Made by a program: the position numbers and the translations under genes
Notes under the pieces: generated by a model
What the model saw: the letters and a program-made list of their open reading frames with translations, nothing else
The model's database searches: none
Told to the model about the DNA's origin: nothing
Shown: one piece after another, positions 1 through 64,000 of the stretch
Numbering within the stretch: the stretch's first letter is position 1
Layout of the letters: each line of letters begins with the position of its first letter
Assembly: GCA_937918935.1 (NCBI GenBank)
Contig: CAKZSI010000032.1
Location: forward strand, 1 to 64,000
Source: an uncultured Chloroflexales bacterium
Lineage (GTDB): Bacteria > Chloroflexota > Chloroflexia > Chloroflexales > Chloroflexaceae
DNA length: 64,000 bases
Direction of reading: 5' to 3'

Positions 1-83
1 GAGGACCTTGTCCTCCCGCACCCTCCTATGGGGCAGGGGCGTGATGACCCCGGGCGCCCCGTTTCCAGTGGCTGGCCGCTGCC

Positions 84-1661
84 TCAACACGTCTGGTTGA
101 TCATCAGGCGGCAGCGATCAAAGAGCAGCGTCCACAGCTTATCGAACACCTGCCGGGGAACCTCTACGAACTGATAGTAGAGCATATCGTCCCAGACCAG
201 TTCGCGCCGGATCACGCCGGGCCGAATGAACGTGAACTGGGCGATGAGGCCGATGTTCCACGCTACCAGGGCCGCGGCGCCGATGAGAATGGGCCATCTG
301 CCCACCCGTGGTTGCAGCCAGGCCAGCAGCGCCGCCAGGCCGAGCACAACGATCGGTGTACACTCGATCAGGCGGCGGAAGCCAAAGGCGCCGCGCAGGT
401 GCCAGGTGGTGCCAAAGGCGCCGTTGATGTAGGTTTGCGCCAGGAACCCCGCCAGCAGCAACCCGGCCAGCAGCGCGTCCCGTCGCCCCAGCCAGGCCAG
501 GCCCAGTACCCCCAGGGCCAGCACCGGGGCCCACACAAAGGCGCCCCGCCCCGGGTCGATCAGCGTATTGAGAAAGTTCGGACTGCTCCAGATGAACTTG
601 CCCGCCACTGTCGGCGAGGGGCCGGGCCTCCCGTTGAGGATCTGGTATGCGAGCAATTGCGGTGTCAGCGTCAATCCCAGCGTCAGAACAAACGCCGCAT
701 GGCGCCCGAAAAGCCCTGGCCCCATCCGCCAGCGTTCAGCCACCACCAACGCTGCGCCGTCATTCCTCCGCTGCGAGGAGGTTGGGAGCATTGAACCCCC
801 TCCGAAAGAAAAAGCCCCTGCGACCAGTAATGCTCCGTAGCTCCAGAGGGCTTCCAGGGCCGGGATGATCAGCAACAGCCCCAGTTGTTCGCGGGTCATG
901 ACCATCAACCCGCCGATCAGCCCCAGCGCCAGCCACGTGGGCAGGCCTCGCTCCAGCGGCCGCCGCCAGTGGCGCATCCAGACCGTCAGGAACAATGCGA
1001 AGAGGAAGAACCCCGGCGCATGCGACCAGGGCATCAGAATGATGCTGTAAAACACCAGCGAGGAGGCCAGAAAGACGGTAAGCGTTGCCACAGTGGCGGC
1101 AAAGTCGCCACTGAACCGTCGCGCCAGGCGGTAGGTCAGCAGCAAGCCGATCAGGCTGTACAGCGCCGACATCATGCATGTCGCGACGATGTACGGTCGA
1201 GCATAGCCATCGCGTGGCAAATTCGCCCCAACGGCATTGGCAACCACCACCCCGAGGTCGGCCAGCACGAACCCCGGCGCCCAGAGGATCGCCGCGCCGA
1301 CGGGCGCGACATTGCGCAGCAGGCCGGTCCTGGGATTGGGGTTCATAGCATCTTCACGCAGCAGCGCGTTGGTCACCGCCCGATCGCCGAAACTCTCGGC
1401 CTGTGCGGCGAAGTGTTCGTACTCATTACGGAAATCCAGATCGCGATCAAAATAGACCGACCGCAGATAGGCGTAATACTGCACCTCGTCGCTCAGGGCC
1501 ACGCGCGGTACGCTGAAGGGCAGCAACAGCACAAATACCAGGGCGATGAGCCACGGGCCGATGTCGCTGGCGGCCACCCAGGCCCGCAAACGAACCCGGA
1601 GCGGTGTGCGCCCCAGGCCGGTGATAGGAGCGCCGTGGTCAACAGGTGTACCCATCTTCAC
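84..1661 (-). CDS. GT-C type polytopic membrane glycosyltransferase
   Basis: Predicted integral membrane protein of 525 residues with about ten hydrophobic spans, probably transferring a sugar from a lipid carrier to an acceptor on the outer face of the membrane. After the first span (about residues 35-52) comes an acidic SDEVQYY motif at 57-63, followed by FDRDLDF, the position where GT-C enzymes carry catalytic or metal-binding acidic residues in their first outer loop. The GTG start at 1661 is favoured because AAAGG lies 7 nt upstream; an ATG two codons later is possible. It is the last gene of the minus-strand surface block, 175 bp after the beta-propeller gene, and that gap holds two palindromic repeats. 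Acceptor and sugar cannot be inferred. Confidence 0.75.
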   Translation of the reverse strand: MKMGTPVDHGAPITGLGRTPLRVRLRAWVAASDIGPWLIALVFVLLLPFSVPRVALSDEVQYYAYLRSVYFDRDLDFRNEYEHFAAQAESFGDRAVTNALLREDAMNPNPRTGLLRNVAPVGAAILWAPGFVLADLGVVVANAVGANLPRDGYARPYIVATCMMSALYSLIGLLLTYRLARRFSGDFAATVATLTVFLASSLVFYSIILMPWSHAPGFFLFALFLTVWMRHWRRPLERGLPTWLALGLIGGLMVMTREQLGLLLIIPALEALWSYGALLVAGAFSFGGGSMLPTSSQRRNDGAALVVAERWRMGPGLFGRHAAFVLTLGLTLTPQLLAYQILNGRPGPSPTVAGKFIWSSPNFLNTLIDPGRGAFVWAPVLALGVLGLAWLGRRDALLAGLLLAGFLAQTYINGAFGTTWHLRGAFGFRRLIECTPIVVLGLAALLAWLQPRVGRWPILIGAAALVAWNIGLIAQFTFIRPGVIRRELVWDDMLYYQFVEVPRQVFDKLWTLLFDRCRLMINQTC

Positions 1662-1691
1662 ACGCTACACCCTTTCACCAGGCAGGGGTGC

Positions 1692-1710
1692 GGGGAAACT
1701 AGCTTTCCCC
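1692..1710. repeat. Dispersed palindromic repeat, copy 1
   Basis: GGGGAAACTAGCTTTCCCC, an imperfect version of the window-wide palindrome. The left flank (CCCTTTCACCAGGCAGGGG) matches that of the copy near 13001, so the repeated unit is about 55 bp, not only the palindrome. It lies 5' of the GT-C gene. Confidence 0.75.
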
Positions 1711-1780
1711 GCATCCCTCCAGATGAAAACAGAGATGTTCTAAAGAATGCGAAGCTCTCCCAGACCCTTCCCTCAGACAG

Positions 1781-1811
1781 GAGCGTGGGGAACCCCGGGT
1801 TCCCCACGCTC
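1781..1811. repeat. Dispersed palindromic repeat, copy 2 (extended perfect palindrome)
   Basis: Centred on GGGGAACCCCGGGTTCCCC with flanking GAGCGT and ACGCTC that also pair, giving about 15 bp per arm. It lies just downstream of the beta-propeller gene stop at 1837 (minus strand). It could end or protect that transcript, although there is no U-run. Confidence 0.75.
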
Positions 1812-1836
1812 CCAGAGGAGACATGCGGATGTTCTT

Positions 1837-4107
1837 TCAGCGTCGCGTAACCGGCAGGTGCGTTCGGGGGAAGGTTACGTTGGTCAGATTGATCGTGGCT
1901 GCCAGATAGCCATCGGTAGGATTGCCGGCGCCATCGAGGAAGCGGGCATAGACATAATACGCGCCGGGCGTTCGTTGATCGGGCCGCAGCCCGGTTGCCA
2001 GGCTCCAGTTGGCGATGGTAAAGCTCGTGCCCTCGCCGGGCGCCTGCACCGGGATCCAGACCAGACTCGGATCGGTGGCGGGATTGCTCACCGGCTGGCG
2101 GCTATTGGCCAGCCACACCCCCCAGAAACCCCGGCCTGGATAGGCATTGTCGGTAACGGTGACGTCGCTGAAGCTCAGGGTGGTTAGAATGGTAGCCTGA
2201 GGGTTCGAGGTGACGCGCAGCGAGTCAGGAGTGGACCTGGCCAGCACCGGTTTTACGGGATCATAGATCAGCGTTTGCTGATAATCGCGCTGGTTGCCTG
2301 CCTGGTCGCTCACGCGCACGAGCAGGTTATTTTCGCCGGGGGCGATGCGTCCGGGGTAGCCAAGCACATTGGCGAAGAAGTCGTTCTGGGTAGGGATGGC
2401 ACGGGCGAAACTGGTGATGCTGCGACCAGCGGCCACATTCTGGAGATTGCTGCAATCATTGATCCCGCGAACGTCCAGGTAGAAGCCTGGCTCGCGGGTA
2501 TAATCAGGATGACCATCACTGGCCCCGTTGACGCCGCTGTCAGCCGGCAGCAGGGGATCGTGCAGGTCATCGCCGGCGGGGGTGAAGCGTGGCGCGCGCA
2601 GGGCGATGTGCGGATTGCTGATCGCTACCGCCGCCTGGATCCCCGGATCGATGATAACGTCATCGTGTTGCGGAGGGCCGGTATCGCCATCGGCCTCGCG
2701 TACCTGGGTGAACAACCTGACCGGCGTGCAATCCTGACCAAAGAGGTTTGGGGGCAAGGGGATGGTGATGGGATTGCTGAAGGGCTGCCATCCGTTCGAG
2801 TCGTTGGCGTTATCGGTCGGTTCCGCGTTCCAGCGCCAGCGGATCTGCGTGGGCTGGCCTCGAATATTCAGGAAACTCACTCTGACAGTGCTCCTGCCCG
2901 GTACGTACTGCGCCCCATCATCAATGTCGGGGTCTGCGCCCACGTTGGCCCCTGGTGCGGCGGTGAAAAGCAGGTAGCGCAGCACCGAGGGTCCGCCCCC
3001 AAACAACTCGCCGGCAACATGGGCATAGGCGGCGTCACTCACGTTTGCCGACATCCGCGAGTTAAAGATGACCCCTGCGTCGTTCGGGGCGGCGATAGGG
3101 TTGGTGAAGGCGTTGCTGCCCCGCGGGCGCACGGCGTAGTATACGCGCTGGCCGATATCCACCACGGCGTTCCACTGGAGGTGCAGGTTGCCGTTCGGAT
3201 CGGTAGAAATATTCGCCGTTCCGAACGTCTTGGCGGGGCCGGTGATCCGCGAGACAGTCCAGGTATTGCCGTCGCTCGAACTCGATATAAAGATGCCAGA
3301 GCCTTGACCGCCTTCAGCGATGCCCCGGTATGCCACATAGATGCGGCCATCAAGATCGTAGGTCACCGTCGGATCGGCGTAGCCCTCGTCAAACCCCGAG
3401 ACGCGGGTAAGCGCAAACGTGCTCCCGTTCCACGTACCGGCCCGAATGACCAGGCGATCATTCTCGCCGACAGTCACGGCGATGGCCATTGCCCCGTTTG
3501 GTCCGGCCGCCAGCGCCGGGAAATTGACGGCGGCATCGTTGCCGATATTCACCCGCGGCGACCAGTTCTGACCGTCATTGTTCGAGCGCACGACATAGGC
3601 CGGCGTGTCTGGTTCACGCCAGGCAACGTAGGCAAAATTGTCACTGGAGACCTCAACCACCGCATTGACGGGGAAGGCCCCACCGCCGCCGGCAAATACG
3701 GTGCGCTGCGGACCCCAGTCGCCGTTCAGCGGCTTGCGCCGGTAGAATATCGAGCGGCGCTCCTGGTTGATCCAGACATAGTGGGTGGCGCCGTCTGGGC
3801 CGATGGCCACGCTGGTGGTCGAGAAGTCAGCCTGACCGGGGGCCTCGCCGAGCCGCGTGGGGGTGGGAAAGTCAGTTGTGCGGTCCTGCTTTTGCCAGAC
3901 GAAGGCATCGGCACGATTGGCATTCGCCGACAGGAACACCTCACTTCGCGCGGCGGCCACATCGGGGAACTTGATCTCGCGCACATTGGGGACCGTCGTC
4001 TGGCCAATCAGGCGTGGGCCGTCGTTGCCCTGCGCTATGCCGGGCGCCGCGGGCAGGAGCAGGGCCAGCAACGTCAGGGCGCTGAGGATCATCATCAGGC
4101 GGCGCAT
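1837..4107 (-). CDS. Secreted BNR/Asp-box beta-propeller protein (paralogue 1)
   Basis: Exported 756-residue protein. A signal peptide (MRRLMMILSALTLLALLLPAAPGIAQ) is followed by a sialidase-like propeller region at about residues 40-370. Its repeats include SNNDGQNW and SSSSDGNTW, which fit the Asp-box pattern SxDxGxxW. The C-terminal half looks like Ig-like or fibronectin-like beta domains and contains the segment WQPFSNP, also present in the paralogue at 5120-7384. No sialidase catalytic arginine triad or aspartate could be assigned, so I call it a binding or surface protein, not an enzyme. The ATG has AGAGGA upstream. The lectin-like gene ends 21 bp upstream, so the pair is probably cotranscribed. 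The last residues, HLPVTRR, are discussed in the findings. Confidence 0.8.
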   Translation of the reverse strand: MRRLMMILSALTLLALLLPAAPGIAQGNDGPRLIGQTTVPNVREIKFPDVAAARSEVFLSANANRADAFVWQKQDRTTDFPTPTRLGEAPGQADFSTTSVAIGPDGATHYVWINQERRSIFYRRKPLNGDWGPQRTVFAGGGGAFPVNAVVEVSSDNFAYVAWREPDTPAYVVRSNNDGQNWSPRVNIGNDAAVNFPALAAGPNGAMAIAVTVGENDRLVIRAGTWNGSTFALTRVSGFDEGYADPTVTYDLDGRIYVAYRGIAEGGQGSGIFISSSSDGNTWTVSRITGPAKTFGTANISTDPNGNLHLQWNAVVDIGQRVYYAVRPRGSNAFTNPIAAPNDAGVIFNSRMSANVSDAAYAHVAGELFGGGPSVLRYLLFTAAPGANVGADPDIDDGAQYVPGRSTVRVSFLNIRGQPTQIRWRWNAEPTDNANDSNGWQPFSNPITIPLPPNLFGQDCTPVRLFTQVREADGDTGPPQHDDVIIDPGIQAAVAISNPHIALRAPRFTPAGDDLHDPLLPADSGVNGASDGHPDYTREPGFYLDVRGINDCSNLQNVAAGRSITSFARAIPTQNDFFANVLGYPGRIAPGENNLLVRVSDQAGNQRDYQQTLIYDPVKPVLARSTPDSLRVTSNPQATILTTLSFSDVTVTDNAYPGRGFWGVWLANSRQPVSNPATDPSLVWIPVQAPGEGTSFTIANWSLATGLRPDQRTPGAYYVYARFLDGAGNPTDGYLAATINLTNVTFPRTHLPVTRR

Positions 4108-4128
4108 AGGGTTGTCCTCTTCTACCGG

Positions 4129-4914
4129 CTAGCGGCTCGTGACGCTGAAGTCGTCAAAGAGAATGCCGCCCATTGCCCGGGTATACACCCCCGCCCGACC
4201 TGCCGGCAGAGGCTCCGGATCAAACCCCTCGACCACAACCGTCCCGTCCAGGGTAACGGTAATTGTGTCGCCAGTGACGTTCAGCGCCAGCACATGCCAC
4301 ATCCGCTCATCGAACCCTGGTTCCCTGATCTCCACCAGCGTGGTGGCGACGCCCTGGTATACCCGTTCGAGCACCTGCCTGGGAGTAGCCGGGTAAGTGT
4401 TCTTCAAGATGCGGTAGCGGTAGTAGCTCGCTGTCAGCGGATCATCGCCGCTGTAGCGGGCCACCAGCCCCGCGGTGCCATTGTACAGGTCGTAGAAACT
4501 TACCTGCACAGTGTAATCAGTCCACCCCGGGGCGCCGGTCACCGCCGCCGTCTCCAGGGTGGACGGGTTCCCCGCGGAGGCGGTGAAGCGTTGTTCCAGC
4601 CGCCCACCGGCAATCGCCCAGATAGGGCGCTGCTCGGCCAGCCGGATCGGCTCCAGGGGCACGAACGTCCAGGCGCTGGCGGTGGCGGGATCTTCAAAGG
4701 CGTCTGTGGCGAGGATGGCAGCCGTCTGGGGCATCGCCGCCGCTGTCGGGTTGGGGCCAATCGTCGGCGTGGGAGGGAAGGGCGGATATTCGAGCATAGG
4801 TTCCTGTTCCTGCGCAACCCCGCGCGGCGCCTGCCAGAGGGCCACGGCCACGAGCGCCGCAACCAGCAGGACCACCGCCCCGCTGGCGATGGCAGGTCTG
4901 ATGTAACCTTTCAT
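4129..4914 (-). CDS. Exported concanavalin/LamG-like protein (paralogue 1)
   Basis: 261 residues from the chosen ATG. The N-terminal hydrophobic segment (AIASGAVVLLVAALVAVALW) ends in PRGVAQ, which could be a signal peptide cleavage site or a membrane anchor. A Pro/Thr-rich stretch (PPFPPTPTIGPNPT) follows, then a beta-sandwich domain of about 190 residues with features of LamG/DUF1080-type carbohydrate-binding folds: WTDYTVQVSFYD, AGLVARYSG, and the C-terminal GILFDDFSV. A longer frame begins 16 codons upstream, but the paralogue at 8259 starts at the equivalent MK(G/R)Y, and AGAGGGG precedes this ATG. Probably binds glycan or partners with the propeller protein encoded next. Confidence 0.75.
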   Translation of the reverse strand: MKGYIRPAIASGAVVLLVAALVAVALWQAPRGVAQEQEPMLEYPPFPPTPTIGPNPTAAAMPQTAAILATDAFEDPATASAWTFVPLEPIRLAEQRPIWAIAGGRLEQRFTASAGNPSTLETAAVTGAPGWTDYTVQVSFYDLYNGTAGLVARYSGDDPLTASYYRYRILKNTYPATPRQVLERVYQGVATTLVEIREPGFDERMWHVLALNVTGDTITVTLDGTVVVEGFDPEPLPAGRAGVYTRAMGGILFDDFSVTSR

Positions 4915-4971
4915 AGACACCCCTCTTATGGACGCGGCCCCATTGCCGTGCGGGTCGCGCAAGGTGATCGT

Positions 4972-5000
4972 ATTGTACTACTGAACACAGGTCTTGCGAA
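4972..5000 (-). promoter_or_regulatory. Candidate promoter for the 4129-4914 gene
   Basis: On the minus strand, TTCGCA (4995-5000) and TACAAT (4972-4977) are spaced 17 nt apart and lie about 58 nt upstream of the ATG. The -10 is good and the -35 matches 4 of 6. If real, the second lectin/propeller module can be transcribed independently of the first. Confidence 0.4.
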
Positions 5001-5056
5001 TAGGACGAAGGTCTTGAAGCGCATATGCACCCGTCATTCGCTTACGTAACAATGGA

Positions 5057-5093
5057 GGAGGGTCTGGGAGAGCAAAGCCCTCCCAGACCCTCC
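5057..5093. terminator. Strong stem-loop between the two lectin/propeller modules
   Basis: Left arm GGAGGGTCTGGGAG and right arm CTCCCAGACCCTCC pair over 14 bp with a short loop. It lies about 27 bp past the stop codon of the 5120-7384 gene on the minus strand, so it can act as a hairpin terminator or 3' end stabiliser. No U-run follows, so intrinsic termination is uncertain. Confidence 0.5.
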
Positions 5094-5119
5094 TATCAGG
5101 GAACCATCGCCGAAACTGC

Positions 5120-7384
5120 TTATCGGTACACCCTCGGCATCCACAGTTGGGGTGGCGTCAGGTTACTGGAGGGCACGCGGATCTCGACGTATTCGTCAGT
5201 AGCATTTCCCGCCGCGTCGAGGAAGCGGACATAGAGGTAGTACTCCTCACCCGCTACCAGTTGCGCCCGGCTGAGGCCGCTCGCAAGGCTCCAGTTCCTG
5301 ATGTCGAAGGTGCCGTTTTGCACACCGCTTGCCGGGACGATGAACCACCTCAGGTTCTGATCTCGTAACGGATCGGTTACCTGATCAGGAGAGTTGGCCA
5401 CCCACACGCCCCAGATCTCGTCGGGGAAGAAGTCGTCATCCACAGGGATGTTGTTGAAGCGCAGGGTCTGCAGCAGGTCGAACTGCGGATGGGGGGTTGC
5501 GCTGGCCTGCGAATCCACGCTTGCGCTCTGCTGGTTCAAGCGCGGCTTCTGTTTATCGTAATTGACGGTCAGGGTAAAGGTCTCGACGTTACCCGCGCCA
5601 TCGCGCACCTCAACCACCATGGGCCAGGGCCGTGATTGTTCGCCGCTGAAGCCAGGGATGGGCACATACCCGGAAAAGCCGTTCGGCCCGAGCTGGTACG
5701 TGGTGGTCAGATTGTTCTCGGCATTTCCGACACGGGCCGTGGTCAGACCGTTACAGTCGGTGTCGGGAATGATGTTCAGATAGGTGAACGGATAGCGTGT
5801 GTGGTCGGCTGCGCCGCCCGGCGCCTCGCCATCGGTGTTCACCGGGGCATTGCCGCTGCTTGTGGCCTTGGCGACCGGGTTCTCCAGGTATACCCAGACT
5901 TCCACGACGCCATCGATTTGAATGCTATCGGAGCGCGCTTCGGGTTCGATATCGCCGGTTTGCGTATTGCGTAGTTGCGTGAACAAGGTTGATGGCAAAC
6001 AGGACGTGTCGTTGTAGAGTGCCGGGGGCACGGGGACCCGCAGCGGGTTGCTGAAGGGCTGCCAGCCGTTGGAGTCGCTCGCGGCGTCGGTTGGTGGCGC
6101 ATTCCAGCGCCAGCGGATCTGGTTGGGCGTACCCTGGAGGTTGGGGAACGAGACCAGCACGGCCCGGTCAAGGCTCCGTCCGGTTCTCGGCGCGTCGCCC
6201 TCGATCACCGGCTGGCCGCCGAAGATCGCGGCGCTGAAGAGCGAATAGCGAGTGCGCAACCCGCTCCCGGTGAATTCCTCGCTGACCATATGGTTGTACA
6301 CCGCACCCGCGGCGATGCTGCCGTAGGCCCGCGGGTTAAAGAGTGCTCCCTGGGCGGCGGAGGCCAGTGGCCCGCGGAAGCTGGTCGTGGGAGGCTTGAA
6401 AGCGTAAAAGGGCTGGATGGCGCCCGACGGCTGCCCGATCCACGAAAGATGCAGGTTATTCTGCTCATCGAGGTTGATGTTGGCTGTACCAATCACCCGG
6501 CCAGAGGTAAGCCGGCTGCGCGGCCAGCTTCCATCAGGCTGACGCTCGGAGTAGAAGACACCCGAGTTTGGCCCGCCCTCCGCGATACCGCGCCATGCCA
6601 CATATACCCGGCCCTGGCGGTCGAAACTGATGCTAGAGTCAGCCCATCCATCGCCGCCGGAAGTCACCTGGCTAATGTCAAAGCGCGATGTTGCTGCGTT
6701 CCACAACCCGGCAAAGATGTGCAGACGGTCGCCGGCGCCGGCAGTAAAAGTCAATCCGACCTGTCCATTTGGCCCGGCGGTCAGCCCCAGGGGCGAGGCG
6801 TAGGCCTCGAAACTGGTGACATTGGTCAGCCCGGTCCAGCTTGCGCCGCCGTCAGTAGAGGTGCGGAAGCGTACCGGCGTGCCGGGATCGCGCCACGCGA
6901 CGAAGATCTGATTGTTGCTCGATACCGCCACCTCGACTGAAACCGGGAAGGGCGATCCCCGGTTGACGATACGGGTCGGACCCCATTCGCCTTGCGGAGA
7001 GCGCTGGCGCACGAAGATCGTTCGTGACGCCTGGTTGATCCAGGCCGCCCACACCGAGCCATCGGGCCCCAGAGTGATCGAGGTGGGGGAGTAATCCGGT
7101 TGACCCTCGGCGGGACCCAGGTCCACCGGGTTAGGGAAACTGATCGCGGTCGCCGCCTTGCTCCAGGCGAAGGCGGTGCGGCGAAAGGCGTTTCCAGAGG
7201 CATGCACCTGATTGTTGCCTGCCACAACGTGGGGGAACTTTACATCATTGGAGTTCGGCAGGATGAACTCCGTGATCAATCGCAGGCTGCCTTCTTGCGC
7301 CCTGGCAGTGGGCGCCGGCGACGCCGCAAGCATGGCGGCCAGCATCGCAACGGTACACAGCGCAACAAGCGACGTTCGCAGCAT
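5120..7384 (-). CDS. Secreted BNR/Asp-box beta-propeller protein (paralogue 2)
   Basis: 754 residues, similar in length and order to the protein at 1837-4107: signal peptide (SLVALCTVAMLAAMLAA ending PTARAQ), propeller repeats in the first half including STDGGASW (Asp-box) and VYVAWRGIAEGG, then beta domains with RWRWNAPPTD and WQPFSNP. It ends LWMPRVYR. The ATG at 7384 has GGAGGTAG upstream. It follows the lectin-like gene at 7477-8259 by 92 bp. It arose with its neighbour by tandem duplication of a two-gene unit. Catalytic residues of true sialidases were not identified, so an adhesin or glycan-binding role is inferred. Confidence 0.8.
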   Translation of the reverse strand: MLRTSLVALCTVAMLAAMLAASPAPTARAQEGSLRLITEFILPNSNDVKFPHVVAGNNQVHASGNAFRRTAFAWSKAATAISFPNPVDLGPAEGQPDYSPTSITLGPDGSVWAAWINQASRTIFVRQRSPQGEWGPTRIVNRGSPFPVSVEVAVSSNNQIFVAWRDPGTPVRFRTSTDGGASWTGLTNVTSFEAYASPLGLTAGPNGQVGLTFTAGAGDRLHIFAGLWNAATSRFDISQVTSGGDGWADSSISFDRQGRVYVAWRGIAEGGPNSGVFYSERQPDGSWPRSRLTSGRVIGTANINLDEQNNLHLSWIGQPSGAIQPFYAFKPPTTSFRGPLASAAQGALFNPRAYGSIAAGAVYNHMVSEEFTGSGLRTRYSLFSAAIFGGQPVIEGDAPRTGRSLDRAVLVSFPNLQGTPNQIRWRWNAPPTDAASDSNGWQPFSNPLRVPVPPALYNDTSCLPSTLFTQLRNTQTGDIEPEARSDSIQIDGVVEVWVYLENPVAKATSSGNAPVNTDGEAPGGAADHTRYPFTYLNIIPDTDCNGLTTARVGNAENNLTTTYQLGPNGFSGYVPIPGFSGEQSRPWPMVVEVRDGAGNVETFTLTVNYDKQKPRLNQQSASVDSQASATPHPQFDLLQTLRFNNIPVDDDFFPDEIWGVWVANSPDQVTDPLRDQNLRWFIVPASGVQNGTFDIRNWSLASGLSRAQLVAGEEYYLYVRFLDAAGNATDEYVEIRVPSSNLTPPQLWMPRVYR

Positions 7385-7476
7385 GGCTCGTTCTACCTCC
7401 AGGCGGGGATGGGCGAAGCGTTCGTGGCAGGCGCCCCCGCATAGCGTTCACCAGTAATTCTGATCCTTCATCAGGG

Positions 7477-8259
7477 CTACGGCTGGACGACGGCAAAGTC
7501 ATCGAAGACGATCCCGCCGATCGCGCGGGTGTAAATGCCGGCGCGTCCGGCCCTCAGCGGCGCGGGGTCCTCCGCCTGGGCCACGATCTGACCATCAAGG
7601 GTAGCGGTAATGGTGTTGCCGTTCACGCTCAGGGCGAGGGTGTGCCAGGCGCGCTCGATGAAGCCAGGCTCGTCAATCGCCGTCAGGGTGGTCGCAACGC
7701 CGCCCTCGACCTTCTCCAGCACACGCTTCGGCGTGTCCTCGAAGGTGCTCTTCAGCATACGAAAGCGATAGTAACTGGCAATGGTCGGATCGGCCCCACT
7801 GTAGCGGGCCACCAGCCCCGCAGTGCCGTTGTAGAAGTCGTAGAAGCTTACCCTGACGGTGTAGTCGGTCCACTCAGCCGAACCAGTGAGGGCGACTGTT
7901 TCCTGAATCGACGGATTGCCGGCGGCTGCGGTGGCGTCTTGCGCCAACCGCCCATCGCGAACGGTCCAGACCGAACGGCTCTCGGGCAACACGAACTCGA
8001 GATCAACAATCGTCCAGTCGCTAAGGCTGGCGGCATCGTCGAAGGCGGCTGCGGTGAGCGGCGCCATGCCCTGCAGGAGGGCCGGCGTGGTGGGGTTTGG
8101 ACCGACCGTGGCGGTAGGCGGATAGTCAGGGTATTGCAGGATCGGCTGTTGATCTTGCGCCACGCCTCGGGGGGCCTGCCACAGGGCCACGGCGATGGCC
8201 CCAATGGCCAGCAGCCCGACTACCAGGCTTACGATTGTAGAAGTGCGATATCGCTTCAT
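7477..8259 (-). CDS. Exported concanavalin/LamG-like protein (paralogue 2)
   Basis: 260 residues. The N-terminal hydrophobic segment (TIVSLVVGLLAIGAIAVALW) is followed by QAPRGVAQ, identical to the paralogue at 4129-4914, then a Pro-rich spacer (PPTATVGPNPT) and a beta-sandwich domain with WTDYTVRVSFYDFYNG, AGLVARYSG and the terminal IVFDDFAV. The ATG at 8259 is preceded by AAGGAGAT, a strong ribosome binding site. First gene of the duplicated module and likely first gene of the operon given the promoter at 8348-8376. Known members of this fold bind or hydrolyse glycans; the ligand here is unknown. Confidence 0.78.
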   Translation of the reverse strand: MKRYRTSTIVSLVVGLLAIGAIAVALWQAPRGVAQDQQPILQYPDYPPTATVGPNPTTPALLQGMAPLTAAAFDDAASLSDWTIVDLEFVLPESRSVWTVRDGRLAQDATAAAGNPSIQETVALTGSAEWTDYTVRVSFYDFYNGTAGLVARYSGADPTIASYYRFRMLKSTFEDTPKRVLEKVEGGVATTLTAIDEPGFIERAWHTLALSVNGNTITATLDGQIVAQAEDPAPLRAGRAGIYTRAIGGIVFDDFAVVQP

Positions 8260-8347
8260 AGACGGGATCTCCTTCTGGGCGGACGCCCCTCGGAACGGGG
8301 GTGCACGGGGGGCGGGCCGCGCGGTGCGGCCCAGATGAGGGCCATTG

Positions 8348-8376
8348 ATCCTAACTCAGTTCGCCACCGCTGTCAA
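8348..8376 (-). promoter_or_regulatory. Strong sigma70-type promoter for the lectin/propeller operon
   Basis: On the minus strand, TTGACA (8371-8376) and TAGGAT (8348-8353) are separated by exactly 17 nt. The predicted start of transcription is near 8341, leaving about 80 nt of leader before the ATG at 8259. The -35 lies inside the last codons of the upstream glycosyltransferase gene, so this operon can be read independently. Confidence 0.6.
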
Positions 8377-9639
8377 TGTTTCCGGGCGGTACGGTTGGAG
8401 GTCGAGGTGTGGGCCCAGAAACGGCTGGTACAGGCGCAACAGATCGACCGCGATGCGCCCCGAGCTGAAGGCCGGGGCCATGTCCACTGCGCAACGGCTG
8501 CAGGTGGCCCAGGCCTCCTGGTCGGTAAGCAATTCGTCGAGGGCCTCGGCGATTGACGCGCCGGAGCGGGGATCGACCACCCGGCCAGCGCCGTGTGCCG
8601 CCACATAGTCGCTGACCCCGGTAGTGCGGGTGACCACCGCGGGCGTGCCCACCGCCGCGGCTTCGACTACCACGCGACTGAAAGACTCGGCCACTGAAGG
8701 CACAACCGCGACATCAGCCGCAGCGAGGTAGGTGATGGCTTCGGTGTGGGCAATGCCGCCGGTGAAATGGACATCGGCAGCGGCCCCCACGGCTTCAGCC
8801 CGCGCTCGCAGAAAGGCGCCGTAGTCGCCGAAGCGCGGTGTCGAGCGGTTGGGACCGACGATGAGCACCTGCGGCGCGATTCCGCGCCGCCGCAGGTACG
8901 GCAGCGCATCTAGCAGGTAGGCGATGCCTTTGAAAGGATGCAGACGGTTCAGACTGACAACGATGGGCCGACTGAGGTCGAGATGGTGGCGTTCTGCGAC
9001 AGCCAGGCGACTGCGCCGGCGGAAGGCCGCGAGATCGCCAGGAGGGGGGAAACTGTCGGCGGTGATGTTGTAGGGTATTGCAACGACCTTTTGAGGGTTG
9101 GCGCCCAGGCGGATGGCCAGTTCACGGATCTGGGGCGAGTCGGCGCGCAGCACGGCGGCACGCCGGAAGATCCAGGGCAAGACGGCCCGCACGGCGGGGA
9201 AGCGTCCGTAGCCGTAGTCAAATTCCGGCTCGGCCATAATATCGGCGCCAGGCAGGGTGACCGCCAGGGGTGGTGAGCGGCGGGGCGGGACCAGCGCTGC
9301 GATCAGGCCGAGGGGAAAGGCAGTTTCGATATGGGCCAGAGCGTAGCGCCGCTCGCGAATCAGGCGCCGGTAGTGCCATGCCGCGCCAGCGAGATAGGGG
9401 TATGGAAGGGCTGTGGCCACGGCGCGATTGGCCAGCTTCAGCGGCGCGCTGGCGCTCACCGGGAGGCGATGCACCGTCACTCCCTCTTCGATGCTCGTGA
9501 CCCGGCGCGTCAGACGGGCGTCGAGGCTCAGTACCTCGGTCTCGACGCCGTGCCGCCGCCATTCGGCGATCACTTCGGTGTGAATGCGATTGCCCATTGC
9601 GGCGCTGTCGTAGCGCGGGATGCAGTAGAGAACGTTCAT
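8356..9639 (-). CDS. GT4-family glycosyltransferase (GT-B fold)
   Basis: 427 residues, cytosolic. The N-terminal Rossmann half has the usual layout (MNVLYCIPRYDS, then GNRIHTE), and the C-terminal half has the nucleotide-sugar-binding region: PIVVSLNRLHPFKGI, the hydrophobic strand VLIVGPNRSTP, VHFTGGI and the E-x7-E type segment ESFSRVVVEA followed by GTPAVVTRTTG. Typical of retaining GT4 enzymes in polysaccharide or glycolipid assembly. The ATG has GAGGAA upstream. It stands between the GT-C genes and the lectin/propeller operon, which supports a role in surface glycan synthesis. Donor and acceptor unknown. Confidence 0.85.
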   Translation of the reverse strand: MNVLYCIPRYDSAAMGNRIHTEVIAEWRRHGVETEVLSLDARLTRRVTSIEEGVTVHRLPVSASAPLKLANRAVATALPYPYLAGAAWHYRRLIRERRYALAHIETAFPLGLIAALVPPRRSPPLAVTLPGADIMAEPEFDYGYGRFPAVRAVLPWIFRRAAVLRADSPQIRELAIRLGANPQKVVAIPYNITADSFPPPGDLAAFRRRSRLAVAERHHLDLSRPIVVSLNRLHPFKGIAYLLDALPYLRRRGIAPQVLIVGPNRSTPRFGDYGAFLRARAEAVGAAADVHFTGGIAHTEAITYLAAADVAVVPSVAESFSRVVVEAAAVGTPAVVTRTTGVSDYVAAHGAGRVVDPRSGASIAEALDELLTDQEAWATCSRCAVDMAPAFSSGRIAVDLLRLYQPFLGPHLDLQPYRPETLTAVAN

Positions 9640-9706
9640 GGTTCCTCAACCCGCTGCAATCAGCAAGGCGCGCCCCTGGCACAGCAGGCAGGATAGACGC
9701 GGGCTA

Positions 9707-9734
9707 TCTATAAAACGAGCGAGATCCCTGTAAG
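9707..9734 (-). promoter_or_regulatory. Candidate promoter for the GT4 gene
   Basis: On the minus strand, CTTACA (9729-9734), a 16 nt spacer and TATAGA (9707-9712) lie about 70 nt upstream of the ATG at 9639, in an AT-richer stretch between two GC-rich genes. Confidence 0.35.
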
Positions 9735-9780
9735 GTTGCGCTGATTCGCTGACAAAAGGGTGATATTCGGATTGCGCTAT

Positions 9781-12087
9781 TCATTCTTCCCGGCGTTCCC
9801 ACAGTTCCAGTGCCCGACCCGAGCGGCTCACCACGTGGATGAGGCGGTACGATGGCTCCAGAGCCGCCGGGCCGTCAAAATAGTCATCCCAGATGCGCGG
9901 GATGTAGGTCGGGCGGCGCTGGTGGAGAATGTAGCCCGAATCGCGCTTTTCGTGGCCAGGCACACCCTGGCCCATGTCCGTGATGTCCAGCCGACCAATG
10001 TGCCGGTCGGTTAGCCCGTACATGTCAATCGCCGTGCGCTGCCCGTAAAAGGCTATCGCGCCCGCTCCGGCGACGGTGATGCTCGCATCAGGTGCGCTAT
10101 GGTCGTACAGCCACCAGCCGATCTCGCGCCAGATCCACACGCTCTCGTCCAGCCCGCGGATGGTGGTATCCAGGGGTGCTGTGCGCGCGAGGGCGGCCAG
10201 GCTTGCGACCACCAGTCCGAGGGCTAACAGGGGCCGCGCCAGACGCGCGGGCGCGGAGAGCGCCTGAATAAGAGTGGCCACCCCGTCGGCGATAAGGAGC
10301 GCGAACCAGGGAACCAGGGGCACGAAGAAACGTTCTCCGCGAAAGTGATCGCCGCCGACGCTGATAATGTAGGCGCTGTAGATCAGGGTCACCAGCAGGG
10401 CGTAGCCGCGCCACGAGGCCAGGGCCGCGCGCCAGGAGCGCAGCCACGGCGCGGCAATCACCAGCAGCAGCGGGCCGCCGATGGTCAGAGCGAAGGCTCC
10501 GGCGTAGGCCAGACCGCGCTCGATCTGCTTCAGGCCGCCGCCGGTTTTGGCGTAGAAGGTGTTGGGCAGCAGGTCGCCGTAGTAGCTCAGCCTCCACAGG
10601 AAGTACGGCCCGAACAGGGCCAGGAAGGGCGCCCCCAGGGCCAGCAACGGCGGTAGCGTTGCACGCAACCGTTCCGCCGGGCCGCCCGGTTGCCGCATCA
10701 CTGCCGTGAACCCGGCATGCAGGGCTGTCAGGGCGAACAACAGCAGGCCCTCGGGGCGCGTAAGCGCGGCAAGCCCGAAGGCCAGCCCGGCGACTATCAG
10801 CGCGCGCGTCCCCAGGCGCTCGCGGGCCAGGTATGCTCCACCGCCAGCGAGCGCGAGCAGGGTGAACAGCCCCGTCTCCAGCCCGGCGCCGCGGGCAGTG
10901 TAGAGCAGCAGGCTCTGGCTTGTGCCGGTGAGCAGGGCCGCCACCAGCCCCCAGGGCGGACCGATCAGCGGCTCGGCCACCCGGTAGGTTCCCACGACGA
11001 TCAGCAGCCCGAGGAGCACGCCGCTGGCGTGGCTCCAGAGTACCAGGTCACCCCCCAGGCGCAGCACCCCCGCTGCCATAACCGTCCACAGAAAATTGGT
11101 GTAGCCCTCGACCCGCTCGCCAACGTTGTAGACCAGTCCGTGGCCCAGGGCCAGGTTCTGGGCGTAGCGGAAGGAGATGAAGGCATCGTCGGAGAGCCAG
11201 GAAGGCCAGATCAGGCCCGCCAGGGTGACAGGCGTCATGAGAGCGGCCAGACCGAGGCGCGCGGGCAGCACTCGCGCGGCCAGGGCAGCCAGAAGAACGC
11301 CGGTGAGCATCAGAGCGGCCAGCCAGGCCGGAGGTAGGGCCGCGGGCCGGTTGAGGATGGCCAGAGCCGCCAACCCGAGGCCGGCCACGCCGGCAAGCGC
11401 CAGCGCGTTGCCCCGCGGCAGCCGCGCGACGCGCAGCGCGCCCCACAACGCCGCCAGTCCCAGGCCGGCGAGCGCCGCCCCCGCCAGGTCGGGCCGGGTG
11501 AGGGGGCGCAGCCGCACATCGGTAAGCATCACTCCCAGGGGACGCGGGTTGCCCGCGGCGACGAAGGTGGGCGTCTGGAGGGCGAACCACAGCTCGGCGC
11601 CCTCGCCGCCAGGGCCGATCAGCAGCCGGTAGCGGCGAAAGCGCGACTCCGGGGTGGTGCGAGCCGCGGGTTGCCCGCCCACGAGCAACGTCAGCGGCTG
11701 CGGCCCCGCCGGGTTGTCGGCGCGTAGACGCACCTCGGCAAGGTAGGCGGGTGCGGCGAAGAAGGCGCCCCGCACCTGGATCAGGGCGTTGCCGCTCGTC
11801 CAGCGGTAGAGCGAACCATCGGGGTGGCGTTCGGGGCCGTAGATGCCGTCGAGGAAGACCGGCCCGGGCGTGATTTCGCTGCCGGTCACCGGCGCGAGGG
11901 CGGGGGCACGCGAGCGGCCGAGCGACACCAGAGCGGCGACAAGCAGCAGGAGCGCCAGGAAGCCCGGTGTGGTCCAGTTGACGGAGAGACCCGGCGTGGA
12001 TGCCCGCTGTCGGGCGGACACGGGCGCGGAGGCGGCGGCCAGGCGCCGCCGCTCGGCTTCCAGACCATGGCGGGACTCGGCGTTCAC
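9781..12087 (-). CDS. GT-C glycosyltransferase with an outer beta domain, AftB-like core
   Basis: 768 residues. A first membrane span (about 42-57) is followed by an extracytoplasmic beta-rich domain at about 75-197 ([12 protein letters not shown] ... [10 protein letters not shown]), then a multi-span GT-C core. The catalytic loop has [23 protein letters not shown] with Asp-Asp at 300-301 and [11 protein letters not shown], the signature of arabinofuranosyltransferase-like GT-C proteins that use polyprenyl-phosphate sugars. It begins with GTG overlapping the methyltransferase stop by 4 nt (GTGA), so translation is probably coupled. The beta domain resembles the one in the protein at 28579-30999. 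The sugar is unknown, and arabinose should not be assumed. Confidence 0.8.
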
Positions 12088-12941
12088 GGTTTGTGCAGGG
12101 TGAACATCACGTAGAGCGGATCGCTGCGGTCGAAACGCTCCTCAAGGGGATGGACGACCAGGGCCAGCAGGAGATCCTTGAGCACGAAGCGTCGCCAGTA
12201 GCGTGTGAGCCGCGTCTCGTGGTAGCGCCCGTTGAGGATGGAGCGCCCGAAGCCCTCCAGCTGGCTCATCCGCAGACCGGCGGGCCGGGCATAGGTGCGC
12301 TCGAGATCCTCCAGCGTATAGAAGCGGAAGAACGAACCGGCCTTACCCGCCTGCACAAAGGCGTTCCGCTCCACCGGTACAAACGGGCGAATGCCCTGGA
12401 AGAAACTGGTGCGCTCGCTGCTGGTGAAGGGCAGGGTCAGGGCGGCGATGCCGCCGGGAGCCAGGATGCGCCCGATTTCGCGGCCGACCGCCGCATCGTC
12501 GGGGATGTGCTCAAGCGAGGAGATGGCGGCGATGCGCGCGAGGCTGCCCTCGCGTAAGGGCATCGCAGTGGCGCTGGCAACCAGGGGGAAGAACTGGCCG
12601 TCGCCGGGGCGGGCGGTGGCGCGCCGCTTGCGGAGTTGCCAGCGCACCCGTTCGGGGTCCAGTTCCAGCACGATCACGTTGACGCCCTCTCTGGCGAGCA
12701 TATGCGGGTACGACGAAGTGCCTGAGCCAATGTCGAGCACCAGGTCGCCGCGACGCAGGTCGAGGGCGCGGGTTGCCCAGGGGTACTCGATGATGCGCCA
12801 GAGGCTGAAGTCGTTGACCGTTTCGCGGAGAATGCGCCAGCCGTTCAGCGCCACCTCGTAGGCAACCGTGCGCCACTTGCCGAGGCGCACCGGGCGCCCC
12901 TCGCGCTCACGCCGGGTAGATTGGATGGTGGTGGTTGCCAT
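12084..12941 (-). CDS. Class I SAM-dependent methyltransferase
   Basis: 285 residues, cytosolic. The SAM-binding motif I is [16 protein letters not shown], followed by the acidic end of strand 2 ([11 protein letters not shown]) and the post-motif segment [10 protein letters not shown], as in methyltransferase domain 11 proteins. The C-terminal third ([32 protein letters not shown]) is basic and partly hydrophobic and may touch membrane or lipid-linked substrate. It overlaps the next GT-C gene by 4 nt. No clear ribosome binding site was seen before the ATG. Likely methylates a sugar or lipid intermediate of the surface glycan; the substrate is inferred from context only. Confidence 0.8.
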
Positions 12942-13000
12942 GCGGAGAGGTTACACGTTCACGTAGGAAGGGCACGTGACCCTTTCATCAGGCAGGGGGC

Positions 13001-13024
13001 GTGGGGAAACCCGGTTTCCCCATG
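13001..13024. repeat. Dispersed palindromic repeat, copy 3
   Basis: Core GGGGAAACCCGGTTTCCCC with outer GT/AT extensions. The upstream flank CCTTTCATCAGGCAGGGGG and downstream TTCCTCCAG repeat those of copy 1, 11 kb away. A GGGAGGGCCTGGCCCTGCC hairpin-like segment follows at about 13035. Confidence 0.8.
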
Positions 13025-13059
13025 TTCCTCCAGTTGGGAGGGCCTGGCCCTGCCAACAT

Positions 13060-15189
13060 CTACTCAATGCTCATACCCATAAACGCCAGGCTCAACCGCC
13101 GGGAGGGCTGGCCCGGCGGTGGGTCGGCAGGGGCATTTAAGTATAGCACAGTCTCGCCGGGGGGCAGCACAAGGTGCAGGGTGCGGCGCATGCGCGCGCG
13201 GCTGATGGTCAGAGTGAAGGGTGCGGCGTCACCCAGGCGGGCAGTGAGTGGGCGAGGGCGTGCGAAGGCTTCGAGGTCGAGGGTCAGGCGCACGGGGCGC
13301 GGGGCGACGGTCGGGTTGAGCAGGAAGACCTGCGCCTCATTACCCATCCAGCGCCACCGCGTGCCCGTGGCGTCCTGCTCCAGGTCGCCCCAGCCGGGGC
13401 CGAGGTAGGCCAGAGGGCGCGGTCGCTCCGGCGCAGGTATGGGATAAAAGGTCACCTGTTCGTCGCGGTAGCTCTCGCCCAGACCCATCTCGGCGATGAG
13501 ATCGCGCATGCGCGGCAGCGAGGAACCCATCGAGTCGTGATGGAACACGACATAACGTATGGTGTAGGCCGCCAGGGTCTCGCGGGCCAGGTCGGGCCAG
13601 CCGGGGCTAAGGATGTCGTCGCGTTCGACCCGCCCGAAGCGCAGTTCCTTGATCCCCGGGGCGTAGTGACCCAGAGGATAGGGCGGCTCGCGCCCGATGA
13701 AGCCGCCGATGATCGGCCAGTGGTGGCGGGTCTGGTACCAGAGGTGCTCGCTGTTGGAGAAGTTCAGGTGGAGCGGGATGGGCAGCAGGGCGCCGTCGGG
13801 GGGGGGCATGCTCAGGTAGGCGCGGGGCATAGGGCGCTGGAAGAGCGGCGCGGCTCCGGCCGTGCCGTCAATGGCGATGATGCCTGCCAGCAGTGCTGTG
13901 ACCAGCAGCGGTGCGCCCCGACCCGCGCGGGCAAGCAGGGGGCGGGCGCCGGCGGCGGCGAAGAGGGCGGTAGTGAGGAGGCTGATGAGCACAAAATGGT
14001 TGGGCCGGTGGCTGGAGCGCACCCCGGGCAGGTCGCGGATCAGGGCGTAGGGGCCGGGGAGACCAGTGTTGCGCCCGAACACGAAGATCTCCGCCCCCAG
14101 GGCCATGGCCGCCGCGAAGATGCCGAGCGTCAGCCAGCGCCAGTGGGCGCGCCAGTTCAGGGTGAGGCCGTAGAGCGCCAGGGCGATCCCCACCATGCCC
14201 AGCGACACGTTCCAGAGGATCTCGCCGGGGTGCAGCCGTTCGTAGAAGGTCGTCACGCTCCTTCCCCAGAGGGGATGGTTGGGATTGGGCAGCCAGAAGC
14301 TCAACAGGTCGGCATACGCTTGCTGCTCGCTGCGGGCGTCGCCGAGGAGCGTATCGCCAGTGTGCAGCAGGGCGAGGAGCCGCGGGGTCATCACCGCGAA
14401 CCAGAGAACGATCGGCGCCAGGCCCCAGAGCAGGGTGGCGATGTGCAGGCCCACCGGGGCGGCGGGCTGCCGCAGGGTTGCCGACGGCGCAGCGGCGGGG
14501 CGGAGCGCCCACAGTCCGGCCATGAGGCCGGTGGCGATCAGCGCAAACAGGCCGTAGTACCAGGTGCCCAGGCCGACCATGAGCAGCGCGGCGCCGCTGA
14601 GCAGGGCCAGGGGCCAGCGCGGGCGCTCGAGCAGCGCAGCGGTCGCCAGCGCCCACAGCGGCAGCCACTGGATGGAGGCGACCTCGAGTTGCGCATCGAG
14701 CACCTTTTGCATGTGGAAGGGCGCGAAGGCGTAGACTGCGCCACCGATGAGCGCCGCCAGGGTCGCGCTCCGCCGATCGACCGTGTCGCGCAACACGTAG
14801 GCGATGAAGAGGAAGGCGAAGTAGCCGCCGAGGATGAAACTCAGCAGGATCAGCAGGTTGTAGGCCGGCAGGGGGCCAGCGGTGAGGGTGACCGGCAGGG
14901 CCAGGATCCCCTGGGGCAGGCTCAGCGTTTGCCAGAAGAGATCCAGCCCCTGGGGATGGAAGAGCAACGGGGTCACAAACGGGTTCTGGCCGGTGGTAAG
15001 GGCATGCGCCGTCCACCAGACGTTCCAGATCCCCAGGTAGCCGTCCACCTGGCCGGGCTGGTTGGCGATGATGTGCTCGCCGAGGTGCAGCGGCAGGGGA
15101 AAGGTGACCACCAGGGCCAGCAGGGTGTAGACCAGCAGGGCCAGGGCGTGGGAGGGCCAGCGGGGGCGGGTTGTGGCGGTGGGGCGCAC
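13060..15189 (-). CDS. GT-C-like membrane protein, WNxWW family (paralogue A)
   Basis: 709 residues. A first span (about 15-35) is followed by the outer loop with DGYLGIWNVWW, NPFVTPLLFHPQG and QTLSLPQGILALP, then about ten more spans and a C-terminal extracytoplasmic beta domain starting near residue 585 (YLGPGWGDLEQDATGTRWRWMGNEAQVFLLNP). Three more genes in this window (32783, 36353 and 44817) share both the WNxWW loop and this terminal domain. It begins with GTG immediately after the stop of the upstream GT-C gene, so the two are cotranscribed. Likely a lipid-linked sugar transferase, but no characterised homologue is recognised. Confidence 0.72.
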   Translation of the reverse strand: MRPTATTRPRWPSHALALLVYTLLALVVTFPLPLHLGEHIIANQPGQVDGYLGIWNVWWTAHALTTGQNPFVTPLLFHPQGLDLFWQTLSLPQGILALPVTLTAGPLPAYNLLILLSFILGGYFAFLFIAYVLRDTVDRRSATLAALIGGAVYAFAPFHMQKVLDAQLEVASIQWLPLWALATAALLERPRWPLALLSGAALLMVGLGTWYYGLFALIATGLMAGLWALRPAAAPSATLRQPAAPVGLHIATLLWGLAPIVLWFAVMTPRLLALLHTGDTLLGDARSEQQAYADLLSFWLPNPNHPLWGRSVTTFYERLHPGEILWNVSLGMVGIALALYGLTLNWRAHWRWLTLGIFAAAMALGAEIFVFGRNTGLPGPYALIRDLPGVRSSHRPNHFVLISLLTTALFAAAGARPLLARAGRGAPLLVTALLAGIIAIDGTAGAAPLFQRPMPRAYLSMPPPDGALLPIPLHLNFSNSEHLWYQTRHHWPIIGGFIGREPPYPLGHYAPGIKELRFGRVERDDILSPGWPDLARETLAAYTIRYVVFHHDSMGSSLPRMRDLIAEMGLGESYRDEQVTFYPIPAPERPRPLAYLGPGWGDLEQDATGTRWRWMGNEAQVFLLNPTVAPRPVRLTLDLEAFARPRPLTARLGDAAPFTLTISRARMRRTLHLVLPPGETVLYLNAPADPPPGQPSRRLSLAFMGMSIE

Positions 15190-17283
15190 TCAGGGACCTC
15201 GTTGGGCAACCAGCACGGCGACGCCGGTGTACCAGGGCGCCCGTTCCAGGTCGAGCAGGCTGGTGGGGCTGGTGATGCTGACGACCAGGGGCGTGGCGGG
15301 GTCGCACGGCGCGCCGAGGGGCAGGGTGACCTCTTCCGGGGCGCCGCTCAGAACGACGCGGCGCTCGACCCCGGCGGCGCGCAGGGTCACGGGGCGACCG
15401 GCGGGGCCGCGGAGAGTCAGGCGCGGGTCGCCGCAGCCGCCCAGGCGCAGGCGGGCGGCGCCGAGGGTCCAGCGACCGGTGGGCAGGTCGAAGGTGGCCG
15501 GAGCGAAGCCGACGAAGTGGCCGAGGGCGGTGGCGGCGCCGGGCGCGAGGCGCGAGGGCGCAGGGGTCGGGGCGACCTTCCAGGCCCAGAAGTAGAAATC
15601 GTTCGTATCGCGTCCGAAGCCGGCGATGCGGGCGTGGGCGCTGGCCGCCGCTGCGGCATCGCCGCGCAGGGTGGCGATCCAGGTCTCCATCGTCAGGGCG
15701 TAGAGGCTGCGGGGTTCGAGGGCGCTGGCCTCGGCGAACCAGGCCGCGGCGGCGGGCAGATCGCCACGGGCGAAGGCCAGGTCGCCCAGGGCAATGGGGC
15801 GGAGCGAATTGGCGGGGTCGGCGCGGAAGGCGGCGCGGAAAGCGGCCTCAGCGGCGAGGGCATCGCCGCGGGCCAGAGCCTGGCGTCCCTCGGTGGCGAT
15901 GCGCTCGGCGCGCGCCCAGGTGATGTAGCGGGTGCTAACGATCAGACTGGCGAAGAGCAGCCAGCCCGCCAGCAGCGCGCCCGCGCGCAGCATCTGGGGG
16001 CGGGAGAGGCCGTGGCGCAGTGCTCGCAGGGCCGCCGGCAGGCGCCAGAGGGCATAGGCGCAGAAGGGAACGCACACCGCCACCAGCGGCAGCCGCAGGC
16101 GGTGATGGGCCACGGTCACCGCCGCCAGCAGCACGCCGAAGGTGAACCAGGCCACGGCGGGCGCGGCCCGGCGCCACGAGGGGGCGAAGCACAGCCCGGC
16201 GATGCCCCCAGGCATCAGCAGGACATACTGGAGATCAGCAAGCACACTGAGGGGCCGCGGGTTCTCGCCGGCGCTCAGGGCGATCTGCTCATCGCGGGGG
16301 CTGATCGTTACTACGTCGCCCACGGCGAAGCTGCGCGACTGGAGCAGGAAGAGCGAGGCGACCTTGTAGCGCATGCGGTTGAGGAAGAAGAGCGGGTCCT
16401 CGCGGATGCGCTCGAGCGTCAGACGCACGGCGAGGGCCTGGCGGTCGGCCAGGTTGGGCTGGCTGAAGATCAGTTCCTCAGTGGCCTGTTGCTCCTCGTC
16501 GCTGCGCACCATGCCGAACCACATACTGATGCCCCCGTTGGTGTCGGACAGAATGAGCCGCTCGTGCACGAGGTAATTGCGCAGCGCCCAGGGGCCGATC
16601 ACCAGGGCCGCGCCGAGGAGCAGCGCCAGCGGCGGGGCCAGGCGGCCGGCGAGGCGGGCGCAGGGTGCGCGGCGGGGGAGGGCGAGGACCAGCAGTGCGG
16701 CGAGGGGGATGAACCACAGGGCCACAGCGCGGGTCAGGGCGGCGAGGGCCAGGAGCAGGCCGGCGAAGAAGGCCGGGCGCCAGCGCGTGGTGACGATAGT
16801 TCCATCCAGCAGCGCCAGGGCCAGAACGATCAGCGCCACGAAGAGCGCCTCGGCGAAGAGCACGCTGCCAAAGCTGGCGAAGGGTACAAAGACCGCTGCC
16901 AGGGCGGCGCTGAGCGCCCCGACGGCGCGGCTGGCGAAGAGCCGTTGCCCGAGCCAGGCAAAGGCCAGCACGCCCATGCCGCTCACGATGGCCTGGCCGA
17001 GCAGCGCCCAGCGCACATCAACCCCGGCGAGGGTGAACATCAGAGCGAGGAAAGCCGGGTAGACCGGGGGGCGCAGCCACTTACCCGTATCGTGGTAGCC
17101 GCCCTGGAGGATGTGCAGCGCGGCGCGGTAGTACTCCTCGGGGTCGCCCGGCTGCACGGCGCCGGCGGGGGCCTGCCAGGACCAGAACCAGACCCGCAGG
17201 CCCACCGCCAGAGCGACGATCAGCGCCAGGGCCAGCGCGTAGCCGCGGGCGGGCGGGCGGGACAGCGAACGGGCAGGGGGCAT
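15190..17283 (-). CDS. GT39-like membrane glycosyltransferase with TPR tail
   Basis: 697 residues from the ATG at 17283; a TTG 26 codons upstream is the only longer option and adds a polar stretch before the first span. About eleven membrane spans follow an acidic outer loop (AVQPGDPEEYYRAALHILQGGYHDTGKW), as in GT39/ArnT-like GT-C enzymes. From about residue 490 a soluble region has tetratricopeptide-like helices (GDALAAEAAFRAAFRADPANS, GDLPAAAAWFAEASALEP), then a beta domain of about 130 residues. First gene of the minus-strand glycan block. TPR tails usually mediate protein contacts, so it may scaffold the other transferases; this is inference. Confidence 0.75.
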   Translation of the reverse strand: MPPARSLSRPPARGYALALALIVALAVGLRVWFWSWQAPAGAVQPGDPEEYYRAALHILQGGYHDTGKWLRPPVYPAFLALMFTLAGVDVRWALLGQAIVSGMGVLAFAWLGQRLFASRAVGALSAALAAVFVPFASFGSVLFAEALFVALIVLALALLDGTIVTTRWRPAFFAGLLLALAALTRAVALWFIPLAALLVLALPRRAPCARLAGRLAPPLALLLGAALVIGPWALRNYLVHERLILSDTNGGISMWFGMVRSDEEQQATEELIFSQPNLADRQALAVRLTLERIREDPLFFLNRMRYKVASLFLLQSRSFAVGDVVTISPRDEQIALSAGENPRPLSVLADLQYVLLMPGGIAGLCFAPSWRRAAPAVAWFTFGVLLAAVTVAHHRLRLPLVAVCVPFCAYALWRLPAALRALRHGLSRPQMLRAGALLAGWLLFASLIVSTRYITWARAERIATEGRQALARGDALAAEAAFRAAFRADPANSLRPIALGDLAFARGDLPAAAAWFAEASALEPRSLYALTMETWIATLRGDAAAAASAHARIAGFGRDTNDFYFWAWKVAPTPAPSRLAPGAATALGHFVGFAPATFDLPTGRWTLGAARLRLGGCGDPRLTLRGPAGRPVTLRAAGVERRVVLSGAPEEVTLPLGAPCDPATPLVVSITSPTSLLDLERAPWYTGVAVLVAQRGP

Positions 17284-17451
17284 AGGGTAGCTCTGCAACG
17301 AACCATTTGCCTGGGCGCGGCCTTGCAGGTCACTTTCAGGCGCTCCGCAATGACCTGCCAATTGTACTCGAAACTACTGGTTGCAGCGCAACCTGGAGGA
17401 TTGCGGGCAGGGGCCGGGAGGGCCGGGCCCTCGACGGGCGCAGATATGCGA

Positions 17452-17475
17452 ATGGGGAAACCGGGTTTCCCCGAT
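17452..17475. repeat. Dispersed palindromic repeat, copy 4 (left flank of hicAB)
   Basis: Core GGGGAAACCGGGTTTCCCC followed by TTGCCCCTGCCGGTGGGG. The same 45-50 bp unit recurs in the same orientation at 18178-18222, on the other side of hicAB. Confidence 0.8.
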
Positions 17476-17531
17476 TGCCCCTGCCGGTGGGGAGGTGCGA
17501 AGGGCGTGACCCTCAGCGATCGAATCGATTG

Positions 17532-17595
17532 GGTCCGCCCGCGGCGGCGGACACGCCCGCATCTCGATCGGGCGCGCGCCTGCCGTGGGCGGACC
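17532..17595. other. Nested inverted repeat downstream of hicB
   Basis: Outer arms GGTCCGCCC (17532-17540) and GGGCGGACC (17587-17595) enclose an inner GCCCG/CGGGC pair. It lies 53 bp past the hicB stop on the minus strand and could be a 3' structure for the hicAB transcript. No U-run was seen, so terminator function is uncertain. Confidence 0.4.
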
Positions 17596-17647
17596 GGGGT
17601 TGCAAGAAGGCGGCGCCTCCTTGCCTAATCCATAGGTGAACCCTGTC

Positions 17648-17863
17648 TTATGGAAAGACAGCCACGTATTCGGCAAAGGAATGCGACTCAGGAACGGGGA
17701 GGTTGTCTTCAAGCAGTCCCCGAACGTGCATCTCGATGGCCTCGTGCATATTGCGTGTGACTTCTTCGCGGGTCTTGCCCGTGGCTATGCAGCCGGGCAA
17801 ATCTGGCGAGTAGGCCGAGTAGTTGCCATCGGCTTTTTCGACCACGATCAGAAAGCGATACAT
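17648..17863 (-). CDS. hicB: HicB-family antitoxin
   Basis: 71 residues with the HicB partial RNase H-like fold: MYRFLIVVEKADGNYSAYSPDLPGCIATGKTREEVTRNMHEAIEMHV, where SPDLPGC and the T-x-E-E-x-x-x-N-x-x-E-A-I helix are the family hallmarks. No added DNA-binding domain is visible in this short form. It starts 2 nt after the hicA stop, the usual toxin-antitoxin coupling. It neutralises the HicA mRNA interferase by covering its active site. Sits between two direct copies of the dispersed palindromic repeat. Confidence 0.88.
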   Translation of the reverse strand: MYRFLIVVEKADGNYSAYSPDLPGCIATGKTREEVTRNMHEAIEMHVRGLLEDNLPVPESHSFAEYVAVFP

Positions 17864-17865
17864 TG

Positions 17866-18072
17866 CTAGCTCTCACCCTTTCCGCGTTTCGGTAACCGAG
17901 CCTGTTTAAGGACGCTGTTGAGGGTGCCTGGGGCCAGATCGTCACCGGGATGACCGGCAATCGTAACACGTCCAGGTTTGGTGGGATGCTTGTATTGCCG
18001 ATGGCTGCCTCGTGTGGCAACCAGGTACCAGCCATCCTCTTCGATCAATTTAATGACATCGCGAACCTTCAT
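17866..18072 (-). CDS. hicA: HicA-family mRNA interferase toxin
   Basis: 68 residues with the double-stranded RNA-binding-like HicA fold: MKVRDVIKLIEEDGWYLVATRGSHRQYKHP, where GSHRQY contains the catalytic His24, and the C-terminal half has VTIAGHPGDDLAPGTLNSVLKQA. It cleaves mRNA when free of HicB. First gene of the pair, ATG at 18072. The family and gene order (hicA then hicB) are standard. Its position within a glycan gene region and between repeat copies suggests acquisition or movement as a unit. Confidence 0.9.
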   Translation of the reverse strand: MKVRDVIKLIEEDGWYLVATRGSHRQYKHPTKPGRVTIAGHPGDDLAPGTLNSVLKQARLPKRGKGES

Positions 18073-18177
18073 CGGATTTTTTGCTCGCCTCGAATGACCG
18101 GCTCTGGCTGGAGTTCTGTGGCAATTCTAGCACAAAGGGGGATCGGGGAGGGTGTAGACCATCCAGCCACTGACATA

Positions 18178-18222
18178 GCAATGGGGAAACCCGGTTTCCC
18201 CGTTGCCCCTGCCGGTGGGGCC
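18178..18222. repeat. Dispersed palindromic repeat, copy 5 (right flank of hicAB)
   Basis: Core GGGGAAACCCGGTTTCCCC at about 18183-18201, followed by GTTGCCCCTGCCGGTGGGG. It is a direct repeat of the unit at 17452. Next comes GGAGGGCGCGGCCCTCC, another short inverted repeat typical of the flanks of this family. Confidence 0.8.
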
Positions 18223-18258
18223 GGGGAGGGCGCGGCCCTCCGCAGACTGCTCTTTTTC

Positions 18259-18290
18259 GGCCCGGCGGGAAGTCTACGGCCCGCCGGGCC
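18259..18290. terminator. GC-rich hairpin after the ABC permease gene
   Basis: GGCCCGGCGGG (18259-18269) and CCCGCCGGGCC (18280-18290) are perfect 11 bp arms with a 10 nt loop, 4 bp past the permease stop on the minus strand. The T-run lies on the plus-strand side before the hairpin, so for the minus transcript it is a hairpin without a U-tract. Confidence 0.45.
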
Positions 18291-18294
18291 GTCT

Positions 18295-19293
18295 CTACGC
18301 GCGGATCTCCTGGCGCTGGAAGAGGACGTAGCCCAGGGCGAAGAGCAGGAGCGTCCCGGCGATCAGGCCGACCATGTGCGGCCAGCCGAGCATGATGCTC
18401 TCGCCAAGGGGCAGGGGCGCGCCCAGGATGGCGCCCTGGAGCTGCGAGGGCAGCACGAAGCCCAGCGAGCGCACCTCGGGGCGCAGCAGGGCGATGGTGG
18501 CCTCGGTGTAGAGCACGTTCGGCGAGAGGCGGCTCAGGGCCTGTTCGAGCTGGGCCTGGGCCAGCAACTCGGCGGGCAGGCCGATGCGCACAGGTCGCAG
18601 GATCTGCGCCAGGATGCCGGCGATGATCCCCCAGAAGACGGTGAAGAAGAGCCAGGTGGCCAGGGCGGCCATGGCCGCCGTCGCCGGCTGCCGGAAGAGA
18701 ATGGAGGCCAGCATTCCCAGCGCCAGCCAGACCGCGCCGTAGGCGATGGTCAGCAGCAGGAACCAGAGCAGGCGCGCGGTCTCCTCGCCGCCGGGGGGCA
18801 CGCCGAGACGCAACAGGCCCAGGCCGGCGATGAGGAGCCAGATCGTCGTCAGCACCAGGGCGAGGGTAAACAGGCTCGCCAAAAACTTGCCCAGCAGCAG
18901 GGCGTCGCGGTAGATGGGCTGCGCCAGCAGGCGGGACATGGTGCGGGCGTTTAGTTCGCCGTTCACCGCGTCGAAGGCAAGGGCAATGGCGATGATCGGT
19001 ACCAGGAAGACCAGGAAGCCCACGAAGGCCGGCAGCGGCTCCTGGCTGGTGGTGAAGAGCCGCAGGAACAGGAAGCGATCCTGGCCGACCGTCTCGCGCA
19101 ACTGTGCCGTGGCAGTGAAGACTGTCCCTGCGGCGGTGAGCACGGTGATCAGCTCGAGGATGAGCATGCGCGTGCTGCTGAGATAGTCGGCCATTTCTTT
19201 GCTCACCACGGCCCACAGGCCGGTCCAGGGTGAGCCTTCGCGGCGCGTGGCCGCCGCCGCGCCACTGGCGGGAGTGCTACGCTGCGCGAGCAT
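18295..19293 (-). CDS. ABC-2 type transporter permease
   Basis: 332 residues with six predicted spans. It has the ABC-2 permease layout: a cytoplasmic N-terminal helix ([27 protein letters not shown]), a large outer loop with [11 protein letters not shown], then [44 protein letters not shown], the coupling segment characteristic of NatB/ABC2 permeases. The reading frame overlaps the end of the ATPase gene by 17 nt. Works with the ATPase at 19277-20224 and probably the NEW3 protein at 20466-21617 as an exporter. The substrate is unknown. Confidence 0.85.
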
Positions 19294-20224
19294 GGTTGGC
19301 CTCCTTCTGGAAGTAGCGGGCGTAGACCTCTTCGAGGTTAGGCGCTTCGCTGGCCAGGGCGAGGAGCTGGCCGCCGGCCTCGACCACCGCCCGCGCCACG
19401 GCAGGGCGCAGGTCGCCGGTGGTCTCGAGTACGAAGCGGTTTGGCCCGGCCCGTTGCACCCGCTGCACGCCCTCGACCTCGCTCAGCGCCGCTTCCAGCC
19501 CGGCATCGCCCTCGGCCTCGACGGTAATGTGGTAGCCGCCGCCAAGCACCTCGCGCGCCAGCACATCCACGGGACCTTCGAGCACCATTTTGCCCTTTGA
19601 GAACAGCCCCACCCGGTCGCAGACCGCCTGCACCTGGTGCAGCAGGTGCGAGGAGAGCATGATCGTAATGCCTTCGCTCCGCAGGTCACGAATAATTTCC
19701 AGGAACTCGCGGGCGGCTTCGGGGTCGAGGCCCAGGGTCGGCTCGTCCATAATGATCAACTCGGGGTGCTTCATGAGGATTTCGGCCAGACCGAGGCGCT
19801 GGCGCATGCCCCGCGAGAAGGCGCCGACGGCCTTGTCCATCACTTCTTCCAGGCCCATTTTGGTGAGGGCGGCCTCGATGCGCGCGCCGGCCTCTTTGCG
19901 GTTAAGGCCGTTGAGCCGGGCGATGTAGGCCAGGTTTTCGCGCGCCGAGAGGGTGTCGTAGAAACCGACCTGGTCGGGCAGATAGCCCACGCGGGCTTTG
20001 ACGCTCAGCGGTTGGCGCGCCGGGTCCAGGCCCAGTACCTGCACTGAGCCTGCGCTCGGTTCGGTCAGGCCGAGGAGCATCAGGATAGTGGTGGTTTTCC
20101 CTGCGCCGTTGGGTCCCAGCAGGCCGAAGACCTCGCCGCGGCGGATGGTCAGGTCGAGCCGGTCAACGGCGACGAAGTCGCCGTAGCGTTTGGTCAGGCC
20201 ACGAGCCTCAAGGACAATATCCAT
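19277..20224 (-). CDS. ABC transporter ATP-binding protein
   Basis: 315 residues from the ATG at 20224, which has GGAAGG upstream; a longer frame exists but its extra 75 residues are not family-like. Walker A is [13 protein letters not shown], the signature is [15 protein letters not shown], Walker B is [16 protein letters not shown], and the switch His is in MLSSHLL. The signature serine is followed by RG instead of GG, as in many drug/ABC-2 type ATPases. A C-terminal 80-residue domain ([30 protein letters not shown]) matches the CcmA/DrrA-type regulatory tail. Energises the permease encoded next. Confidence 0.92.
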
Positions 20225-20374
20225 AGGTTGGTTTCCTTCCGGGTCATCTGCAAGCCGGGCTTGCAGCCTTTCAGGGCTTATGCAACATTCGCCCCGCGCG
20301 GCGGGGTATGGGGCCTGTTCCATGTTGCAACCGGCCTGTGCCGCCTTTCGATAGGGTGGAAAAGAGGTCATTGA

Positions 20375-20396
20375 CAGGGAGGGCTTGCCCTCCCTG
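20375..20396. terminator. Perfect hairpin downstream of the NEW3 gene
   Basis: Arms CAGGGAGGGC and GCCCTCCCTG with a 2 nt loop lie between the NEW3 gene stop (20466) and the ATPase start (20224). It may reduce read-through or stabilise the upstream mRNA. A weak palindrome of the dispersed family (GGGGAAACAGGTTTCTG, about 20414-20430) lies beside it. Confidence 0.45.
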
Positions 20397-20465
20397 CAAC
20401 CTTCCCCCTGACAGGGGAAACAGGTTTCTGGGCGACAGCGCCCCTCCAAACCTCCCTGTCTATTG

Positions 20466-21617
20466 TTACCTCCGCCCGAAGCGCGAGACGGCCAGGCCCA
20501 CTACGCCCACGGCGATGGCGATCAGCACAATGCCCACGATGCCCCAGAGGGTCGAGGTCAGCACGGTGATACGGAAATCAAGCGAGGAACTGCGTCCCTC
20601 TTCCGGGCGGGCGCTGAAGCTGACCACGTAGTCGCCGGCGACGGCCTTATCCGCCGGACGCAGGCTGACGGTGACCTCCTGCTCCGCGCCGGCGCCCAGT
20701 TCGGCGATGCTCGCCGGCTGGAACTCCACCGTCCACCCCGAGGGGGGCGTGCCGCTCATGGTGATATTGCGGGCCGGGGCGCTTCCGCTGTTCCGCACCC
20801 GGAGGGTGTAAGTGGCGGTCTGGCCGATAGTGGCCTGGCCGGAGAGCCGCCCGTCGGGCGTGGTCAGGTTCACCTGGGGCTGGCCAACCACCTCGGCGGT
20901 CAGCGTCACTTCAGCGCGCACGTCGCCGCTCTCGGCTTTGATGTAAATCGGGAACGAGCCCAGTTCAACCCCTTCGGGCGCTTCTACTTCTATACTGATG
21001 CTCTCCGAGCCGTTGGCGCGCACGGGTAGACTGGTCACCTCCTGGCCGGCGGCGCGGAAGCGCACGAACCAGCCCGGCGGGACCTCGGCCAGCAGATTGG
21101 TGGTCAGGTCGGTATCGCCTTCGTTGCGCAGGGTGGTGTTAAAGCGGAAGGTGCTGTCGGGGGCGCCGCGGACATTGGGGAGATCCACGTCGAACACCAG
21201 GCTGGGCGGAAGTTGCTCCTTGACGGTGATTTGCAGTTGCAGGGTTGCGCTCTCGCCGTTGCCCTCGGCGACGACGCTCAGGCGATACTCGCCCGGGGCG
21301 GCATTCTCGGGCGGCTGCACGCGCAGGTCCACGCGGGTGTCCTCATCGGGGAGAACGTAGGCCGCCTCGATGACCCGGCCATCCCCGCGGAGGGTGGCCG
21401 TCCAGCCCTCGGGCAGGTTGGGCACGCTAAGGCGGGCGATCTGTGAGGTGCCGGCGCGCAAGATCAGAGGGAAGTTGATGTCCTCGCCCCTGGCGACCTG
21501 TTGGGCCGGAAAGCGGGTGAAGAGCGTCAGCCCTCCCTGGGCCAGGGCCGCTGGCGTAAGCAGTAAGGGCGTCAGCAGGGTGAACAGAACCAGGGGGATC
21601 AGCACAAAACGTCGCAT
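20466..21617 (-). CDS. Exported NEW3-domain protein with C-terminal membrane anchor
   Basis: 383 residues from the ATG at 21617, preceded by AAGGAG. Signal peptide ([24 protein letters not shown]), then three tandem beta-sandwich units of the NEW3/alpha-galactosidase-associated type: [21 protein letters not shown] and [11 protein letters not shown] mark the same P-x-G-W position in each. The last segment is a single span ([28 protein letters not shown]), which anchors the protein with its beta domains outside. NEW3 proteins next to an ABC-2 ATPase and permease are a recurring arrangement, and the same order is seen here, so a role in the same transport system is likely. Confidence 0.82.
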
Positions 21618-22109
21618 TGCCAGGCTCCTTGGATGAATCTGCAAAACGTCACCGGTGGGCGTCTAACCTGTCAGTTCGCGGCAACGTCGCCGCGAGCAAG
21701 GGAGGTAGTGGCCGCCGAACCCCGGACAGAAACTCGTGTCTTTTCGGAGGGGCGCAGTTCCACCGAACCTCCCTGCAGAGGAAGCACGACAACGTAGACA
21801 TACGCAGGCAGTATAAGACCAGGATTAGCGGAGTATAAGAGGAAGATTAGAGTATTCTCCTACACGAGGGTGTTTGGGCAGGGCCGGTACAAACTCCGCC
21901 TCCGGTGGCGGGTTTGGGGTGATCCCCGGGGACCCTGCATCAGCCCCGGATTCCGCTGCACACTATCTGGAAGGTTGCACGTACTTAACGTACTCTTAAC
22001 CTCTGTCACGACACTGTAATCTGCAAAACTTGCACGGAGCGGCGCTGCGCGGGTAGCATTCATGGTGTGGATCATTTGTCAAACTGGAGTTAGCAACCCT
22101 GAACTAAGC
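21618..22109. promoter_or_regulatory. Long regulatory gap with phased direct repeats
   Basis: No credible gene is visible here. The stretch is AT-richer than its surroundings and divergent between the NEW3 gene and the HEAT-repeat gene. It holds two copies of AGTATAAGANNANGATTAG (21810-21828 and 21832-21850), exactly 22 bp apart. It also holds two CTTAAC boxes (21984-21989 and 21995-22000), 11 bp apart, upstream of TGTAAT (22015-22020). The 11 bp phasing is what OmpR/PhoB-family regulators recognise. Confidence 0.5.
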
Positions 22110-22242
22110 AGGCTGTGAACTGAGTTTTTCGCTAAACCCACCTACTCCCCAACCCTCCCCCGCCGGGGGAAGGCATCTGGCTCCTTCCCCAACGGGGGGT
22201 CTGGGAGGGAGGCGGAGATGCCAGGAAACCTGGTTCACAGAC
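22110..22242. mobile_element. MITE-like element, copy 1
   Basis: 133 bp bounded by GGCTGTGAAC and GTTCACAGAC (inverted, one mismatch), with TA immediately to the right and CA to the left. A second copy with the same ends lies at 38500-38634. The interior has C-rich and G-rich runs able to fold. There is no coding capacity, as expected for a non-autonomous Tc1/mariner- or IS630-type derivative. The ATG of the HEAT-repeat gene (22218) and a GGGAGG ribosome-binding-like sequence lie inside it. Confidence 0.65.
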
Positions 22243-25200
22243 TACGAAGCCTCACGGCAGGGAATTCCGTGCTAACAAGTAAAGCGTTCACCTTCCTTCT
22301 CGGCAACCGCGCCGCGCGGCGTTCTCGCGCGGCGCTGGAGTCATTTCTGGCGCGGGAGCCGGGCCTGCAGGTGCTGCCGGGGCTGCTCGACCTGCCCCTG
22401 GGGCTCGAACCGCTGCCCGAACCGGCGGCGATCCTTGCCGCGCCGTCGCACCTGGCCATCTGCGGCCCGCCGGCCTCGGGGCGCACGCTGGCCCTGTTGC
22501 AGGTTGCCGCGCGCTGGTGTGCGACGGGAGCGGGTGGGCCGGTAGTTTATCTCTCGCTGGCCGCCGACGACGCGCCGAGTCTGCCACCGCGGGCCATCCT
22601 TGCCAGGGCGTTCCAGCGGGCCGGGCTGCCCGTGGCCTCTGACGCGCGCCCGGGGATCGTGTTGCTTGACGACTGGGAGACGCTGCCCGCCGATCGGCGA
22701 CTGATGTGGCGTACCTTTCTGACCACTCCGGTGCGGGAGTGGAGCGCCCTGCGGATGGTTGTCGCCTTGCCTGAGGGTGAGCGTTGGCCGAATTATCGTG
22801 GCCTGGAACTGCCCGACGACGCGGGGATCCGGGCTGCCTGGCTCCGTCACCTGCTGCCGGCGGAGGATTCGGCGCCCCTGCTCGTCGCGCCGGGCGCCGG
22901 TGGCAGTGGCGCGCCGATCCGTCTGGCCGATCTGGCCCTTATGGCGCTGACCGTGCCGGACCACGGGCCGCCGGCCTCCCGGACGGATTTGTACGCGCGG
23001 GCCTACGAGATGTTCCGTGCCGGTCTGGAGGGCAGGGAGGGCGACGAACCCTCTCCGCCCCCGGCGCTGGGCCGGGCGCTGCTACGGCATTACCAACTGG
23101 CGCGGGCCTTCGCCGGCAGCGCCAAGATTGGCGGGCTGGCGAGCCTGCCGCCGGTCGAGCGGGTCGCCGTGGCGCCGCTGACCGCGGGGCTGCTTGGCAC
23201 GCCGGCGCCGGTGCTGGCAGCCCTGTGGCCTGGCGACGCCCCTTCAGGGGCGAGTCTGGCTGCGAGTGTGGCCTGTCTCCTCGAAATGCCCGATCGGGCG
23301 CCCGTGTGGGGCCTGCGACTGGTCGAGCATCTGGCGCGCCCGGAGGCGAACGCGGAAGAGCAGGCGGCCCTGGCCACGCTGGCCCCGGCCCTGCCGCGCA
23401 TTCTTGCCGCCGCGCACGAGGTCGAGCGGGCCTCCCTGGTCCTCCGCGCCGCCGATGCCGCGCTCCCACCCACCGCGGGACGGTGGCTGCCGCTGGTGGA
23501 TCATCCCGGGGCGCCCGTCGCCTTGCGGTGGGCCGCCGCCGACCTGCTGGCGCGCCAGGAGTTGGATCGGGAGTTGGTGGCCGCGGTTCCCGAGGCGTCT
23601 GACCCGCTGGCGCTCCGGGTGCGGGCCTTTCTGGCGGCCACCGCAGTAGAGGGGGGGACGGCGCTGCTGGCGACGCCGCCGCTGCGGGCGGGTGTGGTGG
23701 ATCTGCTCGACGATCCTTCGGCAGGTGAACGCCGACTGGCGGTCGCGCGGGCCATCCTCGCCGATGGGGATTTGCCCGACGATCTACGTGCCCTGGCCCT
23801 GATCGGCGACCGCGCGGTGCTGGAGCAGGCCCTGGGTTCGCCCGTTACCGTATTGCGCCGGGCGGGGCTGGCGGCCCTCCGCGAGGAGGATCCGGAGGTC
23901 GCGGTGGCCATGCTGGCGCGGGCGCTCCACCACCCCGAGGCTACCGCCGTGACCCGTAGCGAGGCCCTGGATACCCTGGCGGCGCTCGATCACCCCGGCG
24001 CGACGGCGATGCTCATTCGGGCGCTGCTCGATGCGCAACTCGGTCTGGCGACCCGGCTGCGAGCGTTGAGATTGCTCGCGTCGAGGGGGCGGGCCGCAAC
24101 CTGTGTGCTTCGTCAGGTGGTGGAGGCAGGCCGGCTGCCTGTAGCGTTGCGCGCCGCCGCTGCCGTACACCTGGGGCGGCTGGAGGACGGCAGAGCGTTG
24201 CCGCTGCTACGTAATCTGCTCGAAAGCGACGCGCCGCCATTGTTGCGCCGGAGCGCGGCGGAGGCGCTTGGCGCCCTGGGGCAGCGTCTGGAGCAGGCCG
24301 ATCAGGTGGCCGCGGCGTTGATCACCGGTCTGCGGCGGGCAGGTGTGGACGCGACCCTTGTGGGCGCCATCGCGCGGGGGTTGGGGCGGAGCGGCGCCAA
24401 TGCAGCCCTGCCGCCGCTACGTTCGCTGCTTGGCCCGGCGCTGGCCGATGTGCTGCGCGCGGCCTGGGAGCGGCGCGTACCCGAGCTGGCCAGTCGCCCC
24501 GCACGAGACTGGCCTGCCCTGGCGCTGCCCGCCGAGACCCGTGTGGTGTTGATGGACGCCCTGGCCGAGGGCGAGACCCTCGCCGACCAGCCCTCTAGCC
24601 TGGCCGAGTGCTGCACCCGACAGGCCGAACGGATTGCCGAGGCGGCGGCGCTGGCGCTCGCTGACCTGGCCCACGCGCGCCCCGATCTCCAGACTGCGGT
24701 ACGCGCCGCCCTGCGCCAGACGGTCACTACCGATACCCGTCCGGCCGTGGTTTGCGCAGCCCTCGACAGCCTGGACGCCTGTAGCGATCCAGGGGAGGAA
24801 CTCGAAGCGTTGCTCGATGATGCCACGGTGACGCTGCCCGTCAAATGGCTGGCCCTGGAGCGTCTGGGCCGGCTGGCGTCCACGCGCGAGGCTCTCACCT
24901 GCCGCTTGAACAGCGGCGACCCCTTCCTGCGGGCGGCGATGGTCACGCTGCTGGCCGCGCAGGGCCACGAGGCCGCCCTGCCGGCTATTCGCCGCCTGGC
25001 GCGTGACGCCGTGGGCGACCCGCACCTGCGGCGCGCCGCTATCGTGGCCCTGGGACGGTTTCCTGCCGCCGAGGTGAGCGCGACCCTGGTCGCCCTGGCC
25101 GCCGACGCCAGCGTTTCCACCGACATCCGCGCGCTGGCCGCGGCCACGTTGCCGGCCACCCTTTCAGCCGACGAACGGGCGGCCCTCTACCGCGCGTTGC

Positions 25201-25964
25201 GGGTCGCGCGGCAGCCGGAGGATCTGGAGGTGGCCCTGGCGCGGGCGCTGGCCCGCGCCGGTGAGCGCGACGCGCTGCCGATTCTGCTACGGCTGGCGCG
25301 GAGCGAAGCCGGGTCCGCCGCCATCGCCAGCCTCGAGGTCCTGGCCGAGGCGGGCGATGACAGCATCGAGCCGGTGCTGGTGGCGGTGAGCCAGAGCCAC
25401 CTGGCGACCCCGGCGGTGCGGCTTGCCGCCATTGCGGCGCTGCTGCGGCTGTGCGGCCCGTCGCACCTGACCCTGCTCCGCGAATACTTGAGCAGCGGGT
25501 CCTCCCCGTTGCGGATGCGCGCCTATGCCGTTCTCGCGGCGACCTGCCCCGACGACCCGCGGCTCGGTGAACCCCTGAGCGACCCCACGGCCCCGCTCGC
25601 CCTTCGGCTCCAGGCCCTGGAGCGCCTTGCCGCCCGTGATCCCGCCGCGCCCGCGCTGGAAGCGGCCCTGACCCGTCCTGACGAAGAGCCGCAACTGCGC
25701 CTGGCTGCCGCCGGGGCCCTGGCGCGTGGGGCGTCAACCGCCCCGGAGGCGTTCGCCGCCGTGCTCGCGGACGAACCTGACCAGCCGCCGCCCCCGCCAC
25801 TGTTGCGCCGGCGCTGTATCGAAGCCCTGGCAGTGCTGGCCCGGCAGAACGCCGCTGCCGCGCCCGCGGCCCTGGAGCACCTGAGCGTCCTTGCCGAAGC
25901 GCCAGACCAGCCAGCGGAGCAGCGGCACTGGGCGGGTGAGGCGTTGTGCCATTTTGGATTGTAG
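22218..25964 (+). CDS. P-loop NTPase-like / HEAT-repeat protein
   Basis: 1248 residues, no signal peptide or membrane span. Near the N-terminus a nucleotide-binding-like fold has GPPASGRT (83-90), a Walker A in which the usual lysine is arginine, and IVLLDDWE (147-154) as Walker B, resembling STAND/NACHT-type ATPases. From about residue 330 to the end are roughly 25 alpha-helical HEAT-like repeats (for example ALPPLRSLLGPALADVLRAAW, ALPAIRRLARDAVGDPHLRRAAIVALG). The start is unsure: the ATG lies in the MITE-like element, and a GTG at 22269 would begin outside it. The last four codons and stop (HFGL-stop) come from another dispersed repeat. Probably a protein-interaction scaffold; partner unknown. 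Confidence 0.75.
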   Translation: MPGNLVHRLRSLTAGNSVLTSKAFTFLLGNRAARRSRAALESFLAREPGLQVLPGLLDLPLGLEPLPEPAAILAAPSHLAICGPPASGRTLALLQVAARWCATGAGGPVVYLSLAADDAPSLPPRAILARAFQRAGLPVASDARPGIVLLDDWETLPADRRLMWRTFLTTPVREWSALRMVVALPEGERWPNYRGLELPDDAGIRAAWLRHLLPAEDSAPLLVAPGAGGSGAPIRLADLALMALTVPDHGPPASRTDLYARAYEMFRAGLEGREGDEPSPPPALGRALLRHYQLARAFAGSAKIGGLASLPPVERVAVAPLTAGLLGTPAPVLAALWPGDAPSGASLAASVACLLEMPDRAPVWGLRLVEHLARPEANAEEQAALATLAPALPRILAAAHEVERASLVLRAADAALPPTAGRWLPLVDHPGAPVALRWAAADLLARQELDRELVAAVPEASDPLALRVRAFLAATAVEGGTALLATPPLRAGVVDLLDDPSAGERRLAVARAILADGDLPDDLRALALIGDRAVLEQALGSPVTVLRRAGLAALREEDPEVAVAMLARALHHPEATAVTRSEALDTLAALDHPGATAMLIRALLDAQLGLATRLRALRLLASRGRAATCVLRQVVEAGRLPVALRAAAAVHLGRLEDGRALPLLRNLLESDAPPLLRRSAAEALGALGQRLEQADQVAAALITGLRRAGVDATLVGAIARGLGRSGANAALPPLRSLLGPALADVLRAAWERRVPELASRPARDWPALALPAETRVVLMDALAEGETLADQPSSLAECCTRQAERIAEAAALALADLAHARPDLQTAVRAALRQTVTTDTRPAVVCAALDSLDACSDPGEELEALLDDATVTLPVKWLALERLGRLASTREALTCRLNSGDPFLRAAMVTLLAAQGHEAALPAIRRLARDAVGDPHLRRAAIVALGRFPAAEVSATLVALAADASVSTDIRALAAATLPATLSADERAALYRALRVARQPEDLEVALARALARAGERDALPILLRLARSEAGSAAIASLEVLAEAGDDSIEPVLVAVSQSHLATPAVRLAAIAALLRLCGPSHLTLLREYLSSGSSPLRMRAYAVLAATCPDDPRLGEPLSDPTAPLALRLQALERLAARDPAAPALEAALTRPDEEPQLRLAAAGALARGASTAPEAFAAVLADEPDQPPPPPLLRRRCIEALAVLARQNAAAAPAALEHLSVLAEAPDQPAEQRHWAGEALCHFGL

Positions 25965-26040
25965 ATTTTGGATTGTTGTATGTAGTGTTCTGGTGAGACC
26001 TGGTGATGATGCGCATGCCGTCTGTATTGATAGGAACCGG
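25951..26040 (+). repeat. ATTTTGGATT-type dispersed repeat, copy A
   Basis: About 90 bp starting with ATTTTGGATT twice and ending with TGATGATGCGCATGCCGTCT...GGAACCGG. Related units lie at 38451-38683 (interrupted) and 57807-57884. It begins inside the HEAT-repeat gene and provides its stop codon. Confidence 0.65.
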
Positions 26041-26175
26041 TATTTGTCGGGATTGCATAACATTTGGAGGATCTGTGAGCGCAGATCCTTCCGTCCCGGC
26101 GGGGGGAGGCTGGGAGGGGGGCAGAACGCTGCGAGCTGCGGCGTATCTGCGAAACCAACGTCCAGGGAGCGCATC

Positions 26176-27000
26176 GTGGCAACTCGCATTCTGGTGATTG
26201 ACGACGAACCGGTGATCTGCCGGTTGATCGAATACCAGCTCGGAGGCGCGGGCTACGAGGTCACAGCGTACCAACGGGGCCACGACGCGCTGCTGGCACT
26301 TGCCGACGAGGTTCCGGATCTTATCTTGCTCGATGTGATGATGCCGGGGATCAGCGGCTGGGATCTGTGCCGCCAGATCCGCGCCAGTTCGCCGGTGCCG
26401 ATCATCATGTTGACGGCCAAACACGGCGACGACGATGTCATCACCGGCCTGATGAGCGGCGCCGACGACTATGTGGGCAAGCCCTTCAGCGCGGATGCGC
26501 TGATCGCGCGGATCGAGGCGGTGCTGCGGCGCAGCCGGAGGGCCAACGACCGGCGCCGGCCCACGCCGGTCTCCCTGGCGCGTGTTGAACCGGCGCCAGC
26601 GCCAGTGGCGGCGGCGCCGGCGCCGGGCAGCGCCGCGCCGCGGGCCGGCAGGCCCCTGGTCAGCGAAACCACGCCCGTAGCGGACCGCCGGCCACGGCTC
26701 GGCCCGCTGCTGGCCGAGGCGCGGCGCCAGCGGCGCCTGAGCCTGCACGATGCTGGCGAGATCTGCGGTGTGCGCTGGGAGTTTTTGCAGGCCATCGAGC
26801 GCGAGCAATTCAGCTACGTGCCCCGCGACGAACTGCGCCATGCCCTGCGGGCCTACAGCGCCCTGCTCGATGTTGATCTTGGCCCCTACCTGGGGCGCGG
26901 CGGGTCACGCCGGCGTCGGGTTCCGGGGGCGCTGCCGCTCACCGTGGGGGTGGTGGCGGTGCTGGCGATGGTGCTGGTGGTGGTGATTCTTGTGTTATGA
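26176..27000 (+). CDS. Response regulator fused to RodZ-like HTH and membrane anchor
   Basis: 274 residues from a GTG with AGGGAG upstream. Residues 1-118 form a complete receiver domain: acidic pair D9/D10, phospho-acceptor D53 in LLDVMMPG, T80 and K102 (GKPFSA). A Pro/Ala-rich linker (about 119-172) leads to a RodZ/HTH_25-type helix-turn-helix at about 175-238 (LGPLLAEARRQRRLSLHDAGEICGV...LRAYSALLDVDL). After the basic run SRRRRVP comes one transmembrane helix (252-273) at the extreme C-terminus. A winged-helix output domain is absent. No histidine kinase gene adjoins it. A membrane-tethered, phosphorylation-controlled regulator or cytoskeletal adaptor is inferred. Confidence 0.85.
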   Translation: MATRILVIDDEPVICRLIEYQLGGAGYEVTAYQRGHDALLALADEVPDLILLDVMMPGISGWDLCRQIRASSPVPIIMLTAKHGDDDVITGLMSGADDYVGKPFSADALIARIEAVLRRSRRANDRRRPTPVSLARVEPAPAPVAAAPAPGSAAPRAGRPLVSETTPVADRRPRLGPLLAEARRQRRLSLHDAGEICGVRWEFLQAIEREQFSYVPRDELRHALRAYSALLDVDLGPYLGRGGSRRRRVPGALPLTVGVVAVLAMVLVVVILVL

Positions 27001-27044
27001 CCGCTCAGCGGAAGGTTATGCCCCTGCCGCGGGTTGGAAGCGGG

Positions 27045-27064
27045 AGGGGAACCCGGGTATCCCC
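27045..27064. repeat. Dispersed palindromic repeat, degenerate copy
   Basis: GGGGAACCCGGGTATCCCC between the convergent stops of the response regulator and hydrolase genes. Confidence 0.6.
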
Positions 27065-27079
27065 ACAGCCCTGTCATAA

Positions 27080-28117
27080 TCAGGTGTGCATCCAATCCAG
27101 GATGGCGGGCCACACCTCCTGGTGGGCGCGGCGCCCCACCAGCATGCCCAGGTGTTGCAGAACCACCCCCACATCGCCCTCGTACCACAGCACACGGGTA
27201 TCGGCGCTCCTCACCGCCGAATGAAACGGCACGACTGACTCGGGCGGGATAAGCGCCGAGTGCCGTTCGATGACGCTGATGAGCGGCGCCGTGATGGCGG
27301 ACGGCGTGGCGAGGCGCCCGCCGACGCTGAGCGTTCCCTCCATGAAGCGGTTTTCGCGGTACAGCAACTCCACCACCTCCTCGAAGAGCCGACGGGGCAG
27401 GGGTTGCTCGTCGAGGGTCCAGCGCATGACCCGCAGGTGGATGTTCAACGCTTCCGGGTCGGCCAGGCTGCGCCACCAGTCCGTCAGGCGTTCGCCCTCG
27501 AAGGTGGCGGGCGCGGTGAGGATGCTCACCGCGTTGAGAAAGGAACCCGGCACGTTCTCGGGCATGAGGGCGGTGAGGCTCCCGGCGCGGGGCGCGCGGG
27601 CCACCACGGGAGCGAAGGCGCCCGTGCCGGGGCCGAAGCGGAGCGGCGCGCTGAGCAGGACCAGGCCCCGCAGCCGTTCGGGATAAAGGGCTGCGTAGAT
27701 GGCCGCCAGCACCCCGCCCAGGGAATGACCGGCCACAAAGGTCGTCTGCGCGCCGGTCTCGGCGGCGATGGCCTCCTGGCAGGCCAGCAGATACTCAGCA
27801 GCGTATTCCGCCAGCCCCGCATCCTGCTCATCGGCCCCCGGTCGTTCCCACTGGATCAAATATGGCCGAATGCCGCGCCGGAGACAGTGCCGGATGACGC
27901 TGACCCCGGGCGCGAGGTCCCACAGGTAGGCGCGCTTGATCGGGGCTGGCACAATGAGCAAGACTGGCCCCGGGGCATCGGCTTCGGTGTAGGCCTTGAG
28001 CGTCAACGGCCGTGCCGCAAACACCACCCGGCACGGGGTTTCGATGGGCGCGAGGCCCGCCATATCGAGCCAGCGCCCGCGCGTGCGGCGCAGGCGGTCG
28101 ATCTGGTCGTAGATCAT
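27080..28117 (-). CDS. PhaC-like alpha/beta hydrolase
   Basis: 345 residues. The region LLIVPAPIKRAYLWDLAPGVSVIRHCLRRGIRPYLIQWERPG is the conserved opening of PHA-synthase/PhaC-like alpha/beta hydrolases. The nucleophile elbow is GHSLGG (Ser132), not the G-x-C-x-G of true PHA synthases, and the likely catalytic His lies in VVLQHLGMLVGRRAH near the end. It is therefore better viewed as a serine hydrolase, esterase or depolymerase of the PhaC-like group than as a polymer synthase. The ATG at 28117 follows AAAGGTG. No phaE, phaR or phasin gene is near. It is convergent with the response regulator gene. Confidence 0.78.
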   Translation of the reverse strand: MIYDQIDRLRRTRGRWLDMAGLAPIETPCRVVFAARPLTLKAYTEADAPGPVLLIVPAPIKRAYLWDLAPGVSVIRHCLRRGIRPYLIQWERPGADEQDAGLAEYAAEYLLACQEAIAAETGAQTTFVAGHSLGGVLAAIYAALYPERLRGLVLLSAPLRFGPGTGAFAPVVARAPRAGSLTALMPENVPGSFLNAVSILTAPATFEGERLTDWWRSLADPEALNIHLRVMRWTLDEQPLPRRLFEEVVELLYRENRFMEGTLSVGGRLATPSAITAPLISVIERHSALIPPESVVPFHSAVRSADTRVLWYEGDVGVVLQHLGMLVGRRAHQEVWPAILDWMHT

Positions 28118-28143
28118 GGCAGTGCACCTTTCGGCAGAGCTTT

Positions 28144-28164
28144 CGGAAGGGCGAAGCCCTTCCG
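28144..28164. other. Inverted repeat upstream of the hydrolase gene
   Basis: Perfect arms CGGAAGGGC and GCCCTTCCG with a GAA loop lie 27 bp upstream of the ATG at 28117, inside its probable leader. Similar GGGAGGGC/GCCCTCCC hairpins recur in intergenic DNA here. A degenerate copy of the GGGGAAACC palindrome lies at 28327-28344. Confidence 0.5.
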
Positions 28165-28483
28165 GCCTCCCCTACGGGGAGAAGTCTCGTTGAAGCACCA
28201 GGGGCCTGTTGGGATACCTCCCACAGAAGGGTCTGGGAGGGCGTTGCCTTCTCAATCCCTCTTTCCTCGCTGTAAAGCCGCGCGAAGCCCGTATATGCGC
28301 CACGAACCATCAGTTGGAGAAGGGCAGGGAAACCGGGTATCCCCACACCCCTACCGGTGGCAAAGGTTTTGAAGCCTTTGCCCTCCCGGACCTTCCCCTC
28401 CGGGTTAGTATACCCTGCGGGTGGAGAGCCGACAAATCAGCCCTGCCTGGAGGCGCAAGTGTGCGTGTTCGCGGCGCTTCTGG

Positions 28484-28489
28484 TACAAT
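28484..28489 (+). promoter_or_regulatory. Candidate extended -10 promoter for the second glycan block
   Basis: TGG followed by TACAAT, about 90 nt upstream of the ATG at 28579. No good -35 was seen, so the TGN extension would have to compensate. Confidence 0.35.
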
Positions 28490-28510
28490 CCTGCGAATGA
28501 AGCGGGAGGT

Positions 28511-28549
28511 GTAGAGGTATGGGGAAACCAGGTTTCCCCATACCTCTAC
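28511..28549. repeat. Dispersed palindromic repeat, longest perfect copy
   Basis: Core GGGGAAACCAGGTTTCCCC extended on both sides by GTAGAGGTAT and ATACCTCTAC, giving 19 bp perfect arms around one central base. It lies 29 bp before the start codon at 28579, so it should form a hairpin in the 5' leader of that mRNA. Confidence 0.85.
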
Positions 28550-28578
28550 ACCCATCCGCACCTGCCACGAGGAGACCT

Positions 28579-30999
28579 ATGACCAGTTCCGCTCCGGGCG
28601 AGGCGCTGTCGCGGGAGCGTGGCGCCGGTTCGGCTTTGAGCATACCGCGCATCGGCGATCTGCGGCCCTATCTGTGGCTGGCGCTGCTGACCGCGCTGGC
28701 GCTGACGGTGGCCTACGCTGCCCGTCCGGTGGTGCGCATTGACCTTGGCGGCGATCACGATGCGGTGTTCCTGCGCGGCTTCCATGGGCGCGAGATTGAC
28801 GCCGTCGGCGCAGCCGAGACGGCAGCCTGGCCGCCCGACGCGCCCGTGTTGAGGGTGCCGGGTCGCCGCGAGGGGGTCTGGATCGCCACGTTGCGGGCTG
28901 CGCCGGGCCAGGCGCCAGGCATGCTGCGCCAGGCGGCGGTGGCGGTGAATGGCGAGCGCGTGGACATGCCCCGTCGCGGCCCGGATTTCATCGTCGTCAA
29001 GGTGCCGCCGGAACTGGGCGCCGCCGAGACGCTGAGCTTCAGCCTGGTGGGGCCGCTGGTGGGCGACCCCGACCCGCCGTCCGGTCTCGTGGGGGAGGTG
29101 GAACTGGCCCCCGCGCGGACCTACCGCTGGTCCAGCGGGGAGGCCAGTATCACGCTGCCCAATCTGGGCCGGGGGGCCTGGACGCTGGATCTGGCGGTGG
29201 TGACGGCGCACCCCGACGGGCAGCCCGTGAACGCGGAGTTGTTCGTCAGCGACACACTCCTGGCGCGCTTGCCCGATAGCCCTGCGCCGCGCCGGGTGCA
29301 CCTGCTGGCCCCGGCGAGCCTGGTCCGCGACGGTACGCTGGAAATCACCCTGCGCTCGAATACCTATACCGACCCGCGCCCGCTGGGGGTGCTGGTGTCG
29401 CAGGTCACGGTGGCCCCGGCGGGGAACGCCGGCCTTGCCACGGCCGTGCCGCCCCTGGGGGGGCTGGGGTTGGCCCTGGTGACGGTGCTGGGGGCCTTTG
29501 CGGCCCTGCATCTGATTGTCGGCGGGAGACCCGAAGGTCGGCGGCGCGCGCCGCCGTACCTCTGGGCGGCCCTGGGGGTGGGCCTGGCCGCGCTGCTGGG
29601 GGCCTGGGCGCTGATGGCCCATCGCTTCCCGAGTAGCTTCATGCTGCCACGGCTGGCGTGGCTGGCGCTGTGGAGTGTGGCGCTCGCTGCGGCCCTGCGC
29701 CCGCTGACGGGCTGGCTCTTCCGCGCGGCGGGCTTCCCGCTCGACGCGCCCGCCGATGCCGCGGCCATCTCCGGGCGGCGCTTCCTCAGTCTGCTGTTGC
29801 TGTTCGTGATGGTCAGCTACTGGCTCAAAGCCATCGGTGCGCTGCACCCCTTCTTCGTCGCCATTGACGTCAACTGGCACATGACCCGCGCCCAGTGGAT
29901 CCTCGAAGGGCGCCTGCCGCTGCTCTACGGCACCAGCAGCCCGCTCAACGAGACGACTATGCCCACTGCCGAGTGGGGCGAGAATCGCCCGGTCATCCCC
30001 TACTCGCCGTGGTTCCACATGTTCGCCACGGTCTTTGCCTTCACCCCGATGTCAATGGACATGGCGGCGAACATGTTCAGCATCCTGATAGACAGCACGC
30101 GCATCATCCTGATCGCCCTGATCGCCCTGAAAGCCGGGCTGACCCGCCGCGGCGCGCTGATTGCCGGGGCGACCTATGCCGTGCTGCCCGTGGCCTTCCT
30201 GCTGCACTCCTGGGGCAACGTCCCCACCACCTTCGGCCTGTGGCTGACCCTGGTGTGCAATGCGGTCATCTTTGTCTGGTGGGAGCGGCTGGGCGAATGG
30301 CGGGTGATGGTGACGCTCTCGGTGCTGCTGCTGCTCACCTTTCTAATGTACACGGTCACCGGGGTGTTCATGGGCGTGTTCCTGGTGATCCTGACCTTGC
30401 TGGTGTGGTTGAACGGGTTGCGGGGTGGGTCCTGGGCGGCGCAGCGCGCCCGGCTCAGGCCCCTGTGGATCGCGGCGGGGGCGGCGATGGTCCTGGCGGT
30501 GCTGATCTACTATGGGCAGTACATCCCGCTGATTATCGCCCAGACCGTGCCGTACATGAAGACGGTCTTTACCCAGGGGCCGGAGAGCGTGGGCGTGGTA
30601 CGGCCGCCCTTCGGGCAGTACATGTGGAGCTACGTGCCCCACCTCGATTACCGCATCTGGCCGGGCGACTACCTTTACTACGGCATCGCCGTCCCTATGC
30701 TGTTCACCATTCCGGGGTTCTTTGCCCTGCGCCGCGAGCCGCTGCCCTGGCTGATCTTCGCCGCCTGGCTGACTGTGGCGACCCTGTTCATGTTCGCGGG
30801 CTACCGCATCTCGATGGTGGACAAGCAAGTGTTCTACATGCTCCCGGTGATGTGCGTCTGCTGGGCGATCTATGCCGACCGGATCTGGGAGCGCTGGTCC
30901 TGGGGGCGCCGGGTGGTGATCGCCGTGCTGCTCTACACCCTCTACGCCGCGGTGGACCAGTGGGTGCTGCGGATCGCCACGTCGCCGGTGGTGGGGTGA
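28579..30999 (+). CDS. GT-C-like membrane glycosyltransferase with outer beta domain
   Basis: 806 residues from the ATG at 28579, preceded by CGAGGAGA; a longer frame starts inside the palindromic repeat and is rejected. After a first span (about 27-45) comes a beta-rich extracytoplasmic region to about residue 290 (FLRGFHGREID, TYRWSSGEASITLPNLGRG, RPLGVLVSQVTV), then about twelve spans. The loop FFVAIDVNWHMTRAQWILEGRLPLLYGTSSPLNE carries the Asp and His/Arg expected of a GT-C active-site loop. The beta region resembles that in the 9781-12087 protein. First gene of the plus-strand glycan block. Probably transfers a lipid-linked sugar. Confidence 0.75.
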   Translation: MTSSAPGEALSRERGAGSALSIPRIGDLRPYLWLALLTALALTVAYAARPVVRIDLGGDHDAVFLRGFHGREIDAVGAAETAAWPPDAPVLRVPGRREGVWIATLRAAPGQAPGMLRQAAVAVNGERVDMPRRGPDFIVVKVPPELGAAETLSFSLVGPLVGDPDPPSGLVGEVELAPARTYRWSSGEASITLPNLGRGAWTLDLAVVTAHPDGQPVNAELFVSDTLLARLPDSPAPRRVHLLAPASLVRDGTLEITLRSNTYTDPRPLGVLVSQVTVAPAGNAGLATAVPPLGGLGLALVTVLGAFAALHLIVGGRPEGRRRAPPYLWAALGVGLAALLGAWALMAHRFPSSFMLPRLAWLALWSVALAAALRPLTGWLFRAAGFPLDAPADAAAISGRRFLSLLLLFVMVSYWLKAIGALHPFFVAIDVNWHMTRAQWILEGRLPLLYGTSSPLNETTMPTAEWGENRPVIPYSPWFHMFATVFAFTPMSMDMAANMFSILIDSTRIILIALIALKAGLTRRGALIAGATYAVLPVAFLLHSWGNVPTTFGLWLTLVCNAVIFVWWERLGEWRVMVTLSVLLLLTFLMYTVTGVFMGVFLVILTLLVWLNGLRGGSWAAQRARLRPLWIAAGAAMVLAVLIYYGQYIPLIIAQTVPYMKTVFTQGPESVGVVRPPFGQYMWSYVPHLDYRIWPGDYLYYGIAVPMLFTIPGFFALRREPLPWLIFAAWLTVATLFMFAGYRISMVDKQVFYMLPVMCVCWAIYADRIWERWSWGRRVVIAVLLYTLYAAVDQWVLRIATSPVVG

Positions 31000-31035
31000 T
31001 TTCGGATTGGATGAGGGCGTGGGAGGAAGGGGCGT

Positions 31036-31054
31036 GGGGAAACCAGGTTTCCCC
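31036..31054. repeat. Dispersed palindromic repeat
   Basis: Perfect GGGGAAACCAGGTTTCCCC in the 88 bp between two membrane-protein genes, 34 bp before the ATG at 31088. Confidence 0.8.
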
Positions 31055-31087
31055 CTCCTCCTTGCAATCGTGTTGAGGTAGCTGCGG

Positions 31088-32644
31088 ATGCTACGCAACC
31101 AGACTCTTCCTGTCGCAGCGCGCGTCTCGGTCCTTCCGGCGTGGCTCGGCCCGCGCCGGGCGCTGGCAGGGTTGCTGCTGGTCTTCAGCGCGCTGATCAT
31201 CGGCGCGGGGTCCTACAAGTACGCCTACTGGGGCCATGGCTTCGACATGGTGGACTTTCACATGCCGATCTGGGGCACGCTTCACGGGCGTTTTCTGCTG
31301 GTGTCGCGCTACAATTTTACCGATACGTTCATGGGGCTGGATGTGGCCCTGGGATTTCTGCCTGCCATCCCGTTTTACGCCCTGGTCCCCTCGGCCTACA
31401 CCCTGGTAGTGGTGCAGACGCTGCTGCTGGCCTCGGCGGCCATCCCGGTCTACCTGATCGCCCGTGACCGGCTGGGCCATTCCTGGGCCGGGGTGGGCCT
31501 TGCGGCGCTCTACCTGCTCTACCCTACGACGCAGTTCATGGCCATGGCCGCGCCGTTCCAGCCGCGGATCCCCGGGCTGGTGGCCTTTTTCTGGGCCTTC
31601 TGGTTCCTGGAGCGGCGGCGGCTCTGGCCCTACCTGCTGCTGCTGGGCCTGGCCATGCTCTCGCGCACCGACGCGGCGCTGGTGGCGGCGGCCTTCGGGA
31701 TCTACGCCGCCTTACGGCGCCTGCCCCGGGCCTACAGCGCCGTGCCGGTGATCGTGAGCCTGGTCTACTTCTACGTGGCAATCACCTACATCACGCCGCG
31801 CTTCTACAGCCTGGAGTTCCAGCCGGTACGGGTCGAGGCCCCCTTTGATCTGAACCGCGATTACAACGAGATGTGGCCCTGCGGGGTCAGCCCGCAGGCC
31901 TGTTACTACCTGCACCTGGGTGGCAGCCTGCCGGCGATCGTGAAGAACATCCTGACCCACCCGGTCGAGGTCTTCCTGTTCATGGTCCAGCCGCCGAAGC
32001 TGGCTTACCTGGCGCTGATGCTGGCCGGGCTGCTTTTCGTGCCGCTGTTCGCCCCGCGCGAGTTGCTACTGGCCGCGCCGATCCTGGCGATCAACCTGCT
32101 CTCCAACCGGGTCTACCAGTACGTGATCACCGAGCAGTACCAGATCCTGGCCATTCCGGGGATGGTAATCGCGGCGATGTACGGGGCGGCGTGGCTGTGG
32201 GAGCGCGCCCGCGGGCGCCTGGCCAATCCATCGCGGGCGGGGGCGGTCGCTATGGCGGCCATGGTCGCGCTGGTGGCGCTGGTGAACCTGCCGCTGAAGA
32301 ACCCGGTCATTTCGGCCCTGCGCAACCCGGAGCGCCCGGAGCGGGTGGCGCTGATGGAGCGGATGAAGGCGCAGATCCCTCCTGATGCGGTGGTGGCGGC
32401 GACGTCGTTCCTGGCGCCACATCTGCTGCCGCGCGAGGCGATCTACTTCATCCCTGGCGGCAAGATGCACCACCAGGTGGACGAGGCCGAGTATGCCTTC
32501 ATTGATCTGCGGGCCAGCGGCCTGCGCGCCGAGGCCGCGCGGGGCAACGACATCGTCGCGCGCCTGCGCGCCGACCCGGCGTGGACGGTGGTGCATGAGG
32601 AGGATGATCTGCTGTTGTTGAGGAAGAAGCGAGGGAGATTTTAG
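31088..32644 (+). CDS. DUF2079-family multi-pass membrane protein
   Basis: 518 residues with about ten spans. The first outer loop has YWGHGFDMVDFHMPIWGTLHGRFL, where the G-x-D-x-x-x-x-x-Q/P-x-x-W pattern and following RYNFTDTF correspond to DUF2079, a family of GT-C-like predicted transferases. The ATG at 31088 has GAGGTAG upstream. The terminal 100 residues are soluble and end in a basic KKRGRF. Likely acts on a lipid-linked or surface glycan like its neighbours; no reaction is established for this family. Confidence 0.8.
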   Translation: MLRNQTLPVAARVSVLPAWLGPRRALAGLLLVFSALIIGAGSYKYAYWGHGFDMVDFHMPIWGTLHGRFLLVSRYNFTDTFMGLDVALGFLPAIPFYALVPSAYTLVVVQTLLLASAAIPVYLIARDRLGHSWAGVGLAALYLLYPTTQFMAMAAPFQPRIPGLVAFFWAFWFLERRRLWPYLLLLGLAMLSRTDAALVAAAFGIYAALRRLPRAYSAVPVIVSLVYFYVAITYITPRFYSLEFQPVRVEAPFDLNRDYNEMWPCGVSPQACYYLHLGGSLPAIVKNILTHPVEVFLFMVQPPKLAYLALMLAGLLFVPLFAPRELLLAAPILAINLLSNRVYQYVITEQYQILAIPGMVIAAMYGAAWLWERARGRLANPSRAGAVAMAAMVALVALVNLPLKNPVISALRNPERPERVALMERMKAQIPPDAVVAATSFLAPHLLPREAIYFIPGGKMHHQVDEAEYAFIDLRASGLRAEAARGNDIVARLRADPAWTVVHEEDDLLLLRKKRGRF

Positions 32645-32830
32645 ATTTTGGATTTTGGATTTTTGGTTGGTGATTGGGTGTGGTGGGTTTGGAGGGGTGG
32701 ATGGTGGCGTGGCGCCGGATGCGACCATCGTTCCGACGACCCACCCGCGTGGTGCAAATGGCGGAAATGAGGATCCCACACCATGTCTCAACCCCCAATC
32801 CAAAATCCAAAATCTCAAATCCAAAATCCC
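32641..32830. repeat. Inverted pair of ATTTTGGATT-type repeats
   Basis: GATTTTGGATTTTGG lies at 32644-32658, and the inverted form (AATCCAAAATCCAAAATC) lies at about 32797-32814 with one more unit to 32830. The right-hand copy lies inside the next gene and encodes its residues PIQNPKSQIQNP. Confidence 0.65.
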
Positions 32831-34906
32831 TACATCCCCCTCCTCCTGGCCTACCTGCTCCTGGCCCTCTGGCTTACCTGGCCGGCGGCGGCTGCATTCG
32901 GCAGCCAGTACTTCACCGGCGGCGAGCGGATCTTCTTCTTCCCCGACACACCCGACGCGCCGCAGAATATCTGGAACTTCTGGTGGGCCGCCCGCGCCCT
33001 GGACGCGGGCCGCAGCCTGTGGTTCGCCGATCTGCTCTACTACCCCGAGGGGGTGCAGATGGCCCTGCAGACCCTCAACCCCCTCGCGGTGACGCTGGCC
33101 CTGCCGGTGACCCTGACCCTCGGCCCCACGGCGGCCTATAACCTGACGGCGATTGTCGCTGTGGCCCTGACAGGCTATGCCGGCTTCTGGCTGGCGCGCG
33201 CGTTCGCGCCGGGGGTGGTCGGGCCGTTCCTCGCCGGGGCATTGCTCGCCGCCGCGCCCTTTCATATCGCCAAGCTCGACTCGGGCCAGTTGAACTTCGT
33301 TACCATGCAGTGGCTGGTGCTGTTCATGCTGGCGTTCGTGCATCTGTGCCGCGGGCAGGGCCGCCGGGGGCCGCCGCTGGCGGCGCTGGCCTACGGGGCG
33401 GTGCTCTACACCGACTGGTACTGGGCGCTGGTGGGGGCGGCCTTCGCCGCCGTGTGGGCCGGGCTGAGTATGATCGGCGCGGCGCGCCCACGGGCGCTGC
33501 TGGTGCGCTGCCTGGCCTTTGGCGCGCTGAGCCTCGCCCTGGCGCTGCCGTTGCTCGCGGCGGCGCGCGCGGCGGGCGAGAGCCTCCCGCGCGAGCCCAA
33601 TGAGATGTGGCTGGCCTATACCCTGGGCTACTCCGCCGACGCACTGGGGCTGTTCTTCCCCGCCGCGCGCCATCCCCTCTGGGCTGCGCCCGTCGAACGC
33701 TTCCTGGTCAGCGTCGCGCCCCTCTCGATCACCGAGGGCTCCTATACTGCCGCTGGCTGGACCCTGCTGGCCCTGGCGATTCCCGGCATGATCTGGTATG
33801 GCCGCAGGCACTGGCGCTTGCTGGTGGTGGCCCTGCTGGCCTGGCTGCTGGCGGTTGGCCCGACCCTGCACGTGCTGGGGCACGACACCGGGCTGCCGAT
33901 GCCCTACCGCCTGTTCCAGTTCCTGCCGCTGCTCGGTACGGCGCGGCGGCCCAATCTCTTCGGGGTGATTACTATCGTGGTTGCGGCGGTGTTCGCCGCG
34001 CTGGCCCTGAATAGCCTGCGCGAGCGTCTGGCGCCGCGAGGCTTTGCGCGGCTCCTCGTCGCGGTCGCCGCGCTGGGGGCGCTGGAACTGTGGCCCCCGG
34101 CGCGCGTGCCCAACGTCCTGCCGCGCCCCGAGGTGTTCACGCGCATCGCCGCCGAGCCGGGCGTCGTGGTGGACCTGCCGCTGGAGCGGGGTACCGACAG
34201 CCGCACCTTGATCCACCAGATGGTCCACGGGCAGCCCATTCTGCGGGGCTACGTGGCGCGCCCGCCGGTGTATCCGACCCTGGCCCACAGCCCGTTGCCG
34301 GCGCAGTTTGGCCAGACGCGCGTCTGGCCGGACGATGACATCGTTGCTCTCGACCCGGAGGCGCTGGCGGTGATGCAGTGCTACTACCGGCTGCGATACC
34401 TGGTGCTTGAGCCAGGGGCACTGACGGCGGAGCAGGAGGCGGCGGTCCTCGAAGTGGCGGCGCGGCTGAATGGCGCCCCACTCGAACCCTGGTACACCGA
34501 CGCGCACTTCCGCGCCTACCGCCTGCCCCTGCACGCCGACCGCTGTGCGCCGTTTGTGTTCCTGGGCACTGGCTGGAACAGCCGCGAGGGCCAGGGCGAG
34601 ACGGTCTGGCGCTGGAGCACCGGGCGCAGCGAGCTGTACCTGGTCAACCCCGAGGCTGAACTGCGGGCGGTGACGCTGGATCTGCTGGCCGAGGGCCGCG
34701 AAGAGGGCCAGCCCCTGACGATCCGGCACGCCGGGCGCGTGGTGGCCGAGCTGCGTCTCGCGCGGCCGCTGCGGCGCTACCGCGTTACGCTCCTGGCTCC
34801 GCCGGGCCAGAGCCGGTGGGAGTTGCTGACCCCGGCAGCGCCCGACCCGGCCAGCAACCGCGAGGTAGGTTTCGCTGCGCGGGCGGTGAAGGTGGTGGGT
34901 CTTTGA
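32783..34906 (+). CDS. GT-C-like membrane protein, WNxWW family (paralogue B)
   Basis: 707 residues. The N-terminus MSQPPIQNPKSQIQNP is encoded by dispersed repeat sequence and precedes the first span (YIPLLLAYLLLALWLTW). The outer loop has DAPQNIWNFWW and the following LLYYPEGVQMALQTLNP, then about ten spans. The C-terminal beta domain (LGTGWNSREGQGETVWRW...LYLVNPEAE) matches those of the genes at 13060, 36353 and 44817. Only a weak ribosome binding site (GAGG) precedes the ATG. No downstream start gives an intact first span, so the repeat-encoded leader is probably translated. Role inferred as a surface-glycan transferase. Confidence 0.72.
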   Translation: MSQPPIQNPKSQIQNPYIPLLLAYLLLALWLTWPAAAAFGSQYFTGGERIFFFPDTPDAPQNIWNFWWAARALDAGRSLWFADLLYYPEGVQMALQTLNPLAVTLALPVTLTLGPTAAYNLTAIVAVALTGYAGFWLARAFAPGVVGPFLAGALLAAAPFHIAKLDSGQLNFVTMQWLVLFMLAFVHLCRGQGRRGPPLAALAYGAVLYTDWYWALVGAAFAAVWAGLSMIGAARPRALLVRCLAFGALSLALALPLLAAARAAGESLPREPNEMWLAYTLGYSADALGLFFPAARHPLWAAPVERFLVSVAPLSITEGSYTAAGWTLLALAIPGMIWYGRRHWRLLVVALLAWLLAVGPTLHVLGHDTGLPMPYRLFQFLPLLGTARRPNLFGVITIVVAAVFAALALNSLRERLAPRGFARLLVAVAALGALELWPPARVPNVLPRPEVFTRIAAEPGVVVDLPLERGTDSRTLIHQMVHGQPILRGYVARPPVYPTLAHSPLPAQFGQTRVWPDDDIVALDPEALAVMQCYYRLRYLVLEPGALTAEQEAAVLEVAARLNGAPLEPWYTDAHFRAYRLPLHADRCAPFVFLGTGWNSREGQGETVWRWSTGRSELYLVNPEAELRAVTLDLLAEGREEGQPLTIRHAGRVVAELRLARPLRRYRVTLLAPPGQSRWELLTPAAPDPASNREVGFAARAVKVVGL

Positions 34907-34967
34907 TTTTGGATTGGGGGCGGGAGGTGAGGGCGCAGGGCTCGGGGGCGAGGCGCCCGCCCCGTGG

Positions 34968-34973
34968 TACAAT
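34968..34973 (+). promoter_or_regulatory. Candidate extended -10 for the small gene pair
   Basis: TGG followed by TACAAT, 43 nt upstream of the ATG at 35016, in the 109 bp gap after the glycosyltransferase gene. No good -35 was found. Confidence 0.35.
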
Positions 34974-35015
34974 AGCCGGTATGGTAGAACGGTGTTTGTG
35001 CGTGCGAGTGTCGGC

Positions 35016-35249
35016 ATGTACTTCGACATCATTAGCGACATTGCCGATATCGAGACAATCGCCGTGGATCGTGGCATCCGTGAACTGGCGCGATTGCAGA
35101 AACGTTACGGCCGCGGGAGGTGGCGCAAGCGAAAAGGGATCGCGCCCGTTCGTCTGGCTGATGGCACGGCCCGAATCGCCGAACTGCACTGGTATGAGGC
35201 AACCGGCATTGGTCGCAAGGAATACAAGATTAAGCGTTTTCTGGATTAA
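35016..35249 (+). CDS. Small conserved-type protein of unknown function (pair member 1)
   Basis: 77 residues from the ATG: MYFDIISDIADIETIAVDRG, then a very basic stretch KRYGRGRWRKRKG, VRLADGTARIAELHWYEATGIGRKEYKIKRFLD. Codon use looks like a real gene, and the ending is typical of a short family I recall from cyanobacteria and Chloroflexota but cannot name. An in-frame GTG at 34992 would add VFVRASVG. No signal peptide or span. It ends 3 nt before the next small gene, so the two are translated together. The basic patch could bind nucleic acid, but there is no direct evidence. It resembles toxin-antitoxin pairs in size and spacing only. Confidence 0.6.
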   Translation: MYFDIISDIADIETIAVDRGIRELARLQKRYGRGRWRKRKGIAPVRLADGTARIAELHWYEATGIGRKEYKIKRFLD

Positions 35250-35252
35250 GCC

Positions 35253-35489
35253 ATGATCCATCCACCCGCCACTGAGATCCGCTTCGCGATCTGCATTCAG
35301 AATGCCGAGTATGCCGCTTCATTGGAGCGGCGCAAGATTTACCAGATCCTTCCTGATGAGGATGCGGCCAGGCATCAGTTGGTGCGTGTCATTGACGAGT
35401 CTGGCGAGGATTATCTCTACCCTGCGAACTACTTTGTACCGATCGAGTTGCCGCCGGCGATCAAAGACGCCTTATTCCAAGCAGCATAA
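35253..35489 (+). CDS. Small conserved-type protein of unknown function (pair member 2)
   Basis: 78 residues: EIRFAICIQNAEYAASLERRKIYQILPDEDAARHQLVRVIDESGEDYLYPANYFVPIELP. The middle (KIYQILPDEDA...VRVIDESGEDYLYPA) looks like a small beta-barrel, such as the short proteins often encoded next to toxins or regulators. Acidic overall, unlike its basic partner encoded 3 nt upstream, so the two may bind each other. No membrane or export signal. Function unknown. The methyltransferase gene follows 6 nt later, so the three may share a transcript. Confidence 0.6.
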   Translation: MIHPPATEIRFAICIQNAEYAASLERRKIYQILPDEDAARHQLVRVIDESGEDYLYPANYFVPIELPPAIKDALFQAA

Positions 35490-35495
35490 TCCGGT

Positions 35496-36356
35496 GTGAT
35501 CGAACCAACCGCCACAACTGACCTGGAAACCCTCGAGCGGGCGATTGATCCCTGGCTGCGCCACATGGCCTGGCGACGCGATTTCGACCGCTGGCGCGAG
35601 CGGCGCATCAACCAGGAGCGTTACCAGGACGAGCGCCTGGCTATGCTCGTCCAGGTCGCCGGTCTGCTCGAAGGGCTGCGCCTGCTCGACCTGGGGGCGG
35701 GTATGGGCGGCTTCGCCGTGGCGGCGGCGCTGCGGGGCGCGGAGGTGACGGCCTGCGAGTACAACCCGGCCTACTGCCGCATCATCGAGCTGCGCGCGGC
35801 GCGCCACGGGCTGCGGCTGCCGGTGGTCAATGCCGCGGGCGAGGCCCTGCCCCTGCCCGATGCCTCGTTTGACGCGCTGACGGCCTGGGATGTGCTGGAG
35901 CATGTGCGTGACCCGCGGGCGGTGCTGGGGGAGATGCGGCGGGTGTTGCGGCCCGGCGGCCACGCCCTTATCACCGCGATCAACCGGCGGGCCTGGGTGG
36001 ACCCCCACTACCACATCCGAGGCGTCAACTGGCTGCCCCGCTCGCTGGCCGAGGCGATCATCGCCGCGCGGGGGCGCAGCAAGGCCGGGGCGGCCTTCCG
36101 CGATATGCAGCGCCTTAGCGAGATGCACTACTTTCACTACCCCGAACTGGTGCGGCTCTGCGAGACGTTCGGCTTCCGCGTGCGCGATCTGCGTGAGGAG
36201 CAGTTGCGCGCCGGGCGCCTGGCGAGCCGCAGGGCCAGCCGGCGGGCCGTGCGCGCCCTGCTGCGGCGCGCGGGTCTGGAGGAGGCGGCCTACCGCGCCC
36301 AGCGCCGCTGGTACGTGGGGATGTTCGAACTGGCGTTGACCAGGGTGAGCGCATGA
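35496..36356 (+). CDS. Class I SAM-dependent methyltransferase
   Basis: 286 residues from a GTG. Motif I is LLDLGAGMGGFAVAAALRGAEVTACEYNP, motif II region FDALTAWDVLEHVRDP, and the post-motif LRPGGHALITAIN. The downstream YFHYPELVRLCETFGFRVRDL and the basic tail are common in methyltransferase domain 11/23 proteins acting on sugars or lipids. The stop overlaps the next gene (ATGA at 36353-36356), so translation is coupled to the GT-C protein, and its substrate is probably an intermediate of the same glycan. Confidence 0.85.
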   Translation: MIEPTATTDLETLERAIDPWLRHMAWRRDFDRWRERRINQERYQDERLAMLVQVAGLLEGLRLLDLGAGMGGFAVAAALRGAEVTACEYNPAYCRIIELRAARHGLRLPVVNAAGEALPLPDASFDALTAWDVLEHVRDPRAVLGEMRRVLRPGGHALITAINRRAWVDPHYHIRGVNWLPRSLAEAIIAARGRSKAGAAFRDMQRLSEMHYFHYPELVRLCETFGFRVRDLREEQLRAGRLASRRASRRAVRALLRRAGLEEAAYRAQRRWYVGMFELALTRVSA

Positions 36357-38446
36357 ACCACGCCGGACGGCTGGCGCTGACGCTGCGGGCGCTCGGGTCG
36401 GTCTGGCTGGCGGCGACCCTGGGCTACCTGGGCCTTAGCCTGTTCGTCCTGGCCCCGGTGTTGCCGGTCTTCGCGTCGGCCATCCCCGGCGGCCCCGTCG
36501 CCAATGTGGACGGCTGGCAGAATGTCTGGAACCTGTGGTGGTTCCACCGGGCCGTGACCGCGGGCCAGAACCCTTTCTTCACCGATCTGCTCTTCCATCC
36601 CACTGGCGTCACGCTGGCGACGCAGACCTTTAACAGCAGCAACGGCCTGCTGGCGCTGCCCATCACGGCCCTCTTCGGCCCCATTGCCGGCTACAATGCC
36701 GCCGTACTGCTCTCCTTCGTCCTGGCCGGGGTGGGGGGCTTCGCCCTGACGCTCCACGTGACCCGGCAGCCGGTGGCCGCCTTCGTCGCCGGGTGCATCT
36801 TCGCCTTCGCGCCGTTCCATATGACCAAGGTCTGGGACGGGCAACTGGAACTGGCGGCGGTGCAGTGGCTGCCGCTGTACGCGCTGTTCCTGCTCCGCGC
36901 CGCCGCGCCGGAGGGCGCCTGGCGCGACGTAGTGCTGGCCGGGGCCTCGCTCGCGCTGATCGGCTATACGAGCTGGTACTACTTCTTCTTCGCCGGGATC
37001 GCCAGCCTGTTCATGGCCGCGCTCTGGCTGCCCCATCGCGCCGGGCCGCGGGCGCTGGGCGGGGCGGCGCTGCGCCTGGCGGCGGCAGCCGGCCTGGCGG
37101 CGCTGCTGCTGGCTCCGCTCCTCCCGCCCCTGCTGCGCGGGGCGCTGGGCCAGAGCGATCCCGCTCCGGGGATGGCCCTGCTCGCCGACCGCTCGGCGAA
37201 CCTGCTGGACTTCTGGCTGCCCAGTAACCTGCACCCCCTCTGGGGCGAAGCCGCGCAGGTCCTGGGCGAGGGCTGGCACCCCTACATCGCCGCCTGGAAC
37301 GTGGCCCTGGGCCTCACCCCGCTGCTGCTGGCCCTGGCGGCTCTGTGCCTCGACCCCGGTGCAGCCTGGCGCTGGGTGGCGCTGGGGGTCGCGGCGGGAG
37401 TGCTGGCCCTCGGCCCCACGTTGCAGATCGGCCCCTGGCGCACCGGCATCCCCCTTCCCTACGCCGCGCTGGCGGCACTGCCCGGCGGCAACCTGGCCCA
37501 CCGCCCGAGCCACTTTGTGGTCATCAGCGTGGTGGCCCTGGCTGTGCTCTCCGGTCTGGGCTTACGGGCGCTTATGGACCGCGCTGGCCCCGGATGGCGC
37601 GCCTGGCTGCCCCTCGTCACCCTGCTGGCCATCGGGCTGGAGTTCCTGCCCCCGCGCTGGCCGTTATGGTCGCCGGTGGTCCATCCCTACTACGCGACGC
37701 TGGCCAGCGCACCCGGCGCCCTGCTGGTGCTGCCGCCGCCCATGGAAGACAGCCAGGCCCTGCTGGCTCAGATGCGCCACCAGCGCCCCATCCTGGGCGG
37801 GTTCCTCGCCCGGACGCCGCCCTACGATCCGCCTTACGCCCCCGGCGTGCGCGAGTTGTGGGCGCCACGGGCGGACCAGCCGCTCCTTACCGCTACCCTC
37901 GAGGAGGGACGGGCGGTCCTGCGTTACTATGGCATCAGCCACATCGTAGTAGAGCGGTCGCGCCTGGAGGCCGGGGCGGAGCGCGCACTGGAGGTCGTGA
38001 TCGTCGAACTGCTCCCTGATGCCAGCCCGGAGTATGCCGACGAGACGCTCAGGGTGTACGCGACCCCCGACGGGCCGGTCCTGCCGTTCGCCTTCATCCG
38101 CTCCGGCTGGTACCCGCCGGAGCGCGAGGGCGACCGCGTGTGGAGCTGGATGGCCGGCACGGGAGAGATCATCCTGGTCAATCCCACCGCCGCGCCCCTG
38201 CCGGTGACGCTCGACTTCAGTGTGGCAAGCTACCGGCGCCCGCGGGAACTGGCGCTGGATCTGGACGGGGCGTCCCTCGTCCGTGTGACTGTTCGGCCCG
38301 CCGAGATGCGGATGGCGCTGCGCCTGCTGGTCCTGCCCGGCGCCCACCGGATGACCGCCCGCGCTCCCGTTGAGCCGGAAGCCGCCTCCTCGGCCCGGCC
38401 GATCAGCGTCGTCTTCAGCGCCCTCGATGCGCGCTGGGGAAAGTGA
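36353..38446 (+). CDS. GT-C-like membrane protein, WNxWW family (paralogue C)
   Basis: 697 residues. A first span (about 20-40) leads into the loop NVDGWQNVWNLWWFHRAVTAGQNPFFTDLLFHPTGVTLATQTF, then about ten spans including FAPFHMTKVWDGQLELAAVQWLPLYALFLL, a segment shared by the family. The C-terminal beta domain (RSGWYPPEREGDRVWSWMAGTGEIILVNP) starts near residue 585. It starts in a 4 nt overlap with the methyltransferase gene. Same family as 13060, 32783 and 44817. Likely a lipid-linked sugar transferase; catalytic residues not proven. Confidence 0.75.
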   Translation: MNHAGRLALTLRALGSVWLAATLGYLGLSLFVLAPVLPVFASAIPGGPVANVDGWQNVWNLWWFHRAVTAGQNPFFTDLLFHPTGVTLATQTFNSSNGLLALPITALFGPIAGYNAAVLLSFVLAGVGGFALTLHVTRQPVAAFVAGCIFAFAPFHMTKVWDGQLELAAVQWLPLYALFLLRAAAPEGAWRDVVLAGASLALIGYTSWYYFFFAGIASLFMAALWLPHRAGPRALGGAALRLAAAAGLAALLLAPLLPPLLRGALGQSDPAPGMALLADRSANLLDFWLPSNLHPLWGEAAQVLGEGWHPYIAAWNVALGLTPLLLALAALCLDPGAAWRWVALGVAAGVLALGPTLQIGPWRTGIPLPYAALAALPGGNLAHRPSHFVVISVVALAVLSGLGLRALMDRAGPGWRAWLPLVTLLAIGLEFLPPRWPLWSPVVHPYYATLASAPGALLVLPPPMEDSQALLAQMRHQRPILGGFLARTPPYDPPYAPGVRELWAPRADQPLLTATLEEGRAVLRYYGISHIVVERSRLEAGAERALEVVIVELLPDASPEYADETLRVYATPDGPVLPFAFIRSGWYPPEREGDRVWSWMAGTGEIILVNPTAAPLPVTLDFSVASYRRPRELALDLDGASLVRVTVRPAEMRMALRLLVLPGAHRMTARAPVEPEAASSARPISVVFSALDARWGK

Positions 38447-38450
38447 TACG

Positions 38451-38683
38451 ATTCTGGATTCTGGGTTTTGGGTTGCCGTATACGGCGTCCGGGTAGGTAG
38501 TCTGTGAACGGAGTTTCCTTGCCTTTCTGCCCCCCTCCCAGCCTCCCCCCGTTGGGGGGAGGAGCGGGGCTTCCTCTCCCCGCGGGAGAGGGGTTGGGGA
38601 GAGGGCGGAGTTACCGAAAAACTGGTTCACAGACTAGTAAGCCCTGGCGATGATGCGCACACAGTCTATGCAGCAGGAATCGG
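38451..38683 (+). repeat. ATTTTGGATT-type dispersed repeat, copy B, split by the MITE-like element
   Basis: Left part 38451-38499 (ATTCTGGATT... TTGGGTTGCCGTA) and right part 38637-38683 (CTGGCGATGATGCGC...GGAATCGG) together match copies A and C. The 135 bp MITE-like element sits in the middle, flanked by TA. Confidence 0.65.
38500..38634. mobile_element. MITE-like element, copy 2
   Basis: 135 bp with perfect 10 bp inverted ends GTCTGTGAAC and GTTCACAGAC, flanked on both sides by TA (38498-38499 and 38635-38636), the target duplication of Tc1/mariner and IS630 transposition. The interior has CCTCCCCCC/GGGGGGAGG and CTCTCCCC/GGGGAGAG hairpins. No coding capacity. Confidence 0.7.
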
Positions 38684-38694
38684 TGTAAGCGGTC

Positions 38695-40344
38695 ATGTCT
38701 TCGACCGGGGCCAGGAAGCCCTCGCTCGCTGCCCAGGTCTCGAAGGCCGTGGTCTGGAACACGGTCTTCGTGCCGCTGCGTCTGGCCGCCGAGGCGCTGG
38801 CCACCATCGTCAAGCTCAATTTTCTCACCCAGGCCGGTTATGGCCTGCTGGCGCTGATCAGCGGCGCCAACAATGGCCTGGGTACGGTGGTGGACCTGGG
38901 CACGGCGCGGGCGCTGCCGAAGTACATTCCCGAGGTCAGTCGCTTTGGCGGCCCGCGGGCGGTGCTACGCCTGCTTACCGCCGTCTTCGCCCTGCAAATG
39001 GGCGTGCTCATCGTGCTCGTCGCCGGCCTGGCGACCCTGTACCGCGAACCCTACCTGGACGCGCTGCGCCGGCGGGTCCTGGAGGATCCGCAACTCGGCC
39101 CCGCCGACCAGGCCGGGCTGCTCGGGCTGCTGGGCAACTTCGGCTGGCTGGTGATCGGGGCAATCGTGGCTCTGCTCTTTCTGGGCGTATGTTACGACAT
39201 GTTCATGGCCTACCTGAACAGCTTCTTCAAGCAGCGGGCCTGGAACAGCATCGCCCTGGCCGCCGGGCTGCTGCCGCAACTGCTCAGTGTGGCCGCCATT
39301 CTGCTTCTGCCCGATGTGTGGGACATCCTGGGCGTGCTGGTGGCCTCGGTGCTGGCCCCGGCCATCGCCGTGGCCGTGGCAGGGTGGCAGGTGGCGCGCC
39401 TGTGGCTGGAACAGCGGAGCTGGGCGCCGGAAACGCCCGCGCTTCCACCTGGCGCGCCGTGGCTGCCGCCGGGCTTCGTGCCCTACACCGGGGTTTCGTT
39501 CCTGATGACGCTGACTGACTTTCTGGCCAGTGCGTCGTTCGCGATCTACCTGGCGGGCGGGGTGAGCGATGCGGCGGTGCTGACGGCGGGTGCGGCGCTG
39601 GCACGGATGGCCCTGGGCTACCTCTACACGCCGATGGTGGGGGTGCAGGTGCCCCTGTTCACGCGGGTGCGGCAGGGGGAAGGCGGCACACTCAACGGGG
39701 CCTACCAGTCGCTGGTGCGGCTGCAACTGCTGCTGTTCGTGCCCGGCGGGGTCGGGCTGATGTTGCTGGCCGAACCGGCCCTGGTGGTGGTGGGGCCGCA
39801 GTACCTGGCGGCTGCGGCGATTGTGTGGGTGCTGGTTCCCTGCCTGTTCCTCGAGTCGCTGCTCACCACCGCCCACAACGCCCTGATCGTTTACGAGCGC
39901 CTGGGCATCATCATCGTCTCGCGGCTGATCATCCTGCTGGTGGTGGCGCCGCTGGCCTGGCTGCTGCCGCCGCGCCTCGGCCTGGTGGGGGTGGCCCTCG
40001 CCTTCGGGCTGGCGCGGGTGGCCGCCGGACTGTGGGTGACGGGGAATGGCATGCGCCTGCTGGGCCTGCGCTGGCCCTGGCGCTTCACCGGGCGGGTGCT
40101 GGCGGCCTCGGCGCTCATGGCCCTGGCGCTGCTGGGCCTGCGGGTCCTGCTGCCGCCGCTGCCCGAGGTGGTCACCCTGGCCGACCGGCTGCGCGAGGCG
40201 GTCTGGCTGCTGGGCCTGGCCCTGGCGGGCGCGGTGACCTTTTTCGTCGCCCTGCGCCTGTTCGGCGGCCTGGAGGAGCAGGACCGCGCCCAGATCGCCC
40301 GCCTGCGCCTGCCGCTGAAACGCTGGTGGCTGAGGGTGTTGTAA
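38695..40344 (+). CDS. Wzx/MATE-like polysaccharide flippase
   Basis: 549 residues with about 14 predicted membrane spans in two similar halves, the layout of the MOP superfamily (Wzx/RfbX). The first spans include VWNTVFVPLRLAAEALATIVKLNFLTQAGYGLLALISGANNGLGTVVDLGTARALPKYIPE, the usual opening of polysaccharide biosynthesis proteins, where a charged Arg/Lys precedes the membrane. It would flip a lipid-linked glycan across the membrane for the neighbouring GT-C enzymes. The ATG has only a weak upstream site. Stands between a GT-C gene and a GT4 gene. Confidence 0.82.
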   Translation: MSSTGARKPSLAAQVSKAVVWNTVFVPLRLAAEALATIVKLNFLTQAGYGLLALISGANNGLGTVVDLGTARALPKYIPEVSRFGGPRAVLRLLTAVFALQMGVLIVLVAGLATLYREPYLDALRRRVLEDPQLGPADQAGLLGLLGNFGWLVIGAIVALLFLGVCYDMFMAYLNSFFKQRAWNSIALAAGLLPQLLSVAAILLLPDVWDILGVLVASVLAPAIAVAVAGWQVARLWLEQRSWAPETPALPPGAPWLPPGFVPYTGVSFLMTLTDFLASASFAIYLAGGVSDAAVLTAGAALARMALGYLYTPMVGVQVPLFTRVRQGEGGTLNGAYQSLVRLQLLLFVPGGVGLMLLAEPALVVVGPQYLAAAAIVWVLVPCLFLESLLTTAHNALIVYERLGIIIVSRLIILLVVAPLAWLLPPRLGLVGVALAFGLARVAAGLWVTGNGMRLLGLRWPWRFTGRVLAASALMALALLGLRVLLPPLPEVVTLADRLREAVWLLGLALAGAVTFFVALRLFGGLEEQDRAQIARLRLPLKRWWLRVL

Positions 40345-40394
40345 GATCCCAGACATAGGAGGGTCCGGCAGGGTTTCGCCCTCCCAGTGAAACC

Positions 40395-40414
40395 ATTGTT
40401 ATTGTTATTGTTAT
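40395..40414 (+). repeat. Hexanucleotide TTATTG microsatellite at the ribosome binding site
   Basis: Three copies of a TTATTG-like unit run directly into the ATG at 40417, where a ribosome binding site would be expected. None is visible. Confidence 0.6.
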
Positions 40415-40416
40415 CT

Positions 40417-41568
40417 ATGCACATTTGCCTCTACAATCTCACCACGACCACCCGCTACGGCGGCGTCGAGAGCTTCGTGTGGGATCTGGGGCGCGAGCTG
40501 GCCGCCCGGGGACGCCGGGTGACGATTATCGGCGGGGTGGGGCCGCGGCGCGAGCAAGCCCCCGGCGTGCGCGTGCTGACCTTTCCCTTCGTCTCGCGGC
40601 GCTTCTGGCAGGCGTTGCCGCCCCTGCGGCGGGCCTACGCCGAGGCCAAGTTGCTCGAACGGCTCAGCATGGCCGTCGCCGCGCTACCCGAACTGGCCCG
40701 CGGCGGCTATGATGTCATCCACATCCAGAAGCCCTACGACCTGGGGCCGGCGCTCCTGGCCCGGCGCCTTGGCGGGGCCAGGGTGATCCTGGGCAGCCAC
40801 GGTGAAGATTTCTACCCTGGCGACACCCTCCTCGCCTCCCGCGTGGATGCGGCCGTGTCGTGCTCGCGCTTCAACGCCGCGACCGTGGCTCGGCGCTACG
40901 GCTTCACGCCGCAGGTGGTTTTCAACGGGATTGACACCGCTCTCTTCAGCCCTGGCCCGGCCGATCCGGCCTGGCGCGTGGCCGCCGGCGCCGATGTGCG
41001 AACGCCGCTGCTGCTCTTCGTCGGGCGCCTGCAACCCTGGAAAGGCGTCGAGACGGCCATCCGCGCCCTGGCCCACGTACCCGGGGCGCGGCTCGCCATC
41101 GCTGGCGACGGCGAGGACCGCCCGCACCTGGAGTGCCTCGCCGCCGACATGGGTCTGGCGGAGCGGGTGCGCTTCCTGGGGATGGTGGAACGCCAGGTGT
41201 TGCCGCACCTCTACCGAAGCGCCGACCTGCTGGTGGCCACCAGTCACGCCAGCGAGACCTTCGGCATCGCGCTGGTTGAGGCCCAGGCCTGCGGTCTGCC
41301 GGTAGTGGCTTCGCGCTTTGGCGGCTTCCCCGAGGTGGTTGACGAGGGCCGCACGGGTCTGCTCGTTCCCCCGCGCGATGCGCTGGCCCTGGCCGAGGCG
41401 CTGAACACGCTGCTCGCCGACCCGCAGCGCCGCGCCGCCATGGCCGCCGCCGCGCCCGCCTGGGCAGCGCAATTCGCCTGGTCCGCAGTGGCGGATCGTA
41501 TCGAGTCAGTGTACGATGAAGTGGCGCGCGGCGCGGTCCGCTATGGCGAACTGCGAATGCGCGGCTGA
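40417..41568 (+). CDS. GT4-family glycosyltransferase (GT-B fold)
   Basis: 383 residues. The N-terminal half has the glycine-rich acceptor loop TTTTRYGGVESFVWDLGREL, and the C-terminal half has LLFVGRLQPWKGVETAIRAL, LAIAGDGEDRPHLE, VRFLGMV and the E-x7-E region ETFGIALVEAQACGLPVVAS. A retaining GT4 transferase of the kind that builds polysaccharide repeat units in the cytoplasm from nucleotide sugars. A longer frame begins ten codons upstream but is just the microsatellite read-through. Follows the flippase gene by 72 bp. Confidence 0.87.
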   Translation: MHICLYNLTTTTRYGGVESFVWDLGRELAARGRRVTIIGGVGPRREQAPGVRVLTFPFVSRRFWQALPPLRRAYAEAKLLERLSMAVAALPELARGGYDVIHIQKPYDLGPALLARRLGGARVILGSHGEDFYPGDTLLASRVDAAVSCSRFNAATVARRYGFTPQVVFNGIDTALFSPGPADPAWRVAAGADVRTPLLLFVGRLQPWKGVETAIRALAHVPGARLAIAGDGEDRPHLECLAADMGLAERVRFLGMVERQVLPHLYRSADLLVATSHASETFGIALVEAQACGLPVVASRFGGFPEVVDEGRTGLLVPPRDALALAEALNTLLADPQRRAAMAAAAPAWAAQFAWSAVADRIESVYDEVARGAVRYGELRMRG

Positions 41569-41585
41569 ATGGCCTGGAGGACTGT

Positions 41586-41604
41586 GGGGAAACCTGGTTT
41601 CTCT
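41586..41604. repeat. Dispersed palindromic repeat, imperfect copy
   Basis: GGGGAAACCTGGTTTCTCT, 44 bp before the start codon of the SGNH hydrolase gene. Confidence 0.6.
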
Positions 41605-41647
41605 ACACCCCCGCCCTTCCGATTGGTCTCCGGCAAGGAACTCTCCC

Positions 41648-42496
41648 ATGGCGCCGTCACACTTCCGAACGCTCCGTCGGGTCATCTTCGCGGGAACCGT
41701 GACCTTCGTGCTGATCCTGACATTCTGGATGCGCGCCGCGCCGACGCGGGGGCAGGCGCGGTGGCCCGCCTCGATGGCCGCCGCAGGCGACTCGCTGACC
41801 AGCGCGGTGGGTAGCGGGCCGCGCTATTTCGCCGATAATACCGCCTACTCCTGGGCCACCGGCGCCAGCCCGGAGGTCAACAGTCTGGCCCTGCGCCTGG
41901 CTACGCGCAACCCGGCCCTGAGCGGCAACGTTTACAACCTGGCGCGAATCGGCGCGCGTATGGGCGATCTGCCAGGGCAGATGAACACTGTCAACGCCAT
42001 CAACGCCGAGTACGTGGCCGTCCTGGTAGGTGGCAACGACGCCTGCGCGCCCACGGAGGCGGCCATGACGCCGGTGGAAACCTTTCGCCAGCAGTTCGAC
42101 ACCGCCCTGGCCCTTCTGGCCGAAGGCTCACCGGGCGCCCGCATCCTGGTGCTGAGCATCCCCGACCCGACCCGGCTTGTGCCACTGTTCCGCGACAACC
42201 GCTCCGCAGTGGCGATCTGGAAGCTCTTCGACGTCTGCCCCACCGCGCTGGCGCGGCCCCGCTCCGATGCGCCCGAGGACGTGGCGCGACGCGAACGGGT
42301 GCGCCAGCGGGTGGCCGAGTACAACCAGCAGATCGCCGAGGTGTGCGCCCGCTACCCCCAGTGCCGTCACGATGGCGGCGCGGTGTTTGGCATCCGGCTG
42401 GAGACCACGGACATCTCATCTTACGACTACTTCCATCTCTCGGTGCGCGGGCAGGCCCGTCTCGCCGAGGTGGCGTGGGCCGTGGCCGGATTTTAG
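41648..42496 (+). CDS. Exported SGNH/GDSL-family hydrolase
   Basis: 282 residues from the ATG at 41648 (AAGGAA upstream). N-terminal signal or anchor (VIFAGTVTFVLILTFWM), then the four SGNH blocks: AAGDSLTSA (nucleophile Ser49), the Gly in the segment near LARIGARMGDLPGQ, VGGNDAC with the oxyanion Asn, and SSYDYFHLS with Asp and His of the triad. Known members are esterases, lipases or carbohydrate O-deacetylases. Being exported and embedded in a glycan locus, it may remove O-acyl groups from surface polysaccharide; substrate inferred. Confidence 0.82.
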   Translation: MAPSHFRTLRRVIFAGTVTFVLILTFWMRAAPTRGQARWPASMAAAGDSLTSAVGSGPRYFADNTAYSWATGASPEVNSLALRLATRNPALSGNVYNLARIGARMGDLPGQMNTVNAINAEYVAVLVGGNDACAPTEAAMTPVETFRQQFDTALALLAEGSPGARILVLSIPDPTRLVPLFRDNRSAVAIWKLFDVCPTALARPRSDAPEDVARRERVRQRVAEYNQQIAEVCARYPQCRHDGGAVFGIRLETTDISSYDYFHLSVRGQARLAEVAWAVAGF

Positions 42497-42564
42497 CAAC
42501 GATGCTACGCCCCTGCCGCGGCGGAGGGTTCGGGGGGCCGTGCCCTCGCAGGAATAGCCGTTAG

Positions 42565-42657
42565 AGGACAGGCGGGGACAGCGGGTGTCGCTGAACGGGG
42601 CGCGGGCGGGTCAGAGACCCGCCCTACCAGGGTACAGGACAGGCGGGGACAGCGGGT
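42565..42657 (+). repeat. Tandem-spaced direct repeat with internal hairpin
   Basis: AGGACAGGCGGGGACAGCGG occurs at 42565 and again at 42636, 71 bp apart. Between them GGGCGGGTC (42604-42612) and GACCCGCCC (42616-42624) form a perfect 9 bp stem. The 234 bp gap between the SGNH and GT4 genes otherwise holds no gene. Confidence 0.6.
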
Positions 42658-42730
42658 TTCCCGAACCCCTGCCGCGGGGGAGGCTCGGAGGGCTGCGCCC
42701 CTCCGAAAACCTCTTTTCTGAAGAAAACAC

Positions 42731-43966
42731 ATGCGTATTCTTATCGTCAGCACTTACGGTTTCGACCCCGCCTTTCCGAGCCGTCCCGAGCAACTCCAGG
42801 CCCGGGCGCTGGCGGCGCGCGGGCATGCCGTTGTCGCCCATGAGTACCTCGACACCCGCTACCCCGGGCAGTCCCACCGGCACGAATGGTTGCCCGGCGG
42901 CGTGCCGGTGCATCGGGCGGCGACGCCGGGTTTTTTCGCCCCCGAGGCGCTGTTGCGCCTGCTGAGGGCGGATCGGCCCGAGTTGATCCACCTGCACCAC
43001 CTGCGCAACCTGCTCGGCTTCCAGACGGTGCTGGCTGCGCGGCAGCTGGGTATCCCCACCGTGCTCACTGTCCACGGCCTGTTACACGATGGCGACCTGG
43101 TGGCCGATCGTGAGCGGCCCCTGGAAGCGCCGCTGCGTTACCACAATGTGCTCACCACGCCGGGCCGCCTGGCGGCGCGCCTCGCCCGTGGCGCGCACCC
43201 CCGCCGTGCCGTGCGCAACTACCTTATTCACGCCCCCCTGCTCTGGGTTGACCATGTCATAGCCCTGTCGCGCGCCGAGCGGGATCTGCTGGCGCGCCTG
43301 GGGCTTGACCCGCTGCGCATCAGCGTGCTCCCCAACGCGGTTGATCTGCGCGCCTATGAGGGCGAGGCGCCGCCGGTGGGCGCGCGCCCGCCGCTGGTGC
43401 TGTTCATCGGGCAACTGGTGCCGCGCAAGGGCTACGACCTGCTGGCGCTGGCCATGCCCCTGGTGGCGCGGGCCGTGCCGGAGGCGCGCTTCGTCTTCGT
43501 GAGCCACAACCGTGGCGGCGAACCGGAGTTGCGCCGGATCGCCGCGGAGGGCGGCGTAGCCGAGCGGCTGGGGATCGTGGGGCCGGTGAGCGAAGCAGAG
43601 AAGATCGGCCTGCTGCGCGAGGCCGCGGTGATGGCCGCGCCGAGCCGCTACGAAGGCTTCGGCATCCCCCTGATCGAGGCCCTGGCCGCCGGCGCGCCGG
43701 TGGTAACCACCGATGTGGTCGCCGGTAACGAGATTATCGCCCACGAGCGCACCGGTCTGCTGACACCGTATGGCGATGTCGAGGCGCTGGCAGCGGCGAT
43801 TATCCGCCTGCTGCGCGACCGCGCCCTCGGCGCGCGCCTGGCCGCTGCCGGCCGCACCGAAGCCTTTACCCGTTATAGCGCCGAGACCCTGGCCGTCCAT
43901 CTCGAAGCCCTGTACGACCGGCTGGTCGCCCGGCGGGAGTTGCAGCAGGTGGGGGAAGGATGGTAG
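42731..43966 (+). CDS. GT4-family glycosyltransferase (GT-B fold)
   Basis: 411 residues. N-terminal domain with RPEQLQARALAARGHAVVAHEYLDTRYPG, then a LIHLHHLRNLLGFQTVLAARQLGIPTVLTVHG segment typical of GT4 acceptor domains. The C-terminal domain has PLVLFIGQLVPRKGYDLLALAMPLVARAVPEARFVFVSHN and EGFGIPLIEALAAGAPVVTTDVVAGNEII as the E-x7-E donor site. A cytosolic transferase for the surface glycan. The upstream gap holds the 22 bp direct repeats. Only a weak site (GAAGAA) precedes the ATG. Ends 103 bp before the MNT/HEPN pair. Confidence 0.86.
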   Translation: MRILIVSTYGFDPAFPSRPEQLQARALAARGHAVVAHEYLDTRYPGQSHRHEWLPGGVPVHRAATPGFFAPEALLRLLRADRPELIHLHHLRNLLGFQTVLAARQLGIPTVLTVHGLLHDGDLVADRERPLEAPLRYHNVLTTPGRLAARLARGAHPRRAVRNYLIHAPLLWVDHVIALSRAERDLLARLGLDPLRISVLPNAVDLRAYEGEAPPVGARPPLVLFIGQLVPRKGYDLLALAMPLVARAVPEARFVFVSHNRGGEPELRRIAAEGGVAERLGIVGPVSEAEKIGLLREAAVMAAPSRYEGFGIPLIEALAAGAPVVTTDVVAGNEIIAHERTGLLTPYGDVEALAAAIIRLLRDRALGARLAAAGRTEAFTRYSAETLAVHLEALYDRLVARRELQQVGEGW

Positions 43967-43997
43967 TGCAACCCTCCGGGTTGCGGAAAGGCAAACC

Positions 43998-44039
43998 CTT
44001 TGTTGGAATGTGCGACAAAGCTCCACAAAGGTCTATAAT
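43998..44039 (+). promoter_or_regulatory. Candidate MNT/HEPN promoter with operator-like inverted repeat
   Basis: TATAAT at 44034-44039 lies 30 nt before the ATG at 44070. The inverted repeat CTTTGT (43998-44003) / ACAAAG (44015-44020) covers the -35 region, which suits autorepression of a toxin-antitoxin operon. The -35 itself is poor. Confidence 0.45.
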
Positions 44040-44069
44040 GGACCAGAAGCTGATTCCGAGGTGCTGCAA

Positions 44070-44429
44070 ATGACCCCCGACATCCCCCTTGCTCTGCCAG
44101 ATGATCCGGTGCTTGCGGAGGTAGTGCGACGCCTTGGCGATGCCTATCAGCCAGAGCAGATCTTTCTCTTTGGATCACGGGCGCGTGGTGATGTGAAACC
44201 AGACAGTGATTATGATGTGATGGTGATTGTAAAAGATAATGCGCCACCCGAGCGCCGTAGCAGCCGCCTGGCATATCAAGCCCTTCGTGGCACCGGAACA
44301 GCCGTAGATGTACTGGTTTGGACGCGGAAAATGTTTGATGAACGTCTCCATCTGCCTGCGTCGCTTCCTGCAACAATTATGCGCGAAGGAAAATTGATCT
44401 ATGCAAGACGATCCGATACTCCTGATTGA
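44070..44429 (+). CDS. mntA: MNT-domain nucleotidyltransferase antitoxin
   Basis: 119 residues: IFLFGSRARGDVKPDSDYDVMVIV contains the GSxxxG motif (35-40) and the catalytic D-x-D (Asp47 and Asp49) of minimal nucleotidyltransferases. Such proteins inactivate the partner HEPN toxin by adenylylating it. GAGG lies 9-10 nt before the ATG; an upstream GTG at 44061 is possible. Overlaps the HEPN gene by 29 nt. The symbol follows the family name only. Confidence 0.85.
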   Translation: MTPDIPLALPDDPVLAEVVRRLGDAYQPEQIFLFGSRARGDVKPDSDYDVMVIVKDNAPPERRSSRLAYQALRGTGTAVDVLVWTRKMFDERLHLPASLPATIMREGKLIYARRSDTPD

Positions 44430-44820
44430 TGTACGTGATTGGCTGATTAAAGCCAGGAACGACTTGCGCGGCATAGATGTCGATCTCGCTGCGGAACCGC
44501 CATTGTTAGAAGATGCGCTCTTTCATTGCCAGCAGGTTGTTGAGAAGTCCTTCAAGGCGTTTCTTACGTACCATAATGAGCCATTTCGCCGCACTCACAG
44601 CCTGGAGGAGACCGGTGAGGCGTGCCTGCGATACGATGCGACTCTTAAACCGCTCGTTGATGAGGCTGTGCCGCTGAGCCAGTATGCCTGGATGTATCGC
44701 TATCCAGGGCATCCGGCTGTTCCTTCGGTCGAAGAGGTTCGTCAGGCCCGTGATTGTGTCCGGCGTGTGTATCAGGCCATTCTTGATCGTCTTCCTGCCC
44801 AGGCGCATCCTCAATCTTGA
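44401..44820 (+). CDS. hepT: HEPN-domain toxin
   Basis: 139 residues, all helical. Helix 1 has VRDWLIKARNDLRGIDVDLA, helix 2 EDALFHCQQVVEKSFKAFLTYH, then RRTHSLEETGEAC and MYRYPGHPAVPSVEEVRQARDCVRRVYQAIL. FHCQQVVEKSFKA, THSL and YRYPG are the usual landmarks of the HI0074-type HEPN group; the ribonuclease Rx4-6H motif could not be assigned firmly. Partner of the MNT protein. The stop overlaps the TTG start of the next GT-C gene (TTGA), tying the TA pair to the glycan operon. Confidence 0.85.
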   Translation: MQDDPILLIDVRDWLIKARNDLRGIDVDLAAEPPLLEDALFHCQQVVEKSFKAFLTYHNEPFRRTHSLEETGEACLRYDATLKPLVDEAVPLSQYAWMYRYPGHPAVPSVEEVRQARDCVRRVYQAILDRLPAQAHPQS

Positions 44821-46994
44821 GACGTGACATTTCATCCCCCCTCTCCCCCCTCGCCGCCGTGGCGCCCCCGGAAGGGTGGCGCTGGCGCCTCGGCGTGCTG
44901 CTGGGCTACCTGCTGCTGGGGGTGCTCTTCACCTGGCCCCTGGCCTTGCACCTGGGCGATAGCGTCATCCAGAAGGGCGACCTGCCGGTGGATGCCGCCC
45001 AGGGTGTGTGGAACCTCTGGTGGACCCGCAGCGCGCTCCTGGCTGGCGAGAACCCTTTCGTCACCCGGATGCTGTTCCATCCGGCAACCCTCAACCTGCT
45101 GTACCAGACCCTGAGCCTGCCGAACGCGCTCCTGGCGCTGCCGGTGTTGCTCCTGGCCGGGCCGGTGGCGGCGTTCAACACCGTGGTGCTGCTGTCGTTT
45201 GGCCTGGGAGGCTACTGGGCCTACCGTCTGGCCCGCGCCTTCACTCTCGACCGCTTCGCGGCCCTGGTGGCGGGCTTCGTTTTCGTCTGCACTCCCTACC
45301 ACGTGCAGCGAGTGTGGAGCGGGCCGCTGGAACTGATTGCCACTCACTGGATGGCGCTCTACGCGCTGCTGCTGGCGCATGCCCTGGCCCGGCGCGCGCC
45401 CGCCAGCGTGGCCGGTGCAGCCCTGGCGCTCGTGGTCACCACCCTTGCCAGCCAGTACTACGGCCTCTACGCTGCCGTCTACACCGCCTTCTATGTGACC
45501 CTGGCCGCTCTCCTCGCGCCGCGCGGGGCGCGCCGGTCCACATTTCTCAGCGGCGCGGGCGTCGGCGCACTGTGGGTGGCCTTGCTACTGCCGCTGGTGA
45601 TCTGGGCCGGCGGTCTGGGCGCGGCGGTGCTGGAGGACTGGTACGTGCGTCAGGTCTACCATGCGGTGGCGCTGGTGGATCTGGTGACCCCCAATGTGCG
45701 CCACCCCCTCTGGGGCGGGGCCGCCGAGACGTGGCTGAGCCAGCGCCACCCCTTCGGCTCGGAAGGCGGCGCAGGGTTGGGGCTGGGGGTGGCGCTCCTC
45801 ATCGGGGTGGCCCTCTGGCGGCGTTGGGGTCGGGCCTGGCCCTGGGCGCTGCTGGCCCTGCTGGTGCTGCTGCTGGCGATGGGGCCGCAACTGCGACTCA
45901 CAGCCGCCGAAAGCGCCGTGCCGGGGCCGTTTCTGCTCCTCGACCTCGTTGGCCCCTTCCGCAACAGCAGCCGCCCGGCGATCTTCGTCGCCCTCATGCT
46001 CATCCCCGTCGCCGTCCTGGTCGCCCTCGGCATCGCCGCCCTGCGCACGCCGGCGACCGAACGCGGGAGGATGGGCGCGGTCCCCTGGGCGCCTATGCTG
46101 GCGGCGCTGGTGGTCATTGAGAGCCTGGTGGCGCCCTGGCCGTTGATGCGCCTGCGCGCCGTCCCGGAGAGCCTGGCCCTCAACGCCGATCCCACCCCGG
46201 GCGCGGTGCTCGATCTGCCGCCCCGGCTCAACGACAGTGTGGGCCTGCTCAACCAGATCTGCCATGGGCGGCCGATCATGGGCGGTTACCTGGCACGCAT
46301 CCCCTTCTACCCCATCGTCGCGGCTTCCTCGGCCACCCGCGACTTGTGGCTGGCCGCCGAACCGCTCCCCGATATTATGCCTCTCGACCCCGCCGCCGAA
46401 CTGGCCAGCCTGGGCACGCGCTTTGTCGTGCTTGATTTAACCCAGCTACCGCGCGTGGATCAGCGGCGGCTGCGCGAGCAACTGGCCGTTCCCGGCATCA
46501 GCCGCTTCAGCGCCAGCGACAGGCGCGAGATCTACGCTGTGGACCCGGCGGCGGCCCGGCCGGTGGTAGTGTTGGGCGCAGGCTGGTACGAAGCCGAGCG
46601 CGAGGGGGTGCGGCGCTGGCGCTGGATGGGTGAGAGGGCCGAGGTGCTGCTGCTGGCGCGGGAGCGATCGCTCGTGACGCTCAGTTGGCGCGCCACGGCC
46701 TACGGCGCGCCGCGCCCCTTGCGGGTCCGGCTGGGCGATCAGCGCCTGATCGAGGTCAGCGTGCCTGCCGCCCCCTATGATCGGACCGTCGCCCTGCGGT
46801 TGATCCTCCCCCCCGGCCAGGCGACGCTGACGCTGGAGAGCGTGGCGGAGAACGTAGCCGATGGCCGGCGCCTGAGCCTCTCGGTGAGCGAACTGCGCCT
46901 TGCCGCGCTGCCCGTCAGTGCGGCCTGGGCCGCGATGGATCCCCTGGACATCCCGCCCACACGCCCGGCGATCGGCGCGCCCCCGTGTCGGTGA
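44817..46994 (+). CDS. GT-C-like membrane protein, WNxWW family (paralogue D)
   Basis: 725 residues from TTG, which overlaps the HEPN stop; a GTG at 44859 is the alternative. First span (LGVLLGYLLLGVLFTWPLALHL), loop DAAQGVWNLWWTRSALLAGENPFVTRMLFHPATLNLLYQTLSLP, about ten spans, then the C-terminal beta domain (LGAGWYEAEREGVRRWRWMGERAEVLLLARE). In the beta domain the usual NP after the LL strand is replaced by ARE. Fourth member of the window's paralogous family. Last glycan gene before the housekeeping arm. Confidence 0.74.
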   Translation: MRRDISSPLSPLAAVAPPEGWRWRLGVLLGYLLLGVLFTWPLALHLGDSVIQKGDLPVDAAQGVWNLWWTRSALLAGENPFVTRMLFHPATLNLLYQTLSLPNALLALPVLLLAGPVAAFNTVVLLSFGLGGYWAYRLARAFTLDRFAALVAGFVFVCTPYHVQRVWSGPLELIATHWMALYALLLAHALARRAPASVAGAALALVVTTLASQYYGLYAAVYTAFYVTLAALLAPRGARRSTFLSGAGVGALWVALLLPLVIWAGGLGAAVLEDWYVRQVYHAVALVDLVTPNVRHPLWGGAAETWLSQRHPFGSEGGAGLGLGVALLIGVALWRRWGRAWPWALLALLVLLLAMGPQLRLTAAESAVPGPFLLLDLVGPFRNSSRPAIFVALMLIPVAVLVALGIAALRTPATERGRMGAVPWAPMLAALVVIESLVAPWPLMRLRAVPESLALNADPTPGAVLDLPPRLNDSVGLLNQICHGRPIMGGYLARIPFYPIVAASSATRDLWLAAEPLPDIMPLDPAAELASLGTRFVVLDLTQLPRVDQRRLREQLAVPGISRFSASDRREIYAVDPAAARPVVVLGAGWYEAEREGVRRWRWMGERAEVLLLARERSLVTLSWRATAYGAPRPLRVRLGDQRLIEVSVPAAPYDRTVALRLILPPGQATLTLESVAENVADGRRLSLSVSELRLAALPVSAAWAAMDPLDIPPTRPAIGAPPCR

Positions 46995-47071
46995 ATGTTG
47001 GATTGGGTGCGGGCTGGCTGGACGCGGTCAACGTCCCAGTGGCGCCCATAAGCCCGGGCCTAAATCCAACA

Positions 47072-48106
47072 TCAGAACGCTGCGCGGAGGCGCGCGGCGG
47101 CCTGTTCGGGGGTCAGGTCGCGCTGGGGTTCGCCGAGCATCTCGAAGCCGACCATAAACTTGCGGATGGTGGCCGAGCGCAGCAGAGGCGGCAAAAAGTG
47201 GGCATGGAGGCGCCAGGCGGGATGCGGCGCTTCATCGGTAGGCGCCTGGTGGAAGCCCATCGAATAGGGGAAGGCGGTCTGGAAGAGGGCATCGTAGCGG
47301 CTGATCAGTTCCTTCAAGATGCTCGCCAGCCCATCGCGCCCGGCAGAGTCGAGGGCGGCGAGGGAAGGGAGCGGATCGCGGGCGATCACGATCGTCTCGA
47401 AGGGCCAGGCCGCCCAGAAAGGTACCAGGGCAACGAAGTGTCCGTTCTGGCAGACGAGGCGTTCTTCCCGCTCGAGTTCCAGCGCCAGGTAATCGCCCAG
47501 GAGATCGCGCCCGTGAGCAGTGAAGTAGCGTTGCTGGGAAGCGTGCTCACGGGCGAACTGCACCGGCAGAAACTCCGTACCCCAGATCTGGCCGTGGGGA
47601 TGCGGGTTCGAGGCGCCCATCATCGCGCCGCGGTTCTCGAAGATCAGCACATGGCGCACCCAGGGTATGGCGCCAAGCTCCTGATACTGGTCGGTCCAGG
47701 TGTCAACCACGGCCCGAAGTTCGGCGAGCGAGAGGCGGGGCAGGGACAGGTCGTGCCGAGGCGAATAACACATGACCCGGCAGATGCCGCGGGCCGGCGC
47801 TGCCCGCAGCAGGGGGCTGCCATCCGCATGGCCGATGGCGATCTCATCAGAAAAATCCTCGGCGAGGAGCGCGGCAAAATCGTTATTAAAAACGAATGTG
47901 CTGGTGTAATCTGGATTAATGACCCCGCCGGCGCGGGCATTACCGGGGCAAAGGTAGCATGCCGGGTCGTAAGGTGGCCGGTTATCGGACGGAGGGGGTT
48001 CCACCTGGCCTAACCAGGGGCGTTTCGTGCGATGGGGCGAGACCACCACCCATTCGTCGATCAGCGGATTGTAGCGCCGATGCGGGTGATCGTCCAGGTT
48101 CAGCAT
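47072..48106 (-). CDS. galT: Galactose-1-phosphate uridylyltransferase
   Basis: 344 residues. HIT-superfamily transferase converting UDP-glucose and galactose-1-phosphate to glucose-1-phosphate and UDP-galactose. [21 protein letters not shown] is the GalT opening, C-x-x-C is in [18 protein letters not shown] is the classic middle motif, [10 protein letters not shown] carries the HPH active site, and [11 protein letters not shown] closes the fold. The ATG at 48106 has AAAGGA upstream. UDP-galactose would feed the adjacent glycan genes. It is convergent with the plus-strand glycan block and alone: no galK or galE is nearby. Confidence 0.95.
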
Positions 48107-48263
48107 ACGGTTCCTTTCGCGAGGAAGGCAAGGCCCGATCCCTGTGAATCAACGCGGCACGGCGCGCTTTTGGAGCGACTCCGGCATGACCGTGAGGATC
48201 TGGCGGTCCCCGGCTCTACAAGCGATGTTGCCCCCTTCGTGATCGCTGATGCCTCACAATCGC

Positions 48264-48665
48264 TTAATTTCGCCACTTGCGAAGAACGATTTTTGTGCCA
48301 ACGCCGACCTGGGATTGGATAACAAAATCGTCCATGAGGCGCTTGGCGCCAGGAAGCCCCATACCCATCCCCCGCGAGGTAGTGTAGCCGTCCTGCATCA
48401 CCAGGTCAACATCGGGGATGCCGGGTCCCTGATCCTCGCAGACAATCTCGATGCCTTTGCGACCGAGCTTCTCAACCTCGCGCACTGTGACGGTGCCGGT
48501 CCCGGCGTAGAGGTAGATATTGCGCGCCAGTTCGCTTACGGCGGTGGCGATGCGCGCCTGGTCAACGGCGCTGAAACCCAGGGCCCTGGCCATGTCGCGA
48601 GCCATCGTGCGGGCGATAACGATGTCGAGGTCGCTGCGGATGACTGCTGATTTAGGCTGCCCCAT
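48264..48665 (-). CDS. rsbT: RsbT-like switch kinase (anti-sigma/stressosome)
   Basis: 133 residues, GHKL-fold serine/threonine kinase. N box ATAVSELARNIYLYAG with the magnesium-binding Asn49, and EDQGPGI with Asp78, both at the same numbers as in Bacillus RsbT; the G-rich lid is GYTTSRGMGMGLPGAKRL. It phosphorylates RsbS and RsbR-type proteins in the stressosome and then activates a PP2C phosphatase or other output. Overlaps rsbS by 14 nt. No rsbR or rsbU adjoins, so its input and output partners are elsewhere. Confidence 0.92.
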   Translation of the reverse strand: MGQPKSAVIRSDLDIVIARTMARDMARALGFSAVDQARIATAVSELARNIYLYAGTGTVTVREVEKLGRKGIEIVCEDQGPGIPDVDLVMQDGYTTSRGMGMGLPGAKRLMDDFVIQSQVGVGTKIVLRKWRN

Positions 48666-49035
48666 CGCCGCTCTCCGCGGTAAGCCGCTGCAGCACGCTG
48701 AGGCCCTTTTCGAGGTTCAGGGCGGTAATCACGCGTGGCAGCTCGAGTCCGAGTTCGACGAGCGTAATCGCGACCGCGGGTTGCAGTCCGGTAATGACGA
48801 CGCGGCTGCCCATCAGGCCGGCCATGGCGGCGATGTCGGCGATGAGGCGCCCGATGAAGCTATCCACCAGATCCAGCGCGGTGAGATCGATGATTACCCC
48901 TTTGGCGCGGGTGGCGTGGATCTTCTCCAGGAGATCATCTTTGAACTGGACCGCCGAGGCGTCGTGCAGATTTACCTGGATCGAGGCGATTAAGATGTCG
49001 CCGATTTTCAGGATAGGAATGCGAAGACTTTCCAC
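48652..49035 (-). CDS. rsbS: RsbS-like STAS-domain protein
   Basis: 127 residues, a single STAS domain. LRIPILKIGDILIASIQVNLHD is the RsbS opening, and LDLVDSFIGRLI places the phosphorylated serine at position 59 as in Bacillus RsbS. It starts with GTG preceded by AGAGGA. In known stressosomes RsbS with RsbR sequesters RsbT until stress. Gene order rsbS then rsbT is conserved. A 212 bp gap to the next gene holds no further gene that I can see. Confidence 0.92.
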   Translation of the reverse strand: MESLRIPILKIGDILIASIQVNLHDASAVQFKDDLLEKIHATRAKGVIIDLTALDLVDSFIGRLIADIAAMAGLMGSRVVITGLQPAVAITLVELGLELPRVITALNLEKGLSVLQRLTAESGDGAA

Positions 49036-49247
49036 TCGATCCTCTCTGGCGCGAGGGCAATGCGCTTGCGCGATGGTAGCTGCCTGGCTGGGCCGGTCGG
49101 GAACGTTGCCTGGACCGGCAGCATGGCCATTCTACCCGAGGGTCGTTACGATACCGCAACAACGGCGCGCGGGGCCGAAGGATGGGCGCAGGGTGAGGTC
49201 CTTCAGCCTGGACGTTGACGTGGCCCTGGTGCAGCCTATCCTTCGGC

Positions 49248-49979
49248 CTACCCGACCAGGGTCACAATGCCGAACACCACGGCCCCCGCGAGGAGCGGGA
49301 CGCTGAGATTATCCATACCGGCGGGGGAGAAGGCCTCGGCGACCGCGGCAACCAGCGCGCCCGTGAGCGCAGCGGCGACGGCGACGCCAGTGGCCAGGGG
49401 CGGTGTAAGGGGACCCAGGGCCGAGCCAGGCACGAGGACGAGCGTCAGGAACATAGCGATCGCCGCAGCGACGAACATCGCCACCGAACCCTCCCACGAG
49501 CGCGTGCCTCCGGCGACGTGGTAGCGATGCCGTCCAAAGCGTTTGCCAATGATCGCCGCCATCGAGTCGCCCCAGGTCATGGCCATGGCGCCGGCGGCGG
49601 CGATGTGGCCCTTGTCGTCAGGCGAATTGGTGCGCCAGAAGGCCAGGAAGAGCAGGGTGATCGAGAGGGCGAAGTAAACCGTTCCGGGAGAACTATCGGG
49701 AGCGTCCATTGCCTGGAGCACCTTGTAGCGCCACAGAATATAATTGATGACGATGAACGACGCGAAGGGAATAATCCCGATATACCAGGTGTCGAAGAGG
49801 GCCAGAACGCCAAAGACCCACATACCCGCGCCGATATGGACGATCTTGCGGGTGAAATCTTGCGGATAGCCGCGCCAGCGGCGGATCACCTCAGCCAGCA
49901 CGAGCAACCCGGTCGCGTAGGCGTACGAGACCCCCAGCCCGATCCAGTCCTGCGTTGTCATAGGCGGTCCGGCAATCAT
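49248..49979 (-). CDS. Dolichol/phytol kinase-like membrane protein
   Basis: 243 residues with about seven spans. RRWRGYPQDFTRKIVHIGAGMWVFG is the diagnostic N-terminal motif (K-x-V-H-x-G) of the SEC59/VTE5/CDP-diglyceride synthetase-like family, and MAMTWGDSMAAIIGKRFGRHRY is the CTP-binding-type motif (GDs-a---G--fG). Members phosphorylate polyprenols such as phytol or dolichol using CTP. It could supply or recycle polyprenyl phosphate used by the many GT-C enzymes, or act in chlorophyll/tocopherol phytol salvage if the host is phototrophic; both are inference. An ATG at 49961 is an alternative start; neither has a good ribosome binding site. Confidence 0.8.
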   Translation of the reverse strand: MIAGPPMTTQDWIGLGVSYAYATGLLVLAEVIRRWRGYPQDFTRKIVHIGAGMWVFGVLALFDTWYIGIIPFASFIVINYILWRYKVLQAMDAPDSSPGTVYFALSITLLFLAFWRTNSPDDKGHIAAAGAMAMTWGDSMAAIIGKRFGRHRYHVAGGTRSWEGSVAMFVAAAIAMFLTLVLVPGSALGPLTPPLATGVAVAAALTGALVAAVAEAFSPAGMDNLSVPLLAGAVVFGIVTLVG

Positions 49980-50074
49980 TGGCGGAAATTGGCGTTATTC
50001 TAAGGCCGAGCGGGGGATACGTCAATTGGTTGTGCCGCACGCCAGCGGCACGCCGGCCAGCAACTGATCGGCGC

Positions 50075-50384
50075 CAACGTGGCCGCCTAATGATCCTGTT
50101 CGGGATGTTCATTCTCTACCAGAGCCTGCTGATCCCGTTTTGTGGTATTATGAAATCTAGCATTTCACCTCGATCTGGAATGATTTCCTGTTTGCCGTGG
50201 TGCTGACCAGCGGGCAGAGCTGGCCAGCACCGTGGCGCTGAACAACATCGCCAGCAGCCAGATCGTCGCGTGGGACGTGCAGATGGCCGGCGCGCTCCTG
50301 GCGGCGCTGCCGCCGTTGCTGGTTTACATCGTCCCTGGGGGCTACTTCTTGCGCGGGATGATGGCGGGGGCCTTGAAGGGGTAA
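50075..50384 (+). pseudogene. Remnant of a sugar ABC transporter permease (MalG/GtsC-like)
   Basis: Three pieces of one permease are visible in different frames. MILFGMFILYQSLLIP (from 50093) is the middle of such proteins. FTSIWNDFLFAVVLTSGQS (from about 50163) is the coupling-loop region, in another frame. VALNNIASSQIVAWDVQMAG and LPPLLVYI...GGYFLRGMMAGALKG, ending at 50384, are the normal C-terminus in a third frame. The stretch that should hold the EAA loop is missing, and at least one frameshift lies near 50205. It cannot make a working protein. No ABC partner genes remain. The exact left edge is unsure. Confidence 0.75.
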
Positions 50385-50431
50385 ATTTTTCGGGAAGGCC
50401 AGGCCCTTCCGGACTTTCCCCGGGGAGGTGT

Positions 50432-50454
50432 GTGGGGAAAGCTGGTTTCCCCAC
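50432..50454. repeat. Dispersed palindromic repeat
   Basis: GGGGAAAGCTGGTTTCCCC with outer GT/AC, between the permease remnant and the copper chaperone gene. Confidence 0.75.
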
Positions 50455-50536
50455 CCTCAAGCAAGGGAGGAACGCGGGTGCGTGGGAGGGCTTTCTCTCT
50501 CAGAACCTCCCGAAGGAGTTCTAAGGAGTGGAGGCA

Positions 50537-50752
50537 ATGCAAACCGACAGGTACCTCGTCCCTGGCGTGTCGTGCCAGCACTGCGTCGCCGCTGTCACCG
50601 CCGAGGTGCGCAAGCTGAGCGGCGTGTCGTCCGTGGTGGTGGATCTGGGCAGCAAGCTGGTGACCGTCGAGCACGATCCCCAGGTGAGCGCCGAGGCGAT
50701 TATCGCCGCAATCAAAGAGGCCGGCTACGAAGAGGTGCGCCCCGTCGCGTAG
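50537..50752 (+). CDS. copZ: CopZ-like heavy-metal-associated (HMA) chaperone
   Basis: 71 residues, one ferredoxin-like HMA domain: [43 protein letters not shown] with metal-binding C13 and C16. The usual GMTC is GVSC. The ATG has AAGGAG 8 nt upstream; a GTG at 50528 overlaps that site and is unlikely. It binds Cu(I) and would hand it to the CopA ATPase encoded 46 bp downstream, so the two form a copper-export operon. No CsoR or CueR gene was seen nearby. Confidence 0.9.
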
Positions 50753-50798
50753 GGCCGCCGCAGGCCGCGCAGAGGGGGATGCCTCGGGAACGCAAGCT

Positions 50799-53441
50799 AT
50801 GCCCGATCAACAGATCCAATTGCCCGTCACCGGCATGACCTGCGCCTCGTGCGTGCGCCGGGTCGAGAAGGCCCTGGCGAAGCTGCCGGGCGTGCACGAG
50901 GTGCAGGTGAACCTGGCCACCGAGCAGGCCAGCGTGCGCTTCGACCCGGCTAGCGTGGCCCCCCAACAATTGCAGGCCGCCGTGGAGCAGGCCGGCTACG
51001 GGGTGGTCACCGAGCGCGTCGAGTTGCCGATTACCGGGATGACCTGCGCCTCCTGCTCGGCCCGGGTGGAGAAGGCCCTCAAGCGCACCCCCGGCGTGCT
51101 CGAGGCCAGCGTCAACCTCGCCGCCGAGCGGGCCAGCGTGGTCTTCTCGCCGTCTACGGTGGGCTACGCCGAGTTGCGCGCGGCGGTGGAACAGGCCGGC
51201 TACGGGGTGATCGCCCCGGCCGAGGCCGGCGCCGCCCCCGAGGACGTGGAGGCCGCCGCCCGGGCCGCCGAGCTGCGGCGCAAGCAGCGGCAGTTGCTCG
51301 TCGGCGTGGCCCTGGGGTTGCCCCTCTTTGTCCTCTCGATGGCCCGTGACTTCGGCTTTATCGAGCCGTGGCTCTTTGGCCGCGCTCTCGAGGCTCGCCA
51401 ACTGATGGAACGGGTCATGGGGCCGGACGCGGAGATGGGCCACGCCTACCCCGCCTTCTACGACCTGTGGAACTGGATCTTCCTCTTCCTTGCCACACCG
51501 GTGCAATTCTTCAGCGGGCGCGATTTTTATATCAACGCCTGGAAGGCCCTCAAGGCTCGCACGGCCAACATGGATACGCTCATCGCCATGGGCTCCTCGG
51601 CGGCGTACTTCTACAGCGTGGGCCTGATGCTGCGCGGGTCCTCCGGCCATGTCTACTTCGAGACCGCCGCGCTGATCATTACCCTCATTCTGGTGGGCAA
51701 GTACCTGGAGTCGCGCGCGAAGAGCCGGACCAGCGCGGCGATCAAGACGCTGATGGGCCTGCAGCCGAAAACGGCGCGGGTGGTGCGGGGCGGCCAGGAG
51801 GTTGATGTGCCCGTCGCCGAGGTGCGCGTCGGCGAGATCGTTATCGTGCGCCCCGGCGAGAAGATCCCCGTGGACGGGGTACTGGTGAGCGGAGCCTCCA
51901 GCGTGGACGAGAGCCTGGTCACCGGCGAGAGTCTGCCGGTGGAGAAACAGCCGGGCGATACGCTGATCGGCGCCACGCTCAACCGCAGCGGCAGTTTCCA
52001 GATGCGCGCCACCCGCGTGGGCAAGGAGACGGCCCTGGCCCAGATCATCCGCCTGGTGCAGGAGGCCCAGGGCAGCCGGGCGCCGGTGCAGCGTCTGGTG
52101 GACCGCGTAGCGGGGGTGTTCGTGCCCGTGGTGATCGTCATTGCCCTGCTGACCTTTGCCGCCTGGTTCTTCATCGGCGATGTGGGCTTCACCCGCGCGC
52201 TGCTCTTCGCCGTGGCCGTGCTGGTGATCGCCTGCCCCTGCGCCCTCGGCCTGGCGACCCCCACGGCGATCATGGTCGGCACGGGCGTGGGCGCCGAACA
52301 GGGCATCCTGATCAAGAACGCCGAGAGTCTGGAGCGGGCGGCCCACATCCAGACCGTGGTGCTCGACAAGACCGGCACGATCACCGAGGGCCGTCCGGCG
52401 GTGACCGACGTGGTCGTCTCGCGCCAGGTTGCGCCGCTGCTGGCGGCGCGCGGCGCGGGGGCGGGTGCGCAGGAGGCGCCATCGGGGGCCTTGCTTGCGT
52501 CTATCGCCGGAAACGGTTCCGCGTTCGCGGCCAGCGGCCTGCCCGGGGAGGCGGTCGAGGGCGGGGCGGAAGAGCGGCTGCTCTGGCTGGCGGCCTCGGC
52601 GGAGAGCCGTTCCGAGCACCCGCTGGGAGAGGCGCTCGCGCGGGCAGGGCAGGAGCGCGGCCTGGCCCTGGCGACCCCGGAGCGTTTCAGCGCCATCGCC
52701 GGGGCGGGCATCGAGGCCGAGGTGGCGGGGCAGACGGTACTGGTAGGCGCCCCCCGGCTGATGGCCAGGCGCGGCGTGGCTCTGGACGAACTGGCCCCGG
52801 AAGTGGAGCGCCTGCAGGCCGAGGGCAAGACGGCCATGGTCGTGGCCGCCGACGGCGTGGCGCTGGGGGTGATCGCCGTGGCCGACACGGTGCGGCCCAC
52901 CTCGGCGGGGGCCATCGCCGAGCTGCGCGGCCAGGGCATCGAAGTGGCGATGATCACCGGTGACAACGCCCGCACTGCTGCGGCGATCGCCGCGCAGGTC
53001 GGCGTGAGCCGCGTGCTGGCCGAGGTGCGGCCCGAGGACAAGGCCGCCGAGGTGCAGCGGCTCCAGCAAGGGGGCCGGATCGTGGCCATGGTCGGCGACG
53101 GCATCAACGACGCGCCAGCGCTGGCCCGCGCCGACGTGGGCATCGCCATCGGCACCGGCGCCGACGTGGCCATGGAGACCGCCGACATCACCCTGATGCG
53201 CGGCGACCTGCGCGGGGCGCCCCGGGCCATCGCCCTGAGCCGGGCGACCATGGGCGCCATTCGCTGGAACCTCTTCTGGGCCTTCATCTACAACGTGCTG
53301 CTGATCCCCGTGGCGGCGGGCGCGCTCTACCCCTTCACCGGCTGGCAACTCAGCCCGATCCTGGCCGCCGGCGCGATGGCTTTCAGTTCGGTGTTTGTGG
53401 TGAGTAATTCGCTGCGCTTGCGACGACGCTTCTCACGCTAG
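50799..53441 (+). CDS. copA: Cu(I)-exporting P1B-type ATPase
   Basis: 880 residues. Two N-terminal HMA domains (GMTCASC at 12-18 and 80-86), then eight spans, the actuator [10 protein letters not shown], the membrane [12 protein letters not shown] motif, phosphorylation site DKTGTITEG, the nucleotide-binding SEHPLGEA motif and the hinge [22 protein letters not shown]. The last span has [14 protein letters not shown], supplying Asn and Ser ligands typical of copper pumps. Between the DKTGT strand and SEHPLGEA is a Gly/Ala-rich insertion (about [32 protein letters not shown]) longer than usual for this family. Exports copper from the cytoplasm. Confidence 0.96.
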
Positions 53442-53450
53442 TTGGAGAGG

Positions 53451-53475
53451 CATGGGGAAACCAGGTTTCCCCATG
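53451..53475. repeat. Dispersed palindromic repeat, perfect copy after copA
   Basis: Core GGGGAAACCAGGTTTCCCC with outer CAT/ATG also pairing, 10 bp past the copA stop. CCCCTGCCGGCGGGTCGGGG follows, the usual right flank. A likely copA 3' hairpin. Confidence 0.85.
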
Positions 53476-53530
53476 CCCCTGCCGGCGGGTCGGGGCGGGC
53501 GCAGCCTGCCCGCGGGCAATGGAATGGAGG

Positions 53531-53559
53531 GGGGTGGGGAAACCCCGTTTCCCCACCCC
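53531..53559. repeat. Dispersed palindromic repeat, second copy after copA
   Basis: GGGGAAACCCCGTTTCCCC framed by GGGGT and ACCCC, in direct succession 56 bp after the previous copy. The 189 bp between copA and the Cys-rich gene is almost entirely repeat units. Confidence 0.8.
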
Positions 53560-53630
53560 CCTGCTTGCGGAGAGGGTCTGGAAGGGCTGCGCCCGCCCAG
53601 AAAGAAGCAGACGAGGGCGTGGCCCCGCCG

Positions 53631-54005
53631 TCACGTCTGAGGCGCCTCCGTATCCACCCACGCCAGATACGTTTCCAGCGGGCCGTTGAAATAAACGTGG
53701 ACGACCTGGTTGAAGGTGACGCGGCTGACGGCCTCCCACACCTCCTGGTCGTCGTGGCTGTGGACGATGAGCATGCCTCGTTCGGGGGCGTACTCGTCCT
53801 CGCCGGGGGGAATGACAAAGGCGAGCCACTCGCCGGGGTAGCGCGCTTCTACCTCGGCAATCGCTTCCACGCGACCCCGCTCGACCATGCCGGTGTAGGG
53901 GCAGCCACAGCCGCAGTCGGGGCCGCAGCTACTGTGGTCGCCGGTACCGCACGATGGGGTTACACCGCCGTGCTCGGCGCTGGTGAGGTTGATCATGACT
54001 GGCAT
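53631..54005 (-). CDS. Small Cys-rich protein of unknown function
   Basis: 124 residues. The N-terminal third has CGTGDHSSCGPDCGCGCPYTGM with five cysteines and a histidine, a possible metal site. The rest (ERGRVEAIAEVEARYPGEWLAFVIPPGEDEYAPERGMLIVHSHDDQEVWEAVSRV) resembles short DUF5678-like proteins, but I do not recognise a family. No signal peptide. A promoter (TTGCAC, 17 nt, TACAAT) places the transcription start at or within a base or two of the ATG, so the mRNA may be leaderless. Convergent with copA, which raises a link to metal handling, but that is inference. Confidence 0.7.
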   Translation of the reverse strand: MPVMINLTSAEHGGVTPSCGTGDHSSCGPDCGCGCPYTGMVERGRVEAIAEVEARYPGEWLAFVIPPGEDEYAPERGMLIVHSHDDQEVWEAVSRVTFNQVVHVYFNGPLETYLAWVDTEAPQT

Positions 54006-54012
54006 GGTCGTG

Positions 54013-54041
54013 ATTGTACACTACCCGCGTGTGGGGTGCAA
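54013..54041 (-). promoter_or_regulatory. Promoter giving a probable leaderless mRNA
   Basis: On the minus strand, TTGCAC (54036-54041), a 17 nt spacer and TACAAT (54013-54018). The ATG begins 8 nt after the -10 hexamer, so the transcript would start at or next to the start codon. Confidence 0.5.
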
Positions 54042-54083
54042 GCGTTTGCCTGCTTCCTGCATACAACCCGACCAGGGCAACAA

Positions 54084-54842
54084 TCACACCACCACAATCG
54101 CCTCGCCGTTCTCCTGCGACTCCGGACTGGCCAGGCGCAGCACGACCGCCGCTACCTCCTCGGGCGACACGGGGCGGGCCTGGTTGCCCGCGGCCAGCAG
54201 CGCGGCCCGCGCCTCGTCCGCCGCGCGGCCGGTTTTCGCCATCAGGTTGGCGACGGCCTCCTCGAGCATGGCCGTGTCCGTCCAGCCGGGGCAGACGGCG
54301 TTGACAGTGATCCCGTGGCGCGCCAGTTCGCCCGCCAGGGAGCGCGTCAGGCCGATCAGGGCGTGTTTGGAGGCGCTGTAGGCCGCGGAGTAGGGCATGC
54401 CCTGCAGCCCGCCGATCGAGGCGATGGTGATGATGCGCCCCCAGCCTGCGGCGATCATGTCGGGGGCCGCAGCTTTGCAGCAGTAGAACGCCCCGCTGGC
54501 GTTCACGCGCATGATCTCCTCCCAGAGGGCGTCGGGGGTGTCGGTCAGCTTCATGCTGGCGGTGATGCCGGCGTTGACAACCAGGATGCCAACCGGGCCA
54601 AAGGCGCCCCGTGTCGCCGCGAAGGCCGCCCGTACCACCTCCGGGTCGCCGGTGTCGCCGGGCAGGGCGATGGCCCGCCCCCCCGCGGCACCGATCGCCG
54701 CCACGGTCTCCTCCAGGCTGCCGGGGTTGCGCCCGGTCACTGCGACCGCCGCGCCCGCCCCGGCCAGGGTCAGGGCCACCGCCCGCCCGATCCCTCGCCC
54801 GCCGCCGGTTACCAGCGCCACCTTGCCGGTGAGTTCGCCCAT
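54084..54842 (-). CDS. SDR-family oxidoreductase (FabG-like)
   Basis: 252 residues, classical short-chain dehydrogenase. Cofactor motif TGGGRGIG (12-19), NAG in LVVNAGIT, catalytic Ser in TIASIGG and the Y-x-x-x-K in AYSASKHA, followed by PGW. The Arg after Thr-Gly-Arg (VTGRNPG) at strand 2 suggests NADP(H). The ATG at 54842 has GGGAGG upstream; a longer frame adds eight residues. The end (SQENGEAIVVV) lacks the usual VDGG. Acts on an alcohol or 3-ketoacyl substrate; the specific one is unknown. Stands alone, 78 bp from the Cys-rich gene. Confidence 0.9.
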   Translation of the reverse strand: MGELTGKVALVTGGGRGIGRAVALTLAGAGAAVAVTGRNPGSLEETVAAIGAAGGRAIALPGDTGDPEVVRAAFAATRGAFGPVGILVVNAGITASMKLTDTPDALWEEIMRVNASGAFYCCKAAAPDMIAAGWGRIITIASIGGLQGMPYSAAYSASKHALIGLTRSLAGELARHGITVNAVCPGWTDTAMLEEAVANLMAKTGRAADEARAALLAAGNQARPVSPEEVAAVVLRLASPESQENGEAIVVV

Positions 54843-54886
54843 AGCTTCCTCCCAGTTACTTTCCACGAATGTTCAGGTGAGGGTTT

Positions 54887-54909
54887 CTGGGAGGGCTTCG
54901 CCCTCCCAG
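54887..54909. other. Perfect GGGAGGGC/GCCCTCCC hairpin
   Basis: Arms CTGGGAGGGC and GCCCTCCCAG with a TTC loop (or a UUCG tetraloop with one fewer pair), 45 bp upstream of the SDR start. It belongs to the family of short GC hairpins scattered in intergenic DNA here. Confidence 0.55.
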
Positions 54910-54977
54910 GCCCTCCCGTGCCGCACCCCTCGCGCGTTGAGTTCGCCGGGCGGCGTTCTCGGTGGCCGGGCGAAGCG

Positions 54978-55030
54978 CGCATCCTCCACAGGGGCCATGC
55001 GTGGCGCGCCTGGCCCCTGTGGAGGATGCG
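54978..55030. other. 20 bp perfect inverted repeat downstream of serS
   Basis: Left arm CGCATCCTCCACAGGGGCCA (54978-54997), 13 nt loop and exact reverse complement at 55011-55030. It lies in the 345 bp gap between serS and the SDR gene, which has no coding sequence that I can support. A degenerate GGGGAAACC palindrome lies at 55149-55171. Confidence 0.7.
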
Positions 55031-55187
55031 CAGGCGTAGCCCCGTCCGTTCCTGGAAGGCGGCCCTGGCGACAGCTATGGCCTGCAAATTGGCGTCGCCT
55101 GCGCAGCACAGTGCAACCCACCCCTCGCGTCCTGCGAGCAGGGGTCGTGAGAAAACCGGGTTTCCCTACAGCCCGCGGCAGAGCGCC

Positions 55188-56453
55188 TTAGCGAATCACC
55201 TCAACCCCGCCCATGTAGGGCCGCAGGACCTCGGGCACGACGATGCTGCCGTCCTCCTGCTGGTAATTTTCCATAATTGCGATAATCGTGCGCGGCAGCC
55301 CCAGGCCGGAACCGTTGAGCGTATGCAGAAACTCCGGCTTCGCGCCTGGCTCGGGGCGGTAACGGAGATTGGCGCGTCGCGCCTGGAAGGCCTCCACGTT
55401 CGAGCACGAACTGACCTCGAGCCACTCGCCCTGCCCCGGCGCCCAGACCTCGATGTCGTAGGTCTTGGCCGACGCGAACCCCAGGTCGCCCGTACAGAGC
55501 AGGCGGGTGCGGAAGGGCAGCCCGAGCAGCCGGCAGCACTCCTCGGCGTCGCGGCGCAGCTTCTCCAGGGCGGCGTAGCTGTTCTCGGGCTTCTCGAACA
55601 TGTACATTTCGACCTTGTCGAACTGATGTCCGCGCTTGATGCCGCGCACATCGCGTCCGGCGCTCATCTGTTCCTTGCGAAAGCAGGGCGTATAGGCCAC
55701 GTGGTAGAGCGGCAACTGCGACGCCTCCAGGATCTCGTCGGCGTAGATGCCGGTGATCGGCACCTCCGCCGTCGGCACCAGCCACAGCCCCGACTCCTCG
55801 TCGCGGTAGAGGTTGTCGCGGAACCTGGGCAACTGGCCCGAACCCCAGAGCACGTTTTCTCTGACCACGAAGGGCGTATAGATCTCCTCGTAGCCCTGCC
55901 GCAGGTGCAGGTCGAGCAGCCACTGGATGGTGGCCCGCTGGAGGCGCGCCCCCAGGCCGCGCATCACGTAGAAGCGCGACCCGGCCAGCTTGACACCCTG
56001 CTCGAAATTGATGATCCCCAGAGCTTCGGCCAGATCCCAGTGGGGCTTCACGAAGGGCGGCGTGCGCGGCTCGCCCTCCTGGTAGACCACCGGATTATCG
56101 CCGTCGTCGCTGCCATCGGGCACATCGGGGTGGGGCAGGTTGCGGATCTCCAGCATCGCCGCCCGCTGCTCCTCCTCGACCCGCGCCACCTCGTGGTCGA
56201 GGGCGCTGATCCGCTCGCCCACCTCGCGCATCGCGGCGATCTGCGCGTTCCGCTCGGCCTCGTCCTGCATCCGGCTGATGGCCTTCGAGACCGCGTTGCG
56301 CCGGGCCTTCAGATCCTCCACCTCGCGCAGCAGGGCCCGGCGACGCTCATCAAAGGCCAGTACCCGATCGACGACCGCCCCGTCAATCTCAAAGCGGGCG
56401 AGTTGCTGCTTGACGTAATCTGGATTTTCACGCAGTAGCTTGATGTCCAACAT
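55188..56453 (-). CDS. serS: Seryl-tRNA synthetase
   Basis: 421 residues, full length. Joins serine to tRNA-Ser in the cytosol. N-terminal tRNA-binding coiled coil (about 25-105: [49 protein letters not shown]), then the class II core: motif 1 near [16 protein letters not shown], the TAE strand [10 protein letters not shown], motif 2 ([34 protein letters not shown]) and motif 3 ([38 protein letters not shown]). The ATG has AAGGAG 8 nt upstream. No T-box leader was seen. Monocistronic here. Confidence 0.97.
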
Positions 56454-56531
56454 ACCTGCAGCTCCTTAAGTTCTTGAACACTTGGGCCCCAGGAACCCTC
56501 GCATCTGGCGGGCCGGGGCGCGCGGGTCGGG

Positions 56532-57002
56532 CTACTTGCGACTCAACTGGCTCATCACCCGCATGACCTCGACCAGGGATGCCCCTTCCAGATCGCCCGT
56601 GTTAAGCCCTTTGAAGAGGCGTGCCAACTGTTCGCGTTGCGCGGGATCGGGCACGCGATAGGCGGCGAAGAACACCTGGTCGCCTTCACGGGTGAAAAAC
56701 GTAGCGTAGGGTCCGCTGCCACGGTCGAGGGCGGCATGGATGGCCCGCGCGACCAGGGGATTGGTAACGGGGATCATATCCTCGCGGGTTTCCCAGCCCG
56801 TGGGCAGTTCTTCGTCCGTTTCGGTCTCCTCCTCACGCGGAAGCGCGGCGCCCAGCCGCCGCTGCAGGGCAGGTGGAGCATCCGGGGGCAACTGGCCGAT
56901 GCGCGAGGGAAAGTTACCCCAGGCCCGGTTGAGCATATAGGCCGAAATGCCGATCGCCAGCAGACCGGCCACGACGATGATTGCAATCGTTAGCAGATCC
57001 AT
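56532..57002 (-). CDS. Membrane-anchored protein of unknown function
   Basis: 156 residues from the ATG at 57002, which has AGGGAG upstream. One N-terminal span (LLTIAIIVVAGLLAIGISAYML) and a soluble remainder in two parts: an acidic linker (PREEETETDEELPTGWETRED) and a compact domain (NPLVARAIHAALDRGSGPYATFFTREGDQVFFAAYRVPDPAQREQLARLFKGLNTGDLEGASLVEVMRVMSQL). I do not recognise a named family. The ending resembles helical tails of small regulators. Separate from serS by 78 bp. Confidence 0.7.
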   Translation of the reverse strand: MDLLTIAIIVVAGLLAIGISAYMLNRAWGNFPSRIGQLPPDAPPALQRRLGAALPREEETETDEELPTGWETREDMIPVTNPLVARAIHAALDRGSGPYATFFTREGDQVFFAAYRVPDPAQREQLARLFKGLNTGDLEGASLVEVMRVMSQLSRK

Positions 57003-57103
57003 AGGCGGCGCTCCCTGGCGCGCAACCCGCCGGGTTGCGCGCCAACGTCTCACCGGCCCGTAACCCGGAGGGTTGCGCTACAGCCTTCCCCCGGCGGGCC
57101 AGC

Positions 57104-57298
57104 GCGTGGGAAATCCCGGGTTCCCCACGCGCTTCTGGCTGACGCTCCGGCCCCGGTTGCACTGCTGGTCAGGTGTGGGGAAACCCGATTTCTCCGCCTT
57201 CCAACCGGTGTTGCCCCTCTCCAGAGGTATGGGTGTGAGGAACCCGGGGGGCTGGTTTCTCCGGCGGGCAGGGGCACGGGGAAAGCCGGTTGCCCCAG
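57104..57298. repeat. Cluster of four GGGGAAACC-type palindromes
   Basis: Within about 200 bp: a copy at 57104-57131 (GGGAAATCCCGGGTTCCCC), 57174-57198 (GGGGAAACCCGATTTCTCC), a degenerate one near 57236-57252, and 57279-57297 (GGGGAAAGCCGGTTGCCCC). It fills the 299 bp gap between a membrane-protein gene and a Nudix gene. The copies are diverged, so they are not a fresh tandem array. Confidence 0.7.
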
Positions 57299-57301
57299 TT
57301 T

Positions 57302-57796
57302 TCATAACAGCGTATAGCTCCAACTGACCGGTTGGCCCTCGCGATACGGCATTACTCCGTGGAACTGCCGCGGATCGTTGTTGAAGACCAGGGGCAGGAA
57401 GTAGGGATCGCCGGGCCAGAGGGGCAGATCGCCGCGCAGCAGCCGCTCGACCGGCGCCCACTCCAGGCTGCCCTCGGCATTGGCTGGTGGTGGCTCGCCG
57501 CGGAAGCGAGTAATAAGAAAGATGAACCCCAGCCAGTCCTCGCCCTGTTTCCCAAAGCCGGGCCAGCTAATCGTCCCGCGCAGGGTCAGTTCAAGCGCCT
57601 CGATTGCCGCCTCCTCGCGCAACTCCCGGCGCATACCGCTCACCACGTCTTCGTATGGCTCGATTTTTCCACCCAGGCCGTTGTACTTGCCAAGATGTTG
57701 ATCCTGCGCGCGTGCATTGCGATGCACCAGCAGCACCGAGGCGCGATCGGGCGAGAGGACGTACCCCAGGGTGGCGATGATGGGTGTGTATGGCAT
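57302..57796 (-). CDS. Nudix hydrolase (MutT-like)
   Basis: 164 residues. Nudix box GKIEPYEDVVSGMRRELREEAAI (43-65) matches G-x5-E-x7-R-E-U-x-E-E with A where most have G in the E-E-x-G step. YVLSPDRASVLLVHRNARAQDQHLGKYNGLGG is typical of 8-oxo-dGTP diphosphatases. Would hydrolyse an oxidised or surplus nucleotide. The start at 57796 falls just before an ATTTTGGATT-type repeat (57807 onward). Separate from the second Nudix gene by 113 bp. Confidence 0.88.
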   Translation of the reverse strand: MPYTPIIATLGYVLSPDRASVLLVHRNARAQDQHLGKYNGLGGKIEPYEDVVSGMRRELREEAAIEALELTLRGTISWPGFGKQGEDWLGFIFLITRFRGEPPPANAEGSLEWAPVERLLRGDLPLWPGDPYFLPLVFNNDPRQFHGVMPYREGQPVSWSYTLL

Positions 57797-57806
57797 AGGT
57801 TATACC

Positions 57807-57884
57807 ATTTTGGATTTTGGATTGCCGTACATGCACCCTGATGAGACCGGGCGATGATGCGGATGCACGGTATGCAACAGGCGG
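57807..57884 (+). repeat. ATTTTGGATT-type dispersed repeat, copy C
   Basis: ATTTTGGATTTTGGATTGCC, then TGATGAGACCGGGCGATGATGCGG and CAACAGGCGG, matching copies A (25951) and B (38451). It lies in the leader of the Nudix gene at 57302-57796. Confidence 0.65.
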
Positions 57885-57909
57885 CGCAGGGCACGGCCCT
57901 CCGCACTCC

Positions 57910-58410
57910 TCACCACGGCCCATAGAGGCCCCGGGCGCCCGCGTAGTATTCCTCAAGGCGGCGGAGGCTGCCCGGTTCGGTGTTCACCGGCAGATCGCCC
58001 CGGCGGAAAAAGCGTGCGTCAACGATCTCCAGGTCATAGGCGGGGGGGCGAGCCTGCCCCAGCGGTTCGCAGACGAACACGGCCACGTAGTTGGTCATGC
58101 CTTCCGCGATGGCCCGGTACAGGCCCAGCAGCGCGAGCGGGCGCGTTTCGCAGCCGGCCTCCTCGCGCACCTCGCGGACGACCGCGGCGACCAGCGTCTC
58201 GCTCCGGCCCAATCCGCCGCCGGGCAGCGACCAGGGGTAACGCCCGCCCCGGTGGCGCACCAGTAAGACCTCGTCATCGCGCATGACCAGGGCGCGCACG
58301 CCGACCTCGGTGGGACGGGTGAGCTGGCGCAGCCCGGCGCGGACGAGGATGATGGCATTATACGCGAGCGACAACCCGCCTTCGCGCAGGCTGGCCTTCC
58401 AGATGTGCAT
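57910..58410 (-). CDS. Nudix hydrolase
   Basis: 166 residues from the ATG at 58410. An N-terminal helix (YNAIILVRAGLRQLTRPTEVGVRALV) precedes the fold; the Nudix box is GGLGRSETLVAAVVREVREEAGC (65-87), fully canonical. The order (R-P-T-x-x-G-V-R-A-L-V-...-L-V-R-H) is common in ADP-ribose/NUDT-type enzymes of this phylum, but substrate cannot be told. No strong ribosome binding site just before the ATG. Divergent in sequence from its neighbour, so not a recent duplicate. Confidence 0.88.
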   Translation of the reverse strand: MHIWKASLREGGLSLAYNAIILVRAGLRQLTRPTEVGVRALVMRDDEVLLVRHRGGRYPWSLPGGGLGRSETLVAAVVREVREEAGCETRPLALLGLYRAIAEGMTNYVAVFVCEPLGQARPPAYDLEIVDARFFRRGDLPVNTEPGSLRRLEEYYAGARGLYGPW

Positions 58411-58496
58411 AGAGCAAAACACCCCCGTCCTCCGGTGGAAGGACGAGGGTAGTTCCTCGATGTCCAGCGTGCCTCCCGTGGATGAAGCTTACGCTC

Positions 58497-58751
58497 TCAG
58501 CCCCGTGTGTGGGCCGGCGCCGCGGGCAGCAGGGCCAGGTGCCGGGCGCGCTTGATGGCCACCGACAGGCGCCGCTGCATCTTGGCCGTCACGCCGGTGC
58601 GCCGGCGAGGCAGGATCTTGCCCTGGGCCGTGACGTACTTCTGGAGGCGCTTGACGTCTTTGTAATCGGGCACAATGCCCAGCTTCGTGAATTCGCACTC
58701 GCGGCGGCGACCACGCCCCCCGCCGCCCTTCACCGTTCGAGTCCGGCTCAT
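58497..58751 (-). CDS. rpsR: 30S ribosomal protein bS18
   Basis: 84 residues. [48 protein letters not shown] is the unmistakable bS18 core that contacts 16S rRNA and bS6 in the platform. The N-terminus is basic and Gly/Arg-rich ([15 protein letters not shown]), and only one Cys remains, so this is the zinc-free (C-minus) form. The ATG at 58751 follows AGGAGA. It is not next to rpsF, ssb or rplI as is usual, so it may be a paralogue or a relocated gene. No evidence of decay. Confidence 0.93.
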
Positions 58752-59306
58752 ACCCTATCGCTCTCCTCGGATCAGTTCCAGGATGACACAGGCAAACCAT
58801 CACGTAGTATACCACATGGGAGGCGCAGCTTTCTCATGAAAACACGTTACGGGGTGCAGCGTCATGTGTTGCGTGAACCCCGTGCGCCGGCAACGGTCAT
58901 ACACCCTCGGTCGCCGCTGACAACGTCCACGCCGTGGGGGTTTTCGCCCCCGCCCTCGGGCGGATTGATTGCCCTGGCCGCCGGGGCGGCCACAAGGGCC
59001 GCCCCTACTGCCGCGACGCCCGACGGGGCGGCGGCAGTTTACGGGTGCGATCAAAGGGTTGGCACGTGCTGCAGCCCGCCGGGCGCCTGACATGCAAGTC
59101 CCCGCTCGGGTTGTGCAGGCTGCTTGCGGCGCCGGCTTCACAGGACGGTAGCTCGCGGCTTGAGCCGCCAGGCGTGGGTGGATAGCGAATTATTTCTTCA
59201 AAGACCATCAGCCGCCGCGAAGGGGAGTGTGCAAGACGTTTCGTTACACTCTATCGTGTCCGTGGGAAGGTCCGGGAGGGTGCGGCCCTCCTGAACCTTG
59301 CTCCGC
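58752..59306. other. Non-coding gap, 555 bp
   Basis: I see no gene here. It contains a perfect hairpin, GGGGCGGCC (58983-58991) / GGCCGCCCC (58997-59005), a GGGGG-TTTTCG-CCCCC stem near 58936-58952, and GGGAGGGTGCGGCCCTCC near 59273, the short hairpin type seen elsewhere. It separates rpsR from the gatA 3' end (both minus strand). Confidence 0.5.
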
Positions 59307-60758
59307 TCACAGCGCCGGGGAGCGTGTGTGCCAGTCAGTGAGGCGCTGGTAGGCGTCGCCAACCCGCAAGAGCGTGGCTTCGTCGAAGGGGCGGCCAATC
59401 AACTGTAACCCGACGGGCAGCCCCTGGCTGAAGCCGCACGGCACCACCAGACCGGGCACGCCGGCCAGGTTGATCGGCAGGGTGCACACGTCGCTCAGGT
59501 ACATGGCGATGGGGTCATCGAGCTTCTCGCCCACCTTGAAGGCGACCGTAGGGGAGGTGGGTGCGGCAATCACATCAACGCGGGCAAAAGCCTGCTCGAA
59601 ATCGCGTTTGATGAGCGTGCGCACCTGCTGGGCACGCTTGTAGTAGGCGTCGTAGTAGCCTGCCGAAAGGGCGTAGGTCCCCAGCATAATGCGCCGGCGT
59701 ACCTCCGGGCCGAAGCGACGCCCCCGCGTCAGTTCGATCTCGTCCCACATGCTCTCACCGCGCTCGCGCGGGCCGTAGCGCACCCCGTCGAAGCGCGCCA
59801 GGTTGGCGCTGGCTTCCGCCGGAGCGATGATGTAGTAGGCCGGCAGCGCGTAGCGGGTGTGAGGCAGCGAGATCTCCACCACCTCGGCGCCCTGCGCGCG
59901 CAGCACGGCGATGGCCTCGCGGGTGGCCTGTTCGACCCCCGGCTCCATGCCCTCGACGAAGTACTCGTCAGGCACCCCGATGCGCAGCCCGCGCACCGCG
60001 CCGCTCAGCGCGGCGCGGTAGTCGGCCACCGGCACGGGGGCGCTGGTGCCGTCGCGCGGGTCATGGCCGGCGATCACCTGCATCACCAGCGCCAGATCCT
60101 CCACCGTGCGCGCGAAGGGGCCGATCTGGTCGAGCGAGGAGCCGTAGGCCACCAGGCCGAAGCGACTCACGCGCCCGTAGGTGGGCTTGAGGCCACTGAC
60201 GCCGCAGAGGGCCGCCGGCTGGCGGATCGATCCGCCGGTATCGGTGCCCAGGCTGGCCGGGGCCATCAGCGCCGCCACTGCCGCCGCACTGCCGCCGCTG
60301 CTGCCGCCCGGCACGCGCTCGAGGTCCCACGGGTTACGGGTGATGTGAAAGGCGCTGGTCTCGGTGCTGGATCCCATGGCAAACTCGTCGCAGTTGAGCT
60401 TGCCCAGGCTGATCGCCCCCGCGGCTTTGAGGCGGGTGACCACCGTGGCGTCGTAGGGCGGTACGAAGGTCTCCAGAATGGCCGAGCCGCAGGTGGTGCG
60501 CACACCACGGGTGCAGATCACGTCCTTGATGGCCAGCGGCACGCCGTGGAGCGGACCGGAGTCGTGGCGGCGGGCGGCATCGGCGGCGCGGGCTTCGGCC
60601 AGGGCCTGGTCACCGGTAAGCGTGAGAAAGGCGCGTACCCGTGGCTCGACGGCCTGGATGCGCGCGAGCAGGGCCTCGGTGAGTTCGTAGGAACTGAGCG
60701 TGCCGGCGGCGAGGGCGGCCCCCGCAGCGGCGACGGTCAGGGTATGCAGGTCGGTCAT
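59307..60758 (-). CDS. gatA: Glutamyl-tRNA(Gln)/aspartyl-tRNA(Asn) amidotransferase subunit A
   Basis: 483 residues from the ATG at 60758 (AGGGGAG upstream); a longer frame only adds repeat-derived sequence. Amidase-signature enzyme releasing ammonia from glutamine for Gln-tRNA or Asn-tRNA synthesis. The Ser-cisSer-Lys triad is visible: Lys78 in LAIKDVI, Ser153 in [12 protein letters not shown] and Ser177 in [11 protein letters not shown]. The C-terminus ([22 protein letters not shown]) is standard. gatB and gatC are not in the window. Monocistronic here. Confidence 0.96.
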
Positions 60759-60881
60759 CGGCTCTCCCCTGTACGGATCGGCGCCTGCCGCGCCGGGAAG
60801 TGATGCCTCCATTATACCCCGATGCGGGCCGAGGCTTTTGGGGAGCGTAACTCTACCGAACCCTCCCTTCGAGCAGGGCGT

Positions 60882-60904
60882 GTGGGGAAACCAGGTTTCT
60901 CCAC
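60882..60904. repeat. Dispersed palindromic repeat
   Basis: GTGGGGAAACCAGGTTTCTCCAC (one mismatch) in the gap between pstB and gatA, 36 bp past the pstB stop. The upstream CCCTCCCTTCGAGCAGGG is shared with the copy near 61897. Confidence 0.75.
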
Positions 60905-60939
60905 ATTGCTCCAACCGCTGTCGAGGCGTTTTCTACGCC

Positions 60940-61800
<861 letters not shown>

Positions 61801-61896
61801 GGGTCAGGCTCCTGTGCGGCTGCACCGCGCAATAATGGAAGGATGGATGTTCCTGGGTTGGCGAAGCTATGCCAGCCTCTCCCTTCGAGCACGGGA

Positions 61897-61919
61897 GTGG
61901 GGAAACCTGGTTTCCCCAC
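61897..61919. repeat. Dispersed palindromic repeat between the two pstB genes
   Basis: Perfect GTGGGGAAACC T GGTTTCCCCAC with 11 bp arms, 7 bp past the stop of the upstream pstB. In the transcript it would form a hairpin between the two pstB cistrons. Confidence 0.85.
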
Positions 61920-61926
61920 GTTCTTG

Positions 61927-62745
61927 TCAGCCCACTCTGCCACTGATGTAATCCTCTGTCCGGGGATCTTTAGGAGTAGAAAAGATCTGCTCGGTGGGGC
62001 CTTCTTCGATCAGAACGCCAACAGGTATGTCATCGTTCTTTTCCACCATAAACACAGCGGTGCGATCCGAGATCCGCGCCGCCTGCTGCATGTTGTGGGT
62101 CACAATCACGATCGTGTAACGCTGGCGCAGGCTGAGCAATAGTTCCTCGATCCGGAGGGTCGAGATGGGGTCAAGCGCCGAGCAGGGCTCGTCGAAGAGC
62201 ATGATGTCGGGTTCGACGGCGATGGTGCGGGCGATGCTCAGGCGTTGCTGCTGGCCGCCGGAGAGGGCCATGCCGGAGAGATGCAGCTTGTCTTTCACCT
62301 CGTCCCACAGATTGGCGTCGCGGAGAGCTTTTTCCACGCGCGTGTCTAGCTCGGCTTTGTTCTTGATCCCGCCGAGGCGCAGACCCACGGCAACGTTCTC
62401 GTAGATGTTACGCGTGCGCAGGGCGATCGGCAACTGGAAGACCATGCCGATTTTGCGCCGCACCAGGGCCGGATCGATCCCCGGTGCGTAGATGTTGATG
62501 TCGTCGAGCTTGACCAGACCCTCCGCGTGGGCGTAGGGAACCAGTTCGTGCATACGATTCAGGCAGCGCAGCACGGTGCTTTTCCCGCAGCCCGAGGGGC
62601 CGATCAGCGCCAGGATCTGGTTCGGCCGCACGTCCAGATCCAGGGCCTGCACGGCCAGACGCTTGCCGTAGAAGGGCTTGAGTCCACGCACGGTCATGCT
62701 GTGGGCAGTCTGGGTAGCCAGGGTGGGTTGGGTTGCGACGGCCAT
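61927..62745 (-). CDS. pstB: Phosphate ABC transporter ATP-binding protein (copy 2)
   Basis: 272 residues. Walker [10 protein letters not shown] (49-57), VGMVFQ-type segment [23 protein letters not shown], signature [33 protein letters not shown], and [11 protein letters not shown]. The Q-loop segment has LPIA where most PstB proteins have RPNPF, so it differs from its partner at a surface that contacts the permease. The start is 6 nt past the pstA stop, with AGAGGTG upstream, so it is the closer partner of pstA-pstC. Confidence 0.95.
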
Positions 62746-62751
62746 GAGCGG

Positions 62752-63675
62752 TCACCTCTTGATGCGCGCGGTGGTGATGCGTACCAGCAGATTCACCCCG
62801 AGCACCAGCATCATTAACACGAAGGCAGTGCCCCAGGCGAGCTGGTTTTCGGCGGGGAAGGGCGACTCGATGTATTTGTAGGTCAGAATGGGCAACGCGG
62901 CCAGAGGGGCGAGCATGTTGAAGCTGAGATTGCTGTTGCCCTGGATCGTCAGCAGGAGCGGGGCGGTCTCACCGGCGCCGCGGGCGAAGGCCAGCAGCGC
63001 GCCGGTGACGATGCCCGTCAGGGCCGTGGGCACCACTACCGTGAGGGTACTGTACCACATAGGCGCGCCCATGGCCATGGCCGCCTCGCGCACCGTGTTG
63101 GGCACCAGTTTGAGGATCTCCTCGGTCGTGCGGGTGATGGTTGGCACCATCAAGAAGGTGAGGGCGATGGCGCCGGCAATCCCTGAGTACGTGCCGGTCT
63201 GTCTGACAATCAGGGTAAAGCCGACCACGCCGATGACGATCGAAGGCGCGCCGCTGAGCACGTCGCTACAGAAGCGGATGAAGGTGTTGAACGGCGTGTC
63301 GGGGTACTCGGCCAGAAAGATCCCCGCCAGGATGCCGATCGGCAGGGAGAACAGCAGCGCGGTGATTGTCACCATCAGGGTGCCGACAATGCCGTGCAGC
63401 ACGCCGCCTCGCGCCTGCACCTGCGAGAGGTCGCCTTCTTCCATGCCCTCGATGGGCAACCCGGTAAGCGGGTCAACGCCGGCGGGCACCGGCGGGCGGT
63501 AGGTCTGGGTGAAGAAGTCCCGGTTCAGGGCCGCGCCGCCGACAATAAGCACGTAAGCGATAATCAGCACCAGGGGCACAATCGCGAGCGCCGTTGCCAC
63601 GAGGGTGCATCCGCGCAGGGCTTTGTCAACCCGGCGGCGCCGTGGATATGTCAGCATGTTAGTTTCAAGAGTCAT
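62752..63675 (-). CDS. pstA: Phosphate ABC transporter permease PstA
   Basis: 307 residues from the ATG at 63675, which overlaps the pstC stop (ATGA). Six spans; the EAA-type loop is in LVPNTVREAAMAMGAPMWYSTLTVVVPTALTGIVTGALLAFARGAGETAPLL, the PstA hallmark. GIVGTLMVTITALLFSLPIGILAGIFLAEY is the start of the core. Pairs with PstC to form the phosphate channel. A longer frame adds 12 residues and lacks support. Confidence 0.95.
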   Translation of the reverse strand: MTLETNMLTYPRRRRVDKALRGCTLVATALAIVPLVLIIAYVLIVGGAALNRDFFTQTYRPPVPAGVDPLTGLPIEGMEEGDLSQVQARGGVLHGIVGTLMVTITALLFSLPIGILAGIFLAEYPDTPFNTFIRFCSDVLSGAPSIVIGVVGFTLIVRQTGTYSGIAGAIALTFLMVPTITRTTEEILKLVPNTVREAAMAMGAPMWYSTLTVVVPTALTGIVTGALLAFARGAGETAPLLLTIQGNSNLSFNMLAPLAALPILTYKYIESPFPAENQLAWGTAFVLMMLVLGVNLLVRITTARIKR

Positions 63676-64000
63676 ACCTTTTCTCCCGCTGGTCCTCGCG
63701 CGGTCTGCCATACCAGATAGCGTGCTGCCAGATTCAAGAGGAGCGTAATGCCGAAGAGCGCCAGGGCCAGGGCGATGAGCGAACTTTCGTGGATCAGGCT
63801 CACCGAGTTGGGCAGTTCGCTGGCGATCAGGGCTGCCGCGGTGGTGGCCGGCAAGAAGATCGATGGTTCAATGCGCGTACTGTTGCCAATCAGCATCGTG
63901 GCGGCCATGGTCTCGCCCAATGCGCGCCCCAGGCCGAGCATGATTCCGCCGACGATTCCGGCGCGGGCGTAGGGTACCACCGCACCCCAGATCACTTCCC
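63672..64000 (-). CDS. pstC: Phosphate ABC transporter permease PstC (C-terminal part)
   Basis: Partial: the frame runs off the right end of the window, so only about the last 109 residues are seen. EVIWGAVVPYARAGIVGGIMLGLGRALGETMAATMLIGNS is the EAA-like loop and following span of PstC, and SSLIALALALFGITLLLNLAARYLVW is the last span. Overlaps pstA by 4 nt. pstS and the remaining N-terminal part of pstC lie beyond the window. Confidence 0.93.
   Translation of the reverse strand, partial: EVIWGAVVPYARAGIVGGIMLGLGRALGETMAATMLIGNSTRIEPSIFLPATTAAALIASELPNSVSLIHESSLIALALALFGITLLLNLAARYLVWQTARGPAGEKV

Follow-up and report, generated by a model that had tools for sequence, protein, structure and literature searches.

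The genes for a probably anchored lectin-like protein (L) and a propeller protein with a Sec-type signal (P) form a unit of long standing in the surface-glycan locus of one bacterial order, the Chloroflexales. From the folds of the two proteins and the setting of their genes we infer that the pair binds glycan. Our best explanation, a tentative one, is that L and P make up the side of this locus that faces outward, with an anchored lectin and a diversified propeller partner that would hold or organize the glycan made by the locus itself. Searches of the literature, among them one on Chloroflexus, LamG and BNR repeat, returned no description of such a gene pair, and the pair is called undescribed here on the basis of those searches.

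A duplicated gene pair in a glycan-synthesis locus

The window (the whole stretch of DNA analysed, 64,000 nucleotides of a contig from an uncultured member of the Chloroflexaceae) contains eight minus-strand genes running in one direction, which encode a methyltransferase, a GT-C-like membrane protein, a GT4-type glycosyltransferase, two successive L-P pairs (A and B) and a further membrane protein, M. These genes and the RNA elements between them are as follows.

12084..12941, minus strand: SAM methyltransferase (Pfam Methyltransf_11, 44.9 bits)
9781..12087, minus strand: large GT-C-like membrane protein of family GC (weak match to an NCBIfam arabinofuranosyltransferase family, with 30.4 bits where the cut-off is 1050)
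8356..9639, minus strand: GT4-type glycosyltransferase, immediately 5' of L_A (Pfam Glycos_transf_1, 107.8 bits)
7477..8259, minus strand: L_A, 260 aa; N-terminal hydrophobic anchor or signal, Pro/Thr linker, jelly-roll lectin-like domain at about residues 66-260
5120..7384, minus strand: P_A, 754 aa; signal peptide, seven-bladed propeller at about 34-387, Ig-like arms at about 400-740, C-terminal tail of [LVMI]P-x-[VIL]-x-R type
about 5050..5095, minus strand: perfect RNA hairpin of 18 bp between P_A and L_B (z -5.9; 0 of 200 shuffles equally stable)
4129..4914, minus strand: L_B, 261 aa; paralogue of L_A (62%)
1837..4107, minus strand: P_B, 756 aa; paralogue of P_A (39%)
about 1770..1815, minus strand: perfect RNA hairpin 3' of P_B, containing a motif repeated in the genome (z -2.7; 4 of 200 shuffles equally stable)
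84..1661, minus strand: M, a GT-C-like membrane protein of 525 aa, immediately 3' of the last P

L_A and L_B share 62% identity over residues 1-258 (E 3e-99), and P_A and P_B share 39% over 744 columns (E 5e-149). The tandem duplication of a two-gene unit claimed in a preliminary description of this DNA is real, with paralogy gene by gene, a head-to-tail arrangement and all four open reading frames at the coordinates it gave. The landmarks that it named are also present, QAPRGVAQ and WTDYTV(Q/R)VSFYD being common to both L proteins and WQPFSNP to both P proteins. P_B falls outside the span of 4129-8259 to which it assigned the duplication. That description also called the unit a secretion module; nothing encoded here secretes, and both L and P carry ordinary Sec-type N-termini.

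Separate expression of the two pairs had been argued from two promoters. Consensus matches do exist at 8376-8348 and 5000-4972, but a scan of 13 kb gave 3 matches against 1.9 (sd 1.5) in shuffled sequence, and they do not count as evidence because their number does not exceed that in the shuffles. The two hairpins would suit separate 3' ends for the two L-P pairs better than the promoters do. Part of the hairpin 3' of P_B is a GC-rich palindrome that closely resembles GGGGAAACCCGGGGTTCCCC (window 1787-1806) and occurs at 43 sites of the genome on both strands with at most two mismatches (0 for the reversed control). A second stretch of the window, at 28519-46994 on the plus strand, encodes large membrane proteins (three of them of the GC2 family) and a DUF2079 membrane protein, together with two GT4 glycosyltransferases, a methyltransferase and a GDSL lipase. 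Two glycan clusters therefore seem to be present in the window.

Distribution and gene neighbourhood

L is found in 39 of the 41 genomes of the family, including all 28 good ones, and P in 35 of the 41. In the order, the L search gave matches in 63 of 82 genomes, 57 of them with at least 40 bits. We counted 59 of the 82, namely these 57 and two with weaker matches confirmed by their neighbourhood (G020 and G038), leaving out four weak matches that lie inside frames of 581-711 residues. P lies directly 3' of L in 58 of these 59 genomes, and in the remaining one (G013) the contig ends inside L. The 58 comprise 49 taken from hit tables and nine established by direct mapping of the locus (G018, G019, G020, G022, G023, G035, G038, G042 and G059); in G019 and G035 the contig ends within P, of which the start alone is visible. 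In the hit tables, 70 of the 82 L matches of at least 40 bits have P at most 2.6 kb downstream, and P follows 69 of the 72 mapped L segments, the other three being cut by contig ends. No L without P was seen among the 72 mapped segments or the 59 genomes of the order. Loci for direct mapping were picked by L or P hits; gene calling by script overlooked a few genes (P in L049 and L in L076), and the counts were taken from the hit tables and the direct mapping.

Among 158 genomes of the class, L matches occur in 80 at E 1e-3, the strong ones nearly all in Chloroflexales, and among 400 genomes of the phylum they occur in 34 at E 1e-12, all in Chloroflexales. The P profile matched 28 of 30 order genomes outside the family, in a run that left out the 11 genomes G071-G081, and 2 of 18 class genomes, both weakly. 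Weak or missing profile matches are not proof of absence. Three strong L matches outside the order (G087, G088 and G089) have an adjoining P-like gene with low scores (146, 67 and 79/70 bits). L-P-like neighbours with low P scores were seen in L131, L132 and L133, from families f6-f8 outside the order, with lipoboxes in the L proteins of f7 and f8; such neighbours are a possible root of the system.

The usual order of the locus is methyltransferase, GT-C-like protein and GT4, then L-P once or twice, then M. The GT4 gene holds the same place in most Chloroflexaceae loci, family GC and the methyltransferase are conserved neighbours, and the methyltransferase is found in most loci. The genera that carry L, P and M presumably include Chloroflexus, Roseiflexus and Herpetosiphon. 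The preliminary description had placed the pair within a glycan-synthesis locus, which the neighbouring glycosyltransferases, conserved across Chloroflexales, bear out.

Among the 93 mapped P segments, L lies upstream in 72 cases and M at most 5 kb downstream in 59, some of the rest being contig ends. In family f3, P is present in all six genomes and L in none, and P adjoins M in all three loci fetched from this family despite the missing L. A separate group of P paralogues occupies another conserved setting, on contig 25 of the window genome (G000) and in G031 and G021. The window genome has two L genes and three P genes, the third P being on another contig without L beside it. The preliminary description named the frequent occurrence of either gene without the other in relatives as what would speak against its pairing; this was not seen for L, and it was seen for P, in f3 and in the separate paralogue group. 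L goes with P, and P does not depend on L. The third P (G000:C25:97742-99811, L065) has as neighbours, all named by eye, an HMG-CoA-lyase-like gene, a short-chain dehydrogenase and a tricorn-like protease gene; the setting is similar in G031 and partly so in G021.

The lectin-like protein L

The structural model of L, built from seven sequences, has a mean pLDDT of 67.4, with the jelly-roll domain predicted better than this mean, a helix at 5-28 and a disordered linker. In the model the domain adopts a jelly-roll fold, and it matches best to mouse galactocerebrosidase in its lectin domain (3zr5, Z 18.9), a thrombospondin C-terminal domain (Z 18.1) and CBM66 (4azz, Z 17.7). The likeness to CBM66 of Bacillus subtilis levanase and to the galactocerebrosidase lectin domain extends over 156-179 aligned residues (Z 17.6-18.9), with a TM-score of 0.76-0.80 on the CBM66 length; in contrast to these domains, with which identity is about 18%, L stands alone on an N-terminal anchor with no enzyme in the same chain. 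L_A matches Pfam Glyco_hydro_59_C (34.9 bits, cut-off 27) and 3keto-disac_hyd (33.4 bits, cut-off 26.8), while L_B reaches 24.9 bits for Glyco_hydro_59_C, below the cut-off of 27. Against PDB sequences, the best match of the L profile is galactocerebrosidase (E 0.013). A match of this profile to a clostridial neurotoxin binding domain (E 0.99) was at chance level and was discarded. The structural matches support the lectin-like fold proposed earlier for L.

The anchoring of L, which had likewise been proposed, is probable. Of 68 L proteins with at least 200 residues, 13 have a hydrophobic stretch that ends in a lipobox-like motif by the usual definition, and these come from six genera within the order and from two outgroup families. 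By family the counts are 1/47 in f1, 3/6 in f2, 6/11 in f4, 0/1 in f6, 1/1 in f7 and 2/2 in f8. Judged from these motifs, L is probably an anchored protein in all lineages, with a lipid as the anchor in the deep ones and a membrane span in most Chloroflexaceae. In most Chloroflexaceae, cleavage after a conserved alanine, which would release L, may also occur. The invariant G-x-A that precedes Q/E could be taken for a site of signal peptidase I, but A[QE] also occurs C-terminal to the lipobox in most of the lipoprotein forms and can only be linker there, which weakens this reading; in the transmembrane forms it remains a candidate for cleavage.

The propeller protein P

P carries a Sec-type signal and no further membrane anchor. 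Its model, built from nine sequences, has a mean pLDDT of 80.7 and contains about three Ig-like stretches and seven blades, the latter placed at 34-387 by our reading of its strands. Its structural matches include the CylK propeller (Z 32.5), PLL4 (Z 28.3), PLL-type lectins (Z 26-28) and integrin alpha heads (about Z 26.7), and the best Foldseek matches include a Micromonospora sialidase (E 4e-13), PLL lectins with PLL2 at E 6e-11, ulvan lyases, and BT3686 among other glycoside hydrolases. P thus agrees with its earlier description as a propeller and has a sialidase- and PLL-lectin-like fold. It resembles the PLL/PHL lectins of Photorhabdus in its seven blades (about 308 residues, rmsd about 3) and GH33-type sialidases in its propeller fold, but identity to either is about 10-14% and P adds Ig-like arms and a C-terminal tail. 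Stretches such as STDGGASW and SNNDGQNW are Asp-box-like. The P profile gave 0 matches to PDB sequences at E up to 1.

The sialidase, lyase and hydrolase matches would suit P as a glycan-cutting or trimming enzyme of the sialidase, lyase or GH145 propeller type, with L as its anchored binding module, the two being split over two genes and editing or releasing the glycan of the locus. The invariant polar residues of P include K49, R265, D306, H312, H365 and E369, and K49, R265, H365 and E369 of the propeller could equally be catalytic, which speaks against our best explanation. The GH33 active site, however, has three conserved arginines, and among 51 aligned P proteins R265 is the only arginine column conserved at 90% or more within residues 34-386. 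For lack of a conserved triad, membership of P in the sialidase family was rejected. BNR families in Pfam match P below their cut-off only, and no NCBIfam enzyme family reaches its cut-off with P, so we consider an enzymatic P unlikely. Mean conservation is 1.88 on the propeller face that carries K49 and R265 and 2.20 on the other face. Conservation is therefore not higher on the former, and the absence of a conserved face there also counts against our best explanation.

The resemblance of the propeller and Ig-like arms to integrin alpha heads raises a different possibility, namely that the L-P pairs mediate adhesion to surfaces or to partner cells, acting in mat building or gliding contact, and merely share a neighbourhood with glycan genes. 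No integrin alpha-like FG-GAP family is among the Pfam hits of P up to E 1. Named species of the order are filamentous gliders according to passages in three papers (PMC3368417, PMC7332563, PMC11434263), which would suit this role. On the other side, the conserved place of the locus between glycan enzymes in all three main families exceeds what an adhesin needs, and the homogenization of L within genomes, described below, argues for one fixed partner; we regard adhesins as improbable.

The membrane protein M

The 44 homologues of M have 6-10 hydrophobic segments and more than 100 columns conserved at 90% or more, including D60-E61. An acidic pair after the first span is a feature of GT-C/PMT_2 proteins, and M is a multi-span protein with such a pair. 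M is like PMT_2 and other GT-C glycosyltransferases in its many membrane segments, its early D-E pair and the PMT_2 matches of some homologues: two of eight M proteins score above the cut-off of 26.1 (32.3 and 28.5 bits) and one just below it, whereas M of the window has no Pfam hit. The degree of conservation across homologues suggests that M is an enzyme, and GT-C is our best guess at its type.

These PMT_2 matches bear on the idea that L and P are glycoprotein acceptors, onto which M and its relatives would move a lipid-linked glycan in a PMT-like manner, at the Pro/Thr linker of L and on P, giving a surface glycoprotein coat. The linker is disordered in the model and has P50, T51, P56 and T57 at 95-100% in 39 L proteins, and M stays with P where L is absent, both as acceptors would lead one to expect. 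The linker differs in deeper lineages, however, M of the window lacks the Pfam match on which the idea leans, and acceptors would not need lectin-type folds. We hold this role to be rather unlikely.

Age of the doubling and constancy of L

In a carefully built P tree (51 rows; the L tree was a quick version), copies A and B of genera g1, g15, g2 and g5 form two clades (100/100 each), and the doubling is therefore older than these genera. The Chloroflexus-type P copies form a clade of their own. Within the Chloroflexus-type genomes G007, G006, G009 and G008, the two L copies are 95, 100, 98 and 100% identical, whereas the same L is 73-85% identical between Chloroflexus-type species, and the two P copies are 45, 69, 42 and 42% identical. 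In the genome with the 69% P pair, which we take to be C. aggregans, a tract of 1950 bases with 99.95% identity takes in L and, of P, the half with the propeller (98%) without the Ig half (39%). Judged from these identities, the pattern is the mark of gene conversion, which would keep L constant under two different P partners, and it presents a clear natural case of one anchor left unchanged for two partners. In the window's own genus, where the L copies are 61-69% identical, such homogenization is not at work.

Proposed role in the cell envelope

Several lines of evidence lead us to prefer a glycan-holding role for L and P. The adjacency of L to P is unbroken across the order, both proteins have lectin-type folds, lipoboxes in L of f2, f4 and f7/f8 point to an anchor, the L copies are 95-100% identical where the P copies are 42-45% identical in three of the four genomes, and M is conserved beside P even without L in f3. 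Such folds, however, also serve enzymes and protein-protein contacts. Under the preferred explanation, the locus would make a glycan, perhaps O-methylated; this last idea comes from PLL2, a relative of the propeller in fold, which was solved with O-methylated sugars according to structure titles, and from the methyltransferase gene found in most loci. L would stay anchored and hold that glycan, or P, at the membrane, and P would bridge glycan strands or link them to a layer outside. Two P paralogues with one homogenized L could then give two binding specificities on one anchor, and the tandem copy in the window would be an old doubling of this kind whose L copies are no longer homogenized.

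Herpetosiphon reportedly possesses a peptidoglycan-polysaccharide complex, by the title of a work cited in PMC3368417. On the envelope, passages of one study report that no LPS was detected, that the nature of the outer layer is enigmatic and that all three strains studied show an additional external density (PMC7332563), and according to a passage of another the machinery by which C. aggregans glides was still to be identified (PMC11434263). L and P are candidates for parts of this unexplained outer coat. The proteins L, P and M, whose destination is the cell exterior and which occur in most of the order but seldom beyond it, offer direct handles on that coat. A more specific proposal, which we put forward as doubtful, is that L, P and M are an order-specific assembly module of an LPS-free outer coat in filamentous Chloroflexales, in which a lipid- or membrane-anchored lectin and integrin-like propeller lectins would recognize an O-methylated glycan produced by the locus that encodes them and would thereby hold the filament's external layer, or its gliding surface, in place.

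The C-terminal tail of P

Among 90 P segments with the stop in view, [LVMI]P lies two to five residues from the end in 69 and the final residue is R in 64. A strict form of the tail ends 45 of 72 P proteins against 2 of 476 other called genes of the same loci, one of these two being in a frameshifted P (L097). The P-type tail might serve in protein sorting in this order. Samples of 20 x 20 kb gave the pattern in 4 of 270 proteins of G007 (0.34 expected) and in 2 of 276 of G064 (0.29 expected). As judged from these two samples, the tail is at most a minority feature of large extracellular proteins, and a role as general export signal of the order was set aside. One match in each sample resembles the end of a sensor kinase. 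The tail [LVI]P-[LIM]-[VI]-x-R/N, which hardly varies in P (in P at 1837-1860 and 5120-5145; L107, L110, L116 and L152), also ends a few very large extracellular-looking proteins in two other genomes.

Follow-up and report, generated by a model that had tools for sequence, protein, structure and literature searches.

Response regulators usually are soluble transcription factors or enzymes, and receivers of the OmpR type dimerise through their alpha4-beta5-alpha5 face. An HTH domain held at the membrane is able to bind DNA in CadC (PMC5430869). In RodZ, as stated in a passage of PMC4047632 that cites van den Ent 2010, binding of the HTH to MreB needs an aromatic pair, F60/Y64 in E. coli and Y66/F70 in the chlamydial protein. 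Conflict systems of multicellular bacteria, Chloroflexi among them, can contain receivers that have no kinase (PMC8195603).

In the window, the whole stretch of 64,000 nucleotides analysed here, a gene at 26176-27000 (+) encodes a regulator of 274 aa plus stop with the layout REC-linker-HTH_25-TM. The start codon is GTG at 26176 and the stop codon TGA at 26998-27000, so that the coding part covers 26176-26997 (+); on reading the sequence, a Shine-Dalgarno-like AGGGAG (26164-26169, +) lies 6 nt 5' of the GTG. The receiver domain (26188-26517, +) was matched by Pfam Response_reg at aa 5-114 (E 6e-29) and is of the OmpR/PhoB type, scoring 8e-40 and 9e-39 against the PhoB and MtrA models and giving VicR, YycF and MtrA as Foldseek matches with 44–48% identity. 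It has the features that define a response regulator, namely a CheY-like fold, the acidic pair (D9, D10), the phospho-acceptor Asp (D53), the Thr/Ser (T80) and the Lys (K102). These five residues are invariant in 28 aligned orthologs, and direct reading confirmed the acidic pair, Asp, Thr and Lys in the Herpetosiphon regulators. A disordered, Pro/Ala-rich linker follows (26557-26691, +; pLDDT <50 at aa 133-169), which varies between 22 and 99 residues across the family. Pfam found no Trans_reg_C, the winged-helix DNA-binding domain, in the regulator and gave HTH_25 instead (26707-26877, +; aa 178-234, E 2.8e-8, 33.9 bits against a cut-off of 24.6). An RRRR run (aa 245-248; 26908-26919, +) is predicted to lie on the cytoplasmic side of the last element, a C-terminal membrane helix and tail anchor predicted from AlphaFold2 and hydropathy (aa 256-274; 26941-26997, +); the charge upstream of this helix is positive in most orthologs.

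The AlphaFold2 model, built with 28 orthologs, was confident for the receiver, for the HTH helices (175-231, pLDDT ~95) and for a single helix at 255-273 (~90). In 43/43 orthologs the C-terminal hydrophobic segment of 19 residues contains no charged residue, ends within 7 residues of the C-terminus and has a mean hydropathy of at least 2.34. Because the receiver residues are invariant, the model is confident and the C-terminal segment is kept in 43 orthologs, the layout is conserved and not a product of chance, with membrane insertion predicted. Pfam, AlphaFold2 and the orthologs thus bear out the order that the preliminary description had read from a single sequence: receiver, Pro/Ala linker, HTH_25, basic run and final helix.

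The regulator family comprises 43 distinct orthologs, found only in Chloroflexales with Roseiflexus and Herpetosiphon. A scan of one genome per species across ~85,000 species returned 33 regulator loci. Except for a few that are labelled just Chloroflexi or Chloroflexota and one Gracilibacteria MAG, the protein of which is identical to one in a same-family relative (G020), all records belonged to Chloroflexales and Herpetosiphon. In a phylum-wide search the last family member had E 3e-29; RodZ-like or class B proteins (see below) came next, at 2e-16. At two loci, L046 (959-1812) and L094, the receiver and the HTH-TM part lie in separate frames, through a frameshift that may be genuine or may stem from sequencing. 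A search limited to the open-access literature found no description of the REC-HTH_25-TM layout or of membrane- or tail-anchored response regulators, in agreement with the earlier suggestion that this is an undescribed class.

The same genome encodes a second REC-HTH_25-TM protein (C49, L009:4582-5724, -; 380 aa) beside mnmG, which the preliminary description had overlooked. We refer to this type as class B, the family of the window's regulator being class A. Class B was detected in 74/80 genomes of the order, a count whose weakest matches may include class A or RodZ, and at convincing E-values it is confined to the order. Glu occupies the phosphosite in 30/37 class B proteins, mnmG lies near the gene in 36/45, and the linker carries a conserved FMSEAEEMALLR. 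Further class B proteins were observed at L131-L159.

The solved structures nearest to the regulator's HTH are YmfM (Z 10.8) and RodZ (2WUS, Z 10.1), in line with the RodZ-type fold proposed before; the DNA-binding HipB follows just behind. These structure-library matches are compatible with other HTH families as well. The HTH carries the family motif R-W-[ED]-[FY]-L-Q-A-x-E, in which W201, Q205 and E208 are invariant and R200 is found in 41/43 orthologs. From the RodZ likeness the preliminary description had suggested a contact with MreB that phosphorylation could switch, which would make the regulator a phospho-switchable RodZ tuning the cytoskeleton. This idea is consistent with the HTH_25 family, the RodZ-like fold and the two MreBs of this genome, but finds no support at the contact positions, which we aligned on the T. 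maritima RodZ sequence. While the position of Y64 is F or Y in 30/31 RodZs, it is aromatic in 0/43 regulators and 0/38 class B proteins; at the F60 position 43/43 regulators have a charged or polar residue (E, Q, H, D or R). The equivalents in the window's regulator are E219 and A223. Since the F60 position varies in Chloroflexaceae RodZs too (V in 10), the Y64 position is the stronger evidence. Moreover, a separate canonical RodZ that keeps the aromatic at the Y64 position is encoded in the same genome, and in a tree from a short alignment the HTHs split into one clade for the regulator family and another for class B (100/99 each). Co-occurrence with MreB was tried as a test and discarded: 60/61 relatives encode MreB, with or without the regulator, and a nearly universal gene cannot discriminate. 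We consider a phospho-switchable RodZ very improbable.

Upstream of the regulator on the same strand lies a gene that the preliminary description had also missed (22218-25964, +). By Pfam and alignment, its protein of ~1248 aa consists of a divergent NACHT-like N-terminal region and a HEAT-repeat array. HEAT_2 was matched in 18/18 partner orthologs, whereas the NACHT profile was matched in 4/18 (best 2.3e-6) and not in the window's own protein. The latter contains a Walker A-like GPPASGRT, with R for K, and a Walker B-like LLDDWE; the Walker A lysine expected of a NACHT/STAND NTPase is Arg in the aligned partner orthologs. The HEAT protein was also compared with NblB, an identity we rejected, as the score was 28 bits against a cut-off of 300 and the similarity reflects shared HEAT repeats only.

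The HEAT gene was found directly upstream on the same strand in 52/52 regulator loci with enough sequence. One of the 53 loci was left out, having just 591 nt upstream, and some loci represent the same genomes from two collections. The distance from the HEAT gene to the receiver start is mostly -51 to +50 nt, the genes often overlapping or lying tens of nt apart; the spacer of 211 nt in the window (25965-26175, +), between partner stop and regulator start, is long in this genus. Beyond this pair the neighbouring genes differ between genera. A cognate histidine kinase was not found by Pfam among the 22 other window proteins scanned, neighbours included.

The spacer starts inside a short GATTTTGGATT repeat (25964-25974). 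The window has 8 such copies, whereas shuffles gave 0, and they sit at gene ends or close by; other positions are 32644-32661, 32797-32828, 34905-34915 and 57813-57823. The window also carries genes for DUF2079 and glycosyltransferase proteins, and several predicted proteins of 549–768 aa with no Pfam match at 1e-5 are encoded at 1840-17361 (-) and at 36353-40341 and 44817-46991 (+).

A NACHT-like region next to an anchored receiver protein might also indicate a conflict or immunity module, with the NACHT-HEAT protein as sensor of an invader and the receiver protein as effector or switch, possibly free of a kinase like the receivers known from conflict systems (PMC8195603). Against this, a single pair is found order-wide and the HEAT tree tracks the bacterial families, unlike mobile defence genes; PADLOC defence-system models gave only weak matches of the HEAT-repeat type to the HEAT protein, and the Walker A lysine is replaced by arginine. 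We therefore regard such a module as improbable. A search limited to the open-access literature yielded no description of NACHT-HEAT-receiver pairs in Chloroflexi.

Chloroflexus and one further genus (g4) carry the HEAT gene but not the regulator, whereas the regulator was never seen without the HEAT gene. On the HEAT tree, the presence or absence of the regulator requires two changes, which we read as two losses. In the two regulator-less lineages the ratio of C-terminal to N-terminal divergence of the HEAT protein was 1.21 (p 0.003) and 1.19 (p 0.001), compared to 0.88–1.07 in 10 regulator-bearing control lineages. The point of the split was picked after the profile had been seen; when it was moved from residue 500 to 900 the regulator-less lineages always ranked first and second, while at 300–400 one control lineage equalled them. 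The faster drift of the C-terminal half in both lineages is a comparative sign that the regulator may act on the C-terminal HEAT array, and the two natural losses point to where on the partner it probably binds. At one locus of Oscillochloris sp. ZM17-4 (L083:4258-6246) the N-terminal half of a NACHT-HEAT protein is joined in frame to a truncated HTH and a membrane helix. We do not take this as a fusion clue; with the first HTH helix and the whole receiver missing, it points to a deletion or an assembly error.

Sequence comparison establishes that the receiver is of the OmpR/PhoB type and has all residues of the phosphorylation site, that the RodZ-type HTH no longer carries the MreB-contact aromatics, that the protein ends in a predicted membrane helix and that its gene is strictly linked to that of the HEAT protein. 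We propose, with a probability of about 50%, that the tail-anchored response regulator is a membrane-bound regulatory subunit of the upstream NACHT-like/HEAT protein. D53 would be phosphorylated by a histidine kinase encoded elsewhere, and the phosphorylated receiver would dimerise via its alpha4-beta5-alpha5 face. Dimerisation might shift the HTH relative to the membrane, so that it binds to the C-terminal HEAT array or lets go of it, and either event may control recruitment or assembly of the scaffold. The 52/52 linkage amid otherwise changing flanking genes, the occurrence of the regulator only alongside a HEAT gene, the C-terminal drift after two losses, the invariant site and OmpR/PhoB type of the receiver, and the conserved HTH residues with MreB positions lost in 43/43 all argue for this proposal. 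Several points weigh on the other side. The HEAT protein persists without the regulator and hence functions in its own right; the accelerated drift might result from a general relaxation following the loss, or from other effects in these lineages; neighbouring genes of an operon may be co-regulated although their products do not touch; and no cognate kinase was detected among the scanned window proteins.

The main rival is a membrane-tethered transcription factor of the ToxR/CadC kind: once phosphorylated, the receivers would dimerise and bring a pair of HTHs onto an operator while the protein stays at the membrane. In its fold the HTH is close to Xre domains that bind DNA (HipB, SinR), DNA-binding dimers are what receivers of the OmpR type normally bring about, and CadC provides the precedent (PMC5430869). 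Nevertheless, the first reading positions of the would-be recognition helix are taken by a Trp and an Asp/Glu, both invariant, its mean net charge is -1.6, and the strict linkage to the scaffold gene is left unexplained. We judge this rival unlikely, while giving it more weight than the other two.

More broadly, the pair might constitute a two-component-controlled, membrane-recruited NACHT-like/HEAT scaffold restricted to the filamentous, gliding Chloroflexales, and a new output class of response regulators. The RodZ-derived HTH, once an adaptor to the cytoskeleton, would then serve for docking to a giant repeat protein. This wider reading is tentative, somewhat more so than the proposal itself. 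If true, response regulators would gain a further type of output, in the form of a phosphorylatable, tail-anchored protein coupled to a NACHT-like scaffold, and the HTH would be a clear case of a RodZ-type domain reused for something besides MreB. As both genes are found in cultured organisms, such as Herpetosiphon aurantiacus, the idea is testable.

Compared to known systems, the regulator shares with RodZ/YmfM (PDB 2WUS, 3FYM, 4GQM) the HTH_25 fold followed by one membrane helix, predicted here, and probably a cytoplasmic N-terminus. It differs in its added N-terminal receiver, the missing extracytoplasmic domain, the replaced MreB-contact aromatics, a one-residue deletion before helix 4 and its separate clade. 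The OmpR/PhoB family (VicR/YycF, MtrA, PhoB) is closest to its receiver in sequence and fold and has the same catalytic residues, but in the regulator HTH_25 and a membrane anchor take the place of the winged-helix output domain. ToxR and CadC likewise combine an HTH and a single membrane helix in one protein; they have no receiver and another HTH type, while the regulator lacks a sensor domain on the far side of the membrane. Class B finally shows the same domain order, yet differs from the regulator family in its mostly Glu phosphosite, the FMSEAEEMALLR linker, a longer tail after the helix, the mnmG neighbour and an HTH clade of its own.
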